Part shown: positions 1 to 64,000 of the stretch, in pieces
Position numbering within the stretch: the first letter of the stretch is position 1
Layout: every line of letters starts with the position of its first letter
The notes under the pieces: generated by a model
Database searches by the model: none
What the model was told of the DNA's origin: nothing
The model's input: only the letters and a program-made list of their open reading frames with translations
Assembly (NCBI GenBank): GCA_958295745.1
Contig: OY282370.1
Coordinates: forward strand, 2,516,548-2,580,547
Length of the DNA stretch: 64,000 nucleotides
Origin: an uncultured Acidimicrobiia bacterium
Lineage (GTDB): Bacteria > Actinomycetota > Acidimicrobiia > Spongiisociales > Spongiisociaceae
Direction: 5' to 3'
Position numbers and translations under genes: made by a program

Positions 1-93
1 GGCGTGGTGATCGTCTCGGCCGCCATCTACGTGCTTCTCTACTTCATCGTGGACCTGCTGCAGTACGCGATGGATCCGCGTGTGCGGAACTGA
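1..93 (+). CDS. ABC transporter permease, DppB-like (3' end only)
   Basis: Only the last 30 codons are in the window. They encode a hydrophobic segment (VVIVSAAIYVLLYFIVDLL) followed by the short tail QYAMDPRVRN, which is the usual ending of the first permease of dipeptide/oligopeptide/nickel importers. The stop lies 6 bp before the next permease gene, as expected for a dppB-dppC pair. The 5' part lies outside the window. Confidence 0.85.
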   Translation, partial: GVVIVSAAIYVLLYFIVDLLQYAMDPRVRN

Positions 94-99
94 CAGGCG

Positions 100-1008
100 A
101 TGGTCACCCGTTCACAGACGGACCGGAGTCTGCTCTCCCGGATTTTCGTCGGCCCTACGAAGGGCAGGACGGTGCGGCGTTCGATCTTTTTCCTGTTGCT
201 TTTGGTCGCCGTCATCGGTCCGTGGATCGTCACCCATGACCCGATCCGCCCTGATCCGTTCAACACCCTTGCCCCTCCGTCGGCGGAGCACTGGTTCGGC
301 ACCGACCGCCTCGGGCTCGACATCTTCTCGCGGGTGGTGGCCGGTACGCGGACAGACTTCACGTTGGCCCTCATCGGAGTCCTGCTGGGAGGCGGTCTGG
401 GATCCTTGATGGGGGCGTGGGCCGCCTACCGCCGGGGCTGGGTGGACACCGTGCTGCTCCGGGTGGTGGAGGTTCTTCAATCCTTCCCGGTGCTGCTCCT
501 GGGGCTGGCGTTGTTCGCGGCCCTCGGTTCTCTCGATATCTTCGAACCGTTCCTCTTCGGACCGTTCGATGATACGGGCAAGGTGGTTCTCACGATAGCG
601 ATAGCGTCGGTGAATTTTCCCTCGTACCTGCGCCAGGTGCGCAGCGTGCTCCTGCCCCTCACCGACGCCGAGTTCGTCCAGGCGGCCAAGTGCAGCGGGC
701 TCGGCGGTTGGGGAATCGTGTGGAAACACTTCATTCCCAACGCCCGGGGCCAGATACTGGCGCTCTTCGCGCTCACGTGCGCCTACGCCATCCAGATCAT
801 CGCCGGGCTGAGCTTCATAGGTCTCGGCATCGAACCCCCCCACCCTGAGTGGGGTGCGATGATCAGGGAGGGTGCCACGGTCATCATCCAGGGCAAGTGG
901 TGGGCCTCGCTCTTCCCCGGGGCCGCGATCGCGCTCTCGGTGTATTCCCTCACCGGCTTCTCGGTCGGATCCGACACCCCCATCGACCCGGCGAGCCCGT
1001 CGTCATGA
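100..1008 (+). CDS. ABC transporter permease, DppC-like
   Basis: Second inner-membrane permease of a dipeptide/oligopeptide-type importer, 302 aa. An N-terminal membrane segment near residues 28-45 is followed by the periplasmic stretch with HWFGTDRLGLDIFSR, which is characteristic of DppC/OppC proteins. The conserved ATPase-contact loop (EFVQAAKCSGLGGWGIVWKH) lies around residues 190-210. The C-terminus is slightly atypical: after ALSVYSLTGFSVG it ends in a polar tail without the usual GD.LRD.LDPR motif. The ATG follows the DppB stop by 6 bp, and its stop overlaps the next start as ATGA, so translation is coupled. Confidence 0.93.
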   Translation: MVTRSQTDRSLLSRIFVGPTKGRTVRRSIFFLLLLVAVIGPWIVTHDPIRPDPFNTLAPPSAEHWFGTDRLGLDIFSRVVAGTRTDFTLALIGVLLGGGLGSLMGAWAAYRRGWVDTVLLRVVEVLQSFPVLLLGLALFAALGSLDIFEPFLFGPFDDTGKVVLTIAIASVNFPSYLRQVRSVLLPLTDAEFVQAAKCSGLGGWGIVWKHFIPNARGQILALFALTCAYAIQIIAGLSFIGLGIEPPHPEWGAMIREGATVIIQGKWWASLFPGAAIALSVYSLTGFSVGSDTPIDPASPSS

Positions 1009-1988
1009 CGGCGGCACCCGCCAACGGCGCCCTCCTCACCCTCTCGGAGATCGAGGTCACCATCCATACCGCAACGGGGCCGGTCCACCCGCTCCAAGGG
1101 GTGGACCTGGAGGTGTATCCCGGCGAGACGGTGGGGCTGGTCGGTGAGAGCGGGTCGGGGAAGACGATGACCCTGCGGTCGATCCTGCGCCTGATGCCGC
1201 CGGGCGGGGCGGTAACCGGCGGCGCCATCGAGTGGGAGGGGCGGCCGGTGCTGGATATGGATCCCGACGAGCTGCAGTCCTACCGCGGCGCGGACGTGGC
1301 GATGATCTACCAGAACCCCGTGTCGGCGCTCGATCCGATGCTCAAGGTGAAGCGCCAGATCGTCGACGCGTTCGAAGCGAACCGCAACGAAGCGGACGGA
1401 GATCCGGAGGAGTTCGCCCGATCCACCCTGCGCGATCTCGAATTCGGCGATCCCGAGGCCGTGCTCAGGCGTTACCCGCACCAGCTGAGCGGCGGGATGG
1501 CGCAGCGGGTCAACATCGCGCTGGCCCTGGCCTGCGGCCCGGCGCTGATCCTGGCCGACGAGCCGACCACCGGCCTCGACATGACTACCCAGATACGGGT
1601 TCTCGACCTGCTGGAGAGACAGGTCAGCGCCCGCAACGCCGCTCTGCTGTTCATCTCCCACGATCTGCGGGCCGTGGCCCGGGTCTCGCGCCGCATCGGC
1701 ATCATGTACGCGGGCCGGGTGGTGGAGTTCGGCACCCGGGAGCGGATACTGAACGAGCCGTCCCATCCGTACACCAGAGCGTTGCTCGAATGCGTGGACC
1801 TGAGAACCGGCGAGCGGCCCCGCTCCATACCGGGCCTGGTGCCGAAGATGACCGAAGTGTACGAGCTGTGCGCTTTCCGCGACCGGTGCGTGTCCCGGAT
1901 GGAGGTGTGCGACCGCGAACCCTTGCCGCGGTGCGAACCCGACGAACGGAATATGTTGCTCTGCCACCTGGGTTACGGAAATGGCTGA
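1005..1988 (+). CDS. ABC transporter ATP-binding protein, DppD/OppD-like
   Basis: Cytoplasmic ATPase of the peptide-type importer, 327 aa. Walker A is GESGSGKT (about residue 47), the ABC signature is LSGGMAQR, Walker B is LILADEPTTGLD, and the switch histidine is in FISHDLRAV. The C-terminal oligopeptide-transporter extension is cysteine-rich (CAFRDRCVSRMEVCDREPLPRC), as in OppD/DppD proteins. The start was set at the ATG that forms an ATGA overlap with the permease stop; the reading frame is open further upstream, but that part overlaps the permease gene. It overlaps the next ATPase gene by 8 bp. Confidence 0.95.
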   Translation: MTAAPANGALLTLSEIEVTIHTATGPVHPLQGVDLEVYPGETVGLVGESGSGKTMTLRSILRLMPPGGAVTGGAIEWEGRPVLDMDPDELQSYRGADVAMIYQNPVSALDPMLKVKRQIVDAFEANRNEADGDPEEFARSTLRDLEFGDPEAVLRRYPHQLSGGMAQRVNIALALACGPALILADEPTTGLDMTTQIRVLDLLERQVSARNAALLFISHDLRAVARVSRRIGIMYAGRVVEFGTRERILNEPSHPYTRALLECVDLRTGERPRSIPGLVPKMTEVYELCAFRDRCVSRMEVCDREPLPRCEPDERNMLLCHLGYGNG

Positions 1989-2949
1989 CAGCCCGATCCT
2001 CGAGGTGCGGAACCTGGCCAAGACCTACCGGGTGCGGCATTCGATCGGTCGGGTCGAGACGGTGCGGGCCGTCCAGGAAGTCTCGTTCGTGATCGAGCGG
2101 GGCCGCACCCTCGGTATCGTCGGGGAGAGCGGCTCGGGCAAGTCGACGGTGGCCCGGTGCCTGCTGGGGCTGACGCCTCCCACCGCGGGGCAGGTGCTGC
2201 TCAACGGCGTCCAGCTCGGCGGCCTCAAGGCTCGGCAGATGCGCCCCCACAGGCGTCTGGTGCAGATGGTGTTCCAGATGCCTCAGGCGTCTTTCGACCC
2301 GACCCGAACCGTTCGGAGCTCGGTGGCCCAGCCGCTGCGCCGGCTCAGGCCGGACATGCGGAGGCCGCAGCAGGATGAACGCCTCCGGTATGTTCTGGCG
2401 GCGGTCAGCCTCGGCGAGGAACTCTGGGATCGGAAACCGGCGGCGCTCAGCGGAGGGCAGCTGCAGCGGGCCGCCATAGCTCGGGCCCTGGCGCCCGATC
2501 CCGAGCTGGTGGTGCTCGACGAACCGACCGCCTCCCTGGACCTGAGCGTCCGCGGGGAGATATTGACCCTTCTGCAGCAGCTCCAGGAGGAGTTCCGGGT
2601 CGCGTTCGTTTTCATCTCCCATGACCTGGAGGCGGTGCGGGTCTGCGCCCAAGAAATAGTGGTCATGTACCTCGGGCAGGTAGTCGAGCGGGGCACCGTG
2701 GAACAGGTCTTCGAGTCACCCGCCCACCCCTACACGCAGGCTCTGATCGCGGCCAGCAAGTTCACGGCCGACAGCTTCTCGCTCGGTCCCCGCGGCGAGA
2801 CCGACCCGGCCGCGGGGTGCCGTCTGATGCCGAGATGCCCGCTGGCCGAGTCCGCCTGTTCGGCCGAACAGGATCTGGTTCCGAGCGGCGTCGGCGGGCG
2901 GATGGTGCGGTGTTGGAAAGCGGTCCGGGGGCCGGTCCGAGGTCCATGA
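1981..2949 (+). CDS. ABC transporter ATP-binding protein, DppF/OppF-like
   Basis: Second ATPase of the peptide-type importer, 322 aa, pairing with the preceding DppD-like protein. Walker A is GESGSGKST (about residue 51), the signature is LSGGQLQRAAIARAL, Walker B is LVVLDEPTASLD, and the H-loop is FISHDLEAVR. A C-terminal Cys-containing tail (CRLMPRCPLAESAC) is typical of the family. It is the last gene of the transporter operon; the hydantoinase genes start 74 bp downstream, suggesting that the imported compound is a hydantoin, oxoproline-like or peptide-derived amide. The substrate is inference from context only. Confidence 0.95.
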   Translation: MADSPILEVRNLAKTYRVRHSIGRVETVRAVQEVSFVIERGRTLGIVGESGSGKSTVARCLLGLTPPTAGQVLLNGVQLGGLKARQMRPHRRLVQMVFQMPQASFDPTRTVRSSVAQPLRRLRPDMRRPQQDERLRYVLAAVSLGEELWDRKPAALSGGQLQRAAIARALAPDPELVVLDEPTASLDLSVRGEILTLLQQLQEEFRVAFVFISHDLEAVRVCAQEIVVMYLGQVVERGTVEQVFESPAHPYTQALIAASKFTADSFSLGPRGETDPAAGCRLMPRCPLAESACSAEQDLVPSGVGGRMVRCWKAVRGPVRGP

Positions 2950-2959
2950 TCCGAGGCCG

Positions 2960-3010
2960 CCGGTCCTCGACTCGGTTTATACTGCATTTCGGCGTATTTC
3001 GACTCGAAGG
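2960..3010 (+). promoter_or_regulatory. possible promoter upstream of hyuA
   Basis: A TATACT hexamer at 2978-2983, about 40 bp before the hyuA start, could be a -10 element. The equivalent position upstream of the duplicated hyuA remnant (about 9210) has TACAAT in a similar CTCGG context. No convincing -35 box is visible, so this is a weak call. Confidence 0.3.
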
Positions 3011-3023
3011 GATTCGATAGGTA

Positions 3024-5030
3024 ATGGGAACGAGGATTGCGGTCGATATCGGCGGCACCTTCACGGATCTCGTGATGGAGTCGGATTCCGGAACCCGGGT
3101 GTCCAAGGTTCTGAGCACTCCCGAGGACCTGGTCGAAGGTGTACTGCACGCTGTCGAGCAGGCGGACGCCGACCTGGCCGATGTGGACCTGTTCATCCAC
3201 GGAACAACCGTAGGGCTCAACACCTTCCTCGAACGGTCCGGAGGACGGGTCGCCCTGATCACCACCCGGGGCTATCGGGACGCCTATCTGATCGGTCGCG
3301 GGCACCGCCCCGACATGTACGACCTGAAGTACCGCAAACCCGCCCCGCTGACCGAGCGGGATTCCATATTCGAGGTGGATGAGCGGATATTGGCCTCCGG
3401 CGAGGTGTTGACTCCGCTGGACGCCAACTCGGTCGAGGTGGCGGCCAAGGCCATAGCCGAAGGCGAATACGAAGCCGTGGCGGTGTCGCTGATCCATTCT
3501 TATGTGGATCCTCTCCACGAAATCGAGGTGAAGGATCTGTTGAAGGAGCTCCTGCCCGATATCCCGATCATCATGAGCCACGACGTGGCGCCCGAGTGGC
3601 GGGAATACGAGCGGACTTCCACCACCGTGACCTCGGTCTACATCACCCCCCGCGTGCGGAGCTACCTCCGGCGGCTGTCGACGGCGCTCACCGACCGGGG
3701 ATTGACGGCCGAGCTGCACGTCACCCAGTCGAACGGCGGCGCGATGATCGCCGACTCCGCCGCCGATCGGGCTGTCCTGACGTTGTACTCGGGCCCTGTC
3801 GGGGGAGTGATAGGCGGTCGTGAGGTCGGACGGCAGGTGGATCAGCCGGATCTGATCTGCATCGACATGGGAGGCACCTCGTTCGACGTTTCCCTGGTCC
3901 GCGGGGGCCAGGTGGGAATGCAGTCCGAGTTCGAGCTCCAAGGGCTGCCGATCCTGGCGCCCGCCGTGGAACTCGTGAGCATCGGCGCCGGCGGCGGGAG
4001 CATCATCCACGAAAAGCACGGCGGTCTTCGCGTCGGCCCGGAGTCGGCCGGCTCTTCGCCCGGGCCCGCCAGTTACGGGCGGGGCGGCGTCCAGCCGACC
4101 GTGTCCGACGCCAACGTCGTTCTCGGGCGGCTGCCGAGAGCCCAGAAGCTGGCCGGCGCCCTCACGCTGGACCGCCGAGCGGCCGAGGACGCCTTGGCTT
4201 CGGTGGCGGAGGCCTTCGGTCTGACATCGGTCGAGCTGGCGGAACAGGCCCTCGATGTCACCCACTTCGTGATGGCCGAGGCGATACGCGAGCTCACAGT
4301 GGAACGGGGCCTGCATCCCCGGGACTTCGCCATCGTGGCGTTCGGCGGCGCCGGTCCGCTGCACGCCGCTTTCCTGGCCGAGGAACTCGAGGTGGAGCGG
4401 GTGATCATCCCGTCCGATCCCGGCGTTTTCTCCGCGTGGGGGATGCTGCAGGGCGACGTCCGCCACGCCGCCGTATCGACCTTCTACCGGAGGCTCGACC
4501 AGCCCGTTCTGGATCTGTCCGGACCGATCGCCCGACTCGAGGACAAGGTATGTCAGGAGATGAAGGTCGACGACGCGACCAGGGCTGATATGAGGTTCGA
4601 GACCAACATCGAGCTCCGCTACGTCGGCCAGGAGTATTCGCTGCCCGTACCGCTCCCGGGTACGGCCGCGGACGATGAGTTCAGGGCGAGCTTCCACAGC
4701 CGCTACGAGGAACGGTACGGCCACTCGAATCCCGAAGCTCCCATCGAGATGGTGGCGATCCGGCTCACCGGGATCCTCGAGTTCGCCCAGGGTCCGGGAG
4801 GAGGCGGAGAGAGTGGAACCGGCGAGGCGGTCGACGTTCGCGAGGAAGTCGTCTTCGGCGGACGGGCTCTGGAAGTTCCCGTCGTGGCCAGGGATCATCT
4901 GGCGGGCCGCCTGGTAGGGCCGGCGATCGTCGTGGAGTCGTCGACCACCACGGTGGTGCCCCCCGGCTGGGAGTTGTGGGTCGGTTCCAAAGATCACCTG
5001 GTCATGGAGAGGACGGGAGAGCGGGGGTGA
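3024..5030 (+). CDS. hydantoinase/5-oxoprolinase subunit A (HyuA)
   Basis: ATP-dependent hydantoinase/oxoprolinase-type subunit, 668 aa, the usual length of HyuA. The N-terminal actin-fold phosphate loop is DIGGTFTDLV (residues 8-17), FIHGTTVGLN lies near residues 57-66, and the Hydantoinase_A core has CIDMGGTSFDVSL and SIGAGGGSI. The C-terminal acetone-carboxylase-like domain contains RYVGQEYSLPVPL. With HyuB it would open a lactam or hydantoin ring at the expense of ATP. It ends in a TGATG overlap with hyuB, so the two subunits are translationally coupled. The same N-terminus recurs as a remnant at 9247. Confidence 0.95.
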   Translation: MGTRIAVDIGGTFTDLVMESDSGTRVSKVLSTPEDLVEGVLHAVEQADADLADVDLFIHGTTVGLNTFLERSGGRVALITTRGYRDAYLIGRGHRPDMYDLKYRKPAPLTERDSIFEVDERILASGEVLTPLDANSVEVAAKAIAEGEYEAVAVSLIHSYVDPLHEIEVKDLLKELLPDIPIIMSHDVAPEWREYERTSTTVTSVYITPRVRSYLRRLSTALTDRGLTAELHVTQSNGGAMIADSAADRAVLTLYSGPVGGVIGGREVGRQVDQPDLICIDMGGTSFDVSLVRGGQVGMQSEFELQGLPILAPAVELVSIGAGGGSIIHEKHGGLRVGPESAGSSPGPASYGRGGVQPTVSDANVVLGRLPRAQKLAGALTLDRRAAEDALASVAEAFGLTSVELAEQALDVTHFVMAEAIRELTVERGLHPRDFAIVAFGGAGPLHAAFLAEELEVERVIIPSDPGVFSAWGMLQGDVRHAAVSTFYRRLDQPVLDLSGPIARLEDKVCQEMKVDDATRADMRFETNIELRYVGQEYSLPVPLPGTAADDEFRASFHSRYEERYGHSNPEAPIEMVAIRLTGILEFAQGPGGGGESGTGEAVDVREEVVFGGRALEVPVVARDHLAGRLVGPAIVVESSTTTVVPPGWELWVGSKDHLVMERTGERG

Positions 5031-6679
5031 TGAGCGCCGCCGCTCGAGCGGCCGAGGCTCCTATGCCGTCTCCGGCGACCGTCGAGGTGGTGCGCAATGC
5101 GTTCATCTCCGGGGCGGAGCAGATGCGCCGGAACCTGTACCGCAGTGCTCACAGTCCGGTCATCTACGAGATGAAGGACTGTTCGGTGGGGATATACGAC
5201 GCGGAGGGCCGTTTGCTGGGTCAGGCGCCGGGTCTTCCTTTCTTTTTGGGCAGTTTGGGGGGGACGCTTCGGGCGGTGATCAGGATCAAGGGGTACGAGG
5301 CTTTCCGGGAGGGGGATATTTGGGTGGTCAACGATTCGACCATCTGCGGCAGCCATCTCAACGATGTGACGGTGTTCGCTCCGGTATTCGTGGAGGGCGC
5401 CTTGCGGGGTTTCTCGGCGGCCAAGGCGCACTGGAACGATATCGGCGCCAAGGAGGCGGGGTACGTGGGTGACACCGTGGACATCTTTCAGGAGGGTCTG
5501 CGGATAGGGCCTACATGTATTTTTCGGGATGGCCGTCTGGATCAGCAGATCGTGGATCTGATCGCTTTGAACTCCCGTTTTCCCACGGCGTTGGTGGGTG
5601 ATCTGATGGCCGAGATCAGCGCCTGCCGGACCGGTGTGGAGCGGTTCAGTTCGATAGTGGAACGGTTCGGCTGGGATCAGATGCAGAAGTCGATCCGGTT
5701 GGTGTTCGATCAGTCGGAAGCCGAGGATCGCGCTTCGGTCTCGGAGATACCCGACGGCGTCTACGCGGCGGACGGTTATCTCGACAGCGACCCCGTCACC
5801 GAGGACCCTGTCTACATCCAGGTGACCGTTACCGTGGCGGGCGACAGCATGACGGTGGACCTCACGGGTTCCAACCAGCAGTGTGTGGGCAGCATCAACA
5901 GCGGGGTGGTACAGACCCGCTCCGCCATGGAGCAGGCTTTCAAGTTCCTCGTCAACCCGCACGCCCCGGTATCAGGGGGGAACTTCCGCAACCTGGAGGT
6001 GATAGCTCCGAAGGGCACCTGCTTCAACCCGAGCGAGACCGCCCCCTGCCTTCATTACGGGCCTCACCTGTCGCTGGCCATGGATCTCATCATCAAAGCG
6101 CTGAGCGAAGTCATCCCCGAAAGAGCCGCCGCCGGACATGTAGGGGATTCGTGGAACGTCATACTCGTGGGTGAGAACGAGTACGGCCTCTTCCTGTCGG
6201 GGGAGTCCTTGACCGGAGGCTGGGGCGCCTACGAGGGAGGAGACGGCGAGTCGGCCCTGATCCACTCCTCTGCGGGCGACTTCAAGAACTTCCCGATCGA
6301 GACGATGGAGCACCGGTATCCGTTGATCATGCGCCGCCACGGCCTGCGCGAAGGTTCGGGCGGAGACGGGAAGTGGCGCGGCGGCCTGGGAATCGTGCGG
6401 GAGTACGAGATACTTGCCCCGGTGACGGTCCAGCTGTGGTTCGAACGCACCGTCCAGCCCTCGTGGGGTCTGTTCGGCGGCGGAGACGGAGCGGCGCCGG
6501 AGGTTTGGGTGTACCGCCCCGGTCAGCCGGGGGTACACATGTTGAAAGCCAACAACCTCAAGGTCGAGGCCGGAACGAGGCTCCTGGTGAAGACCGGCGG
6601 GGGAGGAGGTTGGGGAGACCCGACCGAGCGCTCGGCCGAGGACCACGCACGCGACCGCCGACTCGAGCTGGTCATCTGA
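5030..6679 (+). CDS. hydantoinase/5-oxoprolinase subunit B (HyuB), copy 1
   Basis: HyuB-family subunit, 549 aa. It shows the typical N-terminal block (SPATVEVVRNAFISGAEQM), YRSAHSPVIYEMKDCSVG, the NDSTICGSHLNDV motif and the glycine-rich C-terminal KTGGGGGWGDP. The start overlaps the hyuA stop as TGATG; the frame is open 54 bp further upstream but there it overlaps hyuA. A second copy at 9324 is nearly identical over about the first 200 codons and clearly more diverged afterwards, which suggests gene conversion. A DUF885 gene on the opposite strand follows after 9 bp, tail to tail. Confidence 0.95.
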   Translation: MSAAARAAEAPMPSPATVEVVRNAFISGAEQMRRNLYRSAHSPVIYEMKDCSVGIYDAEGRLLGQAPGLPFFLGSLGGTLRAVIRIKGYEAFREGDIWVVNDSTICGSHLNDVTVFAPVFVEGALRGFSAAKAHWNDIGAKEAGYVGDTVDIFQEGLRIGPTCIFRDGRLDQQIVDLIALNSRFPTALVGDLMAEISACRTGVERFSSIVERFGWDQMQKSIRLVFDQSEAEDRASVSEIPDGVYAADGYLDSDPVTEDPVYIQVTVTVAGDSMTVDLTGSNQQCVGSINSGVVQTRSAMEQAFKFLVNPHAPVSGGNFRNLEVIAPKGTCFNPSETAPCLHYGPHLSLAMDLIIKALSEVIPERAAAGHVGDSWNVILVGENEYGLFLSGESLTGGWGAYEGGDGESALIHSSAGDFKNFPIETMEHRYPLIMRRHGLREGSGGDGKWRGGLGIVREYEILAPVTVQLWFERTVQPSWGLFGGGDGAAPEVWVYRPGQPGVHMLKANNLKVEAGTRLLVKTGGGGGWGDPTERSAEDHARDRRLELVI

Positions 6680-6688
6680 CCGGCGCCG

Positions 6689-8323
6689 TTAGCCAGCCCG
6701 GTCGATAGCCCGGATGTCGCTCGGGTCTTCGAGCATCTCCCATCGGAGCAGCGACGTGGGGACGTTGCCGTTGCTCCACAGATGGTCGTGGAATCGGCGA
6801 AGGCTGAACCGGTCGCCCATCACCCGTTTGGCGTCTCCCAGCAGGCGGATGATCTCGAGTTTGCCGACCGTGTAGCTCATGGCCAGGCCGGGGCCGGCCA
6901 GGTACATGGTGGTTTCTTCCAGGGCGGTCTGGTAGTCGATGGGTATCAGCTCCATGAACGCCCTCATGCCTTCTTCCAGCGTCATGGCGCCGGTGGCGAG
7001 GCTGACGTCAACCACCGCGCGGAGGCTGCGCAGACGCTTGAAGTTCTGGATCACCAACCGCGACCACGGGGCGTCGTCGAACAAGCCCGCCTGAAGCATG
7101 AGCGACTCGTTGTAATGGGCGATCCCCTCGTTGGCGGTGGAGTCGCAGTAGCGGCGGCGGAGCGGGTTGGGATGCGCCCAGGAGAGGGCCAGCTGCTTGT
7201 AATGGGCGCCTTCGTGGATGATTCCGAGACGGGTGTCGCAAGCGTTCACGGCGAAGAAGTACGGCAGGGGACCGGTCGGATCCCACACATAGGCGACCGC
7301 ATCCTCGTCGAGCCGCCGGTCCGAAGTCAGGTCGTTGGCCACGCCCAGCCAGGTGAGGGGCTGGACGTAGGGGGGCAACGGCGCCGTGTGGTACCTGCGC
7401 AGCGAGTCGGGTTGTGTGAGCAGGTTCTCGTCTTCGTAAAACTCGCGTACCTGCTGTTCTGCCCGGATCTGGTGCGCGATCTGTGCTTCCGCCGACTCGA
7501 AGGCGGGCGGCCTCGCATCCCCCGAGCCTCGGTTCATCTCGACTTCTTCCCAGGCGTAGTTCCGATAGATCTCCCGATTCGCGAGAAGAACGATCTCCTC
7601 GGGGGACAAAGCCAGAAGGGCCACATTCCGCAGAAACCAGACGAAGTTCTCCCGGCCGACCGGTTCGTGTTCAGGCATTTCGTCTCGGCGGTCGATCAGC
7701 CATTTCCGGAACTCGACGAGTTCCCTCGCGGCTTCGGCGCCCGCCGCCGCCAGCGGCCCCCGGCGGCCAGGACCGAAGAGAGGACTCAGCTCACTCATGG
7801 AACGGGGCAGGGCTTCGTCGATGTCCCCCAACAACCGCACCGCGGCACCGACCGGCTCCGACGTACCGGCCCGGGCAAGGTTCTCTCTTGCCACCTCGAG
7901 CTGCGGACCGACCCGGTGAAGCCGGTAGATCACCCCGTCCTGCCGATCCGCGTCGAACGGAGGCGGCGGAACCATCGAGTCGTAGACGGGACCCAGAGCC
8001 TGCTGCACCTGCATCACCGCGTCCCGCTCCCAGCTGCGCAGGATCGCCGCCTCCCACTCCACCCGGGAAATCGCCGAGCCGATCAGCCGGTAATCGACCT
8101 GGTTCGGGACCGAGTCGTCCGTTACGTCGATGGCTTCCCACCGCCGCCTGAACTCGGCGGCGTGTTCCAGCCGCCGCCGCGCAGAATCTTGGTCGAACGC
8201 GGGAACCCAGTCCGGCGGCAGCTCGACCCTGGGAACATCATCCGGGCTGCGGTACGAGCTGGGGATACGCCATTCCCAGAACTCCGCACCGAGATCCTGC
8301 ACCTGCTGGTTCATATCGTCCAT
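6689..8323 (-). CDS. DUF885-family putative metallopeptidase, copy 1
   Basis: 544-aa protein resembling the DUF885 family of predicted zinc-dependent hydrolases. The putative catalytic signature is HEGAHYKQ (HExxH, about residue 367), followed by NEGIAHYNESLM, which supplies the downstream glutamate expected of the fold. There is no signal peptide, so it is probably cytoplasmic. It faces hyuB tail to tail, whereas its paralogue at 10996 follows hyuB2 on the same strand, so this copy has been inverted. The repeated association with hyuB suggests it acts on the same substrate family, perhaps cleaving a peptide or amide product. The function itself is not established. Confidence 0.85.
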   Translation of the reverse strand: MDDMNQQVQDLGAEFWEWRIPSSYRSPDDVPRVELPPDWVPAFDQDSARRRLEHAAEFRRRWEAIDVTDDSVPNQVDYRLIGSAISRVEWEAAILRSWERDAVMQVQQALGPVYDSMVPPPPFDADRQDGVIYRLHRVGPQLEVARENLARAGTSEPVGAAVRLLGDIDEALPRSMSELSPLFGPGRRGPLAAAGAEAARELVEFRKWLIDRRDEMPEHEPVGRENFVWFLRNVALLALSPEEIVLLANREIYRNYAWEEVEMNRGSGDARPPAFESAEAQIAHQIRAEQQVREFYEDENLLTQPDSLRRYHTAPLPPYVQPLTWLGVANDLTSDRRLDEDAVAYVWDPTGPLPYFFAVNACDTRLGIIHEGAHYKQLALSWAHPNPLRRRYCDSTANEGIAHYNESLMLQAGLFDDAPWSRLVIQNFKRLRSLRAVVDVSLATGAMTLEEGMRAFMELIPIDYQTALEETTMYLAGPGLAMSYTVGKLEIIRLLGDAKRVMGDRFSLRRFHDHLWSNGNVPTSLLRWEMLEDPSDIRAIDRAG

Positions 8324-8428
8324 GGAATCCCCTTACATATCCATAGGGCATCCCAGAAATGGTACTCTGGAGCGTTGACCATGCGCGGAGCGGCTTCCGC
8401 CGCCGTGCGCACAGCGAGAAGGGAAAAT

Positions 8429-9184
8429 ATGCCTGTCGAGCGGGGATCGACCCTAGACGAGATTCTGGACCGAGGCGCCCTCATAATTCCGATCGAGTTT
8501 CTGGATCACCCCGACACGGGTGCTCCGCCCGAGATGTACCGCAACCCCGAGACCGGTGAGGCAGAGGGCGTGGCGCCGCGAGTAGGAGCGATGATCGCGT
8601 CGGACCTCGGCGTCGAGCTCGAGATCGTCGAGACTCTCTGGCCGGACCAGATTCCCGCTTTGCTCGACCGCAAGGTGGACCTCCTCCCCAAGCACACCCT
8701 CATCCCCCAAAGAGCACTCCAACTGGAGTTCGTGACGGGTCGTCTCATGCAGATACGGATCACATGCCAGGTGCCGGCGGAGAGGGCCTATGAGGGGATC
8801 GAGTCGATGCATCGAGAGGGTCTTCGAATCGGGGTCTGGCATGGGTCGAGCAACAGGGATGTTGCCGAGCGGTTCTTCCCCGAGGCGAACATAGTCGATG
8901 CCTCGAACCCGACTCGGTTGTTGCTGGATGGAAGCGTCGACGCCATCGTCGGGGACGCCGTGACGCGGCGATACCTCGAACTCAATCCGGAGCTGGCGCT
9001 GTTGCGGGAACCGGACGGTGCGCTGGTGATCCTCTCACGCGAATACAACAAGGTTTCTATCCGCCCGGGGGATCCGAAATTCCTCAATTGGCTGAATAGC
9101 TGGTGCGACTACCGGGCTGCACAAGGGGATATAGAGGACCTGTGCGAAACATGGTGGGAGAGCTTCATGGCCGACCGGGAGTAG
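8429..9184 (+). CDS. solute-binding protein family 3-like protein without signal peptide
   Basis: 251-aa protein with the type-2 periplasmic-binding fold layout of amino-acid binding proteins: LDEILDRGALIIPI, an IVETLWPDQIPALLDRKVDLLP segment in two parts, GLRIGVWHGSSNRDVAERFF and LDGSVDAIVGDAV. There is no signal peptide or lipobox: the chosen start (ATG 8429, preceded by GAGAAGGG) and the longer option at 8381 both give soluble N-termini. It may therefore be a cytoplasmic binding or sensor protein, or an enzyme of the cyclohexadienyl-dehydratase type that shares this fold. It lies head to head with the DUF885 gene. Confidence 0.8.
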   Translation: MPVERGSTLDEILDRGALIIPIEFLDHPDTGAPPEMYRNPETGEAEGVAPRVGAMIASDLGVELEIVETLWPDQIPALLDRKVDLLPKHTLIPQRALQLEFVTGRLMQIRITCQVPAERAYEGIESMHREGLRIGVWHGSSNRDVAERFFPEANIVDASNPTRLLLDGSVDAIVGDAVTRRYLELNPELALLREPDGALVILSREYNKVSIRPGDPKFLNWLNSWCDYRAAQGDIEDLCETWWESFMADRE

Positions 9185-9246
9185 CAGCCGCGCACGGAGC
9201 TCGGCTACAATCGCGGCTGCGGCGCCCGGAGGGGATTCGGTAGACG

Positions 9247-9327
9247 ATGGAAACAAGGATTACGGTCGATGTAGGCGGGGCCTTCACGGACCTCGCGCCG
9301 GAATCAGCGTCAGGGGCCGGAGCATGA
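9247..9327 (+). pseudogene. hyuA remnant (N-terminal 26 codons)
   Basis: METRITVDVGGAFTDLAPES matches the N-terminus of the HyuA encoded at 3024 (MGTRIAVDIGGTFTDLVMES); six further residues follow before the stop. The upstream context (GGGGATTCGGTAGACG) also resembles that of hyuA. The remaining roughly 640 codons are gone. The remnant stop overlaps the hyuB2 start as ATGA, recreating the coupling of the intact pair, so the mini-ORF may survive as a translational leader. Confidence 0.85.
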
Positions 9328-10970
9328 CCGGCGGCGGAACCCCAGAGATGTCCATGCCTACGCCCGCCACCGTCGAGGTGGTGCGCCATGCGTTCATCTC
9401 CGGGGCGGAGCAGATGCGCCGGAACCTGTACCGCAGTGCTCACAGTCCGGTCATCTACGAGATGAAGGACTGTTCGGTGGGGATATACGACGCGGAGGGC
9501 CGTCTGCTGGGTCAGGCGCCGGGTCTTCCTTTCTTTTTGGGCAGTTTGGGTGGGACGCTTCGGGCGGTGATCAGGATCAAGGGGTACGAGGCTTTCCGGG
9601 AGGGGGATGTCTGGGTGGTCAACGATTCGACCATCTGCGGCAGCCATCTCAACGATGTAACGGTGTTCGCTCCGATATTCGTAGAAGGGGTTCTGAGGGG
9701 TTTCTCGGCCGCCAAGGCCCACTGGAACGACATCGGCGCCAAGGAGGCGGGGTACGTAGGCGACACCGTGGACATCTTCCAGGAGGGTCTGCGGATAGGA
9801 CCCACGTGCATCTTCCGGGACGGCCGCCTGGATCAGCAGATCGTGGATCTGATCGCTCTGAACTCCCGTTTTCCCACGGCGTTGGTGGGTGATCTGATGG
9901 CCGAGATCAGCGCCTGCCGGACCGGTGTGGAGCGGTTCCGTTCGATAGTGGAACGGTTCGGCTGGGATCAGGTGCGGCAGTCCATCGAATCGGTGTTCGA
10001 GCAGGCCGAGGCCCAGGACCGCCGCTCCGTGGAGGAGATACCCGACGGGACATACACCGCCGACGGTTATCTCGACAACGACGGGGTCACCGAGGTGCCC
10101 GTGTACGTGAAGGTCACCGTGACGGTCCATGGCGACGAGATGAAGGTCGATCTAACGGGATCCAACCAGCAGTGCATCGGCAGCATCAACAGCGGGGTGG
10201 TCCAGACCCGCTCCGCCATGGAGCAGGGCTTCAAGTTCCTCGTCAACCCGCACGCACCGGTGTCGGGAGGCAACTTTCGCAACCTGGAGGTTATAGCCCC
10301 GAAGGGCACCTGCTTCAACCCGAGCGAGACCGCCCCCTGCCTCCATTACGGCCCTCACCTGATGCTGGCCCTGGACCTCATGATCAAGGCCTTGAGCCGG
10401 GCGATTCCCGACCGGACCGCCGCCGGACATGTCGGGGATTCCTGGAACGTCATCATCGTCGGGGAGAACGAGTTCGGCCTCTTCCTGTCGGGCGAGGCGC
10501 TGACCGGCGGCTGGGGCGCCTACGAGGGCGGGGACGGCGAGTCGGCCCTGATCCACTCGGCGGCGGGCGACTTCAAGAACTTCCCGATCGAGACGATGGA
10601 GCACCGCTACCCGTTGATCATGCACCGGCACGGCCTGCGCGAAGGATCGGGCGGGGTTGGAAAGTGGCGCGGCGGCCTCGGGATAGTCAGAGAGTATGAG
10701 GTTCTGGCCCCCTGCACGATTCAGTTGTGGTTCGAGCGCGCCACGCAGCCGTCGTGGGGGCTCTTCGGAGGCGAGGACGGCGCCCCGCCCGAGGTTTGGG
10801 TATACCGCCCCGGAGAGCCGCCGATCCACATATTGAAGGCCAACAACCTGAAGGTCGAACCGGGCACGAGGATCTTGGTGAAGACCGGCGGCGGAGGCGG
10901 CTGGGGAGACCCCGGCCTGCGCTCGTCCGAGGACCGCCGACGGGACCGCCGCCTCGAGATGGTCGTCTGA
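9324..10970 (+). CDS. hydantoinase/5-oxoprolinase subunit B (HyuB), copy 2
   Basis: 548 aa, a close paralogue of the protein encoded at 5030. All HyuB blocks are kept: FISGAEQMRRNLYRSAHSPV, NDSTICGSHLNDV, GGNFRNLEVIAPKGTCFNPS and the terminal KTGGGGGWGDP. It lacks its own full-length HyuA, so it either pairs with the HyuA encoded at 3024 or works without one. The start is fixed by the ATGA overlap with the hyuA remnant. The first about 600 bp are almost identical to copy 1, including unusual T-rich codons. Confidence 0.94.
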   Translation: MTGGGTPEMSMPTPATVEVVRHAFISGAEQMRRNLYRSAHSPVIYEMKDCSVGIYDAEGRLLGQAPGLPFFLGSLGGTLRAVIRIKGYEAFREGDVWVVNDSTICGSHLNDVTVFAPIFVEGVLRGFSAAKAHWNDIGAKEAGYVGDTVDIFQEGLRIGPTCIFRDGRLDQQIVDLIALNSRFPTALVGDLMAEISACRTGVERFRSIVERFGWDQVRQSIESVFEQAEAQDRRSVEEIPDGTYTADGYLDNDGVTEVPVYVKVTVTVHGDEMKVDLTGSNQQCIGSINSGVVQTRSAMEQGFKFLVNPHAPVSGGNFRNLEVIAPKGTCFNPSETAPCLHYGPHLMLALDLMIKALSRAIPDRTAAGHVGDSWNVIIVGENEFGLFLSGEALTGGWGAYEGGDGESALIHSAAGDFKNFPIETMEHRYPLIMHRHGLREGSGGVGKWRGGLGIVREYEVLAPCTIQLWFERATQPSWGLFGGEDGAPPEVWVYRPGEPPIHILKANNLKVEPGTRILVKTGGGGGWGDPGLRSSEDRRRDRRLEMVV

Positions 10971-10995
10971 CCGGAAGGATCGGCAAGGGAGTCCC

Positions 10996-12630
10996 ATGGG
11001 CGGCATGAACCGGGCGGTGCAGGATCTGGGCGGGGAGTTCTGGGAATGGCGCATCCCCAATTCCTACCGGAGTCCGGATGACGTTCCCCGGGTGGAGCTG
11101 TCGCCGGACTGGGTTCCCGAGTTCGACCAGGATTCCGCCCGGCGCCGTTTGGAACGCGCCTCGGAGTTCAGGCGGCGCTGGGAGGCGATCGACGTTGCGG
11201 ATGAACCGGTCCCGACCCGGGTCGATCACCGCCTGATCGGTTCCGCGATATCCCGGGTCGAGTGGGAAGTGGACATACTGCGCAATTGGGAGCGCGATGC
11301 GGTGATGCAGGTTCACCAGGCCCTCGGCCCGGTCTACGACTCGTTGCTTCCCGCCCCTCCCTTCGACGCGGACCGCCAGGACGGGGTGATATACCGTCTC
11401 GGCCGGGTCGGGCCGCAGCTCGAGGTGGCCCGGGAGAACCTGTCGAGGGCCGGAACGTCGGCCCTGGCAGGGGCCGCCGTGCGCCTGCTGGGTGATATCC
11501 ACGAGGCCCTCCCGCGGTCGATCGACGCGGTGGGACCCCTCTTCGGCGCGGGCCGCCGCGGAGCCCTGCAGAAGGCGGGCGCCGACGCCGCCCGGGAGCT
11601 GGTCGACTTCCGGGAGTGGCTGCGCGACCGCCGGGAGGTCATGGTCGAGCACGAACCGGTCGGCCGGGATAATTTCGTGTGGTTCCTCCGCAACGTCGCC
11701 CTCCTGCCGCTGTCCCCCGAGGAGATCGTGCTGCTCGCGGAGCGGGAGCTGCACCGCAACTACGCCTGGGAGGAGGTCGAGAGAAACCGGGGTTCGGGGG
11801 ATGCCGTACCCGCCCCCTTCGAGTCCGCCGCCGCGCAGGTGGAGTCAGAGATCGCAGCGGAGAGGCAGGTCCGGGAGTTCTACGAACGGGAGAACCTGCT
11901 CACCCAACCCGACTCGCTGCGAAGGTATCACACAGCCCCGCTCCCCGCCTACGTCCAGCCGCTCACCTGGCTCGGTGTGGCCAACGATCTGACCTCCGAC
12001 CGCAGGCTCGACGAGGACGCCGTCACATACGTGTGGGATCCGACCGGCCCCCTGCCGTACTTCTATCAGGCGAACGCCCGCGACACGCGCCTGGGGATCA
12101 TCCACGAGGGGGTCCATTACAAACAGCTCGCCCTTTCCTGGGCGCATCCCAACCCGCTCCGCCGCCGCTACTACGACTCGGCCGCCAACGAGGGGATCGC
12201 CCATTACAACGAGTCGTTGATGCTCCAGGCGGGGTTGTTCGACGACGCCCCCTGGTCGCGGCTGGTGATCCAGAACTTCAAACGCCTGCGCAGCCTCCGC
12301 TCGGTGGTGGACGTCAGCCTGGCCACCGGCGCCATGACGCTGGCGGAAGGCATGAAGACGTTCATGGATCTGATACCGATCGACTACCAGACCGCCCTGG
12401 AAGAGACCTCGATGTACTTGGCCGGCCCCGGTCTGGCCATGAGCTACATGGTCGGCAAACTGGAGGTCATCCGCCTGTTGGGTGACGCCAAGCGGATGAA
12501 AGGCGGCGCTTTCAGCTTGCGCTGGTTCCACGACTACCTGTGGAACAACGGCAACGTCCCCACGTCGTTGCTCCGCTGGGAGATGCTCGACGACCCGAGC
12601 GACATCCAGGCCATCGATCAGGCCGGCTGA
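10996..12630 (+). CDS. DUF885-family putative metallopeptidase, copy 2
   Basis: 544 aa and co-linear over its full length with the protein encoded at 6689-8323 on the other strand. The putative zinc signature is HEGVHYKQ, followed by NEGIAHYNESLM. The ATG lies 25 bp after hyuB2 and is preceded by AAGGGAGTCCC, which gives a reasonable ribosome-binding site. Here hyuB2 and DUF885 are on the same strand and close together, probably the ancestral order, supporting a joint role in breaking down an amide or peptide-like substrate. The enzymatic activity is inferred from the motif only. Confidence 0.85.
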   Translation: MGGMNRAVQDLGGEFWEWRIPNSYRSPDDVPRVELSPDWVPEFDQDSARRRLERASEFRRRWEAIDVADEPVPTRVDHRLIGSAISRVEWEVDILRNWERDAVMQVHQALGPVYDSLLPAPPFDADRQDGVIYRLGRVGPQLEVARENLSRAGTSALAGAAVRLLGDIHEALPRSIDAVGPLFGAGRRGALQKAGADAARELVDFREWLRDRREVMVEHEPVGRDNFVWFLRNVALLPLSPEEIVLLAERELHRNYAWEEVERNRGSGDAVPAPFESAAAQVESEIAAERQVREFYERENLLTQPDSLRRYHTAPLPAYVQPLTWLGVANDLTSDRRLDEDAVTYVWDPTGPLPYFYQANARDTRLGIIHEGVHYKQLALSWAHPNPLRRRYYDSAANEGIAHYNESLMLQAGLFDDAPWSRLVIQNFKRLRSLRSVVDVSLATGAMTLAEGMKTFMDLIPIDYQTALEETSMYLAGPGLAMSYMVGKLEVIRLLGDAKRMKGGAFSLRWFHDYLWNNGNVPTSLLRWEMLDDPSDIQAIDQAG

Positions 12631-12658
12631 AGCCGCCTCCTGCGGCGTGTGGAGTGAG

Positions 12659-12707
12659 CCAAAAGTATAACTGCAAGGCTCCACACCCCTTTTAGTTATA
12701 CTTTTGG
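12659..12707. promoter_or_regulatory. perfect 14-bp inverted repeat, likely operator
   Basis: CCAAAAGTATAACT (12659-12672) and its exact reverse complement AGTTATACTTTTGG (12694-12707) are separated by 21 bp, immediately upstream of a regulator-like gene. The symmetry and the A+T-rich arms in a G+C-rich region suggest a binding site for that regulator. One arm recurs at 14561-14573. Confidence 0.6.
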
Positions 12708-12756
12708 CCGCCAAAATACAAACTGTTCGGAGATTTGCCGTGGAATCGCGCTTTTT
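12687..12756 (+). repeat. direct repeat, copy A (regulator 5' region)
   Basis: About 70 bp from CCCTTTTAGTTATACTTTTG through ATACAAACTGTT and the first codons of the regulator gene recur at 14554-14622 with about 80-85% identity by eye. The copy covers the operator arm, the ribosome-binding region and the start codon, so it is a duplicated regulatory segment. Confidence 0.75.
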
Positions 12757-14491
12757 GGAGCCAGACCCTCTGGAGGAACGAATAGAGCGGGTGCTGTCGC
12801 TCTTGGAACAGGGTGAGCTGCCCGGCCGAGTCGAGGAGTCCCGGGTCGATGTCCAAGAGGAACCGGGGCGACGCACCCCGCAAGGTGACATTGTTCCGGG
12901 CGGCGCGGAGAACGAAGAGGCCGCCCGCTATCTGGCCGGTGAGATGGCATGCATGGCCAACACGCCGGGCGGCGGCGCCGTCATCCTAGGGGTGGCCGAC
13001 GATGGGGCGATGATCGGCACTGGGTTGGAAACCGAACGGCTCCGCCGCCGCATCTGGGAGCTGACCGAGGGGAAGCTGACCGTCTCGGTGAGGGAGGCAA
13101 GCCTGGGAAGGCATCGTTTGCTGGTGCTCTCTACACATCAGGCTGTCGAGCCGATCAGATACGAGGGAAGGTATCACTGGCGTGTGAACGACCGCTGTGT
13201 GGAGGTCGATGCGACCCTGATCTCTGCTCGAATGAGCAGCTGGAAATACGACTGGTCGGTGCAGCCGTCGGGACATACCCTGTCCGATGTGAGTCCGATC
13301 GCAGTGGAGTTCGCCCGCCGCTTTCTTCGCAGGAGTGGGCGACGGGACGACACAGACCTGGCGGACGCCGCCGACTCGGATCTCGTACGACGGCTCGATC
13401 TGGTAGACGGCCAAGGCTGGCTCACCAATGCGGGGTCGTTGCTCTTCGCAGCCACGCCTGATGTCGGTATCGACTACATCTGCAGAGAGGTTCCGGGAGG
13501 GGACAGCATAAACCGGATACGCGGTGCTGGGCCGCTGATTCACCAGATTGCCGAGGTGGAGCAGGCCGCCTCCTACGCCAACCGGGTCCACCACCTCCTG
13601 CTGGGGTTCTCTCTGAGGCAGGTTAGATCCATCCCGGCTCGGGTGGTGCGGGAAGCGATCGTGAACGGAGTCGTGCATCGAGATTGGCACTCTCCGCACC
13701 CCACCACCGTCGAACATATCGGCGACCAGATGACCATTACTTCGCCCGGGGGGTTCGTCGGAACCGTTACCCCTTCCAACATCATTACCCATCCGGCCGT
13801 ACCCAGGTATCCCGGCCTTGCGAAGGCGGTGGCGGCCTTGCGCCTCGCCAAAAGCGAGGGTGTCGGTGTGGATCTCATGGTCAGGGACAAGCTGGCACTG
13901 GGTCTGCCGTTGCCGGATTTCTACGAAATGGAGGGGCCGTATGTGAGGGTCAGCCTGTTCGGCGGCGCCCCCGATCCGGTGATGGTCGAGTTCCTCGACG
14001 GCATCGAACTCGAACCCGAAGTATTGCACCCCGACGTGGACTTGCTTCTGATCATCGATCACTTGATCCGCGAGGGTTGGGCAGATGCCCGCTCGGCCGC
14101 TCCGGTACTGCAGCGATCAGAAACAGAATCGGCCGCCTCCTTGCGGCGTGTGAGCGTGATGACGAGCGAAGGGCATCCCGTCATCGTCCATGTCCGCGGC
14201 ATTCCGGCGGGGCGCCCGCCCGCCTACCGGCTGTCCGACCGAAGCCGTCGGGTGTTCGCCTACCGCTCGGCGCCGACCCGAACACCCGAGGGGCGTAAGG
14301 CGATGATCCTCCGCTGGGCGCGGGAGAGGGGCCGGGTTTCCTCCACCGAGGCTGCAGACCTGACCGGCCTCACGGTGACTTACTCGGGCAAGCTGCTCGG
14401 CGGCCTCGCCGACTACGGGGTGCTGGTGGGGAGTAGGCCGAGAAAGGCAGGGCGCGGGTTCCATTACCTCCCGAGCGATACGGATGCCTGA
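12740..14491 (+). CDS. AlbA_2 (Schlafen-type) domain transcriptional regulator
   Basis: 583-aa protein. Residues about 25-170 resemble the AlbA_2/divergent AAA_4 DNA-binding domain (ENEEAARYLAGEMACMANT, GGGAVILGVADDG, YEGRYHWRVNDRCVEV). A central HATPase_c_4-like segment contains REAIVNGVVHRDW. The C-terminal 60 residues look like a winged helix (SSTEAADLTGLTVTYSGKLL). Such proteins are usually predicted regulators, sometimes linked to mobile or defence regions. The start chosen is GTG 12740, 6-8 bp after CGGAG; a TTG at 12704 in the same frame would overlap the inverted repeat. Autoregulation through that repeat is plausible but inferred. Confidence 0.82.
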   Translation: MESRFLEPDPLEERIERVLSLLEQGELPGRVEESRVDVQEEPGRRTPQGDIVPGGAENEEAARYLAGEMACMANTPGGGAVILGVADDGAMIGTGLETERLRRRIWELTEGKLTVSVREASLGRHRLLVLSTHQAVEPIRYEGRYHWRVNDRCVEVDATLISARMSSWKYDWSVQPSGHTLSDVSPIAVEFARRFLRRSGRRDDTDLADAADSDLVRRLDLVDGQGWLTNAGSLLFAATPDVGIDYICREVPGGDSINRIRGAGPLIHQIAEVEQAASYANRVHHLLLGFSLRQVRSIPARVVREAIVNGVVHRDWHSPHPTTVEHIGDQMTITSPGGFVGTVTPSNIITHPAVPRYPGLAKAVAALRLAKSEGVGVDLMVRDKLALGLPLPDFYEMEGPYVRVSLFGGAPDPVMVEFLDGIELEPEVLHPDVDLLLIIDHLIREGWADARSAAPVLQRSETESAASLRRVSVMTSEGHPVIVHVRGIPAGRPPAYRLSDRSRRVFAYRSAPTRTPEGRKAMILRWARERGRVSSTEAADLTGLTVTYSGKLLGGLADYGVLVGSRPRKAGRGFHYLPSDTDA

Positions 14492-14553
14492 CCTGAGACG
14501 GATCCGGCAACGGGTTTCGGTTTCGGAAAAATGTAAACTTCGAGGCCGGATAT

Positions 14554-14622
14554 CCCTTTTAGTTATACTTTTGTCATCTAAATACAAACTGTTTGGAGCT
14601 TTGCTGTGGAAATCGCGTTTTT
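14554..14622 (+). repeat. direct repeat, copy B (orphan regulator leader)
   Basis: Second copy of the segment at 12687-12756, including the arm AGTTATACTTTTG, the spacer ATACAAACTGTTTGGAG and a GTG-started reading frame that opens like the regulator (VEIAFL) and then stops at TAG. It abuts the 3' end of the secreted-protein gene on the other strand. It is a leftover of a duplicated or truncated regulator copy. Confidence 0.7.
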
Positions 14623-15859
14623 AGGGGGTGGTGGTTGTGGTGATGTTGAGGGGGGCGTTGAGGACGGCGTCGGCGCCTGCGATGATGGCGGCGCATGCCG
14701 GGTGGCCGGGATCTCCGGTCCATAGGATCCAGTCCTTGATCAACCATGCGAACCAGCGGACGTCGGCGGCGTATTCGCCGATGTCGCGTAGGTCTTGAGC
14801 TGAGGATACCCCGAATTCGGATAGGGCGTCATGGAATTCGGTTCCGGGGGTGGGTTCGTAGGACGGGTCGGTGAGGGCACTGCCCAGCACGTGGGTAGGG
14901 GTGTCGCCCCAGCCCTGACCGCCGGTCCTCCAGTATAATTGGTCGTAACTATATTGGTAACGGAGTGGGATCTCCAGAGTCGCGTAGCATTCGTTTGCTT
15001 CGAGCTCGTTCTTGTTGGCGGGCAGTCGGTGGTCCCAGTTGGGTCGGTCGGCGCGGGCGATAAATGTGGTGGTTGTGGTGGACGGCCCCAGGGTGGTGGT
15101 AGTGGTTGTGGTGTTGAGGGGGGCGTTGAGGACGGCTTCGGCGCCTGCGATGATGGTGGCGCATGCCGGGAGGTCAGGATCCCCATATTTTATGATCGTT
15201 CGTTTGATCCACCATGCGAACCAGCGGACGTCGGCGGCGTATTCGCCGATATCGCGTATGTCTTGGGCTGAGGATACCCCGAATTCGGCTAGGGCGTCGT
15301 GGTATTTGGTTCCGGGGGTGGGTTCGTAGGACGGGTCGGTGAGGGCACTGCCCAGCACCTCAGTCGGGGTGTCCCCCCAACCCTGACCGTCGGTCCTCCA
15401 GTATAATTGGTCGTAACTATATTGGTAACGAGGAACCAGTCGGTATGTAGAGGTGCATTCGTTTGCTTCGAACTCGTTCTTGTTGGCGGGCAGTCGGTGG
15501 TCCCAGTTGGGTCGGTCAACGCGGGCGATAAAGGTGGTGGTCGTGGTGGACGGCCCCAGAGTGGTCGGGATGGTGGGCGGGGTTTCTTCCGCGGTTGCGC
15601 TGTCGGGGACGGGTTCGGGATCCGGTGTAGGGGCCAGGGTGGTGTCGGTGACCCGGATGCCGTCCTCGGTCGAGTAGTCGTAGTCGGCTTCGGGTATGGG
15701 TGTGGTGGTGTCGGTGACCCAGGTGTCGTCAGGGTCGGGGAGCTCGTCGGGGGTGTTCTGGTTCTGGGCGCCCATGGCCGTGACCACCGCCAGCACAACA
15801 AGGACAGCCAGAGCAACACCGGTGAGCCGCCCCGCCGCACGGTTCCCCCTGCCTGTCAT
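14621..15859 (-). CDS. secreted Thr-rich protein with two copies of an unrecognised Trp-rich domain
   Basis: 412 aa. An N-terminal hydrophobic segment (LTGVALAVLVVLAVVTAMG, residues 13-31) acts as signal peptide or anchor, followed by a low-complexity Asp/Thr/Pro region. Two copies of a domain of about 135 residues follow, each starting near DRPNWDHRLPANKNE and ending AxAVLNAPLN, and joined by TTTTTTTLGPSTTTTT linkers. Each domain has several Trp residues and two invariant Cys (NEC... and PAC...), perhaps a disulfide. The start has a strong ribosome-binding site (GGGGAGAAGGGTGAG). I do not recognise the family; a cell-surface or secreted role is inferred. A one-domain paralogue lies at 15937. 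Confidence 0.85.
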   Translation of the reverse strand: MTGRGNRAAGRLTGVALAVLVVLAVVTAMGAQNQNTPDELPDPDDTWVTDTTTPIPEADYDYSTEDGIRVTDTTLAPTPDPEPVPDSATAEETPPTIPTTLGPSTTTTTFIARVDRPNWDHRLPANKNEFEANECTSTYRLVPRYQYSYDQLYWRTDGQGWGDTPTEVLGSALTDPSYEPTPGTKYHDALAEFGVSSAQDIRDIGEYAADVRWFAWWIKRTIIKYGDPDLPACATIIAGAEAVLNAPLNTTTTTTTLGPSTTTTTFIARADRPNWDHRLPANKNELEANECYATLEIPLRYQYSYDQLYWRTGGQGWGDTPTHVLGSALTDPSYEPTPGTEFHDALSEFGVSSAQDLRDIGEYAADVRWFAWLIKDWILWTGDPGHPACAAIIAGADAVLNAPLNITTTTTP

Positions 15860-15936
15860 CTCACCCTTCTCCCCGAGGTCTTATTCGTAGGCTACCCGTT
15901 GTGGGGCCGGTTGGATGTCCGGTTCTAACCTTGGAT

Positions 15937-16710
15937 TTAGGGGGAGGTGGTTGTTGTTGTGGTGTTGAGGGGGGCGTTGAGGACGGCTTCGGCGCCTGCG
16001 ATGATGGTGGCGCATGCCGGGAGGTCAGGATCCCCATATTTTATGATCCTTCGTTTGATCCACCATGCGAACCAGCGAACGTCGGCGGCGTATTCGCCGA
16101 TGTCGCGTAGGTCTTGAGCTGAGGATACCCCGAATTCGGCTAGGGCGTCATGGAATTCGGTTCCGGGGGTGGGTTCGTAGGACGGGTCGGTGATGGCACG
16201 GCCCAGCACCTCAGTCGGGATGTTGCCCCAACCGCCGGTCCTCCAATAGAATTGGTCGTAACTATAAGGGTAACGAGGAACCAGTCGGGTATCGAATGTA
16301 GGGGTGCATTCGTTTGCTTCGAGATCTTCTGTGTTGGCGGGCAGTCGGTGGTCCCAGTTGGGTCGGTCGGCGCGGGTGATAAATGTGGTGGTTGTGGTGG
16401 ACGGTCCCGGGGTGGTAGTGGTGGTGGGTGGGGTTTCTTCTGCGGTTGCGCTGTCGGGGACGGGTTCGGGATCCGGTGCTAGGGCCAGGGTGGTGTCGGT
16501 TACCCGGATGCCGTCCTCGGTTGAGTAGTCGTAGTCGGCTTCGGGTATGGGTGTGGTGGTGTCGGTGACCCAGGTGTCGTCAGGGTCGGGGATCTCGTCG
16601 GGGGTGTTCTGGTTCTGGGCGCCCATGGCCGTGACCACCGCCAGCACGATAAGGACAGCCAGAGCAACACCGGTGAGCCGCCCCGCCGCACGGTTCCCCC
16701 TGTCTGTCAT
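15937..16710 (-). CDS. secreted Thr-rich protein with one copy of the Trp-rich domain
   Basis: 257 aa, a paralogue of the neighbouring 412-aa protein. The signal segment and Asp/Thr/Pro-rich region are nearly identical (residues 1-110), followed by a single Trp-rich domain (DRPNWDHRLPAN... AEAVLNAPLN) and a TTTTTTSP tail. The same GGGGAGAAGGGTGAG ribosome-binding site precedes the start. The two genes arose by tandem duplication, and the domain number changed from one to two or the reverse. Function unknown. Confidence 0.83.
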   Translation of the reverse strand: MTDRGNRAAGRLTGVALAVLIVLAVVTAMGAQNQNTPDEIPDPDDTWVTDTTTPIPEADYDYSTEDGIRVTDTTLALAPDPEPVPDSATAEETPPTTTTTPGPSTTTTTFITRADRPNWDHRLPANTEDLEANECTPTFDTRLVPRYPYSYDQFYWRTGGWGNIPTEVLGRAITDPSYEPTPGTEFHDALAEFGVSSAQDLRDIGEYAADVRWFAWWIKRRIIKYGDPDLPACATIIAGAEAVLNAPLNTTTTTTSP

Positions 16711-16964
16711 CTCACCCTTCTCCCCGAGGTCTTATCGTAGGTTACCCGGCGCGTTGGCATATCTCCGGGCGGTGTGTTGCCCGATGATGAGCCCGATTCA
16801 GGTTTAGGGGACGGCGGCGGTGGGCCCTTGTTATTGAGGTCGGGCCACGACTGTAGTTGGTGTTGAAACCTTGCCTACTACAGGAGGGAGACGGAATACG
16901 AGGCTTCGACGGATTCGGGGGATCGCGGTTTGACCCCGATTTGTTCGGGACCGGGAATGTGGGC

Positions 16965-17525
16965 TCAGGTGTGGTTGCCCAGACGGTGGAGGATGCCCCG
17001 CCGGGCGCGTTCGTAGGATAGGGGGTCTGCCAGAACCCCGAATGTCCAGTTGGCTTCCTGCACGAGGGCGTGGACCTCGAAGGCGAGCTGGTGCGGGTCG
17101 GTCCGGGAGGGGAGATCTCCCTGTTCTACGGCTTGCCGGGCCTGTGAGGCCAGGGTGTCGAGCCAGGACCGGGCTATCGAGGCGGTCAGGTCCCGGATGT
17201 GGTCGGGCAGATCGGCGGCGCCGCCCACGAAGCCGCCCCGGTAGGCGCCGCTCTCCGCATAGTCCACCCATCTCAGCAGCAGTGCTTTCAGCCTCTCGAT
17301 CCCCTCCGGGGCGTCGGCGGCGGGCTCGGTGACGTGTTCGGCGAAGATATCGGCCCCGGCCCGGACGACGGACTGCTGCAGCAGTTCATCCGCGGCGAAG
17401 TGGGCGGAGACCTCCTTCTCGGCGATGCCCATCTCCGCGGCCAGCCTGCCCGCTGTCACCGCCTCGAACCCTTCGCGGGCGGAGACCTCGGCGGCCCGGG
17501 TTGCTATCTCTCGTTCCGTGACCAC
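16965..17525 (-). CDS. TetR-family transcriptional regulator
   Basis: 186 aa. The N-terminal helix-turn-helix spans about residues 8-50 (REGFEAVTAGRLAAEMGIAE, with KEVSAHFAADELL in place of the common YxHFxxKxxL). A variable all-helical ligand-binding domain follows. It is divergent from the ABC transporter gene at 17604 with 78 bp between the starts, so it probably controls the catabolic operon to its right, and its ligand is probably the imported compound or a product of it. I saw no clear palindromic operator in the gap. Confidence 0.88.
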   Translation of the reverse strand: MVTEREIATRAAEVSAREGFEAVTAGRLAAEMGIAEKEVSAHFAADELLQQSVVRAGADIFAEHVTEPAADAPEGIERLKALLLRWVDYAESGAYRGGFVGGAADLPDHIRDLTASIARSWLDTLASQARQAVEQGDLPSRTDPHQLAFEVHALVQEANWTFGVLADPLSYERARRGILHRLGNHT

Positions 17526-17603
17526 AGAGACGCACCATACCGGCCCGGCCCGGCAGAGCAGACCGTTAGGATGGGGCTGCGACCGTATCGTGAAGGAGAG
17601 ATC

Positions 17604-18974
17604 GTGACACCCAAGGGATACGAACCCCGTCTTTACACCCGCCGCCAGATGCTGGGGGGAAGCTCTGCTCTGTTGGCGCTATCGGCCATGGGCGGTATGT
17701 CCGCGTTGTTGGCAGCCTGCGGAAGCGACGATCCGATCGATGAGGGCTCCGAGCCGGGCGAGGACTTCACCGGAGAGCTGGGTGTGCTGATCGGCACCCA
17801 CATGGATCCGGTCAAGCAGCTCTTGGAGCAACACCAGGGGGCTGTCGGGTTTGCCCCCGACATCGAGGAGGTAACCACTCCCGACCTGCGCAGCAAGCTC
17901 ACCACCTCGTTCCTGGCCCAGAGCTCGCCCTGGGATGCGGTCTTCGTCACCGCCGAGCTGGGCGCCGAGCTCGGCACCCGCGGATGGCTCACCAATGCGA
18001 GCACCTTCATGAACGAGCGGGTTCGCACCGAAGGTGATCTGCTGACCAGGGGTATGGGAGCGGTGGAGGTCGACGAAAACACCCTGGCCGTACCGTGGAC
18101 CATGGGGAGCCAGCTCCTCCACTGGAACCGACAGCTCATGGAGCAGGCCGGACTGGACCCCGATGCTCCTATGGACTGGCATTCCACCCCCAATTCCTGG
18201 GACACCTTCGTGGAGTACGCCAAGGCCATGACCGGAGAGCGGGACGGGGTGCAGTACTACGGATACACCGACGCCTGGGCGGACAAACATGTCCTCTGGA
18301 CGTGGGGCGGCATGCTCAACATGCACGGCGGCAGCTTTTTGGACGAAGAGTCTCAGCCTGCCTGGAACTCCGACGCCGGCGTGGAGGCGCTCCAGAAGCT
18401 CTACGACCTGATGCACACCCACCAGGTGATCGATCCGGCGGTCAACACCTACACATGGGTCTTCGACGCCACTCCCGGGTTCTTCGAGGGTACGCGGGGG
18501 ATGTTCATCTCCTGGCCGTTCGTGGCGGGGGTGGCGGCCATCCCCGAGGCGTCCCAGATCGCCGGGCACAGCGCCTTCGCACCCAACCCGGCGGTGGAGA
18601 CCAGCGGCTCGGTGGATGGTTCCGAGTTCTTCGGGGTGCCGGTCTATTCCGAGAACAAGGACGAGGCCTGGCGCCTCCTGGACCTGATCTCCTCCCGCGA
18701 GGGCCAGCGGGTGGTGGCGATGGGCGGATGGGGATCCATCTACAGCGGGATTCTCCAGGAACCCGACATCGTGGAGGCCTTCCCCTTCTACCCGGCTCTG
18801 GCCAAGGCCTACGAGTATCCGGTGGACGGAGGTTGGTCGGAGGACCGGCCCCGATGGACCCAGATGCTCGCCGACGAGATCCACGAGGTGCTGGCCGATC
18901 GCAAGCCGCCTCGCCAGGCCCTCGACGACGCGGCGGCCGCGGCCTTGGAAGCCAGAAGACAAGACGAATCCTGA
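17604..18974 (+). CDS. ABC transporter substrate-binding lipoprotein, family 1
   Basis: 456 aa. The N-terminus has a twin-Arg-like segment (YTRRQMLGGSSALLALSAMG) and a lipobox (LLAACGSD), so it is an exported, lipid-anchored binding protein. The body has the MalE-type layout: DLRSKLTTSFLAQSSPWDAV, MGSQLLHWNRQLMEQAGLDP and WPFVAGVAA. The start is GTG 17604 behind AAGGAGAG; the frame is open upstream but unsupported. Two permease genes follow, but no ATPase, so the ATPase is shared or located elsewhere. The substrate is a carbohydrate or similar polar compound by family; the downstream enzymes suggest a modified or amide-containing one. Confidence 0.93.
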   Translation: MTPKGYEPRLYTRRQMLGGSSALLALSAMGGMSALLAACGSDDPIDEGSEPGEDFTGELGVLIGTHMDPVKQLLEQHQGAVGFAPDIEEVTTPDLRSKLTTSFLAQSSPWDAVFVTAELGAELGTRGWLTNASTFMNERVRTEGDLLTRGMGAVEVDENTLAVPWTMGSQLLHWNRQLMEQAGLDPDAPMDWHSTPNSWDTFVEYAKAMTGERDGVQYYGYTDAWADKHVLWTWGGMLNMHGGSFLDEESQPAWNSDAGVEALQKLYDLMHTHQVIDPAVNTYTWVFDATPGFFEGTRGMFISWPFVAGVAAIPEASQIAGHSAFAPNPAVETSGSVDGSEFFGVPVYSENKDEAWRLLDLISSREGQRVVAMGGWGSIYSGILQEPDIVEAFPFYPALAKAYEYPVDGGWSEDRPRWTQMLADEIHEVLADRKPPRQALDDAAAAALEARRQDES

Positions 18975-19924
18975 GCCTTCCACTCTCGACCCCCGCGGCA
19001 CGCGAGGGGAGGGCCGGCGGGGGGCGGGGAACGACTCCCCGCCGCGGTCGATGGGCCGCGGTTGCGATGGTGGCGCCGGCGGTGTTGCTGGTGGCCGGGG
19101 TCTACACCTACCCGGCCGTCTCCACCCTCGTCTACAGCGTCACCTCCATCGATCTGTCTCCCCGCTTTCGGGTAGAGAACTTCGTCGGGTTGCGGAACTT
19201 CGTCAACCAGCTCACCGACGACGTCTTCTGGGAGGCGGCCGGAGTAACCCTCTATTTCGGGGTGATGCTCTGTCTGGCAACGGTGATCCTCTCGTTCTCG
19301 ATCGCGCTGCTATTGAACAAGACCTTCTTAGGAAGGGGTCTGGTAAGGGTCACCGTACTGTTGCCGTGGGCGGTGCCGCCGGTGGCGTCCGGGGTGCTGT
19401 GGGTGCAGATGTTCCACGCCGAATTCGGCTTTCTGAACGGGTTTCTCCGGGCGCTCGGCGCCGATGGGGATGTCATCTGGCTGGGAGGACAGGTCATTGC
19501 GCTCCACTCGGTGCTGGTCGCCGAGGTGTGGCGTTGGATACCCTTCGCCACCATCTTCATCCTGGCCGGGCTCCAGCTGGTTCCCAAGACGGTGCGGGAG
19601 GCGGCCGCCATCGACGGCGCCGGCTCGTGGCGAAGCTTTCGGCACATCACCCTTCCGCTCATGCTGCCGGTGATCGTTCCGGTGGTGATCTTCTTGTTCG
19701 TCTGGGCGATGAAGGTGTTCGACACTATCTTCGTGCTCACCCGGGGCGGTCCCAGCAGGGCCACCACCACTCTCAACTTCCTGGTCTACCGCCAAGGCTT
19801 CGAGCAGTTCGACTTCGGTAGCGCCTCGGCCACCGCCTATCTCCTCTCGGTTCTGACCGTGCTGGTCATCGCCGGTCTGGGGTGGATGCTGCTTCGTTCC
19901 CGAAGGCTGGCCGGGGGGCGGTGA
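18971..19924 (+). CDS. ABC transporter permease, MalF/UgpA-like
   Basis: Inner-membrane permease, 317 aa from the proposed start. Six membrane segments are visible, and the ATPase-contact EAA loop is EAAAIDGAGSWRSFRHITLP. The first conventional start is ATG 19067, which would begin inside the first membrane helix (MVAPAVLLVAGVYTYP) and lose the basic stretch TPRRGRW that normally precedes it. An in-frame CTG at 18971, overlapping the previous stop as CTGA, restores a normal cytoplasmic N-terminus and is used here. No ATG, GTG or TTG lies between. The gene call is firm; the start is not. Confidence 0.88.
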   Translation: MSLPLSTPAAREGRAGGGRGTTPRRGRWAAVAMVAPAVLLVAGVYTYPAVSTLVYSVTSIDLSPRFRVENFVGLRNFVNQLTDDVFWEAAGVTLYFGVMLCLATVILSFSIALLLNKTFLGRGLVRVTVLLPWAVPPVASGVLWVQMFHAEFGFLNGFLRALGADGDVIWLGGQVIALHSVLVAEVWRWIPFATIFILAGLQLVPKTVREAAAIDGAGSWRSFRHITLPLMLPVIVPVVIFLFVWAMKVFDTIFVLTRGGPSRATTTLNFLVYRQGFEQFDFGSASATAYLLSVLTVLVIAGLGWMLLRSRRLAGGR

Positions 19925-20763
19925 TGGCGGCCCGCTCCGGACGCCGTCTGAGGAAGGCCGTGACATATGCGACGGCGGTCCTGGTGCTGGTGGTCATGGC
20001 GTTTCCCCTCTACGGCATCCTCCTCACCAGCGTCCAGACCGAGCGGGACATCCGCTCCCGTGACGTGGCGTTCGCGCCGAGCTACGTGACCGCCGAGCAC
20101 TATCGGCAGATATTCTCGGGGGACTCGGGGGTGCCGGTGACCGAGTCGATGGTCAACAGCCTGGTGGTGGCGGCGGCTTCTGCCGTCCTCACGGTGGCGA
20201 TAGCGGTGCCCGCCGCCTACGCCCTGAATCGAATGAGGGTGCCGGGGCGGCGGATCATCCTCGGGGGGTTCGCCGCCGTCTATGTCCTGCCCACCCTGTT
20301 GTTCGTCCTGCCTCTGTTCATAACGGTGGTGCAGCTCGGTCTGTACGACACCTACATAGGCCTGGTGCTTCCCTATGTGGCGTTTACCCTGCCCTTCATG
20401 GTGTGGATAATGGGATCGTTCGTGCGGTCGATACCGGTGGCGGTGGAGGAGATGGCGCAGATCGACGGAGCCAGCCTGCCCCAGATCATATTTCGCATCG
20501 TCCTTCCCCTGCTGCGCCCCGGTATTTTCGCCGGGCTTCTCTTGGGTTTCGTCCTGGCCTGGGTGGAGTTCCTGACTCCGCTGCTGTTCACCAGCGACCT
20601 GTCCATACTCACCGTTACCCTGGGGTTGTTCCGATCTACCATGGATATCGCCATCGGCCAGCTGGCGGCGGCCACGGTGCTGACCGCCCTCCCGGTGATC
20701 CTCATCACGACTTTTTTCCAAAGAAACATCACGGAATTGATCACGGCCGGGGTGGAGAGATGA
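19924..20763 (+). CDS. ABC transporter permease, MalG/UgpE-like
   Basis: Second permease of the importer, 279 aa. The first helix is near residues 15-35 (VLVLVVMAFPLYGILL) and the EAA loop is EEMAQIDGASLPQIIFRIVL. The carboxy-terminal helices contain GLLLGFVLAWVEFLTPLLF. The ATG overlaps the previous stop (TGATG); a GTG one codon earlier is also possible. It pairs with the MalF-like permease and the lipoprotein encoded at 17604. Confidence 0.94.
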   Translation: MAARSGRRLRKAVTYATAVLVLVVMAFPLYGILLTSVQTERDIRSRDVAFAPSYVTAEHYRQIFSGDSGVPVTESMVNSLVVAAASAVLTVAIAVPAAYALNRMRVPGRRIILGGFAAVYVLPTLLFVLPLFITVVQLGLYDTYIGLVLPYVAFTLPFMVWIMGSFVRSIPVAVEEMAQIDGASLPQIIFRIVLPLLRPGIFAGLLLGFVLAWVEFLTPLLFTSDLSILTVTLGLFRSTMDIAIGQLAAATVLTALPVILITTFFQRNITELITAGVER

Positions 20764-20808
20764 TCCGGCGGCGCCGGGTCGGTGCCATCCCCGAGAGGAG
20801 ATGAACAG

Positions 20809-21576
20809 GTGTCGAATCGAGTAGATGTGGTAATCCAGCCGGTGGTGCTGAGGTTTTCGCTCTTGGATGACGAGGTGGTCTACTTCTTCGCCGCCGACAC
20901 CGAGGCCGTCTTGGACAGGATGGAGCGGATGATGGGGATCGACCCGGCCGAGTCCGCCCTGTTCGATTCCAACCTCGGGTTTCTGCCGGTCTCCACCACC
21001 GTGTTGATCCGGGGGGAGCGCAACATCCTGGTGGACCCCGGAAATCACCACACCGGCTTCTACGGGCAGCTCGGCATCGGGTTGTCCCGCTTCGGACTCA
21101 CCCCCGGCCAGATCGACCTGGTGGTTTGCACCCACTGCCATCACGACCACATGGGAAGCGCATTCCGCATTCCCGGCGCCGACATCGTGCTGGGTGAGGG
21201 GGAGGCCGACTTCTGCGAAGAGATATACGGTCCGGAGGAAACCGCCGCCCGACTGGCGGTCATGGGGAGGCTGATCGAGGTAGGCCGGGGAGAGGAGCTG
21301 GAGCTGATGCCGGGTGTGGCGGCCATCTCCACCCCCGGACACACTCCCGGTCACATCAGCGTCCTGGTGGAGTCGGAGTCCGGCGAGCGGGTGCTCGTGG
21401 CAGGGGACACGGTGATGACCCGCCGTGAGTACTCCGAGCGAACCTTTTCCCACTGGTACACCGACGACCAGCTGCAGGGCCTCCATTCCAGCCTCGACCG
21501 GATACATGCCCTGCAGCCCACCACGGTGATGCCCGGCCACGACCGGGCCTTCGCCCCGGCCGGGCGTCCGGGATGA
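20809..21576 (+). CDS. metallo-beta-lactamase fold hydrolase
   Basis: 255 aa. The metal-binding motif HCHHDH is at about residues 106-111 (THCHHDHMG), followed by STPGHTPGH around residue 178 and GDTVMT, then a final MPGHD. This arrangement is typical of lactonase or glyoxalase-II-like hydrolases of the superfamily, so hydrolysis of an ester, lactone or lactam is plausible. The GTG start follows GAGAGGAG by 8 bp. It overlaps the next gene as ATGA and belongs to the operon that starts with the ABC transporter. The substrate is unknown. Confidence 0.9.
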   Translation: MSNRVDVVIQPVVLRFSLLDDEVVYFFAADTEAVLDRMERMMGIDPAESALFDSNLGFLPVSTTVLIRGERNILVDPGNHHTGFYGQLGIGLSRFGLTPGQIDLVVCTHCHHDHMGSAFRIPGADIVLGEGEADFCEEIYGPEETAARLAVMGRLIEVGRGEELELMPGVAAISTPGHTPGHISVLVESESGERVLVAGDTVMTRREYSERTFSHWYTDDQLQGLHSSLDRIHALQPTTVMPGHDRAFAPAGRPG

Positions 21577-22583
21577 CCCCTCTTCGAGTGGCGGTGGTGG
21601 GGGTCGGGGCGATCGGATCCCTCCATGCCCGCATCTACGCCGAGCATCCCCTCGCCGAGCCGGCGGGAATCGTCGACGCCGATCCGGAGACGGCGCGGGC
21701 GGCCGCCGAGCCGCTGGGGGTTCCCTGGTTCACCGAAGTGTCCGATCTGTTGGATTCCTGCGATTTTGCGGCCGCCTCGGTCTCGGTACCGGAGCACCAC
21801 CGTTACCGGACCGCCATGCCTTTGGCCCGGGCCGGCAAGCATCTGCTGCTGGAGAAGCCGCTCGCCCCCACCCTGGCGGAAACCGACCGGTTGGTTTCCG
21901 ATGTCGAGAGCACCGGGGTGCTCACCATGGTGAACTTCATCCTTCGTTTCGATCCCCGCTACACCGAGGCGAAGGCGGCGGCCTCCTCCGGCCGCTTGGG
22001 CGATGTCCACACCATTTTCGCACGCCGCCGGGGGTCGTCACTCGGGGCGGATGTCTACGGGGTCTGGACCGACCTCTTGATCTCCACCGGCATCCACGAT
22101 CTGGACGTCATGGCATGGCTGGCGGACTCGCCGGTGACCAGGGTGTATGCCGAGACCATCTCCCGCCGTTCGGCGCCCTACGGCCACGATGACGCGGCCA
22201 TGGTGCTGGTGCGGTTCGACAACGGGATCGTTGGCTCTCTCGAAACCAGCTGGGTGTTGCCCACCTCCATCCCGGCGCCTCTCGACGCCTCCCTGCAGGT
22301 GGTGGGCACCGGGGGCGGGGTGTTCATCGACGGGTCGAACCACGGACTGACGGTGGTGGACTCCGATCGGCTGAGCCTGCCCGACCTGGCCCACTGGCCG
22401 GTGGCGGGAGGCCGGGTGGGGGGAGACCTCGCGGCCTCGCTCGACCACTTCATCTGCTCGGTGCGCAACGGCGTCCCGCCGGAGGCGACCCTCGCCGAGG
22501 CCCGGCATGCCCAGGCGATCGTGGACGCAGCCAAACGCTCGGCGTCCCGGAACCTTCCGGCAGGACTCACTCCTCCTCCCTGA
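21573..22583 (+). CDS. Gfo/Idh/MocA-family oxidoreductase
   Basis: 336 aa. An N-terminal Rossmann fold begins with VAVVGVGAIGSLHARIY (residues 4-20), and the family signature GKHLLLEKPLAPTLAE, with the catalytic-region EKP, is at about residue 88. The C-terminal half has the alpha/beta domain with GIHDLDVMAWL. It would oxidise or reduce a sugar, inositol or related hydroxy compound with NAD(P). The start overlaps the MBL gene stop, so it is translated in the same operon. Confidence 0.93.
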   Translation: MTPLRVAVVGVGAIGSLHARIYAEHPLAEPAGIVDADPETARAAAEPLGVPWFTEVSDLLDSCDFAAASVSVPEHHRYRTAMPLARAGKHLLLEKPLAPTLAETDRLVSDVESTGVLTMVNFILRFDPRYTEAKAAASSGRLGDVHTIFARRRGSSLGADVYGVWTDLLISTGIHDLDVMAWLADSPVTRVYAETISRRSAPYGHDDAAMVLVRFDNGIVGSLETSWVLPTSIPAPLDASLQVVGTGGGVFIDGSNHGLTVVDSDRLSLPDLAHWPVAGGRVGGDLAASLDHFICSVRNGVPPEATLAEARHAQAIVDAAKRSASRNLPAGLTPPP

Positions 22584-22597
22584 GAAAGACCTCGGCA

Positions 22598-24085
22598 GTG
22601 GCCAAACCCAGAATCGGGGTTGCTTCTCTCGTTCAGGAGACCAATACCTTCAATCCCAATCCGACCCGTTGGGATGACTACACCGTCCTGGCGGGTGGAG
22701 ACGCTTCCGACACCCTGGCGGGCACCAATACCGAGTTCGCCGGGGCGGTCTCCGAGATCGGCCGGCTGGGGGCGGAGGCGGTTCCCCTGCTGGCGGCTTG
22801 GGCGCTTCCCTCGGGGAGGGTGACCGAACGCACCTTCGCCCGCCTGGCCGGATTGCTGGACACCCGATTGAAAGAGGCGGGCCCTCTGGACGGACTGGTG
22901 CTCTCGCTGCATGGAGCGATGGCGACCGACTCCCTCTCCGACGCCGACTCGGCGCTGATAGAGGCCGCCCGACGCCGGATCGGGCCAGCCCCCCTGGGAG
23001 TGTGCCTAGATCTCCACGCCAACCTGACGTCCCGGATGGTCGAATCCTGCGATGCGCTGGTCGGATATCACACGGAGCCGCATGTCGATATGGCGTCCAC
23101 CGGCGAGCGGATCGCCCGTCTGGTGGCCAAGGCGGTACGCGGCGGCATATCGCCGGCCATAGGGTTTGCCAAGCGGTCTCTGCTCATTCCCGCCGAGGGG
23201 ATGCGAACCGACCTGGGACCGATGTCAGAAGTACGGGCGCTCGCAGACTCCCGCACCGGATCCCGGTCCCGGGTTCTGGATGTTTCGCTCTTTCCTGTCC
23301 AACCCTGGCTGGACGTTCCCGAGCTGGGTCTGGGGGTGTCGGTGGTGACCGACGGCGACCTGCCGGGCGCCCGGTCTCTCGCCGAGGAGATGGCCGATGA
23401 GGTATGGCATAGGAGGGAGCGGATGACAACGCCTCGGTTGATGACTCCCGAGAAGGCTTTTTGGGAAGCGAGGGGTTCTTCGACCCGGCCCTTTTTGATG
23501 GCTCACACCGCCGACTGCCCCACCGCGGGAGCTTCGGGAGACGACCCGGTGATGATCGCCGAAGCGGCGGCCCACGGCGCCGGCTTGGTGGTGATGCATT
23601 CGGTGCTGGACCCGGAAGCCGTCCGGCGGTGCGCCTCGGCGGTGGGGAAGCGGGTGCGGCTGGAGGTAGGGGCGGGCTTCAACCCGGCGGCGGTCCCGGT
23701 GGAAGTGGAAGGGGAGGTGCGCCGGGCGGGAACGGGGAGCTATCGGCTTGCGGGCCGGTCTTTTACAGGAAGGACGGTATCGATGGGGGAGTGGGCGGTG
23801 CTCGTCTCCGGCAGCCATCATCTGCTGATCACTTCCCGGCCTTCCATCACCGCCGATCCGGCCACCTGGCGCCGCGCCGGTTTGGATCCCGGGCAGGCGG
23901 ACGTGCTGGTGGTGCGGTCATGCAGCGACTACCGGGCGAACTTCCCCTCCTCGGCGCCGGAGGCTGTGACCCTCGATCTTCCCGGACCGAGCACACCCCG
24001 TCTGGAAAGCCTCCGATTCCGGCGCGCCCCCCGCCCCCTCTACCCTCTCGACCCTTTCGCCTCGGCCTCCCCCGGCGCCGCCTGA
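22598..24085 (+). CDS. M81-family (MlrC-like) metallopeptidase
   Basis: 495 aa. The N-terminus IGVASLVQETNTFNP and the blocks GLVLSLHGAM, GVCLDLHANLT and GYHTEPHVDM are characteristic of the M81/MlrC (microcystinase C) family, formerly DUF1485. The conserved Asp and His residues in DLHAN and YHTEPH are the expected metal ligands. The family cleaves linear peptide-like compounds; the physiological substrate here is unknown. The GTG start lies 14 bp after the oxidoreductase stop, so it is in the same operon. The C-terminal part contains SGDDPVMIAEAAA and a terminal Pro/Arg-rich tail. Confidence 0.9.
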   Translation: MAKPRIGVASLVQETNTFNPNPTRWDDYTVLAGGDASDTLAGTNTEFAGAVSEIGRLGAEAVPLLAAWALPSGRVTERTFARLAGLLDTRLKEAGPLDGLVLSLHGAMATDSLSDADSALIEAARRRIGPAPLGVCLDLHANLTSRMVESCDALVGYHTEPHVDMASTGERIARLVAKAVRGGISPAIGFAKRSLLIPAEGMRTDLGPMSEVRALADSRTGSRSRVLDVSLFPVQPWLDVPELGLGVSVVTDGDLPGARSLAEEMADEVWHRRERMTTPRLMTPEKAFWEARGSSTRPFLMAHTADCPTAGASGDDPVMIAEAAAHGAGLVVMHSVLDPEAVRRCASAVGKRVRLEVGAGFNPAAVPVEVEGEVRRAGTGSYRLAGRSFTGRTVSMGEWAVLVSGSHHLLITSRPSITADPATWRRAGLDPGQADVLVVRSCSDYRANFPSSAPEAVTLDLPGPSTPRLESLRFRRAPRPLYPLDPFASASPGAA

Positions 24086-24238
24086 ACCCTCTACCCCGGT
24101 GGTGAGCAATGACGATCGTCTGGGACCGCCCTTGCTGAACAGGCATTTCATGATCGACCGACGGGCCGCCCGAGGGTCGAGTGGTCGAGGGTCAGGTCGA
24201 GTCCGGTGTATTGCTCGGCGCCTCCCGGCCGCAAGGTA

Positions 24239-25570
24239 ATGTTCAACGGCGTGTCAGAGGTGACCCGAGTCGAACGAGATGTGCTCTCCTTTTTGGAGAG
24301 GACGGCATCCGACCAGCTGGCCTTCGCCCAGGAGCTGGTGGCTACCCCCAGCCCCAATCCGCCCGGCGATGAGCGGGCGGTGGCGGCGCTGGTGATCGAA
24401 CGGCTTCGCCGGCTGGGAATCGATGACATAACCGTCCTGTCGGCGCAGCCTTCCCGCCCCAACCTGATCGTGCGAATACCAGGGGCGGGGCGGGGGCCTG
24501 CTCTCATCCTGTCGGGCCATATCGACACCAAGCCGCCGGGAGACCTGTCCCGTTGGGAGACCGACCCCTGGGACCCCGTGATATCCGACGGTGAACTGCG
24601 CGGGCTGGGCTCGGGGGACATGAAGGCGGCGGTGGCGGCCATGGTGTACACCGGGGCGGCTTTGGCGCGTTCCGCCGGATGGAGAGGCGAGCTCCGGTTG
24701 GTGTTCACCGCAGACGAAGAGGCCGGGTCTGTGCTCGGGTCGAAATGGTTGGCCCAGGAGGGGCACCTGGCCGCCGACGCGGCCATCATCGGAGAACCGT
24801 GCGGTGTGGTCTCTGAATGGGAGAATATCGGGGTGGTCTCCCGAGGGTCCGCCCTCGTCGATATAGAGGTGGCGGGAACCCAGATGCATTCCGCTGTTTC
24901 CGATCGGTTCGACCCGGTCAACGCCGCGGTGGAGATGGCCTGGCTGATCCAGAAGATGCACGCGGAGCTCCGTGATCATCTGACCTACACCCCTTATCAT
25001 CTGGACGGGTCCGGACCTACCGTGAACGTGGGGGTGATGGCAGAGGCGGGAATCTTCTACGGCGTATATCCGGGATCTGCCCGGATCTCTTCGGATATCC
25101 GCCTGACGCCGGGAATGACCGAAGAGAGCGTCACCGCAGACCTTCATCGTTTCCTGGATCGGGCGATGGCGGAGAACCCCCGGCTGTCTGCCGAGCTGAA
25201 GATGGTGGGGCTCAGCGAAGCCACCGAGATCGCCCCCGATCATCCGGTGGTGGGCGCTGTTCGGCATGCTTCTCACCGGGTGCTGGGCAAATGGTTGTCC
25301 CCCGGGGTCTTTCCCGGCGCGACCGATGCCCTCAACTTCCAGGCCATGGCGGGCATCCCCACGGTGGCGGCGTTCGGGCCCGGCTACCTTCCTCGGGCTC
25401 ACTCACCCAACGAGAGGCTGGCCGCCGAGGGCGTCTACCAGGCCTCCCGCATCTACGCCCTGGCCGCCCTGCGCTACCTGGCCGCCGATCACAGAACGCC
25501 GATGGAATCGACGGGGGCGGCACATGGTGGAGATCAACTTCGCCCGCCGGTCCCCGACACCCGGCCGTGA
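24239..25570 (+). CDS. M20-family peptidase/deacylase (ArgE/DapE-like) with a chimaeric C-terminus
   Basis: 443 aa from ATG 24239; GTG starts at 24206 and 24251 are also possible, and the ribosome-binding site does not decide. Metal ligands are visible in LSGHIDTKPPGD, GLGSGDMKAAVAAM and the catalytic TADEEAGS. It would hydrolyse an N-acyl or peptide bond. The last about 15 residues (GGDQLRPPVPDTRP) are encoded by DNA that is also the interior of the FAD-subunit gene downstream, read in another frame, so the native 3' end was replaced during the tandem duplication at 25523-25980. Confidence 0.9.
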   Translation: MFNGVSEVTRVERDVLSFLERTASDQLAFAQELVATPSPNPPGDERAVAALVIERLRRLGIDDITVLSAQPSRPNLIVRIPGAGRGPALILSGHIDTKPPGDLSRWETDPWDPVISDGELRGLGSGDMKAAVAAMVYTGAALARSAGWRGELRLVFTADEEAGSVLGSKWLAQEGHLAADAAIIGEPCGVVSEWENIGVVSRGSALVDIEVAGTQMHSAVSDRFDPVNAAVEMAWLIQKMHAELRDHLTYTPYHLDGSGPTVNVGVMAEAGIFYGVYPGSARISSDIRLTPGMTEESVTADLHRFLDRAMAENPRLSAELKMVGLSEATEIAPDHPVVGAVRHASHRVLGKWLSPGVFPGATDALNFQAMAGIPTVAAFGPGYLPRAHSPNERLAAEGVYQASRIYALAALRYLAADHRTPMESTGAAHGGDQLRPPVPDTRP

Positions 25571-25751
25571 GCAATCGGATACGGACTACTGCTTGCCGGT
25601 TCTTGTAGAATCCGGGCCTGACCCGTAGGAACTCGAAGAGGACGTAAAGGACGCAAAGGTGGAGTATCTCCGTCCCCGCACTTGGAGCGACGCCGTAGCT
25701 CTGAAGACCCAGGATACATTGGGTTGTGCCGATCAACGGCGGCATCGACCT
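25523..25751 (+). repeat. 229-bp tandem repeat, unit 1
   Basis: The unit runs from CATGGTGGAGATCAAC to GGCATCGAC and is followed directly by a second unit at 25752. It comprises an internal piece of the molybdenum-hydroxylase FAD gene, the end of the M20 frame, the intergenic leader and the first about 30 codons of the FAD gene. Apart from a few substitutions and one inserted base near 25712 the two units look identical. Confidence 0.92.
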
Positions 25752-25798
25752 CATGGTGGAGATCAACTTCGCCCGCCGGTCCCCGACACCCGGCCGTG
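25659..25798 (+). pseudogene. truncated, frameshifted copy of the hydroxylase FAD-subunit gene
   Basis: It begins VEYLRPRTWSDAVALKT, like the intact gene at 25888, after the same AAAGGACGCAAAG leader. An extra base (ACATTGGGTTGTG against CCTTCGGTTGTG) then shifts the frame and it ends at the TGA near 25798. It was created by the tandem duplication. Confidence 0.88.
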
Positions 25799-25980
25799 AG
25801 CAATCGGATACGGACTACTGCTTGCCGGTTCTTGTAGAATCCGGGCCTGACCCGTAGGAACTCGAAGAGGACGTAAAGGACGCAAAGGTGGAGTATCTCC
25901 GTCCCCGCACTTGGAGCGACGCCGTAGCCCTGAAGACCGAAGATCCTTCGGTTGTGCCGATCAACGGCGGCACCGACCTC
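25752..25980 (+). repeat. 229-bp tandem repeat, unit 2
   Basis: Second unit of the tandem repeat. It supplies the leader and the first codons of the intact FAD-subunit gene. The offset between matching positions is 229 bp (for example GTG at 25659 and 25888). Confidence 0.92.
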
Positions 25981-26781
25981 ATGGTGGAGATCAACTTCGC
26001 CCGCCGGCGCCCGCCCGCCCTCCTCGACCTTTCCCGTCTGGACGAGATGAAGGGATGGGAGAAGCGCAACGGTTCGGTGGAGCTGGGGGCGGGCGTCACC
26101 TACACCCGCATCATCGAGGAGCTGTCCACCGAGCTGCCCGCCCTGGCCATCGCCTCCCGGACGGTCGGATCACCTCAGATCCGCAACCGGGGGACAGTGG
26201 GGGGGAACCTCGCCACCGCCTCGCCCGCCGGAGACGCCCACCCTCCGCTGCTGGCCGCCGGCGCCTCCGTCAGGGCCGAGTCGATGCGGGGGGCCAGGGA
26301 CATCCCGATCGGGGAGTTCTTCACCGGCCCCAAGCAGAACGCCCTCGAACCGGACGAGCTGATCCGCTCGGTCGTGATCCCCGCGGCCAGAGGACCCCGG
26401 CAGTTCTCCAAGGTGGGAACCCGCAACGCCATGGTCATCGCGGTGGTCTCCTTCGCCCTCTCCCTCGATCTGGAGGAACGCCGGGTGGGAACCGGCATCG
26501 GGTCGGCCGGCCCCACCCCTATCGAAGCCGTCGAGGCCCAGGCATACCTCGAGCAGGAGCTGGAAGCCGGAGGCAACTGGGATCACCGCCGGAGGCCGGC
26601 CCCCGAGGTGGGGGAGCGCTTCGCCGAGATGGCGGCCTCCGCCGCTTCGCCCATCGACGACGTGCGCGGCGCCGCCTCCTACCGGACCCACGCCCTCCGG
26701 ATCATGGCCGGGCGGACCCTGGGTTGGGCATGGGATGAAGTTGTGGAAAGAGGCGGGGAAGGGCGGCGGCAGTGCTGGTAG
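25888..26781 (+). CDS. molybdenum hydroxylase FAD-binding subunit (CoxM/XdhB-like)
   Basis: 297 aa. The FAD-binding motif is seen as INGGTDLMVEINFARR and TVGSPQIRNRGTVGGNLATASPAGD, both hallmarks of the xanthine dehydrogenase/CO dehydrogenase medium subunit. It passes electrons from the iron-sulfur subunit to the final acceptor. The GTG start follows AAAGGACGCAAAG. It overlaps the [2Fe-2S] subunit gene by 10 bp, and the large subunit is encoded at 28273. Its 5' end lies inside the tandem repeat. Confidence 0.94.
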   Translation: MEYLRPRTWSDAVALKTEDPSVVPINGGTDLMVEINFARRRPPALLDLSRLDEMKGWEKRNGSVELGAGVTYTRIIEELSTELPALAIASRTVGSPQIRNRGTVGGNLATASPAGDAHPPLLAAGASVRAESMRGARDIPIGEFFTGPKQNALEPDELIRSVVIPAARGPRQFSKVGTRNAMVIAVVSFALSLDLEERRVGTGIGSAGPTPIEAVEAQAYLEQELEAGGNWDHRRRPAPEVGERFAEMAASAASPIDDVRGAASYRTHALRIMAGRTLGWAWDEVVERGGEGRRQCW

Positions 26782-27242
26782 AGCTGACGGTCAACGGGCG
26801 GCGGCGCACTGCCGAGAACGTCTGGGCCGGTGAGAGCCTGCTCTATGTCCTCAGAGAGCGTCTCGGGTTGCGGGGATCGAAGAACGCCTGCGAGCAGGGA
26901 GAATGCGGGTCATGTTCTGTTTATATGGACGGCGGTCTGGTCTGCGCCTGCCTGGTTTCGGCCGGCCAGGCCCACGGCGCCGAGGTGGTCACGGTGGAAG
27001 GTCTGGCCGAAGGCGGCCGCCTCCATCCCATCCAGCAGGCCTACGTGGTCGAGGGGGCGGTGCAGTGCGGGTTCTGCACGCCGGGCCTCATCATCGCCAC
27101 CCATCAGCTGTTGAGCGAGAACCCCGACCCTTCCGACGACGAGATACGGGAGGCTCTGGCGGGGAACCTGTGCCGGTGCACCGGATACGAGAAGATCATC
27201 GACGCGGTGCGGCTGGCGGCGTTGGAGATGTCGGTCATATGA
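26772..27242 (+). CDS. molybdenum hydroxylase [2Fe-2S] subunit (CoxS/XdhC-like)
   Basis: 156 aa. The plant-type ferredoxin cluster motif is CEQGECGSCSVYMDGGLVCAC and the second cluster motif is CGFCTPG ... LCRCTGYEKI, as in all small subunits of the family. It relays electrons between the molybdopterin subunit and the FAD subunit. The GTG start overlaps the preceding gene, and the stop overlaps the GTPase gene as ATGA. Confidence 0.95.
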   Translation: MLVELTVNGRRRTAENVWAGESLLYVLRERLGLRGSKNACEQGECGSCSVYMDGGLVCACLVSAGQAHGAEVVTVEGLAEGGRLHPIQQAYVVEGAVQCGFCTPGLIIATHQLLSENPDPSDDEIREALAGNLCRCTGYEKIIDAVRLAALEMSVI

Positions 27243-28276
27243 CCTCCGCCGGCATCTCGAAGCCCGGTATACCCGAGGCGCCGCGGACGCCCCCCCGGCT
27301 GCGTTCCGAGGCGAAGCCGTCCGTTACCGTCCTGACCGGTTTCCTCGGTTCCGGCAAGACCACCCTCATCAACCACATCCTCGGCGCCGACCACGGGCGC
27401 CGCATCGCGGTGATAGTGAACGAAGCGGGCGAGATCGGCATCGACGCCGATCTGATCGTCTCCTCCGACGAGGAGATCGTCGAGCTGGCCAACGGCTGCA
27501 TATGCTGCACGTTGAGGGTGCGCAGCGACCTCGCCGACACCCTCCTGAAACTGCTGGAACGGCCCGATCCCCCCGATTATTTCCTCATCGAGACCAGCGG
27601 GATGGCCGATCCGGCCCCGGCGGTGCAGGCTTTGTTCGCAGCGGATCTGATCGACCGGGTGGCGGTGGACGGCATCGTGACCATCGTGGACGCCTGCCAC
27701 ATCGGCCGCCGTCTCGACGAGCCGGACCCCGGCCGGTACGGCAGCCTGGCGGTGGACCAGATCGTGTGCGCCGACCGGATCGTGGTCAACAAGCTCGACC
27801 TGGTTACCGAGGAAGCCTGCCGGGCCGTCGAGCGGCGGATACGGACGCTCAACAACACCGCCCCGCTGATCAGGTCCCGCTTCGCGCAGGTCGATCCGGA
27901 CGAGCTGCTGGGCATCGACGCTTTCGGGCGGTGGCGGCTCTCCGCAGAAGGGTCCGGGATCCTCGACGACCCCCGCTCCCGCACCCCCGGCATCGAAGCG
28001 ACCAGCCTCGAGGTGCGGGGCGACCTGGACGAGGCGAGGTTGACCGCCTGGCTGAAGGGCCTCGTCGAGGACCGCTCCGCCGACATCTACCGCCTCAAGG
28101 GGATCCTGGCGGTGGCCGGCCGTCCCGGCCAGATGGTCCTCCAGGGTGTCCACAGCATCTACGAGCTCTACACCGGGGGCCCGTGGCCGGGTCGCCGCAG
28201 CACCAGGCTGGTGATCATCGGCAAGGGCTTCGACGAGGACGCCCTCCGGTCGGAACTGGAAGGATGCCGGGCATGA
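27239..28276 (+). CDS. CobW/COG0523-family GTPase
   Basis: 345 aa. The P-loop is GFLGSGKTT (about residues 33-41), then NEAGEIGID, the metal-binding NGCICCTLR, ETSGMADP and the guanine-specificity motif VNKLDLV. The CICC motif marks the COG0523 metal-chaperone group. Its position between the iron-sulfur and molybdopterin subunit genes, with ATGA overlaps on both sides, suggests it helps assemble or metallate this hydroxylase. This is inferred from context. The start was moved from an upstream open frame to the ATG that overlaps the preceding stop. Confidence 0.92.
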   Translation: MTSAGISKPGIPEAPRTPPRLRSEAKPSVTVLTGFLGSGKTTLINHILGADHGRRIAVIVNEAGEIGIDADLIVSSDEEIVELANGCICCTLRVRSDLADTLLKLLERPDPPDYFLIETSGMADPAPAVQALFAADLIDRVAVDGIVTIVDACHIGRRLDEPDPGRYGSLAVDQIVCADRIVVNKLDLVTEEACRAVERRIRTLNNTAPLIRSRFAQVDPDELLGIDAFGRWRLSAEGSGILDDPRSRTPGIEATSLEVRGDLDEARLTAWLKGLVEDRSADIYRLKGILAVAGRPGQMVLQGVHSIYELYTGGPWPGRRSTRLVIIGKGFDEDALRSELEGCRA

Positions 28277-30684
28277 CGCGCACTGCGAGGGCCGGCGGGG
28301 CGGGGGCGCGCTCCCAGACCATCACCGAGGTGCGCGACCGGACGGCGCCGCCTCTCGGAGTGGGGGAATCGGCCGTCCGCCCGGACGCCCCCCTGAAGGT
28401 GCTGGGGCGCTTCGCCTTCGCCTCCGACCTCTACCTGGACGGCATGCTGTGGGGCGCCACCGTCCGCAGCCCGCATCCGAGGGCCCGCATCCTTTCTATC
28501 GACGTATCGGAGGCGTTGAAGATACGCGGGGTGGCCACCGTGCTGACCGCCGCCGACGTCCCCGGCGAGAACCTCTACGGCATCAAGAAAGCCGACCAGC
28601 CCGTCCTAGCCGACCGGGAGGTCCGCTACGCGGGGGAGGCGGTGGCGGTGGCGGCCGCCGACCATCCTGAGACCGCCCGCCGGGCCGTGGAGGCGGTGCG
28701 GGTCGAATACGAGGTGCTGACGCCCCTGACCGACCCCGAGCAGGCGCTGGCAGGAGGGGGCGGCCCGATCCACCCGGGCGGGAACGTCGCCCGCCGCGTC
28801 CGCATCCGTCACGGCGACGTTGGATCGGTCCGGCCGCAGGCCGAGGTGGTGGTGGAGGGGGAGTACCGGTCGGGTGTCCAGGATCCGGCCTTCCTGGGTC
28901 CGGAAGCCGGTCTGGCCGTACCGGACGGGAGCGGCGGCGTCGACCTCTACGTGGCCAGCCAGTGGATCCACGACGACCGCCGGCAGATCGCCGCCGGCCT
29001 CGGTCTGGACCCGAGTATGGTGCGGCTCACCTTGAGCGGGGTGGGCGGGGCCTTCGGGGGCCGCGAGGACCTCTCGGTCCATATCCATGCCTGCATGCTG
29101 GCCCTGCGGATGGGGCGCCCCGTCAAGATGTCCTACAACCGCGAGGAGTCCTTCTTCGGCCACGTCCACCGGCATCCTTCCCGGAGCCGGATCGAGCTGG
29201 GCGCCAAGCGCACCGGGGAGCTGGTATACACCAAAGTTCGTCTGATCCTGGACGGGGGCGCCTACACCTCCACCTCGCAGATCGTGATCGCCAACGCCTG
29301 CTACTTCGCGGCCGGCGCCTACCGGGTGGACAACGTCGAGATCGACGGATACGCGGTCTACACGAACAACCCTCCCCGCGGGGCGATGCGGGGTTTCGGC
29401 GCCGTTCAGGCCTGTTACGCCATCGAATCGGCGATGGACCGGTTGGCCGGGGCGCTCGGCATGGACCCGGTCGAGCTGCGGATCGTCAACGCGATTGAGG
29501 AAGGCTCGATACTGCCCACCGGCCAGGCCGTCGACGGGCCGGCGCCGGTAAGGGAGCTGCTGGAACACCTGCGGGATCTTCCCCTGCCGCCGGACGAACC
29601 GGATGGATCGGGCGGACCGGGCCGTGCGCCGGACCTGCGCAGACTCCCGGGCGGGGTGGGCAACACCACCCGCGGCGAAAATGTCGTCAGAGGGGTCGGG
29701 TACGCGCTGGGTATGAAGGCGATCGGCTTCTCGGGCGGCGTCGACGACTACTCGACGGCCCGGGTTTCCCTGTCGATCGTGGGCGGCGCCCCCCTGGTGG
29801 AGGTGTACAGCGCCGCCGCCGAGTGCGGGCAGGGCATCGTTGCCGTGCAGGCCCAGATCCCGCGCACCGAGCTAGGAGTGGATACGGTGGTGGTGCGCCC
29901 CGCCGACACGCTGATCGGCGACGCCGGGTCGTCGGCTGCTTCCCGCCAGACCTGGATGACCGGCGGGGCGGTCCAGGCGGCCTGCGGACGGGTCCGCACC
30001 GAGCTGCTGGAGCGGGCGGCGGTCCGACTCGGCCGCCCGCCGGAGGATCTGGCTCTGGCGGGCGGGGCGGTGTGCGAACGCGTCTCCGGCGAGCCCGCCG
30101 TTACGCTGGCCGAGCTGCTCGGAGGCGAGACGGTGGAGGCGGTCTTCGAGTACCACCACCGTCCGACCGAGCCCATAGACGATGTCAACGGCCAAGGGGA
30201 CGCCCACATCGCCTTCGCCTACGCGGCCCACCGGGCGGTGGTCGACGTGGACACCGATCTGGGCCTGGTCCGGGTGGTCGAGCTGGCCGCCGCCCAGGAC
30301 GTGGGCAAGGCGATGAACCCCCAGGCCGTCGAGGGCCAGATCGAAGGCGGCACCGCCCAAGGTCTCGGCTTGGCGCTGCTCGAAGAGGTCCAGATCGTGG
30401 ACGGGCATGTCAGGAACCCCTCGTTCACCGACTACCTGATCCCGACCATCCTGGACACGCCCCCCATGAACATCGAGATCTTCGAGTTCCCCCATCCCGA
30501 CTCCCCCTACGGCCTCAACGGAGTCGGGGAGCCGCCCACGCTATCCTCGACCCCGGCCATAGTGAACGCCCTGCGGGACGCCACCGGCCTAGAACTGCCC
30601 GGGGTTCCGGTGCGGTCGGCCGACCTGGTGTCCCGAGCCGGATCAAACGGGGCGGATCAGGCCCCGCGCGGACGGCGGACATAG
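28273..30684 (+). CDS. molybdenum hydroxylase large (molybdopterin) subunit (CoxL/XdhA-like)
   Basis: 803 aa, typical length. The N-terminal ALD_Xan_dh domain shows LKVLGRFAFASDL and VRYAGEAVAVAAADH. The molybdopterin-binding region has GVGGAFGGRED, PPRGAMRGFGAVQ and AAECGQGIVAVQAQ, and the catalytic glutamate is expected in NGVGEPP near the C-terminus. There is no AYRCSFR-type CO-dehydrogenase loop, so it is a general aldehyde, purine or N-heterocycle hydroxylase rather than CO dehydrogenase. It oxidises its substrate with water as oxygen donor. Translationally coupled to the GTPase gene by ATGA. Confidence 0.94.
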   Translation: MTRTARAGGAGARSQTITEVRDRTAPPLGVGESAVRPDAPLKVLGRFAFASDLYLDGMLWGATVRSPHPRARILSIDVSEALKIRGVATVLTAADVPGENLYGIKKADQPVLADREVRYAGEAVAVAAADHPETARRAVEAVRVEYEVLTPLTDPEQALAGGGGPIHPGGNVARRVRIRHGDVGSVRPQAEVVVEGEYRSGVQDPAFLGPEAGLAVPDGSGGVDLYVASQWIHDDRRQIAAGLGLDPSMVRLTLSGVGGAFGGREDLSVHIHACMLALRMGRPVKMSYNREESFFGHVHRHPSRSRIELGAKRTGELVYTKVRLILDGGAYTSTSQIVIANACYFAAGAYRVDNVEIDGYAVYTNNPPRGAMRGFGAVQACYAIESAMDRLAGALGMDPVELRIVNAIEEGSILPTGQAVDGPAPVRELLEHLRDLPLPPDEPDGSGGPGRAPDLRRLPGGVGNTTRGENVVRGVGYALGMKAIGFSGGVDDYSTARVSLSIVGGAPLVEVYSAAAECGQGIVAVQAQIPRTELGVDTVVVRPADTLIGDAGSSAASRQTWMTGGAVQAACGRVRTELLERAAVRLGRPPEDLALAGGAVCERVSGEPAVTLAELLGGETVEAVFEYHHRPTEPIDDVNGQGDAHIAFAYAAHRAVVDVDTDLGLVRVVELAAAQDVGKAMNPQAVEGQIEGGTAQGLGLALLEEVQIVDGHVRNPSFTDYLIPTILDTPPMNIEIFEFPHPDSPYGLNGVGEPPTLSSTPAIVNALRDATGLELPGVPVRSADLVSRAGSNGADQAPRGRRT

Positions 30685-30705
30685 AGCGATTAGGACGGAG
30701 CGCCC

Positions 30706-31626
30706 ATGATCATCGACACCCACCTGCACCCCACCAACGTCGTGGACGAGGCGTGGCGGCACACCGGCGAACCCTTCAACGGCGAGCGGATGCTGAAGAT
30801 GATGGACGGCCCCTACTGGATCAACGGCAAGCCCCGCCGGATCGACATGGGGTTCATCCAGCCGCCGCCGGGCAACACGGTCTGGCGGGACGGCAGCCGC
30901 GGCGGGCGCGAGGGTATCCGCGACTACATGTCGTATGTTGCGGAGCTGACCCAGAAGTACCCGGACCGTTTCATCGGCAACTTCAACTACAACCCCCGAT
31001 TCGGCCCGGAGAACGGCGCCGCCGAGCTGGAGTTCCACGTGAAGGAGTACGGCTTCAAGATGCTGAAGCTGCACGCCAACATGCACGCCTACCGGCCCGA
31101 CCGGGCGCTCGACTGGCTGCGTCCGGCCATGCAGAAGTGCGACGAGCTCGGGGTGGTGGTGCTGCTCCACACCGGGGACGGCCCCTACTCGATCCCCACC
31201 CAGTTCTATCCGATCATCCGGGAGTTCCCCAACGTGAACTTCATCATCGGCCACTTCGGGGTGCAGACCGGCGGCGTGTACTGCTTCGAGGCCTTCTGGA
31301 TGATCATGGACTCTCCCAACGTGTACGGGGAGTCGGGCTGGCTGCTCCAGTCCCGCATCGTCGAGTTCGCCAAGGAGATGCCCCGGGACCGCCTGGTCTT
31401 CGGGACCGATTCGCCCCCCAACGACCCCGGAATGTGGCTCACCCACCTGGAGGTGTTGTGCCACGAACCGCCGCAGGGCCTCGGCGTCAGCGAGGACCGG
31501 CTAGAGGACTACATGGGCAACAACATCGCCCGGCTGGTCGGCATCAGGCCCACCGCCCCGCCCGAATCGGTGGAGACGGCCAAGGCGCAGCTGGCCGAGG
31601 GAAGCTACGGGCGCCCGACCGATTAG
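30706..31626 (+). CDS. amidohydrolase family protein
   Basis: 306 aa. It begins MIIDTHLHP, the HxH metal site of the amidohydrolase-2 (ACMSD-like) family. KMLKLHANMHAY carries a further conserved residue, IIGHFGVQ the histidine of the fourth strand, and VFGTDSPPND the final aspartate. Members act as decarboxylases or hydrolases of ring or amide compounds. The start lies 21 bp after the hydroxylase large-subunit stop, so it ends this operon and may act on the hydroxylated product. Confidence 0.9.
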   Translation: MIIDTHLHPTNVVDEAWRHTGEPFNGERMLKMMDGPYWINGKPRRIDMGFIQPPPGNTVWRDGSRGGREGIRDYMSYVAELTQKYPDRFIGNFNYNPRFGPENGAAELEFHVKEYGFKMLKLHANMHAYRPDRALDWLRPAMQKCDELGVVVLLHTGDGPYSIPTQFYPIIREFPNVNFIIGHFGVQTGGVYCFEAFWMIMDSPNVYGESGWLLQSRIVEFAKEMPRDRLVFGTDSPPNDPGMWLTHLEVLCHEPPQGLGVSEDRLEDYMGNNIARLVGIRPTAPPESVETAKAQLAEGSYGRPTD

Positions 31627-31820
31627 GTCCCGCCTTCCGCAGCGGCGGGGGCGGGTGGAAGCGTCCGGGCCGACCTGCCGGTGAAGGCAGCAGACAAACG
31701 GGTAGATCGTCGCCGGATCGAGGCGGTTCAGGGACCCCCGGCAGGAACCCTGACGTTACGAGTCACACTTCAACCGTATGATCAAGGACAGACAGCCAGG
31801 CTCACAGACGGCCAGACCCT

Positions 31821-32783
31821 ATGATTGATATGATCAATGCCAACAAGCCGGAGCGATGGAAGAGCGACATCGCTGATTCCATCGATCAATACAACCAATG
31901 GTTCATCGAGTTTGCGCCGGAGGCATTCCGGGCAGCACGCGGGGCGGTGGTGGATGAGGTCCGGAGGGCGATGCTGCACACCCATGACTTCGCCGATCTC
32001 GGTCCGACCCAGATCGAGGCGAACCCCGGAGTGGTGCGAACCCTGAGGATGTCCACCGCGCCGCCTCTTGCCAGGGACCGGCTCATCGGGCTGGCCTGTA
32101 CGAAAAGGTCACTTGTCGCCGCACTGGAGAAGGGATCACTTCCTAAGCGTATGAAATCAGCTGAGTTGACAGAACACCTGGAACGGATCTCGGCGACGTT
32201 GTCAGAACTGTTGGACATAGACATTTTGCCTTGGATCACCGAGAGCCGCCTACCCCAGGAACCCGAACGCATCAGGGCCGCCTCGGTGGTCGCAGACCGG
32301 CTGTGCGGAGCGATCGCCAATCCCATCATCCGCAACGCGCAGGAGACCCGACAGATAGCTGTAATTCGCTCGTTCCTGGTCGATTGCGGATATCGTGAGC
32401 AGATGACCTCTCCCGGGATGCCGGTTCAGGAAATGGCGCCAGGAACCTTCGCCGTACGGATGAACGTCGGCGTCAAGAGTGGTTCCGCCGGAATGATCAA
32501 TATGCCGATCGACCTCGTAGTTCAGCCCGGACGACCCGAAGCCGACCGCCTGCCGATCTTTGTCGAAGCGAAGTCGGCGGGTGATTTTGCCAATACCAAC
32601 AAGCGCAGGAAAGAAGAAGCTACAAAAGTAAATCAACTCAAGAATACATACGGTGAGAACATTCGTTTCGTGCTTTTCCTATGCGGGTATTTCAACTGCG
32701 GGTACCTGGGGTACGAGGCGGCCGAGGGCATCGACTGGGTTTGGGAACACAGAGTGGAAGACCTGATGGATCTGGGTTTGTGA
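31821..32783 (+). CDS. type II restriction endonuclease, XamI-like
   Basis: 320 aa. The N-terminus NANKPERWKSDIADSIDQYN and the block FIEFAPEAFRAAR resemble the XamI restriction endonuclease family. A PD-(D/E)xK-like core may be formed by MPIDLVVQPGR followed by IFVEAKSAGDF (D ... ExK). The cognate methyltransferase gene starts on the last base of this gene's stop. XamI itself cuts GTCGAC; whether this protein does is inference. Two in-frame ATGs (31821, 31830) are possible; the first is used. Confidence 0.82.
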   Translation: MIDMINANKPERWKSDIADSIDQYNQWFIEFAPEAFRAARGAVVDEVRRAMLHTHDFADLGPTQIEANPGVVRTLRMSTAPPLARDRLIGLACTKRSLVAALEKGSLPKRMKSAELTEHLERISATLSELLDIDILPWITESRLPQEPERIRAASVVADRLCGAIANPIIRNAQETRQIAVIRSFLVDCGYREQMTSPGMPVQEMAPGTFAVRMNVGVKSGSAGMINMPIDLVVQPGRPEADRLPIFVEAKSAGDFANTNKRRKEEATKVNQLKNTYGENIRFVLFLCGYFNCGYLGYEAAEGIDWVWEHRVEDLMDLGL

Positions 32784-34387
32784 TGGCCGCGTCGATGGAG
32801 GTACGGGAGAAGATACGTCGGGAGCGCCAGGTACAGCTCGACAGACGGCGATCGCAGTCGGAACGGAACCGCCTCGGCCAGTTCTCGACCCCCAACGAGC
32901 TGGCGGTTGATATCGCCGAATACCTGGTTCATATGATGCCCGCAGACGAGCCGATCCGATTTCTTGAACCGGCGCTCGGGTCCGGCTCTTTCTACTCGGC
33001 CTTGCTGGAGACGGCCGGCGCGGACAGGGTCTTATCTGCAGTAGGGATGGAAATCGATCGGCGCTTCGCCGACTTGGCCAGGGAACTGTGGGGGGAGTAC
33101 GGACTTACCGTGCTCCAGGGAGACTTTTCGGAACTCGGCGGCGAGGTCGCGGATGCCAACCTGGTCCTGGCCAACCCCCCTTATGTCCGCCATCACCACC
33201 TCGACCCCAGTTACAAAAAACTCCTCCAGAATCGGGCATCCCTCGCTTCCGGAATGTCGATCAACGGATTGTCCGGCCTCTATGTCTACTTCATAACGCT
33301 CGCCCATTCCTGCATGGCCCCCGGCGCCTTGGCCGCCTGGCTCGTCCCGTCGGAGTTCATGGATGTCAATTATGGGTCAGCGGTCCGCCGCTATCTGACA
33401 GACAAGGTCGAGCTCATACGGATTCACCGGTTCGACCCAGGCGATGTCCAGTTCGACGACGCGCTGGTCTCCTCGGCGGTGGTCGTGTTCCGCAAGGAGG
33501 ATCCACCGGCTGAGGCGACGGCGCTCTTCACGTTCGGCGGGTCGATGTCGAGTCCCGTCAAGTCTGAAAGCGTGTCGGTGCGGGATTTGCGGCGGTCCCG
33601 CAAGTGGCGTTCCCGGTCTCGGCCGAAACCTTCTCAAGCATCCGGTCCGATGTTGACGATAGGCGACCTGTTCACCGTCCGCCGCGGTCTGGTCACCGGC
33701 GCCAACTCGTTTTTCGTAATGGAACGGAGCGAAGCGCACCGGATCGGCATACCCGACGACTATATGAAACCGGTCCTCCCCAGCCCGCGTTATCTGCGCC
33801 AAGGGGTGGTGAGATGCGATGAAGACGGTTTCCCCTTGCTGACACCGCAGCTGGTACTGCTGGACTGTGACCTGCCGGAGGAACAAGTCCAGAGTCAGCA
33901 TCCCCGGCTTGCTGAATATCTTCAGACAGGGATATCCCAAGGGATCGGAGATCGTTTTCTTCTCAGCAGGCGTACACCTTGGTACCGCCAAGAGCGCAGA
34001 GAACCGACCCCTTACCTATCAACCTATATGGGACGCGGCGAAGGCGATGACAAACCGTTCCGGTTTATCTGGAACCAGTCCAAGGCGGTGGCAACCAATG
34101 TCTACCTGTTGCTGTACCCGAAGCCGGTATTGGCGCGATTCACCGGGGCTTCGGAGGAACAGGCAGGAATAGTCCACCAAGCCCTGAACAGCCTGGGTGG
34201 CCCCGAGTTGCGGGCCGAGGGCCGGGTCTACGGCGGCGGACTCCACAAGCTGGAGCCGGGCGAACTAGCCCGCCTGCCGGCCGCGCCCATCCTGAAGGCG
34301 CTGCCCGAGCTACGAGACGTTGCCCAACCGGAATCACCGGGGCTGTCATCCGACGGCCAACTCAGCTTTGCGGCGATGCGACGATGA
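32783..34387 (+). CDS. type II DNA adenine-N6 methyltransferase (Eco57I/TaqI-like)
   Basis: 534 aa. The N-terminus has NRLGQFSTPNELAVDIAEYL, SAM motif I is FLEPALGSGSFYSAL, and the catalytic motif is VLANPPYVRHHHL (NPPY, an N6-adenine methylase signature). The C-terminal half is the likely target-recognition region (IGDLFTVRRGLVTGANSFFV). It is coupled to the endonuclease gene by a TGATG overlap, forming a restriction-modification pair. The stop in turn overlaps the downstream decarboxylase gene as ATGA, a tight junction for an inserted system. Confidence 0.92.
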   Translation: MAASMEVREKIRRERQVQLDRRRSQSERNRLGQFSTPNELAVDIAEYLVHMMPADEPIRFLEPALGSGSFYSALLETAGADRVLSAVGMEIDRRFADLARELWGEYGLTVLQGDFSELGGEVADANLVLANPPYVRHHHLDPSYKKLLQNRASLASGMSINGLSGLYVYFITLAHSCMAPGALAAWLVPSEFMDVNYGSAVRRYLTDKVELIRIHRFDPGDVQFDDALVSSAVVVFRKEDPPAEATALFTFGGSMSSPVKSESVSVRDLRRSRKWRSRSRPKPSQASGPMLTIGDLFTVRRGLVTGANSFFVMERSEAHRIGIPDDYMKPVLPSPRYLRQGVVRCDEDGFPLLTPQLVLLDCDLPEEQVQSQHPRLAEYLQTGISQGIGDRFLLSRRTPWYRQERREPTPYLSTYMGRGEGDDKPFRFIWNQSKAVATNVYLLLYPKPVLARFTGASEEQAGIVHQALNSLGGPELRAEGRVYGGGLHKLEPGELARLPAAPILKALPELRDVAQPESPGLSSDGQLSFAAMRR

Positions 34388-35796
34388 CCGCAGCCCGTTT
34401 CGCCGGGAGCCAGGACCTCCACGACTTCGTGACCGCCTATGCGGAGGCGCATCCCGATGATGTCCTCGACATCGCCGAGCATGTGCCGGACTCCCAGGAT
34501 GCGGCGGCCCTGGTCTGGAAGCTGGCCGCCGCCGGCCGCCATGAGATGCTGCGATTCCGGGACATCGCCGGTTTCCCCTTCGATGTCGTCACCAACGTGT
34601 TCGCCTGCCGCCGCCGGATAGTCCGGATACTCGGGGCCGACCCCGGACGGGACGACCTCCACGCCGTGTTCCAGGCCCGGGCCCGGAACCTGATCGAACC
34701 GGTCGAGGTGGGGGAGGGGCCGGTGCTCGACCGGGTGTCCGAGGGTGATGGCATCGACTTGACCGACCTTCCGCTCCTCACCCATTTCGAGACCGACCGC
34801 GCCCCATATATAACCAGCGGGATCATGGTGGTCGAGGGGGAGGACGGGGCGGCAGGGAACCTCAGCTACCACCGGGCCATGGTCCACTCGCCCACCGAGC
34901 TCGCCGTCAGCCTCCACTCCCGGGGGGACATCTGGCGGATGCTGGGGGCCGCGGCCGAGCGAGGCCGCCCCCTGCGGGCGGCGATGGTGCTGGGCGGCCA
35001 TCCGTTGTTCATGCTGGCCGCCTCCTCCCGGGTGCCGATGGGCGTCGACGAGCGCCATGTGGCGGGCGGCCTGTTCGGCGCCCCGCTCGAGGTGGTGCGG
35101 TCCCCCGCGTACGGTGTCCGGGTTCCGGCCTGCTCCGACTTCCTGTTCGAGGGGGAGATCGACACCGAGGCCCGCGTCGAGGAGGGCCCCTTCGGGGAGT
35201 TCACCGGCTATTCGTCCGACCGTTCCACCAACAGCCTCTTCCGGGTGGAGGCGATGTCGTCCCGCCGGGATCCGATGCTGCTCGACGTGGCGGGGGGCAA
35301 CTCGGCGGAGCACCTCAACCTGGGCCGGATCCCGCGAGAATCGGAGATGGCCGAGAAGCTGAAGGAACGGTTTCCCGAAGTGACCGGCGTCCACTACCCG
35401 AACTCGGGCGTCCATCTCCACTGCTACGTGAAGCTGCGCCGCAGCCGGGCCGGCCAGGCCCGCCAGGTCATGCTGGGGCTGTTGGGCTGGGATCCCTACC
35501 TCAAGACGGTCGTCGCAGTGGACGACGACATCGACATCACCGACGACGCCGAGGTGCTGTGGGCGCTGGCCGCCCACTTCCAGCCGGCCGAGGACCTTTT
35601 CGTGGTGGACGGCCTGCCCGGCAGCCCCCTCGATCCCTCGTCCTCCCCCGAGGGGACCACCTCGCGTCTGGCTCTGGACGCCACCCGGGGGCCGGGGTTC
35701 AGCGGGGTGAGGATAGGTTTCTCGCAGGAATCCCTGGATCGGGCTGCCCGGCTGGTCGCGGATCGTCTACCCTTGAGACGAGAACGGAAAGTATGA
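34384..35796 (+). CDS. UbiD-family decarboxylase
   Basis: 470 aa. Family blocks visible are RNLIEPVEVGEGPVLD, DLTDLPLLTHFETDRAPYIT, GGHPLFMLAASSRVPMGVDE, VPACSDFLFEGEID and EEGPFGEFTGYSS; the ExxP and EFTGY regions hold the residues that bind prenylated FMN in UbiD enzymes. It would reversibly decarboxylate an aromatic or unsaturated acid, and needs a UbiX prenyltransferase, not seen here. Translation is coupled by ATGA to the methyltransferase gene, which is probably accidental to the insertion. Confidence 0.92.
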   Translation: MTAARFAGSQDLHDFVTAYAEAHPDDVLDIAEHVPDSQDAAALVWKLAAAGRHEMLRFRDIAGFPFDVVTNVFACRRRIVRILGADPGRDDLHAVFQARARNLIEPVEVGEGPVLDRVSEGDGIDLTDLPLLTHFETDRAPYITSGIMVVEGEDGAAGNLSYHRAMVHSPTELAVSLHSRGDIWRMLGAAAERGRPLRAAMVLGGHPLFMLAASSRVPMGVDERHVAGGLFGAPLEVVRSPAYGVRVPACSDFLFEGEIDTEARVEEGPFGEFTGYSSDRSTNSLFRVEAMSSRRDPMLLDVAGGNSAEHLNLGRIPRESEMAEKLKERFPEVTGVHYPNSGVHLHCYVKLRRSRAGQARQVMLGLLGWDPYLKTVVAVDDDIDITDDAEVLWALAAHFQPAEDLFVVDGLPGSPLDPSSSPEGTTSRLALDATRGPGFSGVRIGFSQESLDRAARLVADRLPLRRERKV

Positions 35797-35828
35797 GAAA
35801 CCGGAAGCGGTGGATAGGAGGAATCGAT

Positions 35829-36836
35829 ATGACGAAACTGACCAGATCTATCGTCAGGAGTGCCTGGGTGGTCGTGTTGGCGGCGCTGGCGTTGGTGACG
35901 GCGGCCTGCGCCGATGAGGACACGAGGGGGCGCTCGCCCGACGATCCCATCAGGATCGCCTTGGTGGCGCCCAGCGCCAGCAACGACCTGGCCTTCACGC
36001 AGAGCATGGTCGATTCTCTGAACCGGCTGGCCGAGGAATACGAGATCACCATCGACGTCACCGACGGCACCTTCGTGATCGAGGACGCGGCGGTCGCCGT
36101 CCGCAGCTACGCCGAGGACGGCTTCGACATCGTGCTCGCCCACGGGTCCCAGTACGGGGGGTCGCTCTCGGAGATCGCTCCGGATTTCCCCGACACGGTG
36201 TTCGCCTGGGGAACCAGCCGCGACACGTTCGGTCTATCCAACGTCTACTCCTACAGCGTCGCTTCGGACGAGGGCGGTTACGTGAACGGGGTCATGGCGG
36301 CCCACCTGACCGATTCGAAGGTCGTCGGCGTGGTAGGTCCGATCGAGGTGGGCGACATCAAGGCCTACATCGACGGGTTCGTCAACGGAGTGGATGCCAC
36401 CGATTCCTCGGTGACGGTGAACGTCAACTACATCGACTCCTTCAGCGATGTTGCGCTGGCCGCCGAGGCCGCCCAGGCACACGTGGAGGCGGGCGCCGAC
36501 GTCATGACCGGCGTCTCGCAGATGACGGTGGGGGCGACCGGCGTGGCCAGGGAGCACGGGTCCCTCTGGTTCGGCGCCCAGTCCGATCAGACACCGCTGG
36601 GCGAGGAGATCGTGGTGGCTTCCGTGGTCTATTCCTGGGAATACCAGCTCCGCCAGATCGTCGATGACATGCTGGCGGGCGAGGTCAACGGACGGGTGAT
36701 AGTCGCCGACCTGGCGAACGGCGGTCTGACGATGGTCTACAACCCCGGATTCTCGCTTTCCGACGAGGTGAAGTCGGCGGCCGATGCGGCCGAGGCGGGC
36801 CTGAAGGACGGCTCGATCTCGACCGGCGTCCAATAG
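35829..36836 (+). CDS. BMP-family ABC substrate-binding lipoprotein
   Basis: 335 aa. The signal peptide ends in a lipobox (ALALVTAACADED). The body has the PnrA/BMP layout: IRIALVAPSASNDLAFTQSM, DIVLAHGSQYGGSLSEIA, PDTVFAWG and HVEAGADVMTGVSQMTVGA. BMP proteins bind nucleosides or related compounds. The start at ATG 35829 is set by AGGAGG 7 bp upstream; an ATG at 35793 overlapping the previous stop is less likely. Permease and ATPase genes of the same system follow. Confidence 0.93.
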   Translation: MTKLTRSIVRSAWVVVLAALALVTAACADEDTRGRSPDDPIRIALVAPSASNDLAFTQSMVDSLNRLAEEYEITIDVTDGTFVIEDAAVAVRSYAEDGFDIVLAHGSQYGGSLSEIAPDFPDTVFAWGTSRDTFGLSNVYSYSVASDEGGYVNGVMAAHLTDSKVVGVVGPIEVGDIKAYIDGFVNGVDATDSSVTVNVNYIDSFSDVALAAEAAQAHVEAGADVMTGVSQMTVGATGVAREHGSLWFGAQSDQTPLGEEIVVASVVYSWEYQLRQIVDDMLAGEVNGRVIVADLANGGLTMVYNPGFSLSDEVKSAADAAEAGLKDGSISTGVQ

Positions 36837-36850
36837 CCCCCGCCCGGCGA

Positions 36851-36877
36851 ACCCCCGGCAGTCACCCTGCCGGGGGT
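36851..36877 (+). terminator. 11-bp perfect hairpin between binding protein and permease genes
   Basis: ACCCCCGGCAG (36851-36861) pairs exactly with CTGCCGGGGGT (36867-36877) around a 5-base loop. There is no U-run, so it more likely stabilises the binding-protein mRNA or causes partial attenuation before the permease genes, as in many importer operons. Confidence 0.6.
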
Positions 36878-36909
36878 ACATCTCCCGAGCGGTGCACAGG
36901 TAGGAGAAA

Positions 36910-38076
36910 ATGCCCTCCCTGAACCGGGGGCGGTTCCTGGCCCGGCTGTCAGGTCCGGGGGTGCTGGTCGGTGCGGTGCTGGCCGCGGCCGTCATCGGCG
37001 CGGTCATGCTGCTGGCGCTGGACGCCAATCCCCTCGCGGGGTACGGGGCTCTCGTCGCGGGGGCTTTCGGCGGCGGCAAGAACCTAGCCGACAGCGCCCT
37101 GAAGGCCATGCCGCTGCTCCTGGTGGGGGTGGGGATCACCATCGCCTTCCGGGCGGGCGTGATCAACATCGGAGGTGAGGGTCAGATCATCGCCGGTGCG
37201 ATCCTATCGACCCTGTTCGTGCTGGGCTTCCCCGACATCCCCAGGTTTCTGCTCATTCCTCTGGCCATACTGGTCGGTGCGGTCGGAGGCGCCTTCTGGG
37301 GCGGTATGGCCGGGGCCCTCAAGGCCTATGCGGGGGTCAACGAGATACTGAGCACGATCATGCTCAACCTCGTGGCGGTCCAGATACTCAACCTGCTGCT
37401 GCGCGGGCCGCTGATGGACCCGGGCGAGATCGAGCGGGGGTCGCGGATCCCCCATACGGAGCGCCTGAGCGGCAACGCCGACCTGCCGATCCTGCCGGGC
37501 GGCACCCGGCTCCACCTCGGGGTCGTCATAGCGGTGCTCATGGCCGTGGCCTGCTATTACCTGTTGTTCCGCACCACCCAGGGGCTGCGGCTCCGGGCGG
37601 TGGGACACAATCCGCACGCCTCCCGCTACGCCGGCATGTCAGTCGAGCGCAGCGTGGTGCTGGCCTTCATGTACAGCGGGGCCATGTGCGGGATCGCCGG
37701 GGTGACCCTGGTGTTCGGCAGCCTGGGCCACCGGCTGGCCACCGACGGCGGCGCCACCACCTTCACCGGGGCGGCCGGTTTCAACGGCATCGTGGCGGCC
37801 CTGTTCGGGGGGTTGCATCCCCTGTGGACCATCCCGGCCTCGTTCCTGTTCGGCAGCCTGCTGGTGGGCGCCAACGCCATGCAGCGGGCGGTGCAGGTTC
37901 CGGCCGCCCTCATCCTGGCCCTGAACGGCCTGGTGGTGGTGTTCGTGGTTGCCAGCATGCAGGCCCGGGCCCGGCTGTCGGCGGCGGCCGCCCTGTTGCG
38001 GGCGGAAGAGGGCCTGTCTTCCGACCCGGCGGCGCCGGCGGGGGAAACGGAATCCGTGCGGGAGGCGCCTCCGTGA
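36910..38076 (+). CDS. ABC transporter permease, BMP/nucleoside type (YufP-like)
   Basis: 388 aa, about ten membrane segments. The conserved block IAFRAGVINIGGEGQIIAGA (residues 78-97) and AGVNEILSTIMLNLVAVQIL are typical of the first permease of BMP-type nucleoside importers. The C-terminal tail is polar. ATG follows TAGGAGAAA. The stop overlaps the second permease start as GTGA. Confidence 0.93.
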   Translation: MPSLNRGRFLARLSGPGVLVGAVLAAAVIGAVMLLALDANPLAGYGALVAGAFGGGKNLADSALKAMPLLLVGVGITIAFRAGVINIGGEGQIIAGAILSTLFVLGFPDIPRFLLIPLAILVGAVGGAFWGGMAGALKAYAGVNEILSTIMLNLVAVQILNLLLRGPLMDPGEIERGSRIPHTERLSGNADLPILPGGTRLHLGVVIAVLMAVACYYLLFRTTQGLRLRAVGHNPHASRYAGMSVERSVVLAFMYSGAMCGIAGVTLVFGSLGHRLATDGGATTFTGAAGFNGIVAALFGGLHPLWTIPASFLFGSLLVGANAMQRAVQVPAALILALNGLVVVFVVASMQARARLSAAAALLRAEEGLSSDPAAPAGETESVREAPP

Positions 38077-39005
38077 GCGATTTCTTCACCGTCTCGGTCC
38101 TCCTGGCGACGGTGGCGGCGGGCATCAGGCTGGCCGCCCCGTTCCTGCTGGCCGCCTTGGGCGAGACGCTGGGCCAGCGCAGCGGCGTCCTCAACCTGGG
38201 GGTCGAAGGGGTGATGCTGCTGGGTGCCTACGGGGCCTACTACGCGACCCTGCGGACCGACAGCGTCCTGCTCGGGATCCTGGTCGGCCTAGCGGTGGGG
38301 GCGTTCATGGGCGTCGTCTACGGGGTGGTGACCCTGGCGTTGAAGGCCGAGCAGGGCATCAGCGGCATCGGCGTCTTCATCTTCGGCTTGGGGCTCAGCG
38401 ATCTGCTCTTCCAGAGGCAGGTGGGGACGCCGACACCCATCGACGGGCTGCGCGACTGGGAGGTCCCGCTGCTGGGCGGCCTGCCCTGGATCGGGGAGGT
38501 GCTCTTCCACCAGAACGTCCTCGTCTACGCGGCCTTCCTGCTGGTCCCGGTGCTCTGGTATCTCATCTACCGCACCCCGTTCGGGATGAACGTACGGGCC
38601 GTGGGGGAGACCCCCGAGGCCGCCGACAGCCTCGGGGTAAGCGTGAACGGGACCCGGTACCTCACCATCCTCATCGGCAACAGCATGGCCGGTCTGGCCG
38701 GCGCGGCCCTCGCCTTGGAGCTCGGCATCTTCCAGCAGAACCTGACCAACGGGCACGGGTTCATCGCCATCGCCCTCGTCTACTTCGGCGCATGGCGCCC
38801 GGCGGGGGTCATGGCCGGATCGCTGGTGTTCGGGCTGGTGTCGGCGACGGTGCTCCAGTGGAAGACCCTGGGCATCGTGGCGGGCACCACCGCCAGCATC
38901 GTGGGCATGTTCCCGGCGGTTCTCACCATCCTGGTGCTGGTCATCGTCTCCCGTCGCACCGGGGCGCCGTCGGCCCTCACCCGCCCCTTCGAACGGGGCC
39001 GGTGA
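38073..39005 (+). CDS. ABC transporter permease, BMP/nucleoside type (YufQ-like)
   Basis: 310 aa. GLRLAAP-like start (IRLAAPFLLAALGETLGQRS) and GVLNLGVEGVMLLGAYGAYY correspond to the second permease of BMP-type importers. About eight membrane segments are visible. The GTG start overlaps the previous stop, and its own stop overlaps the ATPase start as GTGA. Confidence 0.93.
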   Translation: MSDFFTVSVLLATVAAGIRLAAPFLLAALGETLGQRSGVLNLGVEGVMLLGAYGAYYATLRTDSVLLGILVGLAVGAFMGVVYGVVTLALKAEQGISGIGVFIFGLGLSDLLFQRQVGTPTPIDGLRDWEVPLLGGLPWIGEVLFHQNVLVYAAFLLVPVLWYLIYRTPFGMNVRAVGETPEAADSLGVSVNGTRYLTILIGNSMAGLAGAALALELGIFQQNLTNGHGFIAIALVYFGAWRPAGVMAGSLVFGLVSATVLQWKTLGIVAGTTASIVGMFPAVLTILVLVIVSRRTGAPSALTRPFERGR

Positions 39006-40546
39006 TCGTCGTGGCCCCGGCGGGAAAGGGCGGGATGCTCCTGGAGATGGAGGGGATCACCAAGCAGTTCCCCGGCGTCCTGGCCAACGACCGGGTCGAC
39101 TTCGACGTGCGCTCGGGCGAGGTGCACACCCTGCTGGGCGAGAACGGGGCCGGCAAGAGCACCCTGATGAAGGTCCTCTACGGACTGTACCCGGCCGACG
39201 CGGGGGAGATCCGGCTGCGGGGCGAACCCGCGGCGATAGGATCGCCCTCCGACGCCATCGAGCACGGCATCGGCATGATCCACCAGCATTTCATGCTGGT
39301 CCCGACCCTCACCGTGGCCGAGAACGTGGCCCTAGGGCTGCCGACGGGGAGCCGTGTCAGGCAGGATCTCAGGCCGGTGCGGAAACGGATCCGGGAACTG
39401 TCGGACGCCTACGGGCTGCAGATGGATCCCGAGGCGTACATCTGGCAGCTGGCGGTGGGGGAGCGCCAGCGGGTGGAGATCATGAAGGCCATCTACCGGG
39501 ACGTCTCCCTGCTGATCCTCGACGAGCCGACCTCGGTGCTCACCCCTTCGGAGGTGGACGACCTGTTCGTAACCCTCCGGCGGATGACCGACGACGGGCG
39601 GGGCTTGGTCTTCATCTCTCACAAGCTGCGGGAGGTCATGAGCCTCTCGGACCGCATCACCGTGCTGCGCGGCGGCCGGGTCACCGGGCGCACCGTCCCG
39701 GACGAGACCAGCCGGGAGGATCTGGCGCACATGATGGTGGGCCGCGAAGTCCGGCTGGCGCCCTCCCGCATCGAAGTCGAGACAGGGGAGGTGCGGTTGT
39801 CGATGAGCGGGCTGAACGTGGCGGGCGACCGGGGCGCCCCGGCGGTGATCGATTTGGATCTGGCGGTGCGCGGCGGGGAGATCGTCGGTATAGCCGGAGT
39901 GTCGGGAAACGGCCAGAGGGAGCTCGCCGAGGCGCTCGCCGGCCTCCGCCCGGTCGAATCGGGGAAGGCGGCCATGGGCGGCGCCGACACCACGGACATG
40001 ACGCCGAAGGAGATCCGCCGACTGGGGGTCTCCTACATCCCGGAGGAGCGGATGAGGGACGGGGCCATCGGCGATTTCAGCGTGGCGGAGAACCTGATCC
40101 TGGTCGACTACGACTCGCCGCCGATGAGCCGCCGGGGTTTCCTCGATTTCAAGGAGATAGAGGAGGGGTGCTCGGATCTGGTGGAGCGCTTCACGGTCAA
40201 GACCCCGTCGCTGGACACCCCGACCAGCCACCTGTCCGGCGGGAACATCCAGAAGTTGATCATCGCCCGGGAGCTGTCCAGCGATCCGGCGGTGCTGATC
40301 GCCTCGCAGCCCACCCGCGGGGTGGACATAGGCGCCGCCGAATACATCCACTCGGTGCTGATGGAGCGGCGGGCGCAGGGCACCGCCATCCTGCTCATTT
40401 CCGAGGACCTAGACGAGGTGATCGGCCTGTCCGACCGGATAGCCGTCATGTTCGAGGGGCGGATCATGGGGGTGCTTGACAAGGAGGAGGCCACCGTCGG
40501 GCACCTAGGCCTGCTGATGGCCGGCGTGGCCGACGACGCCGCCTGA
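39002..40546 (+). CDS. ABC transporter ATPase, two-domain (BMP/sugar type)
   Basis: 514 aa with two nucleotide-binding domains. Domain 1: Walker A GENGAGKST, signature LAVGERQRVEI, Walker B LLILDEPTSVL. Domain 2: degenerate Walker A GVSGNGQRE, signature LSGGNIQKLIIAREL and SQPTRGVD, the usual asymmetry of RbsA/YufO-type proteins. The GTG start overlaps the second permease stop; a later ATG in GGMLLEMEG would shorten it by 13 residues. It ends the importer operon. Confidence 0.94.
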   Translation: MIVVAPAGKGGMLLEMEGITKQFPGVLANDRVDFDVRSGEVHTLLGENGAGKSTLMKVLYGLYPADAGEIRLRGEPAAIGSPSDAIEHGIGMIHQHFMLVPTLTVAENVALGLPTGSRVRQDLRPVRKRIRELSDAYGLQMDPEAYIWQLAVGERQRVEIMKAIYRDVSLLILDEPTSVLTPSEVDDLFVTLRRMTDDGRGLVFISHKLREVMSLSDRITVLRGGRVTGRTVPDETSREDLAHMMVGREVRLAPSRIEVETGEVRLSMSGLNVAGDRGAPAVIDLDLAVRGGEIVGIAGVSGNGQRELAEALAGLRPVESGKAAMGGADTTDMTPKEIRRLGVSYIPEERMRDGAIGDFSVAENLILVDYDSPPMSRRGFLDFKEIEEGCSDLVERFTVKTPSLDTPTSHLSGGNIQKLIIARELSSDPAVLIASQPTRGVDIGAAEYIHSVLMERRAQGTAILLISEDLDEVIGLSDRIAVMFEGRIMGVLDKEEATVGHLGLLMAGVADDAA

Positions 40547-40614
40547 GACCGCCGAGGCTGCGGGCGGCGGCCGAGGCTGGGGCGGCCGTCTTTCTCGAAA
40601 GGTGGTTCATCCCG

Positions 40615-42255
40615 TCATCGGCGTGGGCGTTTTCTCACGGCGCCGGGTCTCGGATGCGGTACCAGCACGCCGGGGTTGAGTATCCCCTTCGGGTCGAGAT
40701 GCGCCTTGGCGCGGGCCAGGACATCGCCGAACAGGGGCGGCCGTTGTTTCTCGTACCACGGCTGGTGGTCGCGTCCGACGGCGTGGTGGTGGGTGATCGT
40801 GCCGCCGTTGTCGATGACCGCATCCGAGACCATGGCCTTGATGGTGCGCCACTGGTCGAGCATTCCGTCGGGGTCGGCGGCGCAGTGGAAGGCGAAATAG
40901 GGGGCGGGGCCGTCCGGATAGGCGTGGCTGAACCGGCATGAGACGGCGCCTTCCCGGCCGGTCGCTTCGCGGATCGCCTCCCGCGCGGCTTCCCGCACCG
41001 CGTGGTAGAAGGCCTCGAACCGGTCCCAGGTGATGGCCGACTCGAAGGTGTCCGAGATAATGCCGAGGGGCGTGAGCACCTCCCGGTTGTAGGGCATCTT
41101 GATGAAGGCCTCCCGCCAGGCCCCGACCGTTCCTTTCAGATGGGCGCCGGGGTCGGTCCGCCAGTCGGCGTCGGGCAATCCTCCGTGATCTAGACAGATC
41201 TGCTCGGCGCGGTCCATCCAGGCGTCCACCGGATGGTCGGACGACTCGAACGACACCACCATCAGGGTGAACGAACCGTCCCCGGCGCCGTTCACCGCCA
41301 GCTCCACCCCGTCGACTATGCGGACGTTGGCGGGAAACAGGCCGGCCTGGGATACCTCCCGCACCGCCCCGGCGGCTTGGAGGAAATCCGGGAAGCGGAA
41401 CCCGGCCGCCGCCTTGTGCCTTACCCTTCCCTGGACGCGCACCCAGGCCTCGGTGATGACGCCCAAGGCACCCTCCGAGCCGATCAGGAGCCGGTCCGGG
41501 CTGGGGCCGGCGCCGGAACCGGGCAGCCGCCGTGATTCCATCACCCCGGCGGGGGTCACGCATCTCACGCTCTCCACCAAGTCGTCGATGTGGGTGTAGA
41601 GGGTGGCGAAGTGGCCGCCGGAGCGGGTGGCGATCCAACCGCCCAGGGTCGAGTGCTGGAAGGACTGGGGGAAGTGGCGGAGCGTTACCCCGCGGGGCTT
41701 GAGGGCGGCCTCGAGCTCGGGACCCCGCGCCCCGCCCTGGATACGGGCCGCCCTGGACTCGGTGTCCACTTCGAGCACCCGGTTCATGCGGCTCATGTCC
41801 AGGGTGACGACGCCGTTGTATTCCCCGCCGATGTCGGGTGTGACACCTCCCACCACCGACGAGCCGCCGCCGTAGGGAACCAAAGCCGCCCTAGCCTCGC
41901 CCGCCCATTGCATCAACGCCGCTATATCGGCCTCGCCCCGCGGATAGGCCACCACATCAGGCGCATGGGCGAAATCCCCGGCGAAGATGCGGATCGAGTC
42001 GGGCTGCGACTGACCGAAGCTGTGCAATACCCGCTCGTAGGGTTCCTGCGTACACATGGAGGCCAGAGCGGCCGGCGGATCCAGCCGAGGCGGCGGCAGC
42101 GGTATCTCGTCGATGGGCGGCGGACTGCTGTCTCCGGTGTGATGGCCGTGGATGCCGAAGCCGCGGGAGAGGGTCGAGAGCAGAGCCTCCCGGTCGCGAG
42201 CCGGCAGCCCATCCCCCTCGCACCCCCACCCCCAGTACTTGAGCCGCTTCGCCAT
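40615..42255 (-). CDS. FAD-linked oxidase (AGPS/glycolate-oxidase GlcD-like)
   Basis: 546 aa. The PCMH-type FAD domain has VVAYPRGEADIAALMQWAGE, VPYGGGSSVVGGV and STLGGWIATRSGG; the cap domain ends with THHHAVGRDH, which matches the His-rich motif of alkyldihydroxyacetonephosphate synthase, and DPKGILNPGVL closes the protein as in 2-hydroxyacid oxidases. The N-terminus MAKRLKYWGWG also fits the AGPS-like group. It would oxidise a hydroxy acid or act in ether-lipid-like chemistry; which one is open. It is convergent with the importer operon. Confidence 0.92.
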   Translation of the reverse strand: MAKRLKYWGWGCEGDGLPARDREALLSTLSRGFGIHGHHTGDSSPPPIDEIPLPPPRLDPPAALASMCTQEPYERVLHSFGQSQPDSIRIFAGDFAHAPDVVAYPRGEADIAALMQWAGEARAALVPYGGGSSVVGGVTPDIGGEYNGVVTLDMSRMNRVLEVDTESRAARIQGGARGPELEAALKPRGVTLRHFPQSFQHSTLGGWIATRSGGHFATLYTHIDDLVESVRCVTPAGVMESRRLPGSGAGPSPDRLLIGSEGALGVITEAWVRVQGRVRHKAAAGFRFPDFLQAAGAVREVSQAGLFPANVRIVDGVELAVNGAGDGSFTLMVVSFESSDHPVDAWMDRAEQICLDHGGLPDADWRTDPGAHLKGTVGAWREAFIKMPYNREVLTPLGIISDTFESAITWDRFEAFYHAVREAAREAIREATGREGAVSCRFSHAYPDGPAPYFAFHCAADPDGMLDQWRTIKAMVSDAVIDNGGTITHHHAVGRDHQPWYEKQRPPLFGDVLARAKAHLDPKGILNPGVLVPHPRPGAVRKRPRR

Positions 42256-42551
42256 GTTCTCCCGACTTCATTCTCCGGCGCCGTTCAAGCGGCCACGATA
42301 AACGCCGCCCTTGTCACAGGGTAATGGTAGGTTGATGCGATGATGTACGAACATGGGTTCGACCATACAGATGCCGGCAAACCCGACACGATGGAATCTG
42401 CCTGCTTACCATTGCGGCGGGGTACCAGTGGAGGAGTTTGGAAGCCCCCCGCTATGAACTCGGTCGAGCGGTGCGCGGATGCGGCCGGGTGATAGCGGTT
42501 CCCTGAAGGTCCCTGTGCAACAACGGGATGGGGGCCTCGTAGGAGGGGCCG

Positions 42552-42828
42552 CTACTCAGCGACGGCGATGTGGCGGTGGGGGTTTTCGTGTAGGCCTTCG
42601 AGCCGGGCGATGCCCCTGCCGTTCGCCGTCACCTCGCGGGCCAGGAAATCGAACCGCGTATCCGTCCGGTCGAACCGCTCGTCCACTCGGTCGAACCTCT
42701 GCTCGGACCGCTTCTCCAACCGATCGAACCGTTGTTCAGGCCGTTTTTCCAACCGGTATCTGGTGACGCCAGACCAGCACGGCTACGGTGATGACTACCG
42801 TCGGAGTGATCCATTCAAAAATATCCAT
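42552..42828 (-). pseudogene. membrane/coiled-coil protein, frameshifted copy
   Basis: The first 28 codons encode MDIFEWITPTVVITVAVLVW plus RHQI, as in the intact neighbour. The sequence CAGATACCGGTTGGAAAAA then contains one extra base compared with CAGATCCGATTGGAAAAA in that neighbour, and the frame ends at a nearby TGA. The coiled-coil part (EQRFDRLEKRSEQRFDRVDE ... HIAVAE) remains open in another frame. Part of a tandem duplication of about 400-500 bp that extends into the upstream non-coding region. Confidence 0.8.
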
Positions 42829-43036
42829 GCTCATATCTTACGGTATAAACAGGCGGAAACGAACCCCCTTGTTCCGCGATTTTTGTCGCTCGCGAGGCGG
42901 GTGCGTCCATTCACTGCCCTCGCCCTCGAGTTGTGGGATCCCGACGCTGGTGTGATATTCGGGTGGGTCGTCCCTGTTTTGGGGAGAGGTGGTGTGGTCC
43001 GTCTCGGTTGAGGTCGGCTTTGATTCGAAGGTGCCG

Positions 43037-43354
43037 TTACTCGGCGGCGGCGATGTGGCGGTGGGGGTTTTCGTGTAGGCCTTCGAGCCGGGCGATGCCT
43101 CTGCCGTTCGCTGTCACCTCGCGGGCCAGGAAATCGAACCGTGAATCCGTTCGGTCGAACCGCGTATCCGTCCGGTCGAACCGCGTATCCGTTCTGTCGA
43201 ACTGCTCGTCCACTCGGTCGAACCTCTGCTCGGACCGTTTCTCCAATCGGTCGAACCGTTGCTCGGATCGTTTTTCCAATCGGATCTGGTGGCGCCAGAC
43301 CAGCACGGCTACGGCGATGACTACCGTTGGGGTGATCCATTCAAAAATATCCAT
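43037..43354 (-). CDS. small membrane-anchored coiled-coil protein with heptad repeats
   Basis: 105 aa. One N-terminal membrane helix (ITPTVVIAVAVLVW, residues 7-20) is followed by strict 7-residue repeats (EKRSEQRFDRLEKRSEQRFD, then RFDRTDT three times) forming a charged coiled coil, and a conserved tail (FDFLAREVTANGRGIARLEG). Similar small proteins occur in actinobacteria and resemble the tail-anchored shafts of membrane scaffolds; no function is known. The copy at 42552 has fewer RFDRTDT units, so the repeat number is variable. Confidence 0.72.
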   Translation of the reverse strand: MDIFEWITPTVVIAVAVLVWRHQIRLEKRSEQRFDRLEKRSEQRFDRVDEQFDRTDTRFDRTDTRFDRTDSRFDFLAREVTANGRGIARLEGLHENPHRHIAAAE

Positions 43355-43445
43355 GCTTGTATTTTACAGGATAAACAGGCGGTAGGGAACCCCCTTGTCT
43401 CCGCGAGGTATTGTCACTCTCGAGGCGGGTGCGTCCGTTCACCGC

Positions 43446-44254
43446 GGAGCCGAGACCAAGTCGAGTACGTCACAAGTCAATGTTCCATTGTAGGATTCGC
43501 CCGACCGAGTTCCATTTCTACCCATCATAACGCAGCCGCGCTCATGGTGCCATAAGGTTGCACCCAGATTCCTCCCAATCCTCCGCGAACGCGATTCGAG
43601 CTTCCCAGTCCCAAGAACCCGACCTGCGATCTTCCACCATTCCGGCGATTAGAGCATCGCAGGTGGTCTCATAAACTCTTGGCGGGTCGTCGCGGGTCTC
43701 CGCCTCCGCAGGCCGAGACCGCTTGGTGGGATACTACCACCCAAGAGACGGCTACCACCCTCTGGGTGGTCCACCAGCGAAGTCCAGGACTGCCCGGGTG
43801 CCAGAGTTGAGTCCACGGACGTGGTGTACGGGGGGTGGGAGTTCTTGTATTCGGGTGACCACCGCCAGCGACCGCCGCTCCCACCAGAGGTGTAGCGTTG
43901 TGAGATTGCCCGTGCCGGATAGACTTCCCGAGCGGACGACTGTCTGATCGCGTCCATCGGCAATCCACTTCGATCAGCTTCTTCCTGTAGCCCCTCCCTC
44001 TCACCTTACGTCCGCGGCAGCCTGATCATACCCATGCTCCTACAGCCGCCGTGGTAGTCGTACGGGTTTGCACTCGCGGTAAGAGACTGCTAAGGTTACG
44101 GAAATGTAGTTACGAAGATGGAATTAGCTCCTAATATAGGTAACTACATAGTAGTAAAGTGATCGGGAGCCGCTTAGCCACTCCCGATCTCTGGAATCCT
44201 TGGTGTAGATCCACCCAGGATCCATTTCCGGTTATCCGGGAGGAAGGAGTCCTA
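43446..44254. other. about 800 bp without a recognisable gene
   Basis: Several overlapping short frames occur on both strands, none with a recognisable product or a supported start. G+C content drops near 44.08 kb. Two inverted repeats are present: GTAGTTAC/GTAACTAC (44106-44113 and 44140-44147) and GATCGGGAG/CTCCCGATC (44161-44169 and 44181-44189), the latter about 65 bp before the next gene; they may be regulatory or mark the edge of an inserted island. Confidence 0.5.
44161..44189. promoter_or_regulatory. 9-bp perfect inverted repeat upstream of the MBL gene
   Basis: GATCGGGAG and CTCCCGATC are exact reverse complements separated by 11 bases, located 66 bp before the ATG at 44255. It could be an operator or a hairpin. 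Confidence 0.4.
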
Positions 44255-45272
44255 ATGGGATATGAAGTAGATTTTCTTGCTGTGGGCAATGGTGCACGGA
44301 GCGGTGACGCCATTCTGATGCGTTGGGGTAATCTCAACAGAGGTGGCGATCAGCAGACGGTGGTTGTGGTTGACGGAGGTTTTGATGACGATGCCGATAA
44401 GATTATTGGACATATGGAAAGTTACTACAAGACTGATAGGGTAGACCTTGTAGTTTCCACCCATCCGGATGCTGACCACGTTAATGGCCTTCGAGGGGTT
44501 TTGAGAAAGGCGGATGTCAAGAAGCTCTGGATGCATCGACCCTGGAACCATGTCAATTCCATTTCCCAAAAAAATAAACTTAAAAACAGTTTAGGAGCCG
44601 CCTATGATCTAGAGAAGATTGCTGTACAACGAGGGATCTTAATTAAAGAACCCTTTCCTGGTGTTACTATTGAAGGTAATGCTGGCCTTCTACAGGTAGT
44701 AGGTCCCACAGTTTCCTACTATGAAGAATTAAATCCCCAGCTTTGAAGCTTTGGTAGGGACAAGTACTGCTACTAGACAAGAAGGGTCAAGAGAAGAAAA
44801 CTGGTGGACTGAGACTTTGGATGATAAGGGTGAAACGACCGCCGAGAATAATTCCAGTTCTGTTCTCGGATTTCAGTACAGCAATTCTAAAATCCTTTTG
44901 ACGGGTGATGCAGGTATACCTGCGCTGAACCGTGTAGCCGACTTTCTTCAGCGCTTGCATTGGTTGCAAAATCTTCAGTTTGTCCAAGTACCTCACCACG
45001 GTAGCAAGCGTAATGTTGGCCCTGATGTTCTTAATCGTATACTAGGACCAATCGTGCTTGAAAATAATATACGTGGTACTGCTTTCGTATCGTGTGCTCC
45101 AGATGGGCGTCCTAAACATCCTCATAAAAAGGTAACAAATGCCTTCAAACGTCGCGGCTTTCCAGTGGTTGAGACAGCGGGTAAAAATATTTTATATCGC
45201 CATGATACTCCTCAAAGACCTGGATGGGTCTCGACTCAGTATCTTCCACTCTATTCTATAGTGGAGGATTGA
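44255..45272 (+). CDS. ComEC-like metallo-beta-lactamase fold protein, interrupted by a +1 frameshift at CTT TGA
   Basis: Two frames, 44255-44746 (163 aa) and 44733-45272, together make one MBL protein of about 338 residues. The first has SGDAILMRWG, VVDGGFDDD and the metal motif THPDADHVNGL; the second has ILLTGDAG and VPHHGSKRN, as in the MBL domain of ComEC/Rec2. The frames meet at CAG CTT TGA A (44738-44747): slipping forward by one base from CTT to TTT continues as GAA GCT TTG GTA. This is the slippery site used in prfB, so a programmed frameshift or a simple mutation is possible. The gene is A+T-rich compared with its surroundings and coupled by ATGA to a membrane-protein gene. GGGAGGAAGGAG precedes the ATG. 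Confidence 0.78.
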
Positions 45273-45943
45273 TGATGGCACTAGATATTTACGATAGAAT
45301 AGCTCGTCTTGCTCCTGCTCTACTTGTTATTCTACCGGTGGTAGTTACTTTAGATGTATTGGTTAGTTTTTTTCATGTAAACTCACCGATTACGGTGTAC
45401 TTGGCTCTGCTGTTTGCTGTTTCTGTTCCACTCACAGAGTGGGTAAGAAATAGTGGTAGAAGGATTCAAGAAAAATTATGGACCGATTGGGGTGGTTCTC
45501 CGCTAGCTATCGCCCTAGCTAATCCTCGTGATAGCTCTTCAAAAATGTTGTGTTCAAGAGCAATACAACGACTCCATAGTCTCTATCCTGATATAGTTCC
45601 TATAGATGATTCTGTATTTGATTATGAAACAGTCGGCACATTGGCCGCTGCTTATGCTCGCACGAACGGTAGTCGTATTGTTGCGCCTGAGAACGCATCC
45701 TACGGATTTGCGCGCAACGCATATGGTATACGAACAATAGGCATTGTCATAGCTGTTACGTGCCTCATAGTACTCCTTGTTTTTATCTACTATACTTGGG
45801 ATCCAGCCTCCTGGATAGCGATTCTAGTTGTTACCTTTACCTTTGTCTGGTGGATGATAAGTGTCAGAGAAAAGACAGTTAAACGAGCTGGAGATCGTTA
45901 TGCGAATGCTGTTATACGTTGGTTAGCAAGTGAGCCTATCTAA
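45272..45943 (+). CDS. membrane protein of unknown function, partner of the MBL gene
   Basis: 223 aa. Two membrane helices near the N-terminus (about residues 14-33 and 38-52: APALLVILPVVVTLDVLVSF, ITVYLALLFAVSVPL) and two near residues 153-195 flank a soluble middle part (residues 60-145). The first start overlaps the MBL stop as ATGA behind GTGGAGG; ATG 45275 is an alternative. I do not recognise the family. The two-gene A+T-rich unit (hydrolase plus membrane protein) resembles the layout of small defence or stress modules, which is inference only. Confidence 0.75.
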   Translation: MMALDIYDRIARLAPALLVILPVVVTLDVLVSFFHVNSPITVYLALLFAVSVPLTEWVRNSGRRIQEKLWTDWGGSPLAIALANPRDSSSKMLCSRAIQRLHSLYPDIVPIDDSVFDYETVGTLAAAYARTNGSRIVAPENASYGFARNAYGIRTIGIVIAVTCLIVLLVFIYYTWDPASWIAILVVTFTFVWWMISVREKTVKRAGDRYANAVIRWLASEPI

Positions 45944-46290
45944 ATATACAGGCTTTCTAATCCCATTGAAGTCTATAGAGACGGAATACTGTCTGCAGGG
46001 ATCACCTCGGAGGCATGTAATCGGTCCTTATAGTAATCTACACAGGATATATAACGGTAGTAGTGAGTGTCATTGTAGTGGAATTAGACCAGGAATATCC
46101 TGTGAACTACTACCATCATATCCACAACCATGACTGTCGATATCAGCCTCCTGAGTAACAGCTTACTCGCCGACGCGCTATTGATTGTAGCCATTTACAA
46201 TACCACCTTGATGGATCTCTTTCATATGGTCACGATATGTATGGATCGTTGTACACTCTGAGTCGGCGGTATCGGCGATAGGAAGCGATC
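45944..46290. other. A+T-rich gap without a gene
   Basis: About 350 bp of relatively A+T-rich sequence follows the membrane-protein gene. No credible reading frame, hairpin with U-run or RNA gene is visible. G+C content returns to the high background near 46.26 kb, which places the right edge of the island here. Confidence 0.5.
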
Positions 46291-47247
46291 ATGAGAATTT
46301 TCCCGGCGGTCAAGGGGGCGGCGGTACCGAAGGTTTATGTCTCGAACCGGATGATATGGACGGTGGTGCTGATCATCAGCTTCGGGTGGGGATCCGCGCC
46401 GGTGGCGGTGCGGATCGCCCTCCGCGAGGGGTTTGGGCCGTTGACCATCGCCGCTGCTACCTCGATGATCGCTGCGGTGGCGGTCTTCCTGCTCATAGCC
46501 GGGCGCCGGCAGGGGATTCCGGTCGGGAGGATCGAGCTGCGTATGGGCGCGGTGCTGTCGATCATCAGCGTTCTGGTGCCCTTCTATACCCGGAACCTGG
46601 CCCTCGACAACGCCTCGGCCGGGTTCGTGACCCTCGTCAGCGCATTGGTGCCCCTGGTTACGGCGGTGACGGCGCATTTCGCGCTGACCGACGAGCCTCT
46701 GAAGCTCTTCACCGTGGCCGGTCTGCTGCTGGGTCTCGGCGGGGTGGCGGTGCTGTTGCTCGGGGGCGACTCCGGGATCGCCGAGGGCGGCAATCCGCCT
46801 TTGGCCGGAGTGTTCGGGCTGATCAGCGTGCTGTCGATGTCCGCCGCCGCCGTGTACGCCAAGCGCTACGCCGGCGGGTACTCGGCGCTCGGCGTGACCG
46901 GCGTCCAGCTCGTGATCGGTTCCGCGATCCTGACCCTCCTTGCGCTGCCGGTCGAAGGGCTTCCCGCCGACCCTTCCATGACGGGCTGGATCAGCCTGCT
47001 GTACGCGGGGGTGCTGGGGACGTTCGTTACGCTGGCGCTCTACTACTTCCTGATCCGCCATGTCACAGTCACCTACTCCACGATCGTCGGCTACATCCTC
47101 CCGTTCATCGCCGTGGTCGCCGGCGTGTTGGTACTGGACGAGCAGGTGCAGCCGGGAATCGTGATCGGGGGCGTCCTGGTACTGCTGGGGGTGGTGGTGA
47201 CCGACCTGATCCGCATCCGCGAATCCCGCCGCCGGACGCCGGGTTAG
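46291..47247 (+). CDS. EamA/DMT-family transporter, copy 1
   Basis: 318 aa, about ten membrane helices in two EamA repeats (first ending near LLLGLGGVAVLLLGGDSG, second near AVVAGVLVLDEQVQPGIVIG). Drug/metabolite transporters of this type move small metabolites across the inner membrane. ATG follows TAGGAAGCGATC. A closely related gene lies at 47423 and precedes the reductase genes, so one or both may import or export a substrate or product of that system. A strong terminator lies just downstream. Confidence 0.92.
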   Translation: MRIFPAVKGAAVPKVYVSNRMIWTVVLIISFGWGSAPVAVRIALREGFGPLTIAAATSMIAAVAVFLLIAGRRQGIPVGRIELRMGAVLSIISVLVPFYTRNLALDNASAGFVTLVSALVPLVTAVTAHFALTDEPLKLFTVAGLLLGLGGVAVLLLGGDSGIAEGGNPPLAGVFGLISVLSMSAAAVYAKRYAGGYSALGVTGVQLVIGSAILTLLALPVEGLPADPSMTGWISLLYAGVLGTFVTLALYYFLIRHVTVTYSTIVGYILPFIAVVAGVLVLDEQVQPGIVIGGVLVLLGVVVTDLIRIRESRRRTPG

Positions 47248-47288
47248 GAGGGAATCATGTCCTGTTATGTTATTGAATAAGCGCTACG

Positions 47289-47352
47289 CCCCTGATGCCT
47301 TGCTTCAGGGGTGGTTACCCACCCGGCCCAACTTTGGGCCGGGTGTTCTTTT
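47289..47352 (+). terminator. intrinsic terminator after EamA copy 1
   Basis: A first hairpin (CCCCTGA/TCAGGGG, 47289-47311) precedes a perfect 10-bp stem ACCCGGCCCA/TGGGCCGGGT (47321-47330 and 47335-47344) with a 4-base loop, followed by GTTCTTTT. It separates EamA copy 1 from copy 2, so the reductase operon has its own promoter. Confidence 0.88.
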
Positions 47353-47422
47353 GGATGCCGGAGGGGCGTTCATCGGGTGCGGCGGTCTGCTGTAGCCTGT
47401 GGCGGACGGTGGGCGTTCGGCG

Positions 47423-48472
47423 ATGGGAGATGTCGATGACGCGTGGCGGGCGGGCGTGAAGTATCCGGTGCTCAGAGGGTCTACGGGGTTGAACGTCGAC
47501 CTCTCGAACCGGATGATCTGGACGGTCATGCTGGTCATCAGCCTGGCTTGGGGCACGTCGCCGGTGGCGGTGCGGATCGCCCTCCGCGAAGGGTTCGGGC
47601 CGCTCACCATCGCCGCCGGCTCCTCGATCATCTCCGGGGCGGCGGTCTTCGCCCTCATGGCGGCGGTCAGCAAGAGAATACGGATCCGGCGGATCGAGCT
47701 GCGCATCGGCTTGGTGCTGTCGGTACTCAGCGTGCTGGTGCCGTTCTATGCCCGGAATATGGCGCTGGACAACGCCTCGGCCGGGTTCGTGGCGCTCATC
47801 AGCGCGCTGATTCCCCTGGTCACGGCCGTGATGGCTCATTTCGCATTGGCCGCCGAACGCCTGAAGCTCTCCGTCATCGCCGGTCTGCTGCTGGGCCTCG
47901 GCGGGGTGGCCGTGCTTCTGCTGGGGGGAGATTCGGGCATCGCCGAGGGCGGCGCCCCGCCTGTGGCCGGGATGTTCGGGATGCTCAGCGTGCTGGGGGT
48001 GTCCGCCGCCGCCGTCTACGCCAAGCGCTACGCCGGGCAGTATTCGGTGCTGGCGGTCACCGGCGTTCAGCTAGCCGTGGGAGGGGTTGCCTTGACGCTC
48101 CTGGCGCTGGCCGCCGAAGAGCTTCCCGCCGGCCCCTCGACGACCGGGGTGCTCGGCCTGTTCTACGCAGGTTCGGTGGGGACGTTCGTTCCGCTGGCGC
48201 TCTACTACATGCTGATCCGCTACGTAACCGTCACCTACTCCACCATCATCGGCTACATCATCCCGTTCGTGGCGGTGTTCACCGGGGTCGCAGTGCTGGA
48301 CGAGCAGCTGCAGCCGGGGATCGTGATCGGGGGCCTGTTGGTGTTGCTGGGAGTGGTGGTGACCGATCTGGTCCGCATACGCGACTCCCGCCGGCAGAGT
48401 ACCCGGCAGGCCGCAGAAAGGGACGCGGCAGAACACCGGGCAGGGCCGCCGACAGGACGCGGGACGGGGTGA
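47423..48472 (+). CDS. EamA/DMT-family transporter, copy 2
   Basis: 349 aa from ATG 47423; a GTG at 47399 is in the same frame. About ten helices, with the same blocks as copy 1 (NRMIWTVMLVISLAWGTSPV, DNASAGFVALISALIPLVTA, VLDEQLQPGIVIGGLLVLLG) and a longer polar tail. Its stop overlaps a GTG (48469) in the frame of the grdE-like gene and lies 9 bp before that gene's ATG. The transporter is therefore probably co-transcribed with the reductase and may carry its substrate. This is inference from position. Confidence 0.92.
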   Translation: MGDVDDAWRAGVKYPVLRGSTGLNVDLSNRMIWTVMLVISLAWGTSPVAVRIALREGFGPLTIAAGSSIISGAAVFALMAAVSKRIRIRRIELRIGLVLSVLSVLVPFYARNMALDNASAGFVALISALIPLVTAVMAHFALAAERLKLSVIAGLLLGLGGVAVLLLGGDSGIAEGGAPPVAGMFGMLSVLGVSAAAVYAKRYAGQYSVLAVTGVQLAVGGVALTLLALAAEELPAGPSTTGVLGLFYAGSVGTFVPLALYYMLIRYVTVTYSTIIGYIIPFVAVFTGVAVLDEQLQPGIVIGGLLVLLGVVVTDLVRIRDSRRQSTRQAAERDAAEHRAGPPTGRGTG

Positions 48473-48480
48473 TCCGGGGC

Positions 48481-49833
48481 ATGCGGCGACCTTTGCGGCT
48501 GGAGGTGCGGTCCATTCCCATCGAGGATCTGCGGCTCGGCAGGACCACCTCGGTTTCCGGCCGGACCCTTACCGTCTCGCCCCGGGAGATAGCCGATATG
48601 GTGCTCGAAGACGCCCGCATCGCCGATGTAAAGGTGGCGGCCGCCTGCCCGGGCGAGGACGTGCGCATAGTCCATTGTCTCGACGCCGTGGAACCGCGCA
48701 CCAAACCGGGGGAGGGGGCGGTATTCCCCGGCTTCCTCGGCGGGATGGACACGGTGGGCAGCGGCCTGACCTTCCGCATGGACGGGGTGAGCGTGCTGGT
48801 CTCGAGCCGCTTTCCCGGGCCCTTCTCGGGGCTGCTCCAGGCCAGGGAGGCGGTGGTGGACATGTCCGGCCCCGCCGCCGTCTACAGCCCGATGTCCCGG
48901 GTCCGCAACGTGGTGCTGGCCTGCACCCCGAACCCCGATATCGAGAACGACGACTACGACGACGCCGTCCGGCGGGCCGCGCTCCGGGCGGCCCATCACA
49001 TCGCCGAGCAGGCGGTCCGTTCCCTGCCGACGGCGCCGACGGCAACAGGACCGGAGGCCGCCGGGTCTGCTTCCCGCGCCGCATCCAACCCCTCGGCCGC
49101 CCTCGACACGACCGTCTTCGACTTCTCGGATTCCGATCCCGGCCTGCCCAACGTGGTCTACTTCTACCAGCTCCAGGGCCAGGGCAGCATGGCCGACACC
49201 TACCTGTACGGGCGCACCATCCACAACCTGGTGCCCACCCTCATCCATCCGAACGAGGTGATCGACGGCGCCATAGTGAGCGGGGTCCACGTATACGCCC
49301 TCTACAAGAACCCCACCTACATGCATCAGAACAACCCCATCATCTGGGAGCTCCGGGCCCGCCACGGACAGTCCCTCAACTTCGCCGGGGTGATCATCAA
49401 CCGGGGCCACAACTACACCCAGGAGGACAAGGAGCGCTCCTCGCAGTGGGCGGCCAAGCTGGCCCGCATGCTGGACGCCGACGGGGCGGTGCTCACAGCC
49501 GAGGGGGGCGGCAACTCGGCCATCGACCTCATGCTCGCCTGCCGGTACATGGAGCAGGCCGGGATCAGGACCGTGGTCCTCTCCGGGGAGGGGCCGGGCG
49601 CCGACGGGTACGGCTTCCCCCTCTTCTACACGGTGCCCGAGGCAGACGCCGTCGTCAGCGTCGGCTCCGAGGACGAGGTCGTGTCCATGCCCGAGGCGGG
49701 GCGGGTGATCGGGGGCGGACGGCTGCTGGACGGGGAGACCCCCTCCCGCGGCCCGTTCGATCTGAAGATGTACTACCAGTACTGCGGGGTCAACCAGCTG
49801 GGAGGCAACGTGCTCGCCGGGAGGGCCTTCTGA
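48481..49833 (+). CDS. grdE: GrdE-like subunit of glycine/sarcosine/betaine reductase component B
   Basis: 450 aa. The N-terminal LRLEVRSIPIEDLRLG and the blocks PNVVYFYQLQGQGSMADTYL, VPTLIHPNEVIDGAIVSG, KNPTYMHQNNPIIWELRARH and NFAGVIINRGHNYTQEDKER match the GrdE/GrdG family, which forms the substrate-activating part of component B. In characterised members, as I recall them, a cysteine just after DGAIVSG is processed to a pyruvoyl group; here this stretch reads VHVYALY and has no Cys. A linker rich in Ala/Thr/Pro (about residues 180-215) is an insertion. The start is ATG 48481 (GTG 48469 possible), and it overlaps grdB as TGATG. Confidence 0.87.
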   Translation: MRRPLRLEVRSIPIEDLRLGRTTSVSGRTLTVSPREIADMVLEDARIADVKVAAACPGEDVRIVHCLDAVEPRTKPGEGAVFPGFLGGMDTVGSGLTFRMDGVSVLVSSRFPGPFSGLLQAREAVVDMSGPAAVYSPMSRVRNVVLACTPNPDIENDDYDDAVRRAALRAAHHIAEQAVRSLPTAPTATGPEAAGSASRAASNPSAALDTTVFDFSDSDPGLPNVVYFYQLQGQGSMADTYLYGRTIHNLVPTLIHPNEVIDGAIVSGVHVYALYKNPTYMHQNNPIIWELRARHGQSLNFAGVIINRGHNYTQEDKERSSQWAAKLARMLDADGAVLTAEGGGNSAIDLMLACRYMEQAGIRTVVLSGEGPGADGYGFPLFYTVPEADAVVSVGSEDEVVSMPEAGRVIGGGRLLDGETPSRGPFDLKMYYQYCGVNQLGGNVLAGRAF

Positions 49834-51143
49834 TGATCCGCGTGGTCCACTACCTCAACCAGTTCTTCGGGGGGATCGGCGGGGAGGACAAGGCGGGCGC
49901 CCCCCTGCAGGTGCACCGCGGGGCGGTCGGCTCGGGCCGGGCCCTCGCCGCCCTGCTCGAAGGCGAGGCCGAGATCGTGCGGACGCTGGTGTGCGGCGAC
50001 AACGCCTTCCACGCCGACCCCGAGGGGAACCTGGACGCCGCCCTCGCCGCCGTAGCCGAGGCCGGGGCGGACCTGGTGCTGGCCGGGCCGGCCTTCAACG
50101 CCGGACGTTACGGGCTGGCCTGCGGGGCGGTGGGGGCCGGGGCTGGTGAACGGCTGGGGATCCCGGCGGTCACCGGGCTCTATACCGAGGCGCCGGCGGT
50201 GGATGTGTACCGCAGCCGGGTGGTCATGGCGGCGGCCGCCGACTCGGCCGCCGGGATGCGCCCCGCCCTCGAAGGGATGGTGCGGATCGGGCTGCGCCTA
50301 GCCCGCGGCGGAGGCCTGCTGCCTGCGGAGGAGGACGGGCGCATCCCCATGGGATACCGGGCCGGCTGGGCGGTGCGCACCCCCGCCGCCGTCAGGGCGC
50401 TCGACATGCTGGCCGCCAAGCTGTCCGGCGAACCCTACACCAGCGAGATAGGCCTCCCGGCCCGGGCCGAACCGGCGCCCCCGGCCCCCGCGGTGGCCGA
50501 TCTGTCCGGCGCCGTGGTGGCCGCGGTCACCGAAGGCGGGCTGGTGCCCGAAGGCAACCCGGACCGCATCGAGTCCTCCGGCGCCACCCGCTGGGCCCGG
50601 TACCCGGTTTCCATGTTCGAAGAGGGCGGGGGGCCGGCCTTCCGGTCCGTCCACGCCGGCTACGACACACGGTGGGTGGACGCCGACCCCAACCGGCTGG
50701 TCCCGATCGACGCCCTGCGTTCCCTGGAGAAGGAGGGCGTCATCGGTGAGCTCCACGATCACGTATACGTGACCACCGGCACCGGCACCGCCGTCACCGA
50801 GGCCGAGCGGATGGGCGGTGAGATGGCCCGCCGGCTCCTGGCCGACGGGGTGCAGGCGGTGATCGCCACCAGCACCTGAGGGACGGGGACGCGTTGCGGG
50901 GCGACGCTATGCAAGATGATCGAGAAGCACGGGATACCCGCCGTCCTGCTCACCGCCATGACCTCGATGGCGCTGGCGGCCGGCGCCAACCGCATCCGCT
51001 CGTCGGGGCTGATCCCCCATCCGGTGGGAGACCCGGACCGCGGCCCCGAAGAGGAGGCCGCCTGGCGGCGTGATCAGGTGGGCAAGGCCCTGGCGGCGGC
51101 CGCCGCTACCATCGACGAAGCACGGATATTCGCCGATTGGTAG
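49833..51143 (+). CDS. grdB: GrdB-like selenoprotein of component B (in-frame UGA = Sec)
   Basis: 436 codons including an internal TGA at 50877-50879 (codon 349), read as selenocysteine. The N-terminus MIRVVHYLNQFFGGIGGEDK is typical of GrdB/GrdF/GrdH. The frame crosses TGA as ATST-U-GTGTRCGATLCKMIE and continues through GIPAVLLTAMTSMALAAGAN and IPHPVGDP to the TAG at 51141, matching the conserved STUGTCTRCGAT region and the usual family length of about 436. Sec attacks the substrate C-N bond during reduction. The residue at Sec+3 is Gly instead of the usual Cys; Sec+6 is Cys. A hairpin at 50891-50907 is a SECIS candidate. Ordinary gene finders will split this gene. Confidence 0.9.
50891..50907 (+). 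promoter_or_regulatory. SECIS-like hairpin of grdB
   Basis: GCGTTGC (50891-50897) pairs with GCGACGC (50901-50907), with one G-U pair, around a GGG loop. The loop lies 18 bases after the UGA at 50877-50879, within the distance usual for bacterial SECIS elements that bind SelB. Confidence 0.65.
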
Positions 51144-51189
51144 CGAACAGCATCCGCATCCCCAGAAAGCCGACCCGGAAAGCCCGGTC

Positions 51190-52620
51190 ATGATTCCGCA
51201 GCCCGCCGTCCTCCACACCTCCTACGCGCTGGCCCACGCCCCCGGCCTGGTCCGTTACGGGTCGAAACCGGTGCGGGAGGCGGAAGGCGACCCCTCCCTC
51301 CCGGCCCGTCTGGACGGGGCGCTCCGCCCTTGGGGGGAGGTGATGGCCTACCCGCCCAACCAGGTCTTCATCGGCAACCTGGCCCCCGACGGACTCTCCT
51401 CCATCCCCCGGCCCTGGTACGAGAACCGGATGGAGGCGGCCCGGCCCGACGGTCCTTTCGGGCGCATGGTCACCCAGGCCGCCCTCTACGGGCTGATGAA
51501 GCTGTGCGACGACTTCGACCTGCTCGCGATAGACGAGCGGCTGGCGGAACAGGCCCGGGCCGAGCTGACCGGATTCGGCCACCGGAGGGGCCGCATCGGA
51601 GGCGCCGCCGCCGACCGAATCGAGGCTCTGATCGAGGAGGGCGGCGGACTGCCCCTCTACCACGAGGGAAGGGCGGCCGGGTTCATCCGCACCGCCCACC
51701 GGCAGGACGACTCCCTGACCGCCCGGGTGCTGTTGGAGAACCTGGCCGCCAAGGCGACCGCGGCGCTGGCGGTCTCGGACCTGCTGGAGCGGAGCGGCCT
51801 GGCGGCGGAGCGGGTCGACTACCTGATCAACTGCGGGGAGGAGGCGGTCGGGGACCGCTACCAGCGGGGCGGGGGCAGCCTGTCGAAGGCGGTGGGCGAG
51901 GTGGCGGGCTGCGTGAACGCCACCGGGTCGGATGTCAAGGCCTTCTGCGCGGCGCCCGTGCATGCCCTCCTCGCGGCGGGGGCGATGGTTGCGTCCGGCC
52001 TCTACGAGCACGTGGTGGTGCTGGGAGGCGGTTCGCAGGCCAAGCTGGGAATGAAGTTCGGGGCGCACCTGCGCAGCGGGGCGCCGGTCATGGAGGACTG
52101 CCTGGCGTCGATGGCCTTCCTGGTCGGGCCCGGCGAAGGAGGGGGGGATGGGATGCGTATCCGGCTCGACCTGGCCGGCAAGCACCCGATCGGGGCCGGT
52201 TCGTCGGCCAGGGCCGTGTACGAGGCGCTGGTGGTCGAACCCTTGGAGAGGGCCGGCCTCGGAATGACAGACATCGACCGTTACGCGGTCGAGCTCCACA
52301 ACCCGGAGATCACCGTTCCCGGAGGCAGCGGCGACGTGCCCCGGACCAACTACCGCACCCTGGCGGCCATGGCGGTGCTGCGGGGCGAGATACAGAAAGA
52401 GGACATGGACCGGTTCACCGCCGAGCGGGGCATGCCGGGATTCGCCCCCACCCAGGGCCACATCCCGGCCGGGGTCCCCTACCTGGGTCATGCGCAGCGG
52501 GCCATGCGCCTAGGGGAGCTGGAGCGGGCGATGGTCGTCGCCAAGGGCAGCCTGTTCCTGGGCCGGATGACCCAGCTGGTGGACGGCGTATCTTTCGTGG
52601 TGGAACCCGCCGGCCCCTAG
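51190..52620 (+). CDS. grdC: GrdC-like component C beta subunit (thiolase fold)
   Basis: 476 aa. The N-terminus VLHTSYALAHAPGLVRYGSK and PNQVFIGNLAPDGL, followed by the thiolase-like core (VDYLINCGEEAVGDRYQRGG, EVAGCVNATGSDVKAFCAAP, HVVVLGGGSQAKLGMKFG) and ELHNPEITVPGGSGDVP, match component C subunit beta of glycine/sarcosine/betaine reductase. With GrdD it converts the selenium-bound carboxymethyl group into acetyl phosphate. It starts 46 bp after grdB; the frame is open upstream, but that part overlaps grdB. No GrdD-like gene follows in the window. Confidence 0.87.
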   Translation: MIPQPAVLHTSYALAHAPGLVRYGSKPVREAEGDPSLPARLDGALRPWGEVMAYPPNQVFIGNLAPDGLSSIPRPWYENRMEAARPDGPFGRMVTQAALYGLMKLCDDFDLLAIDERLAEQARAELTGFGHRRGRIGGAAADRIEALIEEGGGLPLYHEGRAAGFIRTAHRQDDSLTARVLLENLAAKATAALAVSDLLERSGLAAERVDYLINCGEEAVGDRYQRGGGSLSKAVGEVAGCVNATGSDVKAFCAAPVHALLAAGAMVASGLYEHVVVLGGGSQAKLGMKFGAHLRSGAPVMEDCLASMAFLVGPGEGGGDGMRIRLDLAGKHPIGAGSSARAVYEALVVEPLERAGLGMTDIDRYAVELHNPEITVPGGSGDVPRTNYRTLAAMAVLRGEIQKEDMDRFTAERGMPGFAPTQGHIPAGVPYLGHAQRAMRLGELERAMVVAKGSLFLGRMTQLVDGVSFVVEPAGP

Positions 52621-53113
52621 AAGTTCGGAGCGGCGGCGAACAAGGGGGTTGTAGATGTCACAGCTATGTTGTATATTGATAGATACCGTTGACAAACAAA
52701 TATCACCGCCGGTGTTCCGGGAGGGCGGTGATCAGCATCGGGGTTTCCGCCCACTTCGGATGCAGTGTTTCGTTTGCGGCGCCGTCCGATGAGACCGGCG
52801 TCCGCCAACCGGCGCCGGACGGGGATCTTCGAGGCTCAAGGGCCGCGGGACCGCCCACGCGTCTCCGCGCCCCAAGATCGGTATGGCGGCGGTGGGGGAG
52901 GGCCCGCAGCAGGGCGGATTTTCGGGCGATTTTCGCGAGGCGGGTTTTTCGGCTTTTTCGGCGGGACGGGCGCTAATGGGTGTCGTCAGGGAGAGATGCG
53001 ATTCGGGTTGCATCGGGATTAGCCTTTCGACGGACCGGCGGACGGGCTCGTCTGACATCGGTTGCGATGACGGTGGGCCGCTAGGCGGCCGGTGATCGAG
53101 AAAGGAGGTACGC
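52621..53113. other. non-coding stretch between grdC and grdA
   Basis: About 490 bp with no supported gene. It contains a perfect 9-bp inverted repeat ATCACCGCC/GGCGGTGAT (52702-52710 and 52724-52732) without a U-run, a TTGACA hexamer at 52690, and a segment (52860-52945) that recurs in inverted orientation near 61625-61725. The short frames here are not supported by homology. It may carry a separate promoter or leader for grdA. Confidence 0.55.
52860..52945 (+). repeat. conserved non-coding element, copy A
   Basis: Blocks CTCCGCGCCC, GCGGCGGTG, GGGCCC and GCGATTTTCGCG occur here in the same order and spacing as on the minus strand near 61625-61725. It lies between grdC and grdA, about 170 bp before the grdA start. 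Confidence 0.5.
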
Positions 53114-53575
53114 ATGGATCTGAAAGGCAAGCGGGTGGTGGCCATCGGCGAGCGGGAAGGGGCCAACGGGCCCAGCCTCAAGCTGTTGGCCGAGTCGGCC
53201 GGCGCCACCGTGGTGTTCAGCGTCACCCAGTGCTTCGTCTGAACGGCGGGGGGCGCAATGGACCTGGAGGACCAGGCGAACGTCAACCGCTTGGCCGAGA
53301 CTTCCGGCACGGACGGCATGGTCGTTCTGCTGGGTCAGCCGGACGCCAACAGCGCCGGTCTCTTCGCGGAGACGGTGACGAGGGGCGATCCGACCTGGGC
53401 GGGTCCATTGGCCGGGGTCCCGTTGGGACTCCCTGTATATCACGTACTGGAACCTGAGATAAAAGCCCAGATGGACGGTGATCTCTACGACGAACACGTC
53501 GGGCTCATGGAGCTGTCGGCGGACGTGGACGAGATCATCAAATGGGTGGCCTTCTACAGGGAAGGGGACTCCTGA
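53114..53575 (+). CDS. grdA: GrdA selenoprotein (in-frame UGA = Sec)
   Basis: 153 codons including TGA at 53240-53242 (codon 43). Read as selenocysteine, the protein is MDLKGKRVVAIGEREGANGP ... TQCFV-U-TAGGAMDLEDQ ... FAETVTRGDPTWAGPLAGVP ... YDEHVGLMELSADVDEII, which matches GrdA along its length, including the diagnostic CFVUTAAGAMDLE motif and the CxxU redox pair. GrdA carries the carboxymethyl group from component B to component C. ATG follows GAAAGGAGGTACGC, a very strong ribosome-binding site. Ordinary reading would give two fragments (126 bp, and a frame from 53258). A hairpin at 53263-53276 is a SECIS candidate. Confidence 0.93.
53263..53276 (+). promoter_or_regulatory. SECIS-like hairpin of grdA
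   Basis: CCTGG (53263-53267) and CCAGG (53272-53276) form a stem around AGGA, 25 bases after the UGA. The short stem with G residues in the loop fits the loose bacterial SECIS consensus. Confidence 0.5.
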
Positions 53576-53928
53576 CGGAGCAGAACAGCCTCATCGAGGG
53601 GCTGAAGGCGGGGAAGTGTACGTCAACCGCTGTTTCTCGTCGGCGTTTGAGGTGAGCCGCACCTCAAACAGGCCAGTGGGCGCGGTGTGAGCGAAGGCCC
53701 GGACCATCTACGAGTTCACCTGACCCAGGAGTCGGCGGGCTGGCCGGAGGAGTCTTCCCGATCTCCGCGTTGTACGCCGTTGCCTCAGAAGAGAGGAGCG
53801 GCAGATCCGAAGCGGTCAACCTCAATCTCCTTCTCTGTACTTGACCATTTTAATATACGGGCGGCTGTTTAGACTCACCGGATTGAAGGTGACATTACTA
53901 TCTAGCCATCTGTTGGTTCTAGGTGTTA
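53576..53928. other. gap downstream of grdA; grdD absent
   Basis: No gene is supported here. A perfect 10-bp inverted repeat, GTTTGAGGTG/CACCTCAAAC (53645-53654 and 53660-53669), lies 70 bp after the grdA stop and may end its transcript, although no U-run follows. From about 53.83 kb the composition turns A+T-rich, marking the left edge of the next island. No GrdD-like coding sequence is seen. Confidence 0.5.
53645..53669 (+). terminator. 10-bp perfect hairpin after grdA
   Basis: GTTTGAGGTG and CACCTCAAAC surround a 5-base loop (AGCCG). Terminator-like position, but no U-run. Confidence 0.5.
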
Positions 53929-55296
53929 TTATATGACTGTCCAGTTTGGAGCGTATGTATTTTTTCTGAGGTCAGTTGTCATCACTAATTGACCAGTTCC
54001 AAATTTAGGTTGGAGTTCTTTTCTTTCTTCAAGAGCAATCATTAATTTGTCAACTAAACCCTGCTTGTGCATTTGTGAAGTAAATAGCCCAAGCTTTGGG
54101 TTAAAGTATTCAAACCAATCTTTTAGCCTAGGATATATATTTCCTAATATTTCTTCATAAACACCGTGTAATATGCTAACCCATATATCCGCATCAGGAA
54201 ACCACTTGTCTAAGGAATTTGCTATGCACCATTCCAAGATAAATTCGGATGTATTGATAAAGAGAGACGAGTTTTTTGATAACAGTACGGGATTCTTTAA
54301 GACATCTTGGATAGCATCTTGAATAGCAAAGTTATCGAAATCAAAGCTGAGCCTTCCATAATAATAATTAAAGTCAGATTTTGGACTGAGATATATATTC
54401 AATTTTTCTGAAATATTATCTTTTTTTGTAAGAAATTGTAGGGAGGTTGCCAAAGCCCTTTGCAAAGTGTTATCTATATAAATTTCTCCTATAATACTAC
54501 GTATTAATGTGATATACTCTTGGAAGGACTGAGGAGGAAATAATTGGTGATGTTTTCTATCCAAGGGGTGCAGTGGATATATATCAAGGAGGTCTGTAAT
54601 TAAACTCCATGCTATCTTTTCTTTAAGGTTTTGGTCAATTAAAGAATACACTGGTCTAAAGCTTTCGGCCAGCGAACCTGAATAAGTGTTGTAACTAATT
54701 TTACCAATAGCCTCTTTTAGGTATTTGATGTCCTTTTCAACCACAAGTTCACAAAACCTATTCCAACTATCCACTCCCAAATATATCATACTTTTACTTG
54801 TATCGACACAATCTATTCTTATTTGCTCAATATTTCCCCCACTATGTAATATATCAGCTACAGCTAAAGTGACCCCAAACTGCATAGCTAGTGAGCCACA
54901 GGCAAAGTCAACTATATATAGATTTTTCCCTATATTTATATCTTCCTTATTTAGCATCAAATTTATTGAGTTATAGGCCATGTTTATTTGCCTTGGTTGG
55001 TACCAGAGATAATAGCAAAGAGCTACCCATTTATTATCAAAATCAGGCATCCTTTGGCCTTTGAGAAGGTTCAACTGGTCAAAGGCGTATTCAACTTTCC
55101 TTGTTATATCAGGGGTAGATAGTCTATTGGATAGTTCATCAAAATAGCTTTTCCCTGTTTCGCAAATAACTTTATCAAATAAAGAGGCTATTACATGTCC
55201 GTTATCCTTCGTCCAAGGAGTAATTTGAGATGAAGGGATATCTGCTACGTTCTTAACTACTGTTGACTTATCGTTTGTAAGATCATCATTCTTCAT
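53929..55296 (-). CDS. A+T-rich methyltransferase-like protein of unknown function, long copy
   Basis: 455 aa, strongly A+T-rich. Around residues 90-150 it has WVALCYYLWYQPRQINMAYN and LYIVDFACGSLAMQFGV; the latter resembles a SAM-binding motif I in a Rossmann fold, similar in outline to Rsm22-like proteins, but no catalytic motif is clear. An N-terminal VICETGKSYFDELS block is shared with the protein encoded at 57013. GGGAG precedes the ATG. With that paralogue it flanks a radical SAM and an antitoxin-like gene. I cannot assign a function; the composition suggests transfer from a low-G+C donor. Confidence 0.75.
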   Translation of the reverse strand: MKNDDLTNDKSTVVKNVADIPSSQITPWTKDNGHVIASLFDKVICETGKSYFDELSNRLSTPDITRKVEYAFDQLNLLKGQRMPDFDNKWVALCYYLWYQPRQINMAYNSINLMLNKEDINIGKNLYIVDFACGSLAMQFGVTLAVADILHSGGNIEQIRIDCVDTSKSMIYLGVDSWNRFCELVVEKDIKYLKEAIGKISYNTYSGSLAESFRPVYSLIDQNLKEKIAWSLITDLLDIYPLHPLDRKHHQLFPPQSFQEYITLIRSIIGEIYIDNTLQRALATSLQFLTKKDNISEKLNIYLSPKSDFNYYYGRLSFDFDNFAIQDAIQDVLKNPVLLSKNSSLFINTSEFILEWCIANSLDKWFPDADIWVSILHGVYEEILGNIYPRLKDWFEYFNPKLGLFTSQMHKQGLVDKLMIALEERKELQPKFGTGQLVMTTDLRKNTYAPNWTVI

Positions 55297-55464
55297 ATTC
55301 GTACTCCCTTTTCTGATGTATTGTCCTCTTCCCAGGCCCGAAGCTCTCAGTTGGTATCATAAAGATCATCTAAAGGAAGTCTCATGACCCTTCATCATCT
55401 AAGGTTCCATGAGTTGTTGCTAGGTTGCTCTGATATCAAACCACTGTATGTGGTGATCCAAAGT

Positions 55465-55812
55465 TCACCGTCTGGATATATATCCATGATTCTTCCTCGG
55501 CATGGTCATGTTCTTACCTAACATGATACCTCCGATCACCTCTGACAAAGGACGCACCCTGCCCTGTCTGCTGTCTTCCAGACCCTTCAGAATGTCCTCG
55601 CGCAGTTTGGGGTCGGACACTAGTTCCAAGGTGGCAAAGATAGACTCCTCGGTCTGACGTCGGTGCGCCTGCAATATCACAGTTCCGTTTTGGGTGACAG
55701 CCACGCTACCGTGCTCGGCGATCAGGTCGGTGAGTATTCTCCGGCTGGTGATATCTTCGAATTCGATCGAGGCCTGCACAGCCCTTCCTGGGATCGGGAC
55801 GATATCCACCAT
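55465..55812 (-). CDS. possible Phd/YefM-like antitoxin
   Basis: 115 aa from the ATG at 55812, which follows GAGG by 5 bp; an in-frame upstream start at 55962 would add 50 basic, poorly supported residues. The segment ITSRRILTDLIAEHGSVAVT followed by QNGTVILQA resembles the Phd/YefM antitoxin fold, and LEDSRQGRVRPLSEVI resembles the tail of such proteins. No toxin gene is adjacent, so it may be an orphan antitoxin or a DNA-binding regulator. G+C content is closer to the host than that of the flanking methyltransferase-like genes. Confidence 0.5.
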   Translation of the reverse strand: MVDIVPIPGRAVQASIEFEDITSRRILTDLIAEHGSVAVTQNGTVILQAHRRQTEESIFATLELVSDPKLREDILKGLEDSRQGRVRPLSEVIGGIMLGKNMTMPRKNHGYISRR

Positions 55813-56033
55813 ACCATCCTCGAACCCGCTTTGCCCCCTCTCATTTTCGCGATCTCCGTCCAAACCACCGGCTGCGCGGAGATCCCACCACCGCCGAACT
55901 GCCTTCTTCGACCTGGTAGAACGTGTTCGGCGGCGCGACTCGAGTGAAGGCCCGGATATCATCTACGAGTTACATGACACAAGAGGTCGGTGAGCATCGA
56001 GACCGGATCGGGCGGGCTGTAGAGGTTCTCGGC

Positions 56034-56960
56034 CTACCAGGGCGGTTTGAAGCCTTCCTTGCCTTCGCCCAGGGGCGGCAGGCCATTGTTACGGAGTTTG
56101 TCCTTGAACACTCGGACGAACTGCCGATAGTGATTGAGGTATTCACGGTCGAAGTCCTTGCCGCTGCCTAACTTCTCCGACATCAACTCGAAAGCCTGGG
56201 ATCGGGTTTGTGCTACGAACTTGCCTTTCTTGAAGTGGAAGGGCTGGGCGATGAACTTCCGCACCCCGGTGTCTATCAGGGCATCGGCGAAGGCCTGGTG
56301 ATCCTCGACCAGCAGTAGCGGGGTCATGGTGATGCAGGAGGTGATGCCGGCCTCCTGGACTTTGGTGATGGCTTTCAGCCGGGCCGGGTTGGGCGGGCAG
56401 ATTGGTTCGAAGGTGCGCATGATGTCCGGGTCGTCGGTTGTGACCGTCATGTTGACCTGGACGCGCCCGCCCCGTTCTTCGATCCTCTTGAACAGGTCGA
56501 TGTCGCGTGTGACTAGCTGGCTGCGGGTCTGCACCATCAACTTTGGTTTGTGCCGTTCCGCCATGGTCTCCAGCAGACGTCTAGTCAGCTCCAACTTCCT
56601 CTCGATAGGCTGATAAGGATCGGTGACGCTGCTCATGTAGATGAGTTTGCCATCCAACCATCCAGGCTTGCGCCGTTGTAGTAGTTTTACGGCGTTTTCT
56701 TTAACGACGACCCAGTTACCCCAGTTGTCTACCTGCTCCTTTTTCCGGCTGAAAAAGGCTGCGTAGCAATAGGTACAGCCAAAGGAGCAACCGCTATATG
56801 GATTCAATGTGTAATCGTAATCACCCATGAACCCGGTGGCACGAGTCAATATGTCACTTGTCTCTTTGTATTCAATATCAGCTCGACCATAGCGCTTGAT
56901 CTGGATAAACTGATGCGAGTCATCTATGATTAATGACATCTGATCATTATCTTTGGTCAT
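56034..56960 (-). CDS. radical SAM protein, SPL-like (spore photoproduct lyase family)
   Basis: 308 aa from ATG 56960; a TTG at 56996 is an alternative. The iron-sulfur motif is CSFGCTYCYA (Cx3Cx2C), preceded by LTRATGFMGDYDYTLNPYSG, and followed by IYMSSVTDPYQPIERKLELT and VQTRSQLVTRDIDLF. This layout fits the SPL-like radical SAM group (PA0069/Rv2578c type), whose substrates are mostly unknown. It lies between the two methyltransferase-like paralogues on the same strand, so a modification pathway involving all three is possible, but this is inference. Confidence 0.87.
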   Translation of the reverse strand: MTKDNDQMSLIIDDSHQFIQIKRYGRADIEYKETSDILTRATGFMGDYDYTLNPYSGCSFGCTYCYAAFFSRKKEQVDNWGNWVVVKENAVKLLQRRKPGWLDGKLIYMSSVTDPYQPIERKLELTRRLLETMAERHKPKLMVQTRSQLVTRDIDLFKRIEERGGRVQVNMTVTTDDPDIMRTFEPICPPNPARLKAITKVQEAGITSCITMTPLLLVEDHQAFADALIDTGVRKFIAQPFHFKKGKFVAQTRSQAFELMSEKLGSGKDFDREYLNHYRQFVRVFKDKLRNNGLPPLGEGKEGFKPPW

Positions 56961-57012
56961 TAGCGTCGTCTCTCCGTCCCGGGTTGCTAGAGGCAATTAT
57001 CTTGACTCCAAG

Positions 57013-58059
57013 TTACCCTCGGGTGTGTAGATTGGTTTCCTGCCATCCGCTCTCTGTGATATATTTTATGTAGGGTGCACTATTAGGACTTGATAAATTA
57101 AAGGTGACGTTTTTCCTAAGTAAGGCCTGCTTCTTAATAGGATAGTTTTGGGCCATATTATTCCTTAGTTGGGTAGTTTTTTCAAGTTTATTCGTCCATA
57201 TATTGGGAAATATATCTATAGGCATAGAAGAGGAAAAGGAACTAACAGCCTTTGTCGCTTTATCAACAAGCACTGCTTTAGAGTCTTGTGAACTGAATAA
57301 TCCTAAGTTAGGTAAATATCGGCCATAAGTAGCGAGCATATTCTGGAACTCAATCGTCACCTTATTTATATTTATTTCATAGAGACCATGCAACATAATA
57401 AACCATATATTATGAAACCATATATAATGCTCAATAATGCTCCGTACTTTAAAAGGATTATCCTTGTTACAGAATATATGTAAGGGATGCTTATTTATCA
57501 CTTTTAGGGCTTGCTGTAATTTATTATTTCCGGATATATGATTTGTCAACTGATTATTCCCAATAGAACTCTTGAAATTTCCCCAGCTTATTTCTCCCAA
57601 TTTAGTCATACATGAGCTTTCGTCAACAAAATCTATAATAATATGGTCTACTGTTTCGCCGCGATCTATATAATCGGTTAAAGCTAAAATAAAACCATAC
57701 AGTGTAGCTAGCGAACCACACGCATAATCAACCATATATAAGTTGCCATGAAGGTCTATCTTCCTAGACTGTAGTAAATAGCTAATTGATCTGTAGGCTA
57801 GTTGTATTTGTTTTGGCTGATACCAGAGGAAATAGAAAAGGGCAACCCATTCATTATTATAATCAGGCATCTCTGAACTAGAAAGCCTCATATTTTCAGA
57901 GAGAGCTTTATCAATTTGTTTTCCAATTTGTTCTGGATTTAATCCTTCTGAAAGATATTGGAACTGAGACTGCCCTGTTTCACAGATAACTTGGTCTAAT
58001 ATTAATAAGATTGTATCCTTATTACGCTCGGTCCAGGTCTGTTGATGTACCTCTGTCAT
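57013..58059 (-). CDS. A+T-rich methyltransferase-like protein of unknown function, short copy
   Basis: 348 aa, A+T-rich. It shares VICETGQSQFQYLSEGL, WVALFYFLWYQPKQIQLAYR and LYMVDYACGSLATLYGFIL with the protein encoded at 53929, so both have the same SAM-binding-like core. The C-terminal half is shorter. The start has a strong ribosome-binding site (AAGGAGAAGAC). It is probably the first gene of a minus-strand cluster with the radical SAM gene. Function not recognised. Confidence 0.75.
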   Translation of the reverse strand: MTEVHQQTWTERNKDTILLILDQVICETGQSQFQYLSEGLNPEQIGKQIDKALSENMRLSSSEMPDYNNEWVALFYFLWYQPKQIQLAYRSISYLLQSRKIDLHGNLYMVDYACGSLATLYGFILALTDYIDRGETVDHIIIDFVDESSCMTKLGEISWGNFKSSIGNNQLTNHISGNNKLQQALKVINKHPLHIFCNKDNPFKVRSIIEHYIWFHNIWFIMLHGLYEININKVTIEFQNMLATYGRYLPNLGLFSSQDSKAVLVDKATKAVSSFSSSMPIDIFPNIWTNKLEKTTQLRNNMAQNYPIKKQALLRKNVTFNLSSPNSAPYIKYITESGWQETNLHTRG

Positions 58060-58287
58060 GTCTTCTCCTTGGATCGGTTACTTGTGGTTCTTGTCATTAT
58101 TTCTTCCTGGCATTCTATACACGGTAGTGGTTCTCTGGTGGCGGACTCATGTTACGTCAGGCAAGCGGTATGCCGCAAGGCAGGTATCGGCAGAGATGGG
58201 TTGCCGGTAGGGGAGTGGTAGCCTCTGGCGTTGTTTGGTCGGCAGGGTGCCGACGCCGCTTCGTCAGAGTTCCGTCAGGGAGGGATC

Positions 58288-59307
58288 GTGAGAGCATTGG
58301 TCGTTACCGGGCCCGGGGAGGTGGAGGTTCGGCAGGAGCCGGATCCCGCCCCCGGGGAGGAGCAGGTGCTCGTGGAGATCGCCTCCTGCGGGATCTGCAC
58401 CTTCGAGAGGAGGCTCTTCGCCGGGGTCAAGCCCTGGTATCCGGTTTCGCCCGGTCATGAGTGCGCCGGGGTGGTGGTGGCCGCTGGCGCCGGTGTGGAC
58501 GGGCTCCGAGGGTCGCCCCAGGTGGGGGATCGGGTGACCATCGACCTTCTCACCCGGTGTATGACCTGCGGGCCCTGCCGGCGCGGCAAGACCGGGCTGT
58601 GCGTCAACCGCCAGGGCCGCAAGCTGTCCGACGGCACCGTCGCTTTCGGCGGGTTCACCTCCCTCATCGCCGTCGATGCCAAGTCGGCCCATCAGGTGGG
58701 GGGCGCCCCGATCCAGCACGCCGCCATGGGTGAGCCGATCGCCTGCTGCCTGCACTCCCTGCGGCAGGGCCAGTTCCGCCCCGGCGACCGGGTGGCCATC
58801 ATCGGCGGCGGCCTCATGGGGCGCATCCACATGGCCCTCACCAGGGTGGGCGGGGCATCCAGCATCGGGGTGGTCGATCTGTCCGAGCAGCGCCGCGACG
58901 AGGCCGAAGAGTCGGGGGCCGACTGGGTGGCCGCGCCCGAAGACGCCCTGAAGGTGGGCGGCAAGGCGGACGTGGTGTTCGTCACCGCCATGGGAGGGGT
59001 CGACCTGGCGGTGGAGATGGCCGACCGGGGCGGTGCGGTGGTGCTCTACAGCGCCTTCGCCGAGGAGCTGAAGATATCCATAGGCGCCGACTACTGCCAC
59101 AGGAATGAAGTGGACATCGTGGGCGCCTTCAACCAGGACATAGAGGACTGGCGGCGGGGATCCACCCTCATCCGCTCCGGGGTCATCGCCGACGACCTCG
59201 ACCGGCTCATCACCGCCCGCTACCCCTTCGGACGGGCGGGCGAGGCCCTGTCCCTCGTTACCTCCGAGCCGACCTACCGGGTGTTCGTGGAGAACGCCAC
59301 CGCCTGA
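58288..59307 (+). CDS. zinc-dependent alcohol/polyol dehydrogenase
   Basis: 339 aa. Catalytic zinc residues lie in CGICTFERRLF and GHECAGVV, the structural zinc motif is CMTCGPCRRGKTGLC, and the NAD-binding region is VAIIGGGLMGRIHM. This is the medium-chain dehydrogenase family (threonine/sorbitol dehydrogenase type). GTG 58288 follows AGGGAGGGATC. It overlaps the kinase gene as TGATG and would oxidise a sugar alcohol or related compound in the same pathway. Confidence 0.93.
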   Translation: MRALVVTGPGEVEVRQEPDPAPGEEQVLVEIASCGICTFERRLFAGVKPWYPVSPGHECAGVVVAAGAGVDGLRGSPQVGDRVTIDLLTRCMTCGPCRRGKTGLCVNRQGRKLSDGTVAFGGFTSLIAVDAKSAHQVGGAPIQHAAMGEPIACCLHSLRQGQFRPGDRVAIIGGGLMGRIHMALTRVGGASSIGVVDLSEQRRDEAEESGADWVAAPEDALKVGGKADVVFVTAMGGVDLAVEMADRGGAVVLYSAFAEELKISIGADYCHRNEVDIVGAFNQDIEDWRRGSTLIRSGVIADDLDRLITARYPFGRAGEALSLVTSEPTYRVFVENATA

Positions 59308-60623
59308 TGGAGGTCGTGGCCGGGGTCGATATCGGCAGCAGCGCCGCCCGCGCCATTGCCGTCGACCGAGCCGGGCGGGTGATATCCGCTTCGAGGGCGG
59401 TCTACGAGCCGGTAGATCTCCCGGTCGGCGAGGTGGATCCCGCGATATGGCTGGCGGGTCTGAGCGATGCGTTCCGCCGCCTCGAATGCGGCGCCCCCAT
59501 AGCGCTGGGCATAGGAGGCCAGAGCCCCACCACGGTGGCCGACACGGGGGAGATGGCGCTGACCTTCCGCCATCCCGTCGGGGCCGGACACGACGCCTCG
59601 GGGCAGCATCTGGCCCATGCCGCCCTGCTGTCAGAACGCTACGGCCCGCAGGCCCGCCCCCGGCTCATGTGGGATTACCTGATATCGAAACTGGGCGGCG
59701 CATCCGGGTTCCAGAGCGTCTGGCCGGGGACAGAGGGGATTCCGGGTTTCGGGGACCCGGTCCCGGTCGGTTCCCATGCGGGGGTGACCTCCGGGGAGTA
59801 CGGCCTCCCCCCGGGGATGGCGCTGGCACCCGGTGAAAACGACGCCTCCATGACCGCCTGGGCGGCCGCCATAGACGCGGCGGGACGGGGCTTCGACCCC
59901 GGCGGGAAGACCGGAGGCCTGGGGGCGGCCATCGATGTCGGCGGCGGCCCGGCCCCCGAATACGGGCTGCCCGGCCATGTGCCGGGCGTCTACATCGTGG
60001 GGGGTCCGGTCGCCTCCCACGGCGCGATCATGGACTGGTGGGCCGGGATCACCGGACGGGGCATACCCGATCTGCTCGAGGAGGCCGCCTCTGTCGACCC
60101 GGGTTCGGACGGGGTGATGGTTCTGCCCTTCCTCGAAGGGGAACGGGCGCCCAGGTGGAGGCAGGAGCTTCGGGCCGAGATACTGGGGATCGGCCTCGAC
60201 ACGGGCGTCGGCGCTATAACACGGGCCATACTCGAAGCGACCGCCTACGGGCTGGCCCACATCGCCCGCGGCCTGGCCGAGCAAGGAGTGGAGCTGCACC
60301 GGGTGGTCTGCTGCGGGGGTCCCTCACGCAGCCCTCTGTGGACCTCCATCAAGGCCTCGGTGCTGGGGGTGCCGTTCGATGTACCGGCCTGCCGCGAGAT
60401 GGCGGCGTACGGGGCGGCCCTGACCGCGGGGGCGTCGGTAGGGTGGTGGCCCAGGCCCGGCGAGGGCGCCCCCGGCGATTGGCCAACCCCGCCGGTCACC
60501 ACTTTCGAGCCGGATCCCGGGGCGGCCGCCTTCTACCGGAAGGAGCTGGAGATGTTCATCGCCCTCGGAGACGAGGCGGAGGCCCGGCTGGAGACGGGTA
60601 CGATTCTCTGGCGAAGCCGTTAG
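59307..60623 (+). CDS. FGGY-family carbohydrate kinase
   Basis: 438 aa. The N-terminal VVAGVDIGSSAARAIAVDRA holds the phosphate-1 loop, GIGGQSPTTVADTGEM is the usual substrate-side block, and ATAYGLAHIARGLAEQGVEL with VVCCGGPSRSPLWTSIKASV lie in the C-terminal ATP-binding half, the family signature region. It would phosphorylate a ketose or polyol that the downstream aldolase then splits. Coupled to the dehydrogenase gene by TGATG. Confidence 0.92.
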   Translation: MEVVAGVDIGSSAARAIAVDRAGRVISASRAVYEPVDLPVGEVDPAIWLAGLSDAFRRLECGAPIALGIGGQSPTTVADTGEMALTFRHPVGAGHDASGQHLAHAALLSERYGPQARPRLMWDYLISKLGGASGFQSVWPGTEGIPGFGDPVPVGSHAGVTSGEYGLPPGMALAPGENDASMTAWAAAIDAAGRGFDPGGKTGGLGAAIDVGGGPAPEYGLPGHVPGVYIVGGPVASHGAIMDWWAGITGRGIPDLLEEAASVDPGSDGVMVLPFLEGERAPRWRQELRAEILGIGLDTGVGAITRAILEATAYGLAHIARGLAEQGVELHRVVCCGGPSRSPLWTSIKASVLGVPFDVPACREMAAYGAALTAGASVGWWPRPGEGAPGDWPTPPVTTFEPDPGAAAFYRKELEMFIALGDEAEARLETGTILWRSR

Positions 60624-60667
60624 GTTTGATAACCGGGGTAAGCGAACGACAAGGAGACCATCGCATC

Positions 60668-61453
60668 ATGGGAAACATTTCTTCGGCTGTCGGGGCGGCC
60701 AAGATCAGGCGCGCCTCCCGATTCATGGGCAAGGACGGGCGGGCTTTTCTGGTCGCCATCGACATGCAGTCCTCTTCGGGCGCCGGTCCGGACCTCGACG
60801 TCGTGGAACGGGTGGCGGAAGGCGGGCCGGACGGCATCCTGTCCACCTGGCAGATCGCCCGGCGCTATCCGGAGGCTTTCGCCGACTGCGGGCTGGTGCT
60901 GCGGGTGGACGGCGGCGTAACCCAGATGGGCAACTTCGCCTCCGGCGACACCTTCTCGCTGCTTTACGGGGCGGAGCAGGCGGCCATGATCGGCGCCGAC
61001 GCGGTGGTGCTGATGGTCTACCCCGGCTTCGACGACGAGGCCCCGTCGCTGCGGCGCCTTACTGGGTTGGTGAGTGAATGCGAGAAGATCGGGATGCCCG
61101 TGATCGCCGAGTCGATCCCCGGCGGCTGGGTCCAGGACGTGCCCTGGGACACCGAGCACATCAGCCGGGGCGCCCGGGTGTGCGTCGAGCTGGGGGCCGA
61201 CGCCATCAAGACCATGGCGCCCCCCGACCTCGGCGATCTGCCTTCGGTGGCGGCGGACTGCGAGGCGCCCATCTTCGTGCTGGGCGGCCCCAAGCGGGAC
61301 AGTGAGGACGAGGCGGTCCAATACGCCAGGGACGCGGTGGCGGCGGGGGCTTCGGGGATCGCCTTCGGGCGCAACACCTGGAGCGCCTCGGACCCGACCG
61401 TGATGGTGCGCCGCCTCTACGAAGCCGTGCACGGCCATCCCCGGAACCGCTGA
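60668..61453 (+). CDS. class I aldolase, DhnA/LsrF-like
   Basis: 261 aa. Blocks GKDGRAFLVAIDMQSSSGAG, GADAVVLMVYPGFDDEA, GMPVIAESIPGG and ELGADAIKTMAPPDL show the DhnA-type class I aldolase barrel; the lysine in GADAIKTMAP is the expected Schiff-base residue, and FVLGGPKRDSEDE the phosphate-binding strand. It would cleave the product of the kinase into triose-type fragments. It starts 44 bp after the kinase stop. Confidence 0.92.
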   Translation: MGNISSAVGAAKIRRASRFMGKDGRAFLVAIDMQSSSGAGPDLDVVERVAEGGPDGILSTWQIARRYPEAFADCGLVLRVDGGVTQMGNFASGDTFSLLYGAEQAAMIGADAVVLMVYPGFDDEAPSLRRLTGLVSECEKIGMPVIAESIPGGWVQDVPWDTEHISRGARVCVELGADAIKTMAPPDLGDLPSVAADCEAPIFVLGGPKRDSEDEAVQYARDAVAAGASGIAFGRNTWSASDPTVMVRRLYEAVHGHPRNR

Positions 61454-61624
61454 GTTACCGAGAGCGCAGGGGTCGAATTCGGATCAGGCATCGAGGGAGC
61501 GCTGCGGAGGCCGGAAGCGGTATCCCCCCTTTTTGGGTCGAGGCCGTCGGGTCTAGGGCGTCCTGATGCGGGGCGTAGCAGTTCCCGACTTTACGGACCC
61601 CGGAACATCCCCCCGGAACATCCC

Positions 61625-61725
61625 CCGAAGACCGCGAAAATCGCCGCCCGACCTCTGCCGCATCTTGGGCCCATCCCCCGCCACCGCCGCACTGTGCCCA
61701 GACCGGGATTTCGGGCGCGGAGGCC
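61625..61725 (-). repeat. conserved non-coding element, copy B
   Basis: Read on the minus strand it has CTCCGCGCCC, GCGGCGGTG, GGGCCC and GCGATTTTCGCG in the same order as the element at 52860-52945. Copies are about 70% similar by eye with small indels. Confidence 0.5.
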
Positions 61726-61823
61726 CGGCCCCGGTCCGAAAGGATCCTTTGGCTTCAGGCAAGTGCCCGTCTTTTGTTCCGTTGCCTGAGAAGGCCGAAC
61801 ACCCGGACGGGGCTTAGCAATTC

Positions 61824-61854
61824 ATCCGCCGCTGTCCGGACCGAGGCGGCGGAT
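61824..61854 (+). terminator. 9-bp hairpin, possible terminator
   Basis: ATCCGCCGC pairs with GCGGCGGAT around a 13-base loop and is followed by ATCTTT. Distance to the aldolase stop is about 370 bp, so the link is uncertain. Confidence 0.35.
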
Positions 61855-62167
61855 ATCTTTACACCTGCATTGTCTCCAACTTTCGGGGAAAGGTCAACCC
61901 CCATGTTTCGCGTTCTCGCCGGGAGGAACCCGGGGGAGGACGCAGGACGGCGGGCGGTGCAGGCCGACTCGGAACCGAACCGAAACATATAGACGGCCCG
62001 GCAGTCCGGCGGCTAGCCTGGGGAGGTATCTTTGGGTTCGACCGCCGGGCGCTTGGAACACCGAAGGTACGTGCAATAGCTGTTCAAGACGGGGATCCCC
62101 TCCGGCGGTCGGCAGCCGGCGCTAGTACAGGGGCTCGGTCAGGGCTCTGATGGGAGGTACGGAACGG

Positions 62168-63379
62168 ATGATACGCGGGTTTAGGAAGATCTCGACGATG
62201 CTGGCGGTGTTGGCCCTGGTTGCGGTTGCCTGCGGCGGTGACGACGGCGCCTCCGAACCGGAAGCCACCACCGCCGCAACCACCGCCGCTACGCAGGCGC
62301 CCACCACCACGGCTGCTCCTGCCGACACCATGGATGACGACATGGAAGAGGCGGAGGCGCCCACTACCACCGAGGCGCCTACCACCACCGAGCCTCCTCC
62401 GCCCGACTGGGGGGCCGCCGACTTCAACGGGGACGGCGTGGTGCGCATCGCGGCGATTATCGACGGCCCCAGGGACGACGGCGCCTACTACGAGGCCCTG
62501 GTGACCAAGGTGGAGCAGATCTCCAGGGACGGCGGTTACGAGAATCCGTTGATCGTGGATCAAGTGGACCCCGCCGACTCCCGGAACGAGCTGGAGAACC
62601 TGGTGGCACAAAGCGTGGACGTGGTGGCCATCGGGTCGAGCTCCCTGGCCGACGGCAACCACGATCTCTTCCTGGAACACGAGGAGATATTCTGGTACTG
62701 CAACTGCGGCTCCGGCTATCAGGACACTCCGGGCATGCTCCGCAGCGCCGACAGCGGGGTGGAGCTCAACATCTCCGGCGGTTACGCCACCGGCCTGCTG
62801 ATGCAGGAGCGGGGGGGCAACAGCGCCGTGTTCATCGGATGCTGCGACCTGAACTTCGAGCTGGAGTCCTTCCTGGCCTTCGAGTTCGGCCTGAAGCTGG
62901 TGGACGAGTCGTTCGAGGTCACCTATGTGCCCACCGGTAACTTCCCCTACGACTTCAACAACACCGCCGGGGCCACCGAGGCCTACAACAACGCGGTGGC
63001 CGAGGGGGTCTCGGCCGTGTATCCGTTCCTGGGAGGCGCCCACGAGCCGATCGTGGCCCTCGCCAACGAGAACGGGCTGATCGTCATGACCGCCGGGCCC
63101 TCCAACGGCTGCGAGCGCACCGACCTGGCCTACGACCTCGAGATCAAGTTCGACGCCGGCGACTACCTGGCGCCGGTCTTCACGGAGATACTCAACGGCA
63201 CCGCCGTGGAGGGCGGCTCCCGCTACTTCAAGGTGGGGGTCGATCCGGAAGTGGGCGCCGAGTTCTGCGGCGCCACCGACGAGCAGGTGCAGATGCTGGC
63301 CGACCTGAACGCCCGCATCGGCGCCGACGAGTTCGCCGACAAGTCCTACGAGATACTGTCCACCGCCTACGGCTTCTAG
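62168..63379 (+). CDS. ABC substrate-binding lipoprotein (sugar/BMP-like)
   Basis: 403 aa. The signal peptide ends in a lipobox (LALVAVACGGDDG), followed by a Thr/Pro/Ala-rich linker (residues 20-80) that spaces the domain from the membrane. The globular part begins DWGAADFNGDGVVRIAAIID and has BMP/periplasmic-binding features (DVVAIGSSSLADGNHD, FIGCCDLNFELESFLAF, AEGVSAVYPFLGGAHEP). An ABC ATPase gene follows. ATG 62168 is used; ATG 62150 is also possible. It probably imports the substrate of the upstream dehydrogenase-kinase-aldolase pathway. Confidence 0.88.
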   Translation: MIRGFRKISTMLAVLALVAVACGGDDGASEPEATTAATTAATQAPTTTAAPADTMDDDMEEAEAPTTTEAPTTTEPPPPDWGAADFNGDGVVRIAAIIDGPRDDGAYYEALVTKVEQISRDGGYENPLIVDQVDPADSRNELENLVAQSVDVVAIGSSSLADGNHDLFLEHEEIFWYCNCGSGYQDTPGMLRSADSGVELNISGGYATGLLMQERGGNSAVFIGCCDLNFELESFLAFEFGLKLVDESFEVTYVPTGNFPYDFNNTAGATEAYNNAVAEGVSAVYPFLGGAHEPIVALANENGLIVMTAGPSNGCERTDLAYDLEIKFDAGDYLAPVFTEILNGTAVEGGSRYFKVGVDPEVGAEFCGATDEQVQMLADLNARIGADEFADKSYEILSTAYGF

Positions 63380-63484
63380 ATGTGACAACCGGCGGGAACG
63401 GCGCAGCCGTTGTCCGGGTGTCGGAATCCGGCGGGGATTCGCAATGATCAGACGGCGGGGATCGGACGGGCGGGGGCCGTATAG

Positions 63485-64000
63485 ATGACGGCTGACGGCA
63501 GGACGGGCGCTCCTGTTCTCGAGCTGGCGGGAATGACCAAGCGGTTCGGGAAGGTGGTGGCCTGCGACGAGGTGGACTTCACGCTGCGCCGCGGTGAGAT
63601 ACACGGCGTCCTGGGCGAGAACGGGGCGGGCAAGTCCACCCTGATGCGGGTCATCTTCGGCCTGACCCTGCCCGACAAGGGGGTGATGAAGCTCGACGGG
63701 CGGAGCGTCCGCACCCTCGACCCCTTGGAGGCGGGCCGGCGGGGCATCGGGATGGTCCACCAGCACTACAGCCTGGTGGACAACCTCACGGTGTGGGAGA
63801 ACGCGGCCCTCGGCGAGCAGGGCCGGATCGATCCGGCGGCCACCAAACAGCGGATACGGGAGATATCGGAGAAATACGGGCTGGAGGTGGACCCCGATGC
63901 CTGGGTGCGTGACCTGCCCGCCGGCATCCGCCAGCGGGTGGAGATAATCAAATGTCTGCGCCGCGAGCCCCGCATCATCATCCTCGACGAGCCGACCTCG
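63485..64000 (+). CDS. ABC transporter ATPase, BMP/sugar type (5' part)
   Basis: The first 172 codons are present; the gene continues beyond the window. Walker A is GENGAGKST, then MVHQHYSLVDNLTVWENAAL, a signature-like LPAGIRQRVEI and Walker B IIILDEPTS. The pattern is the same as in the two-domain ATPase encoded at 39002. It starts 105 bp after the lipoprotein gene. Confidence 0.93.
   Translation, partial: MTADGRTGAPVLELAGMTKRFGKVVACDEVDFTLRRGEIHGVLGENGAGKSTLMRVIFGLTLPDKGVMKLDGRSVRTLDPLEAGRRGIGMVHQHYSLVDNLTVWENAALGEQGRIDPAATKQRIREISEKYGLEVDPDAWVRDLPAGIRQRVEIIKCLRREPRIIILDEPTS

Follow-up and report, generated by a model that had tools for sequence, protein, structure and literature searches.

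The locus analyzed here raises the question of whether a gene for a ComEC-type MBL-fold hydrolase that ends in CTT TGA, the hexamer of the prfB frameshift site, yields its full-length product through programmed frameshifting, and what kind of module this gene forms with the membrane protein gene that follows it. The window, i.e., the whole stretch of DNA that was analyzed, comprises 64,000 nucleotides from an uncultured Acidimicrobiia bacterium. The pair is a candidate module of a known kind, with a new membrane partner and an ordinary frameshift; there is a good probability that it represents a horizontally acquired two-gene candidate phage-defense module, the MBL gene of which has been broken here by an unprogrammed frameshift. 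Its features, with the evidence for each, are as follows.

44100 to 46280, no strand: low-G+C insertion that carries the module (G+C content and synteny comparison)
44238 to 44249, plus strand: Shine-Dalgarno sequence, GGGAGGAAGGAG, 5' of the MBL start (sequence)
44255 to 44746, plus strand: MBL hydrolase, N-terminal half of 163 aa with HPDADH at residues 70 to 75 and CTT TGA at its end (PDC-M48B, 2.9e-38; Lactamase_B, 4.7e-8)
44732 to 44746, plus strand: interval of the frame change (last stop of the downstream frame at 44730; in-frame TGA at 44744)
44745 to 45272, plus strand: MBL hydrolase, C-terminal half, read in the second frame and containing the TGD and PHHGS motifs (PDC-M48B, 3.6e-38; ComEC_Rec2, 3.3e-11)
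45263 to 45267, plus strand: GGAGG Shine-Dalgarno sequence of the membrane protein gene (sequence)
45272 to 45943, plus strand: class I membrane protein, starting at ATG 45272 or 45275 (profile of 21 relatives, AF2)

The open reading frame at 44255-44746 has CTT as its last codon before the stop TGA (44744-44746); the next frame stays open up to 45272. Each half matches the PDC-M48B profile by itself, over positions 5-164 and 199-355 of 357, respectively, and the 338-aa read-through product matches that profile (PDLC04676) from end to end with an E value of 2e-76. An alignment of 56 rows shows no variation at the metal-site residues H70, D74, H75, D218, and H247/H248 and almost none at D72. 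The first-pass annotation was thus right that a +1 shift restores a whole protein with both metal-site blocks. The predicted fold of the read-through protein has a pLDDT of 94.2, and its top PDB match, by both sequence and fold, is the beta-lactamase-like domain of ComEC (9ic4; E value of 3.4e-16, TM scores of 0.62/0.77). Judging from sequence and the structural model, this protein is a member of the PADLOC candidate defense family PDC-M48B with a predicted ComEC-nuclease fold. Two variable segments are located between its HxDxDH and TGD motifs, and in the predicted fold the break coincides with the beginning of a variable loop that is modeled with lower confidence.

Since a stop at 44730 closes the downstream frame on its 5' side, the change of frame must lie within 44732-44746. 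Any frame change inside this interval terminates at one and the same TGA (44744-44746), and the identical stop that results from any break within 15 nt speaks against reading the CTT TGA, in frame at 44741-44746, as the site of a programmed shift. The position of the change could be narrowed further with the help of homologous sequences, in which the columns for residues 160 and 163 were checked both with and without alignment. Residue 160 is L, I, V, or C in all 97 relatives, compared to N in the upstream frame of the window and I in its downstream frame; at residue 163, 73 of the 97 have F and 3 have L, and here the upstream frame encodes L and the downstream one F. Accordingly, the summed profile score is 9.1 bits for a change placed before residue 160 versus 1.6 bits, the lowest of five placements, for a change at CTT TGA. 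The homologue columns therefore put the frame change 9-12 nt upstream of CTT TGA and disagree, at both residues, with a shift at CTT. The claim that the gene is split exactly at CTT TGA holds insofar as the open reading frame does end in this hexamer, but not with respect to the exact site, which is a matter of placement and for which the homologues rank CTT TGA last.

Conservation provides a second line of evidence. The homologous MBL frame is unbroken at 126 of the 130 loci examined, and the other four break at other places and in other contexts; because the locus search favors intact frames, the real fraction of broken copies may exceed 4/130. Each of these four is broken at a different place, one by a frameshift (L033:4001-5060, from Variovorax) and three by internal stops (L088, L096, and L151). 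The split at CTT TGA is therefore not conserved among the 130 homologous loci, the very outcome that had been named at the outset as pointing to a simple mutation or a sequencing error. When single-base insertions were simulated in the MBL gene, 7 of 3,673 (0.19%) terminated at CTTTGA, a chance that is unusual for a single gene and not remarkable for a feature picked from a large scan.

The elements of prfB-type frameshift sites have been reviewed (PMC13245932), and the host genome supplies an internal control. Its own prfB (G000, L185:2507-2521, minus strand) reads AGG AGG TTC CTT TGA, beyond which RF2 continues in the +1 frame; this host does use CTT TGA, a point that can be cited for a programmed shift in the MBL gene. 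This prfB site is hidden from open reading frame and family searches by a long open +1 frame upstream; a reading of that one long frame as evidence for a host without prfB autoregulation was dropped, because the +1 frame is open upstream by chance and the DNA has the canonical prfB site. At the position where the host prfB carries its Shine-Dalgarno sequence (AGGAGG, one codon before CTT), the MBL gene has AAATCCCCAG, and no Shine-Dalgarno-like sequence was found one codon upstream of its CTT TGA, as had been noted from the sequence alone. The MBL gene thus shares with the programmed +1 frameshift of prfB an in-frame CTT TGA hexamer at the break, but its site lacks a Shine-Dalgarno sequence 3 nt upstream, is not conserved, and is disfavored by the homologues relative to a change upstream. 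Basal +1 slippage at CTT TGA without a Shine-Dalgarno sequence could still yield a little full-length protein.

The suggestion that the active form of the enzyme requires frameshifting had to be abandoned, given the unbroken frames of the homologues, the upstream placement indicated by the conserved residues, and the missing Shine-Dalgarno sequence. A prfB-like programmed +1 shift at CTT TGA that gates the production of the full-length nuclease is now highly improbable, the break is very probably unprogrammed, and CTT TGA is simply the first stop codon in the wrong frame. The evidence favors mutation, which had been put forward as a real alternative, and rejecting the frameshift claim spares the recoding literature a false example.

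The MBL gene would then carry a recent +1-type frameshift within 44732-44746, more likely a genuine mutation than an error in the sequence. In the case of a sequencing or assembly error, the gene would be truly intact and the module functional. This reading, which appears rather unlikely, draws on the short homopolymers inside the 15-nt interval, on the otherwise undamaged state of both MBL halves, and on the assembly being a 9-contig genome. However, the neighboring genes for an FAD oxidase, an ABC transporter, and a thiolase-like protein align with their relatives over their full lengths in one frame, so indel errors are not rife in this region. A mutation, if real, would be recent, because both halves are otherwise undamaged; with intact halves and all metal ligands in place, the alternative to a recent break is that the enzyme may retain some activity. 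This genome's copy of the MBL is probably inactive or nearly so and, with a broken enzyme gene, the module probably does not function here.

Gene fission would provide yet another explanation: the two chains would form a functional two-piece MBL, in effect a nuclease that is already cut and that the membrane protein, rather than an uncut loop, would keep in check. The cut would fall in the second variable loop region, the one whose proteolysis activates the gated relatives HamM and Avs1a. The break does coincide with the beginning of a variable loop of lower confidence, and HamM that was engineered to be pre-cut shows activity and toxicity (PMC12799240). However, no homologue is split at that place, and the sole start codon of the downstream half is a TTG that lacks a clear Shine-Dalgarno sequence. 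Fission is regarded as a very slight possibility.

The origin of the module could be addressed from its surroundings. The island of clearly lower G+C content seen in the first pass was confirmed: its G+C is ∼43%, compared to ∼66% in the flanks, over approximately 44100-46280, with a range of 0.39-0.54 within the island and of about 0.6-0.68 beyond it. The flanks, which encode an FAD-linked oxidase, an ABC transporter, an EamA protein, and a thiolase-like protein, are syntenic in two genomes of the same family (G001 and G004), with 60-83% identity. The module has no match at the syntenic locus of either of these two relatives, in which the spacing between the EamA and oxidase genes is 1.3-2.3 kb versus 4.0 kb in the window. 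This absence and the shorter gap indicate an insertion in the lineage of the window, and the sequence comparisons identify the module as a recent, horizontally acquired insertion. A search of the host's own order for relatives of the module returned general MBL/ComEC-type matches only. Inverted repeats with arms of 16 and 17 nt are found at 46049-46121 and 44158-44192, that is, at both island ends, and may represent terminators or what is left of a mobile element. Just 5' of the module, at 42544-43445, a stretch of ∼0.4 kb is duplicated (86-90% identity, spacing of 485-528 nt) and holds a short open reading frame that resembles a coiled-coil membrane protein. The window also contains a second low-G+C island, in which two related A+T-rich proteins without a Pfam family (53929-55296 and 57013-58059, minus strand) flank a spore-photoproduct-lyase-type radical-SAM gene (56034-56996) and a small open reading frame.

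The second gene of the module overlaps the first one in TGATG and has its own GGAGG (45263-45267), which corrects the earlier view of coupling by a 4-nt ATGA. Its product, which belongs to the family termed class I here, matches a profile of 21 relatives with an E value of 7.5e-36, and the AF2 model (pLDDT of 93.9) has four TM helices, a helical segment between the second and the third, and a C-terminal helix; the conserved motifs of class I are YxxxAR, W-GG-P, and YGFxRN. Neither Pfam nor PADLOC has a family or model for it, so its description as a four-helix membrane protein of unknown family stands. The protein shows no match to PDC-M48A, and class I is unrelated to class III in profile comparison. 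Searches for a solved structure returned a best Foldseek E value of 0.81 and a best VIA Z score of 6.7, the latter to ABC-transporter helices; such values are within the chance range for helical bundles, so no structure was assigned.

Membrane partners of five classes adjoin the MBL gene at 121 of the 131 loci, the window included. According to the profiles, the partner belongs to class I, the type found in the window and the commonest in the loci examined, at 63 of these 131 loci, to class II at 32, to class III at 21, to class IV at 2, and to class V at 3; most of the ten partnerless MBL loci are at contig ends. Class III corresponds to PDC-M48A of PADLOC. Classes I and IV are related (95.8% probability in profile comparison), and the other classes are unrelated. 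Adjacency is kept across different arrangements: the partner may lie upstream, downstream on the same strand, or in convergent orientation, the last being the case in P2-like prophages. On the MBL tree of loci L030-L159, a quick tree with weak support at 38 of its 115 inner branches, the partner type changes at least 17 times, compared to a minimum of 3. The near-constant adjacency combined with these swaps argues that enzyme and membrane protein are true functional partners and that the membrane side is exchangeable. What stays constant in PDC-M48 is the MBL nuclease, which is coupled to at least four unrelated families of small membrane proteins that replace one another on its tree, and the current PADLOC pair model covers just one of the partner families. 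This pattern predicts a widespread, partly unannotated defense-type family.

The relatives of this MBL are located on plasmids, in P2-like prophages of E. coli, in Peduovirus phages, and on viral contigs. The prophage loci L120-L131, L139, L147, and L188 combine the MBL gene with a convergent gene for a PDC-M48A-type membrane protein, and in P2-like E. coli prophages the pair adjoins replication gene A. P2-like phages are known to have a defense hotspot (PMC9122126); a term search of that paper found no mention of MBL- or ComEC-type proteins. In raw counts, type I methyltransferases comprise 6 of the 113 neighboring proteins of the relatives, and the raw listing of these neighbors also includes MADS2, site-specific recombinases, and more PDC-M48B proteins. 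Another PDC-M48B model was matched in 4 of the 113 (e.g., L115:2429-3343), so the MBLs themselves are sometimes paired. No test of PDC-M48 against phage was found in the literature, and neither PDC-M48 nor 6A-MBL was found in open papers. With the MBL in a PDC-M48B candidate family and almost always beside a small membrane protein, the proposal of a candidate defense module has held up, and the genomic evidence makes a defense-type function likely.

As to the mechanism, a ComEC-type MBL-fold nuclease of PDC-M48B would have a small membrane protein, here of the four-helix type, as its near-constant genetic partner. The MBL would act as a DNA nuclease that the membrane, by way of this partner, keeps in place or regulates, and phage infection would let the nuclease loose; the membrane protein, instead of a protease, would supply the restraint or placement of the MBL. 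The relatives of this MBL in the Hachiman and AVAST systems are gated DNases and serve as the effectors, and pre-cut HamM is toxic (PMC12799240). By this analogy, the membrane-held nuclease is a tentative proposal to which we give somewhat less than an even chance.

Its main rival assigns the effector role to the membrane protein, which would be a toxic pore, with the MBL as its controller or trigger, the two making up a membrane-depolarizing abortive-infection pair. Such a role would fit the alternation of unrelated small membrane families as partners, in the manner of exchangeable membrane effectors elsewhere, and the weak similarity of PDC-M48A and class IV to Csx27. However, it is the MBL and not the membrane protein that is constant, in Hachiman and AVAST it is the related MBLs, which are DNases, that serve as effectors (PMC12799240), and class I matches no solved membrane structure. 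A pore effector is hence somewhat unlikely, and the membrane-held nuclease is retained as the working model. Whether the partner localizes, restrains, or acts together with the ComEC-like nuclease is now a testable question.

Among the known systems, Csx27, the accessory protein of CRISPR type VI-B, weakly resembles PDC-M48A and the class IV partners in profile comparison (E values of 1e-3 to 1e-4) but shows no match to the class I protein of the window. The MBL nuclease domain of ComEC/Rec2 shares with the window protein its fold (9ic4) and the HxDxDH ... PHHGS motifs. In contrast to ComEC/Rec2, however, the latter is a stand-alone MBL of 338 aa with larger loops and no DNA channel or OB domain, and its halves match TIGR00361 only at the C-terminal end of that model.

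The gated MBL pro-nucleases (HamM, Avs1a, LmuA, the DRT RTasMBL, and CanC) contain a related MBL with a shared ComEC-like fold, and profile matches of the read-through protein include LmuA (5e-22), RTasMBL (6.5e-22), and Avs1a (1.8e-9). Against the NCBIfam model of Avs1a (NF041809), the halves score 28.3 and 26.7 bits, far below the curated cutoff of 420, and a search of four genomes yielded no Avs1a sequence for a comparison of the loops. Unlike these pro-nucleases, the window MBL has no adjacent protease gene, of either the trypsin or the caspase type; its neighbors are the membrane protein and metabolic genes. PDC-M48 itself, as defined in PADLOC, differs from the module in the window in that the partner found here is not PDC-M48A but a class I 4-TM protein that lacks a model, and in the broken state of the MBL gene. 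It agrees with the module in the MBL, which corresponds to PDC-M48B over its whole length, and in the pairing of this enzyme with a small membrane protein.

Follow-up and report, generated by a model that had tools for sequence, protein, structure and literature searches.

Genes of the locus

We analysed a stretch of 64,000 nucleotides, referred to here as the window. It contains a group of genes related to glycine reductase together with genes of a polyol module. The features are listed below with the evidence for each.

46291–47247, plus strand: EamA-family transporter, copy 1 (Pfam EamA, 118.4 bits)
47399–48472, plus strand: EamA-family transporter, copy 2, adjoining grdE (EamA Pfam match; gene neighbourhood comparison)
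48481–49833, plus strand: grdE/grdG-like gene, protein B alpha subunit (Pfam Gly_reductase, 386.7 bits; 88-row GrdE alignment; start codon picked by eye)
49833–51143, plus strand: grdB-type gene of a predicted selenoprotein, 436 residues with Sec349 (TIGR01918; Pfam GRDB, 407.7 bits)
50877–50879, plus strand: UGA, putative selenocysteine codon of grdB (all 21 full-length matches have a single in-frame TGA; same column in the 20 aligned)
50891–50907, plus strand: SECIS-like hairpin, 7-bp stem (50891–50897 with 50901–50907), loop GGG (no Rfam match)
51190–52620, plus strand: grdC-like gene, component C beta (NF040746, 581.9 bits, cut-off 450)
53114–53575, plus strand: grdA gene of a predicted selenoprotein, 153 residues, motif FVUTAGGAMDL (NF040748, 195.9 bits, cut-off 130)
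53240–53242, plus strand: UGA, putative selenocysteine codon of grdA (position in the grdA frame; fold z −3.10; no Rfam match)
58279–59307, plus strand: zinc alcohol dehydrogenase of the module (Pfam ADH_N, 65 bits; 71% identity to the L048 gene)
59307–60623, plus strand: FGGY-family kinase of the module (Pfam FGGY_C, 95.5 bits; 56% to the L048 gene)
60671–61453, plus strand: DeoC/LacD (DhnA-type) aldolase, part of the module (71% identity with its L048 counterpart, itself a match to PF01791)
62150–63379, plus strand: BMP/PnrA-like substrate-binding lipoprotein (Pfam Bmp at 22.2 bits, a weak match below the cut-off of 24.1; 71% identity with its L048 counterpart, which passes at 32.7 bits)
63485–64000, plus strand: RbsA-like ABC ATPase, start only, as the window ends within the gene (70% identity with its L048 counterpart)

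The stop codon of grdE and the start codon of grdB share one base. An EamA gene lies beside the grd operon in four of the six relatives read as well.

The in-frame UGA of grdB

The grdB frame starts with ATG at 49833, runs through a TGA at 50877–50879 (residue 349) in the motif STUGTGTRCGAT and ends with TAG at 51143. Coordinates, motif and length are as given in the original prediction. As anticipated there, naive gene calling splits the gene into an ORF ending at 50879 and an ORF of 75 residues (50916–51143). The joined product (P0001) is placed by its score of 448 bits, at a cut-off of 65.45 bits, in the superfamily TIGR01918 (Glycine/betaine/sarcosine/D-proline reductase selenoprotein B). 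In the same kind of profile search its scores did not reach the thresholds for the GrdB, GrdF and GrdH equivalogs. A sequence search for relatives with solved structures returned none at E ≤ 0.01 for P0001 and P0003.

Among 99 related genomes, including the window's own, exactly one in-frame stop, always TGA, was found in each of the 21 full-length GrdB-type matches (340 bits or more), so the UGA is not a product of chance. Twenty of these sequences were aligned. The TGA falls into a single column in all of them, and the frame 3' of it is open, with 44–70% identity to the window protein. Ordinary stops in homologues, which had been named as a possible counter-argument, did not appear; the aligned sequences keep the TGA and the downstream frame. 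A pseudogene or an ordinary stop, which would leave 87 downstream codons untranslated, could be suspected from the TGA itself and from a hairpin without an Rfam SECIS match. Given the UGA and the open downstream frame kept at this level of divergence, the selenocysteine machinery of the genome and the rare codons pinned in the stem (see below), this explanation is extremely improbable. A pseudogene or a sequencing error was rejected because UGA and frame are conserved.

The machinery for selenocysteine decoding, which the original prediction had expected elsewhere in the genome, is complete with respect to the genes searched for: tRNA-Sec (78.9 bits; ARAGORN anticodon tca), SelA (424.4 bits), SelB (332 bits) and SelD (377.8 bits), the three proteins each above their cut-off. 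The genome thus has the Sec-decoding trait, and the feared lack of such machinery did not materialize. Selenocysteine had also been called uncommon in genomes of this kind. This view has to be revised, as SelA is above cut-off in 84 and SelD in 89 of the 99 genomes; selenocysteine is common in the order of the window organism. A second selenoprotein gene, grdA, is located 2 kb downstream of grdB, and each of the 20 GrdA sequences in the 99 genomes contains one TGA. Together with the conserved UGA these findings uphold the assignment to the known selenocysteine position of GrdB, and 49833–51143 almost certainly encodes a true selenoprotein with Sec at the UGA.

The hairpin predicted at SECIS distance is present and starts 11 nt after the TGA of grdB. 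Its 24-nt piece is more stable than 194 of 200 shuffled sequences (z −2.44). The longer stretch of 56 nt is no more stable than its shuffles (z +0.57), and the equivalent hairpin piece reaches z values of only −1.13 in L045 and −1.16 in L087. For this hairpin, conservation is stronger evidence than fold energy. The stem positions pair in 93.2% of cells among 23 aligned sequences (21 distinct), and one stem pair is UA in 11, AU in 9 and UG in 1 of them, corresponding to few events. The arginine codon within the hairpin is CGT in all 23 aligned sequences; CGT makes up 5.7% of the 557 arginine codons in 18 window genes. The window grdB stretch gave no Rfam SECIS match even at E ≤ 1, and the grdA stretch gave none either. 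SECIS_4 from Rfam was matched by grdB of L087, a locus from Chloroflexota, and by grdB of the four fin-type loci described below. The 56 nt from the grdA TGA fold at z −3.10; for the corresponding stretch, two relatives gave z values of −0.66 and −2.10.

Comparison with known reductases

The window proteins GrdE, GrdB, GrdA and GrdC are homologous to components of the glycine, sarcosine and betaine reductases (GrdE/G/I with GrdB/F/H, GrdA, GrdC and GrdD), and the Sec codons of GrdB and GrdA are at the same known positions. The differences are considerable, however. GrdD (NF040747), which completes the formation of acetyl phosphate, is above cut-off in none of the 99 genomes. The window GrdE lacks the Asn-Cys site and GrdB has Gly for the first Cys of the CxxC motif. 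In addition, all eight window-type genomes tested contain heme-copper oxidase genes. The window GrdB protein misses the cut-offs of the equivalogs GrdB (TIGR01917; 408.5 bits, cut-off 602.2), GrdH (NF040795; 411.5 of 775) and GrdF (443.5 of 800), and the GrdG cut-off is missed as well (298.3 of 780). A plain glycine reductase was rejected on the basis of the equivalog cut-offs, the missing Asn-Cys and the missing GrdD. It is very likely that GrdE and GrdB form a reductase of the protein B type.

The two motif changes go together. In the window GrdB the selenocysteine stands in UGTGTRC, without the CxxC, and GrdE reads SGVHVYAL where SGNCVSAC is expected, i.e. it lacks Asn-Cys, which we take to be the pyruvoyl-forming site. 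The residue at +3 from Sec is C in 78 and G or S in 7 of 85 motif matches from 83 named loci (L105 and L119 gave no match; L070–L072 are contigs of three relatives). In the 88-row GrdE alignment, Asn-Cys is absent from all 15 rows with G or S at +3 (L149 has a gap there). Of the 71 rows with C at +3, 69 have it. The two exceptions are the betaine reductase operon L068 and a fragment; two further rows with Asn-Cys had no GrdB motif match. The change of CxxC in the Sec subunit hence goes with the loss of Asn-Cys in the partner subunit. The substitution of UGTG for UGTC, visible in the motif given in the original prediction, is not a detail. A review is cautious on the underlying chemistry: a passage in PMC10298544 terms the pyruvoyl group of glycine reductase only possible, so that any argument from Asn-Cys touches on unsettled chemistry.

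The same two losses occur in the fluoroacetate reductase FarEB of Cloacibacillus porcorum: according to sections of PMC10838667, CxxC is missing from FarB, and the cysteines that pyruvoyl formation requires are missing from FarE. On these grounds one might consider a reductase of this kind that cleaves a C-X bond, by dehalogenation or otherwise, in haloacetate or a similar acid. We regard it as improbable, since the window GrdE-like protein scores 124.6 bits at a FarE cut-off of 675 (NF053623) and the neighbouring importer, kinase and aldolase genes do not fit haloacetate. The far operon also differs in its neighbourhood, which holds an antiporter and a radical SAM gene.

The polyol module and its recurrence

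The module, consisting of an ABC importer, an alcohol dehydrogenase (ADH), an FGGY kinase and an aldolase, is located next to grdE-B-C-A, both in the window and in the six relatives read (L047–L052). The clusters of all six relatives include an aldehyde dehydrogenase. In the window genome and its family-mates G001, G003, G004, G007 and G008 the best matches to this enzyme have 39–43% identity, none above 43% (window genome 41–42%). The absence of a close orthologue from the window genome weakens the polyol reading. The corresponding position in the window is a stretch of low GC content (42.7%, compared with 64.1% for the window). The relatives' clusters also carry flavin reductase, VOC and GntR genes, which were not found in the window.

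Aldolase orthologues and GrdA are each present in 20 of the 99 genomes and coincide in 19; the genomes are related, so these rows are not independent (G075 was counted by a partial match, and G090, with a 42% aldolase match, was set aside). The pairing is broken in several cases. In the family-mates L156, L157 and L158 the stretch read has the polyol module and no grd gene, L154 has grdA and grdC and no window-type grdEB in the stretch read, and G006 has the aldolase and lacks GrdA. The module therefore does not always need window-type GrdEB. GrdE, GrdB, aldolase, ADH and FGGY genes also occur together in the Chloroflexota locus L087, at 29–48% identity. Considering these observations, it is fairly likely that the grd genes and the polyol module belong to one pathway.

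Alternatively, the complex could be an ordinary betaine-reductase-like one that converts glycine betaine or a similar quaternary ammonium acid into trimethylamine and an acetyl unit, with the sugar genes serving separately. The partner of the betaine GrdH in L068 is likewise devoid of Asn-Cys (SGSFMPCS; cf. GrdI in the sections of PMC10838667), the top-scoring profile for the cluster aldehyde dehydrogenase (L048) is betaine-aldehyde dehydrogenase (481.6 bits, under the cut-off of 668.6), and the Anaerolineales operon L073 is followed by a methyltransferase of the MttB family (381.7 bits). Nevertheless, we consider this rather unlikely: P0001 is far below the GrdH cut-off, GrdH of L068 retains the CxxC that the window GrdB has lost, the cluster genes scanned include no recognisable BCCT or betaine-type transporter, and the aldolase co-occurs with GrdA across genomes and, along with FGGY, with GrdEB in another phylum.

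Relation to fin-type loci

The scheme of a polyol pathway was framed before a preprint on riboflavin (PMC12934955) came to light. It describes the fin neighbourhood of Clostridium scindens, which is induced by riboflavin and converts it to lumichrome; its main text contains no word starting with "selen". As in the window, a class I aldolase, an ADH and GrdE/GrdB homologues are found in one place, and an aldehyde dehydrogenase is common to fin and the window's relatives. In contrast, the kinase is RibF-like in fin and of the FGGY family in the window module, which also has an ABC importer. No RibF-like gene was seen among the window-type module genes read or scanned.

In 299 genomes, the family of the uncultured Lachnospiraceae genome L098, 4 of 11 matches to the window aldolase lie with an aldehyde dehydrogenase, an ADH, GrdB (with UGA), GrdE and a RibF-like gene (assigned in L184 by a profile match under cut-off and in the other three by eye). 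Two of these four fin-type loci were compared with the window-type proteins and gave 32–39% identity. The GrdE site is readable in three of the four and has no Asn-Cys in those three. GrdB of this type keeps CxxC, and neither GrdA nor GrdC was seen in the stretches of the four loci. A single clade of window-type, L087 and fin-type GrdB was rejected (p-AU 0.0117). For this reason, and because fin-type GrdB keeps CxxC, descent does not by itself imply that the aldolase-linked GrdB types share a function. An FMN riboswitch, which would have hinted at flavin, reached the Rfam threshold neither in the window nor in any of 14 further loci scanned out of 20 intended (L045, L049, L051, L153, L158 and L159 were left out).

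Proposed reaction

Based on gene content and on the literature on glycine reductase we propose the following pathway. SelB and tRNA-Sec would decode the UGA at 50877, aided by the hairpin behind it, as suggested by the decoding genes and the conservation. A polyol compound would be imported by the ABC system, oxidised by the ADH and phosphorylated by the FGGY kinase. Aldol cleavage would then yield DHAP and X-CH2-CHO, which an aldehyde dehydrogenase would oxidise to X-CH2-COO−. GrdE-GrdB, with GrdB as the beta subunit, would act together with GrdA and GrdC of the same operon. By analogy with glycine reductase, the selenolate of GrdB would attack the carbon next to the carboxylate and free X-H; the carboxymethyl group would pass to Sec43 of GrdA and from there become an acetyl thioester on component C. 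Since GrdD was not found, the acetyl group is probably transferred to CoA and not to phosphate.

In our best reading, GrdEB with GrdA and GrdC would thus reductively free X from an X-CH2-COO− that is derived from a 1-deoxy-1-X-polyol. The explanation as a whole, a GrdE-GrdB selenoenzyme with GrdA/GrdC that receives its acid from the polyol module, is probably correct. The missing Asn-Cys site of GrdE makes a free primary or secondary amine an improbable substrate, judging from the betaine and fluoroacetate reductases as analogues. Arsenic or sulfur was considered as X; a ring nitrogen of the ribityl type, such as that of a flavin, is a tentative candidate that we hold to be doubtful.

A wider scheme is speculative. 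Acidimicrobiia and Chloroflexota, some of them with respiratory oxidases, might share a selenium-dependent polyol shunt in which ribityl-type side chains, for instance those of flavins or deazaflavins, are oxidised, phosphorylated by FGGY and cut by the aldolase into DHAP and an N-acetaldehyde. A GrdEB that lacks Asn-Cys, acting with GrdA/GrdC, would strip the resulting acid reductively off the ring nitrogen and give acetyl-CoA directly. The gut fin system would represent a second form of this shunt that uses a different kinase; its Grd homologue would be the Sec enzyme yielding lumichrome in place of hydroxyethylflavin.

Significance

Bacterial selenoenzymes belong mostly to anaerobic metabolism, as stated in a part of PMC10298544. 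Enzymes of the glycine reductase type are known mostly from anaerobes; here they are encoded in genomes that also encode heme-copper oxidases. With automatic annotation, genes of this sort can end up as a truncated gene plus an orphan. The form without Asn-Cys, CxxC and GrdD is located inside a catabolic module that recurs in Chloroflexota and, with another kinase, in relatives of Lachnospiraceae. If the proposal is true, it would explain what the Grd homologues in the riboflavin-induced fin neighbourhood do, lumichrome formation in the gut would be predicted to depend on selenium, and a Sec enzyme could close a sugar-type pathway in acetyl-CoA.

The grdB reading frame and its UGA

The operon comprises four genes in the order grdE-like, grdB, grdC and grdA:

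48481–49833, grdE-like gene, its stop overlapping the start of grdB
49833–51143, grdB, encoding the GrdB-type protein P0001
51190–52620, grdC (NF040746, 581.9 bits, cut-off 450)
53114–53575, grdA, the second Sec gene of the window (motif FVUTAGGAMDL)

The grdB frame reaches a TGA at 50877–50879 and stays open to a TAG ending at 51143. Translation through the UGA reproduced the 436 residues and the motif STUGTGTRCGAT of the original prediction, which had also warned of a naive reading as a truncated gene plus a 75-residue orphan; the ORF list indeed splits it into an ORF that ends at 50879 and a separate one at 50916–51143. P0001 scores 448 bits against TIGR01918, the profile of the selenoprotein B superfamily (cut-off 65.45), and matches Pfam GRDB. 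Each of the 62 matches to it listed in 99 related genomes, the window's own included, has exactly one in-frame stop, always TGA. Matches of at least 340 bits (21 of the 62 listed) were taken as full-length GrdB-type, and 20 of these were aligned, G004:C265 being left out. The TGA occupies a single column in all 20 and lies at the conserved Sec position of GrdB, as had been claimed. GrdB has long been known to carry Sec, and a survey reports 146 organisms with selenoprotein B (PMC5029168). We infer that selenocysteine is inserted at this UGA.

The implied machinery is present elsewhere in the genome: tRNA-Sec (78.9 bits, above cut-off; ARAGORN anticodon tca), adjacent SelA (424.4 bits) and SelB (332 bits) at C1:1991686–1994795, and SelD (377.8 bits). 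The selD gene (G000:C1:842510–843433) contains one in-frame TGA and is by this itself a selenoprotein gene, as in most relatives listed. Selenocysteine had been called uncommon for such a genome; this fails among these relatives, where SelA exceeds the cut-off in 84 and SelD in 89 of 99 genomes. GrdA occurs in 20 of the 99, with one TGA in each. A PrdB-like short selenoprotein candidate (VPVUPICHQ; TIGR04483, 139.3 bits, cut-off 300) lies at L046:8700–10010 (G000:C1:1935218–1935814); including it, 41 distant matches of this type with one TGA are among those listed in the 99 genomes. A Chloroflexota genome (G102, locus L120) has ten matches to P0001, one short and distant and nine GrdB-type (41–50% identity), eight of the nine with a single TGA and one with TGA and TAG, hinting at many protein-B substrates.

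The hairpin behind the UGA

The predicted hairpin at SECIS distance was found 11 nt past the TGA, with a conserved stem (50891–50897 / 50901–50907, loop GGG). Folding energy on its own gives weak support: against shuffles, a 24-nt piece has z = -2.44 and a 56-nt piece z = +0.57, and the same 24-nt piece has z = -2.87 in L022, -1.13 in L045 and -1.16 in L087, an Anaerolineae locus. Conservation is the stronger support. The stem pairs in 93.2% of cells across 23 aligned sequences (21 distinct); with partners slid by -2, the covariation score is similar, yet just 53.1% pair. One pair varies (UA in 11, AU in 9, UG in 1). Since the AU form tracks one sequence group and residue changes (RCGAT to RSGST), this covariation counts as few events. 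Rare codons are fixed in the stem region: Arg CGT in 23 of 23 sequences, Ser TCT in all 11 with RSGST and Ala GCA in 11 of the other 12 (5.7% of Arg codons, 4.4% and 2.9%, respectively, in the codon count of 18 window genes), as would be expected under selection on the RNA. Rfam SECIS_4 matches the equivalent place in L087 and in four fin-type loci, which resemble the riboflavin-induced fin neighbourhood of C. scindens; it gave no match on the window stretch.

Two linked active-site changes

Canonical GrdB has the motif UGTCTRC, whereas window GrdB carries Gly for the first Cys of this CxxC; two relatives have Ser. In 85 motif hits from 83 named loci (two loci without a hit, three taken as those of relatives), this position is C in 78, G in 6 and S in 1. 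Among 88 GrdE rows, the Asn-Cys, which we take to be the pyruvoyl-forming site, is kept in 69 of 71 rows with GrdB C and in 0 of 15 with G or S; two further Asn-Cys rows had no GrdB motif hit. Of the two C rows without it, one is L068, a betaine reductase locus, and the other is a fragment. Judged by this comparison of sequences, the two losses go together and are linked active-site changes. GrdD (NF040747) exceeded the cut-off in none of the 99 genomes, with weak partial matches alone.

Fluoroacetate reductase FarEB has both losses in common with the window system: FarB lacks the CxxC and FarE, like betaine GrdI, two conserved cysteines for pyruvoyl formation (PMC10838667). Against the FarE, GrdF, GrdG, GrdH and GrdB profiles, however, P0001 and the GrdE-like protein fall below every cut-off. 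In both trees the G/S-type GrdB sequences other than L149 group together (100/99 and 100/98). A further group (100/100) unites the window type with the Anaerolineales L073 gene (60–61% identity); the placement of L149 differs between the two trees. Window-type GrdB occurs in 8 of 99 genomes, all eight with a heme-copper oxidase gene above cut-off; in a ninth, G053, the contig terminates within grdC.

The window's genome also holds a diverged second grdE-grdB pair (L045, G000:C1:2110441–2111733, minus strand; ATUGTGTRSGST), adjoining amidohydrolase-like, BKACE-like, NMT1-like and urease genes (named by eye). No grdA or grdC was found beside it in the stretch read. GrdB of this type also occurs in family-mates.

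Gene neighbourhood

In six relatives (L047–L052) the order is EamA, grdE, grdB, grdC, grdA, ALDH, Zn-ADH, FGGY kinase, DeoC/LacD aldolase, flavin reductase (not found in L052), VOC and GntR; where the stretch extends far enough, a BMP lipoprotein, an RbsA-like ATPase and a permease follow. EamA adjoins the operon in L047, L049, L051 and L052; L050 gave none, and the stretch read from L048 stops short of the place. The window has EamA twice, grdE-B-C-A, a low-GC stretch, ADH, FGGY, aldolase, BMP and RbsA. This insert-like stretch (53800–58100, 42.7% GC) lies between grdA and ADH, where relatives have ALDH. It contains a radical SAM gene close to spore photoproduct lyase and, on the minus strand, two AT-rich genes of 455 and 348 residues, which resemble paralogues by eye and gave no Pfam or PADLOC match.

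The aldolase orthologue is found in 20 of 99 genomes (setting aside G090, a 42% match), GrdA in 20, and both in 19. L087 combines GrdE, an amine-oxidase-like gene, GrdB, aldolase, ADH, FGGY kinase and a NitT/TauT-type transporter. At the other scanned loci outside window-type genomes, many of them short, neither aldolase nor FGGY kinase was found at E ≤ 1e-8. A FAD-linked oxidase (40615–42255) resembles alkyl-DHAP synthase by eye; L154, L156 and L158 have similar genes, also judged by eye, next to their polyol modules.

Proposed mechanism

We propose that GrdEB would release X reductively from an acid X-CH2-COO- via GrdA and GrdC, yielding acetyl-CoA. The acid would derive from a polyol; the identity of X is likewise one that we infer. 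The chemistry of glycine-reductase-type cleavage is reviewed in PMC10298544, according to which the pyruvoyl was never clearly identified.

Several observations count against this pathway. Cluster-type ALDH had no match above 43% in the window's genome and five family-mates. Polyol modules without nearby grd genes occur in L156–L158, L154 has grdA and grdC without window-type grdEB, and the L045 pair may share the operon's GrdA and GrdC. A betaine-reductase-like complex, which we consider rather unlikely, would agree with the BADH-like ALDH of the cluster and with the MttB gene beside L073. This MttB-family methyltransferase gene (L073:12821–14554) directly follows the Anaerolineales grdE-B-C-A operon and has a PYLIS_3 match inside it.

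The variant without Asn-Cys site, CxxC or GrdD and tied to the aldolase module was not found in the open-access literature searched. Neither glycine reductase, betaine, grd nor seleno turned up in a search of the main text of PMC12008989, which surveys genomes of one Acidimicrobiia order, possibly but not certainly that of the window.

Possible relation to riboflavin degradation

A polyol scheme with ribityl-type substrates had been drawn from gene content before the riboflavin preprint was considered. C. scindens converts riboflavin to lumichrome, and its riboflavin-induced neighbourhood contains a RibF-like kinase, a class I aldolase, ADH, ALDH and two glycine/betaine/sarcosine reductase homologues; in F. 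fissicatena, without these two homologues, the product is hydroxyethylflavin (PMC12934955).

With the window aldolase as query, 11 matches were found in 8 of 299 genomes from the family to which L098, an uncultured Lachnospiraceae bacterium, belongs. Four of the regions hold, together with the aldolase, ALDH, GrdB (UGA), GrdE, ADH and a RibF-like gene; seven lack that set. Against riboflavin kinase profiles, the L184 RibF-like gene reaches 203.6 (cut-off 295) and 176.9 (cut-off 184.35); in the other three fin-type loci it was named by eye. Identity to the L184 and L186 proteins is 32–39% (window GrdB and GrdE; other proteins from L048). Fin-type GrdE, readable in three of four loci, lacks Asn-Cys like window GrdE, whereas fin-type GrdB retains the CxxC. 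A common clade of fin-type and window-type GrdB was rejected in a tree test. Counting against the flavin link, no FMN riboswitch reached the Rfam threshold in the window and 14 loci scanned.

We take COG1744 to be the BMP family. RfuABCD, with RfuA in COG1744, is a riboflavin transporter, as is RibXY of the sulfonate/nitrate/taurine transport family (PMC4418817). The importer types of the window and of L087 are thus both compatible with flavin, although members of these transporter families take up many other compounds.
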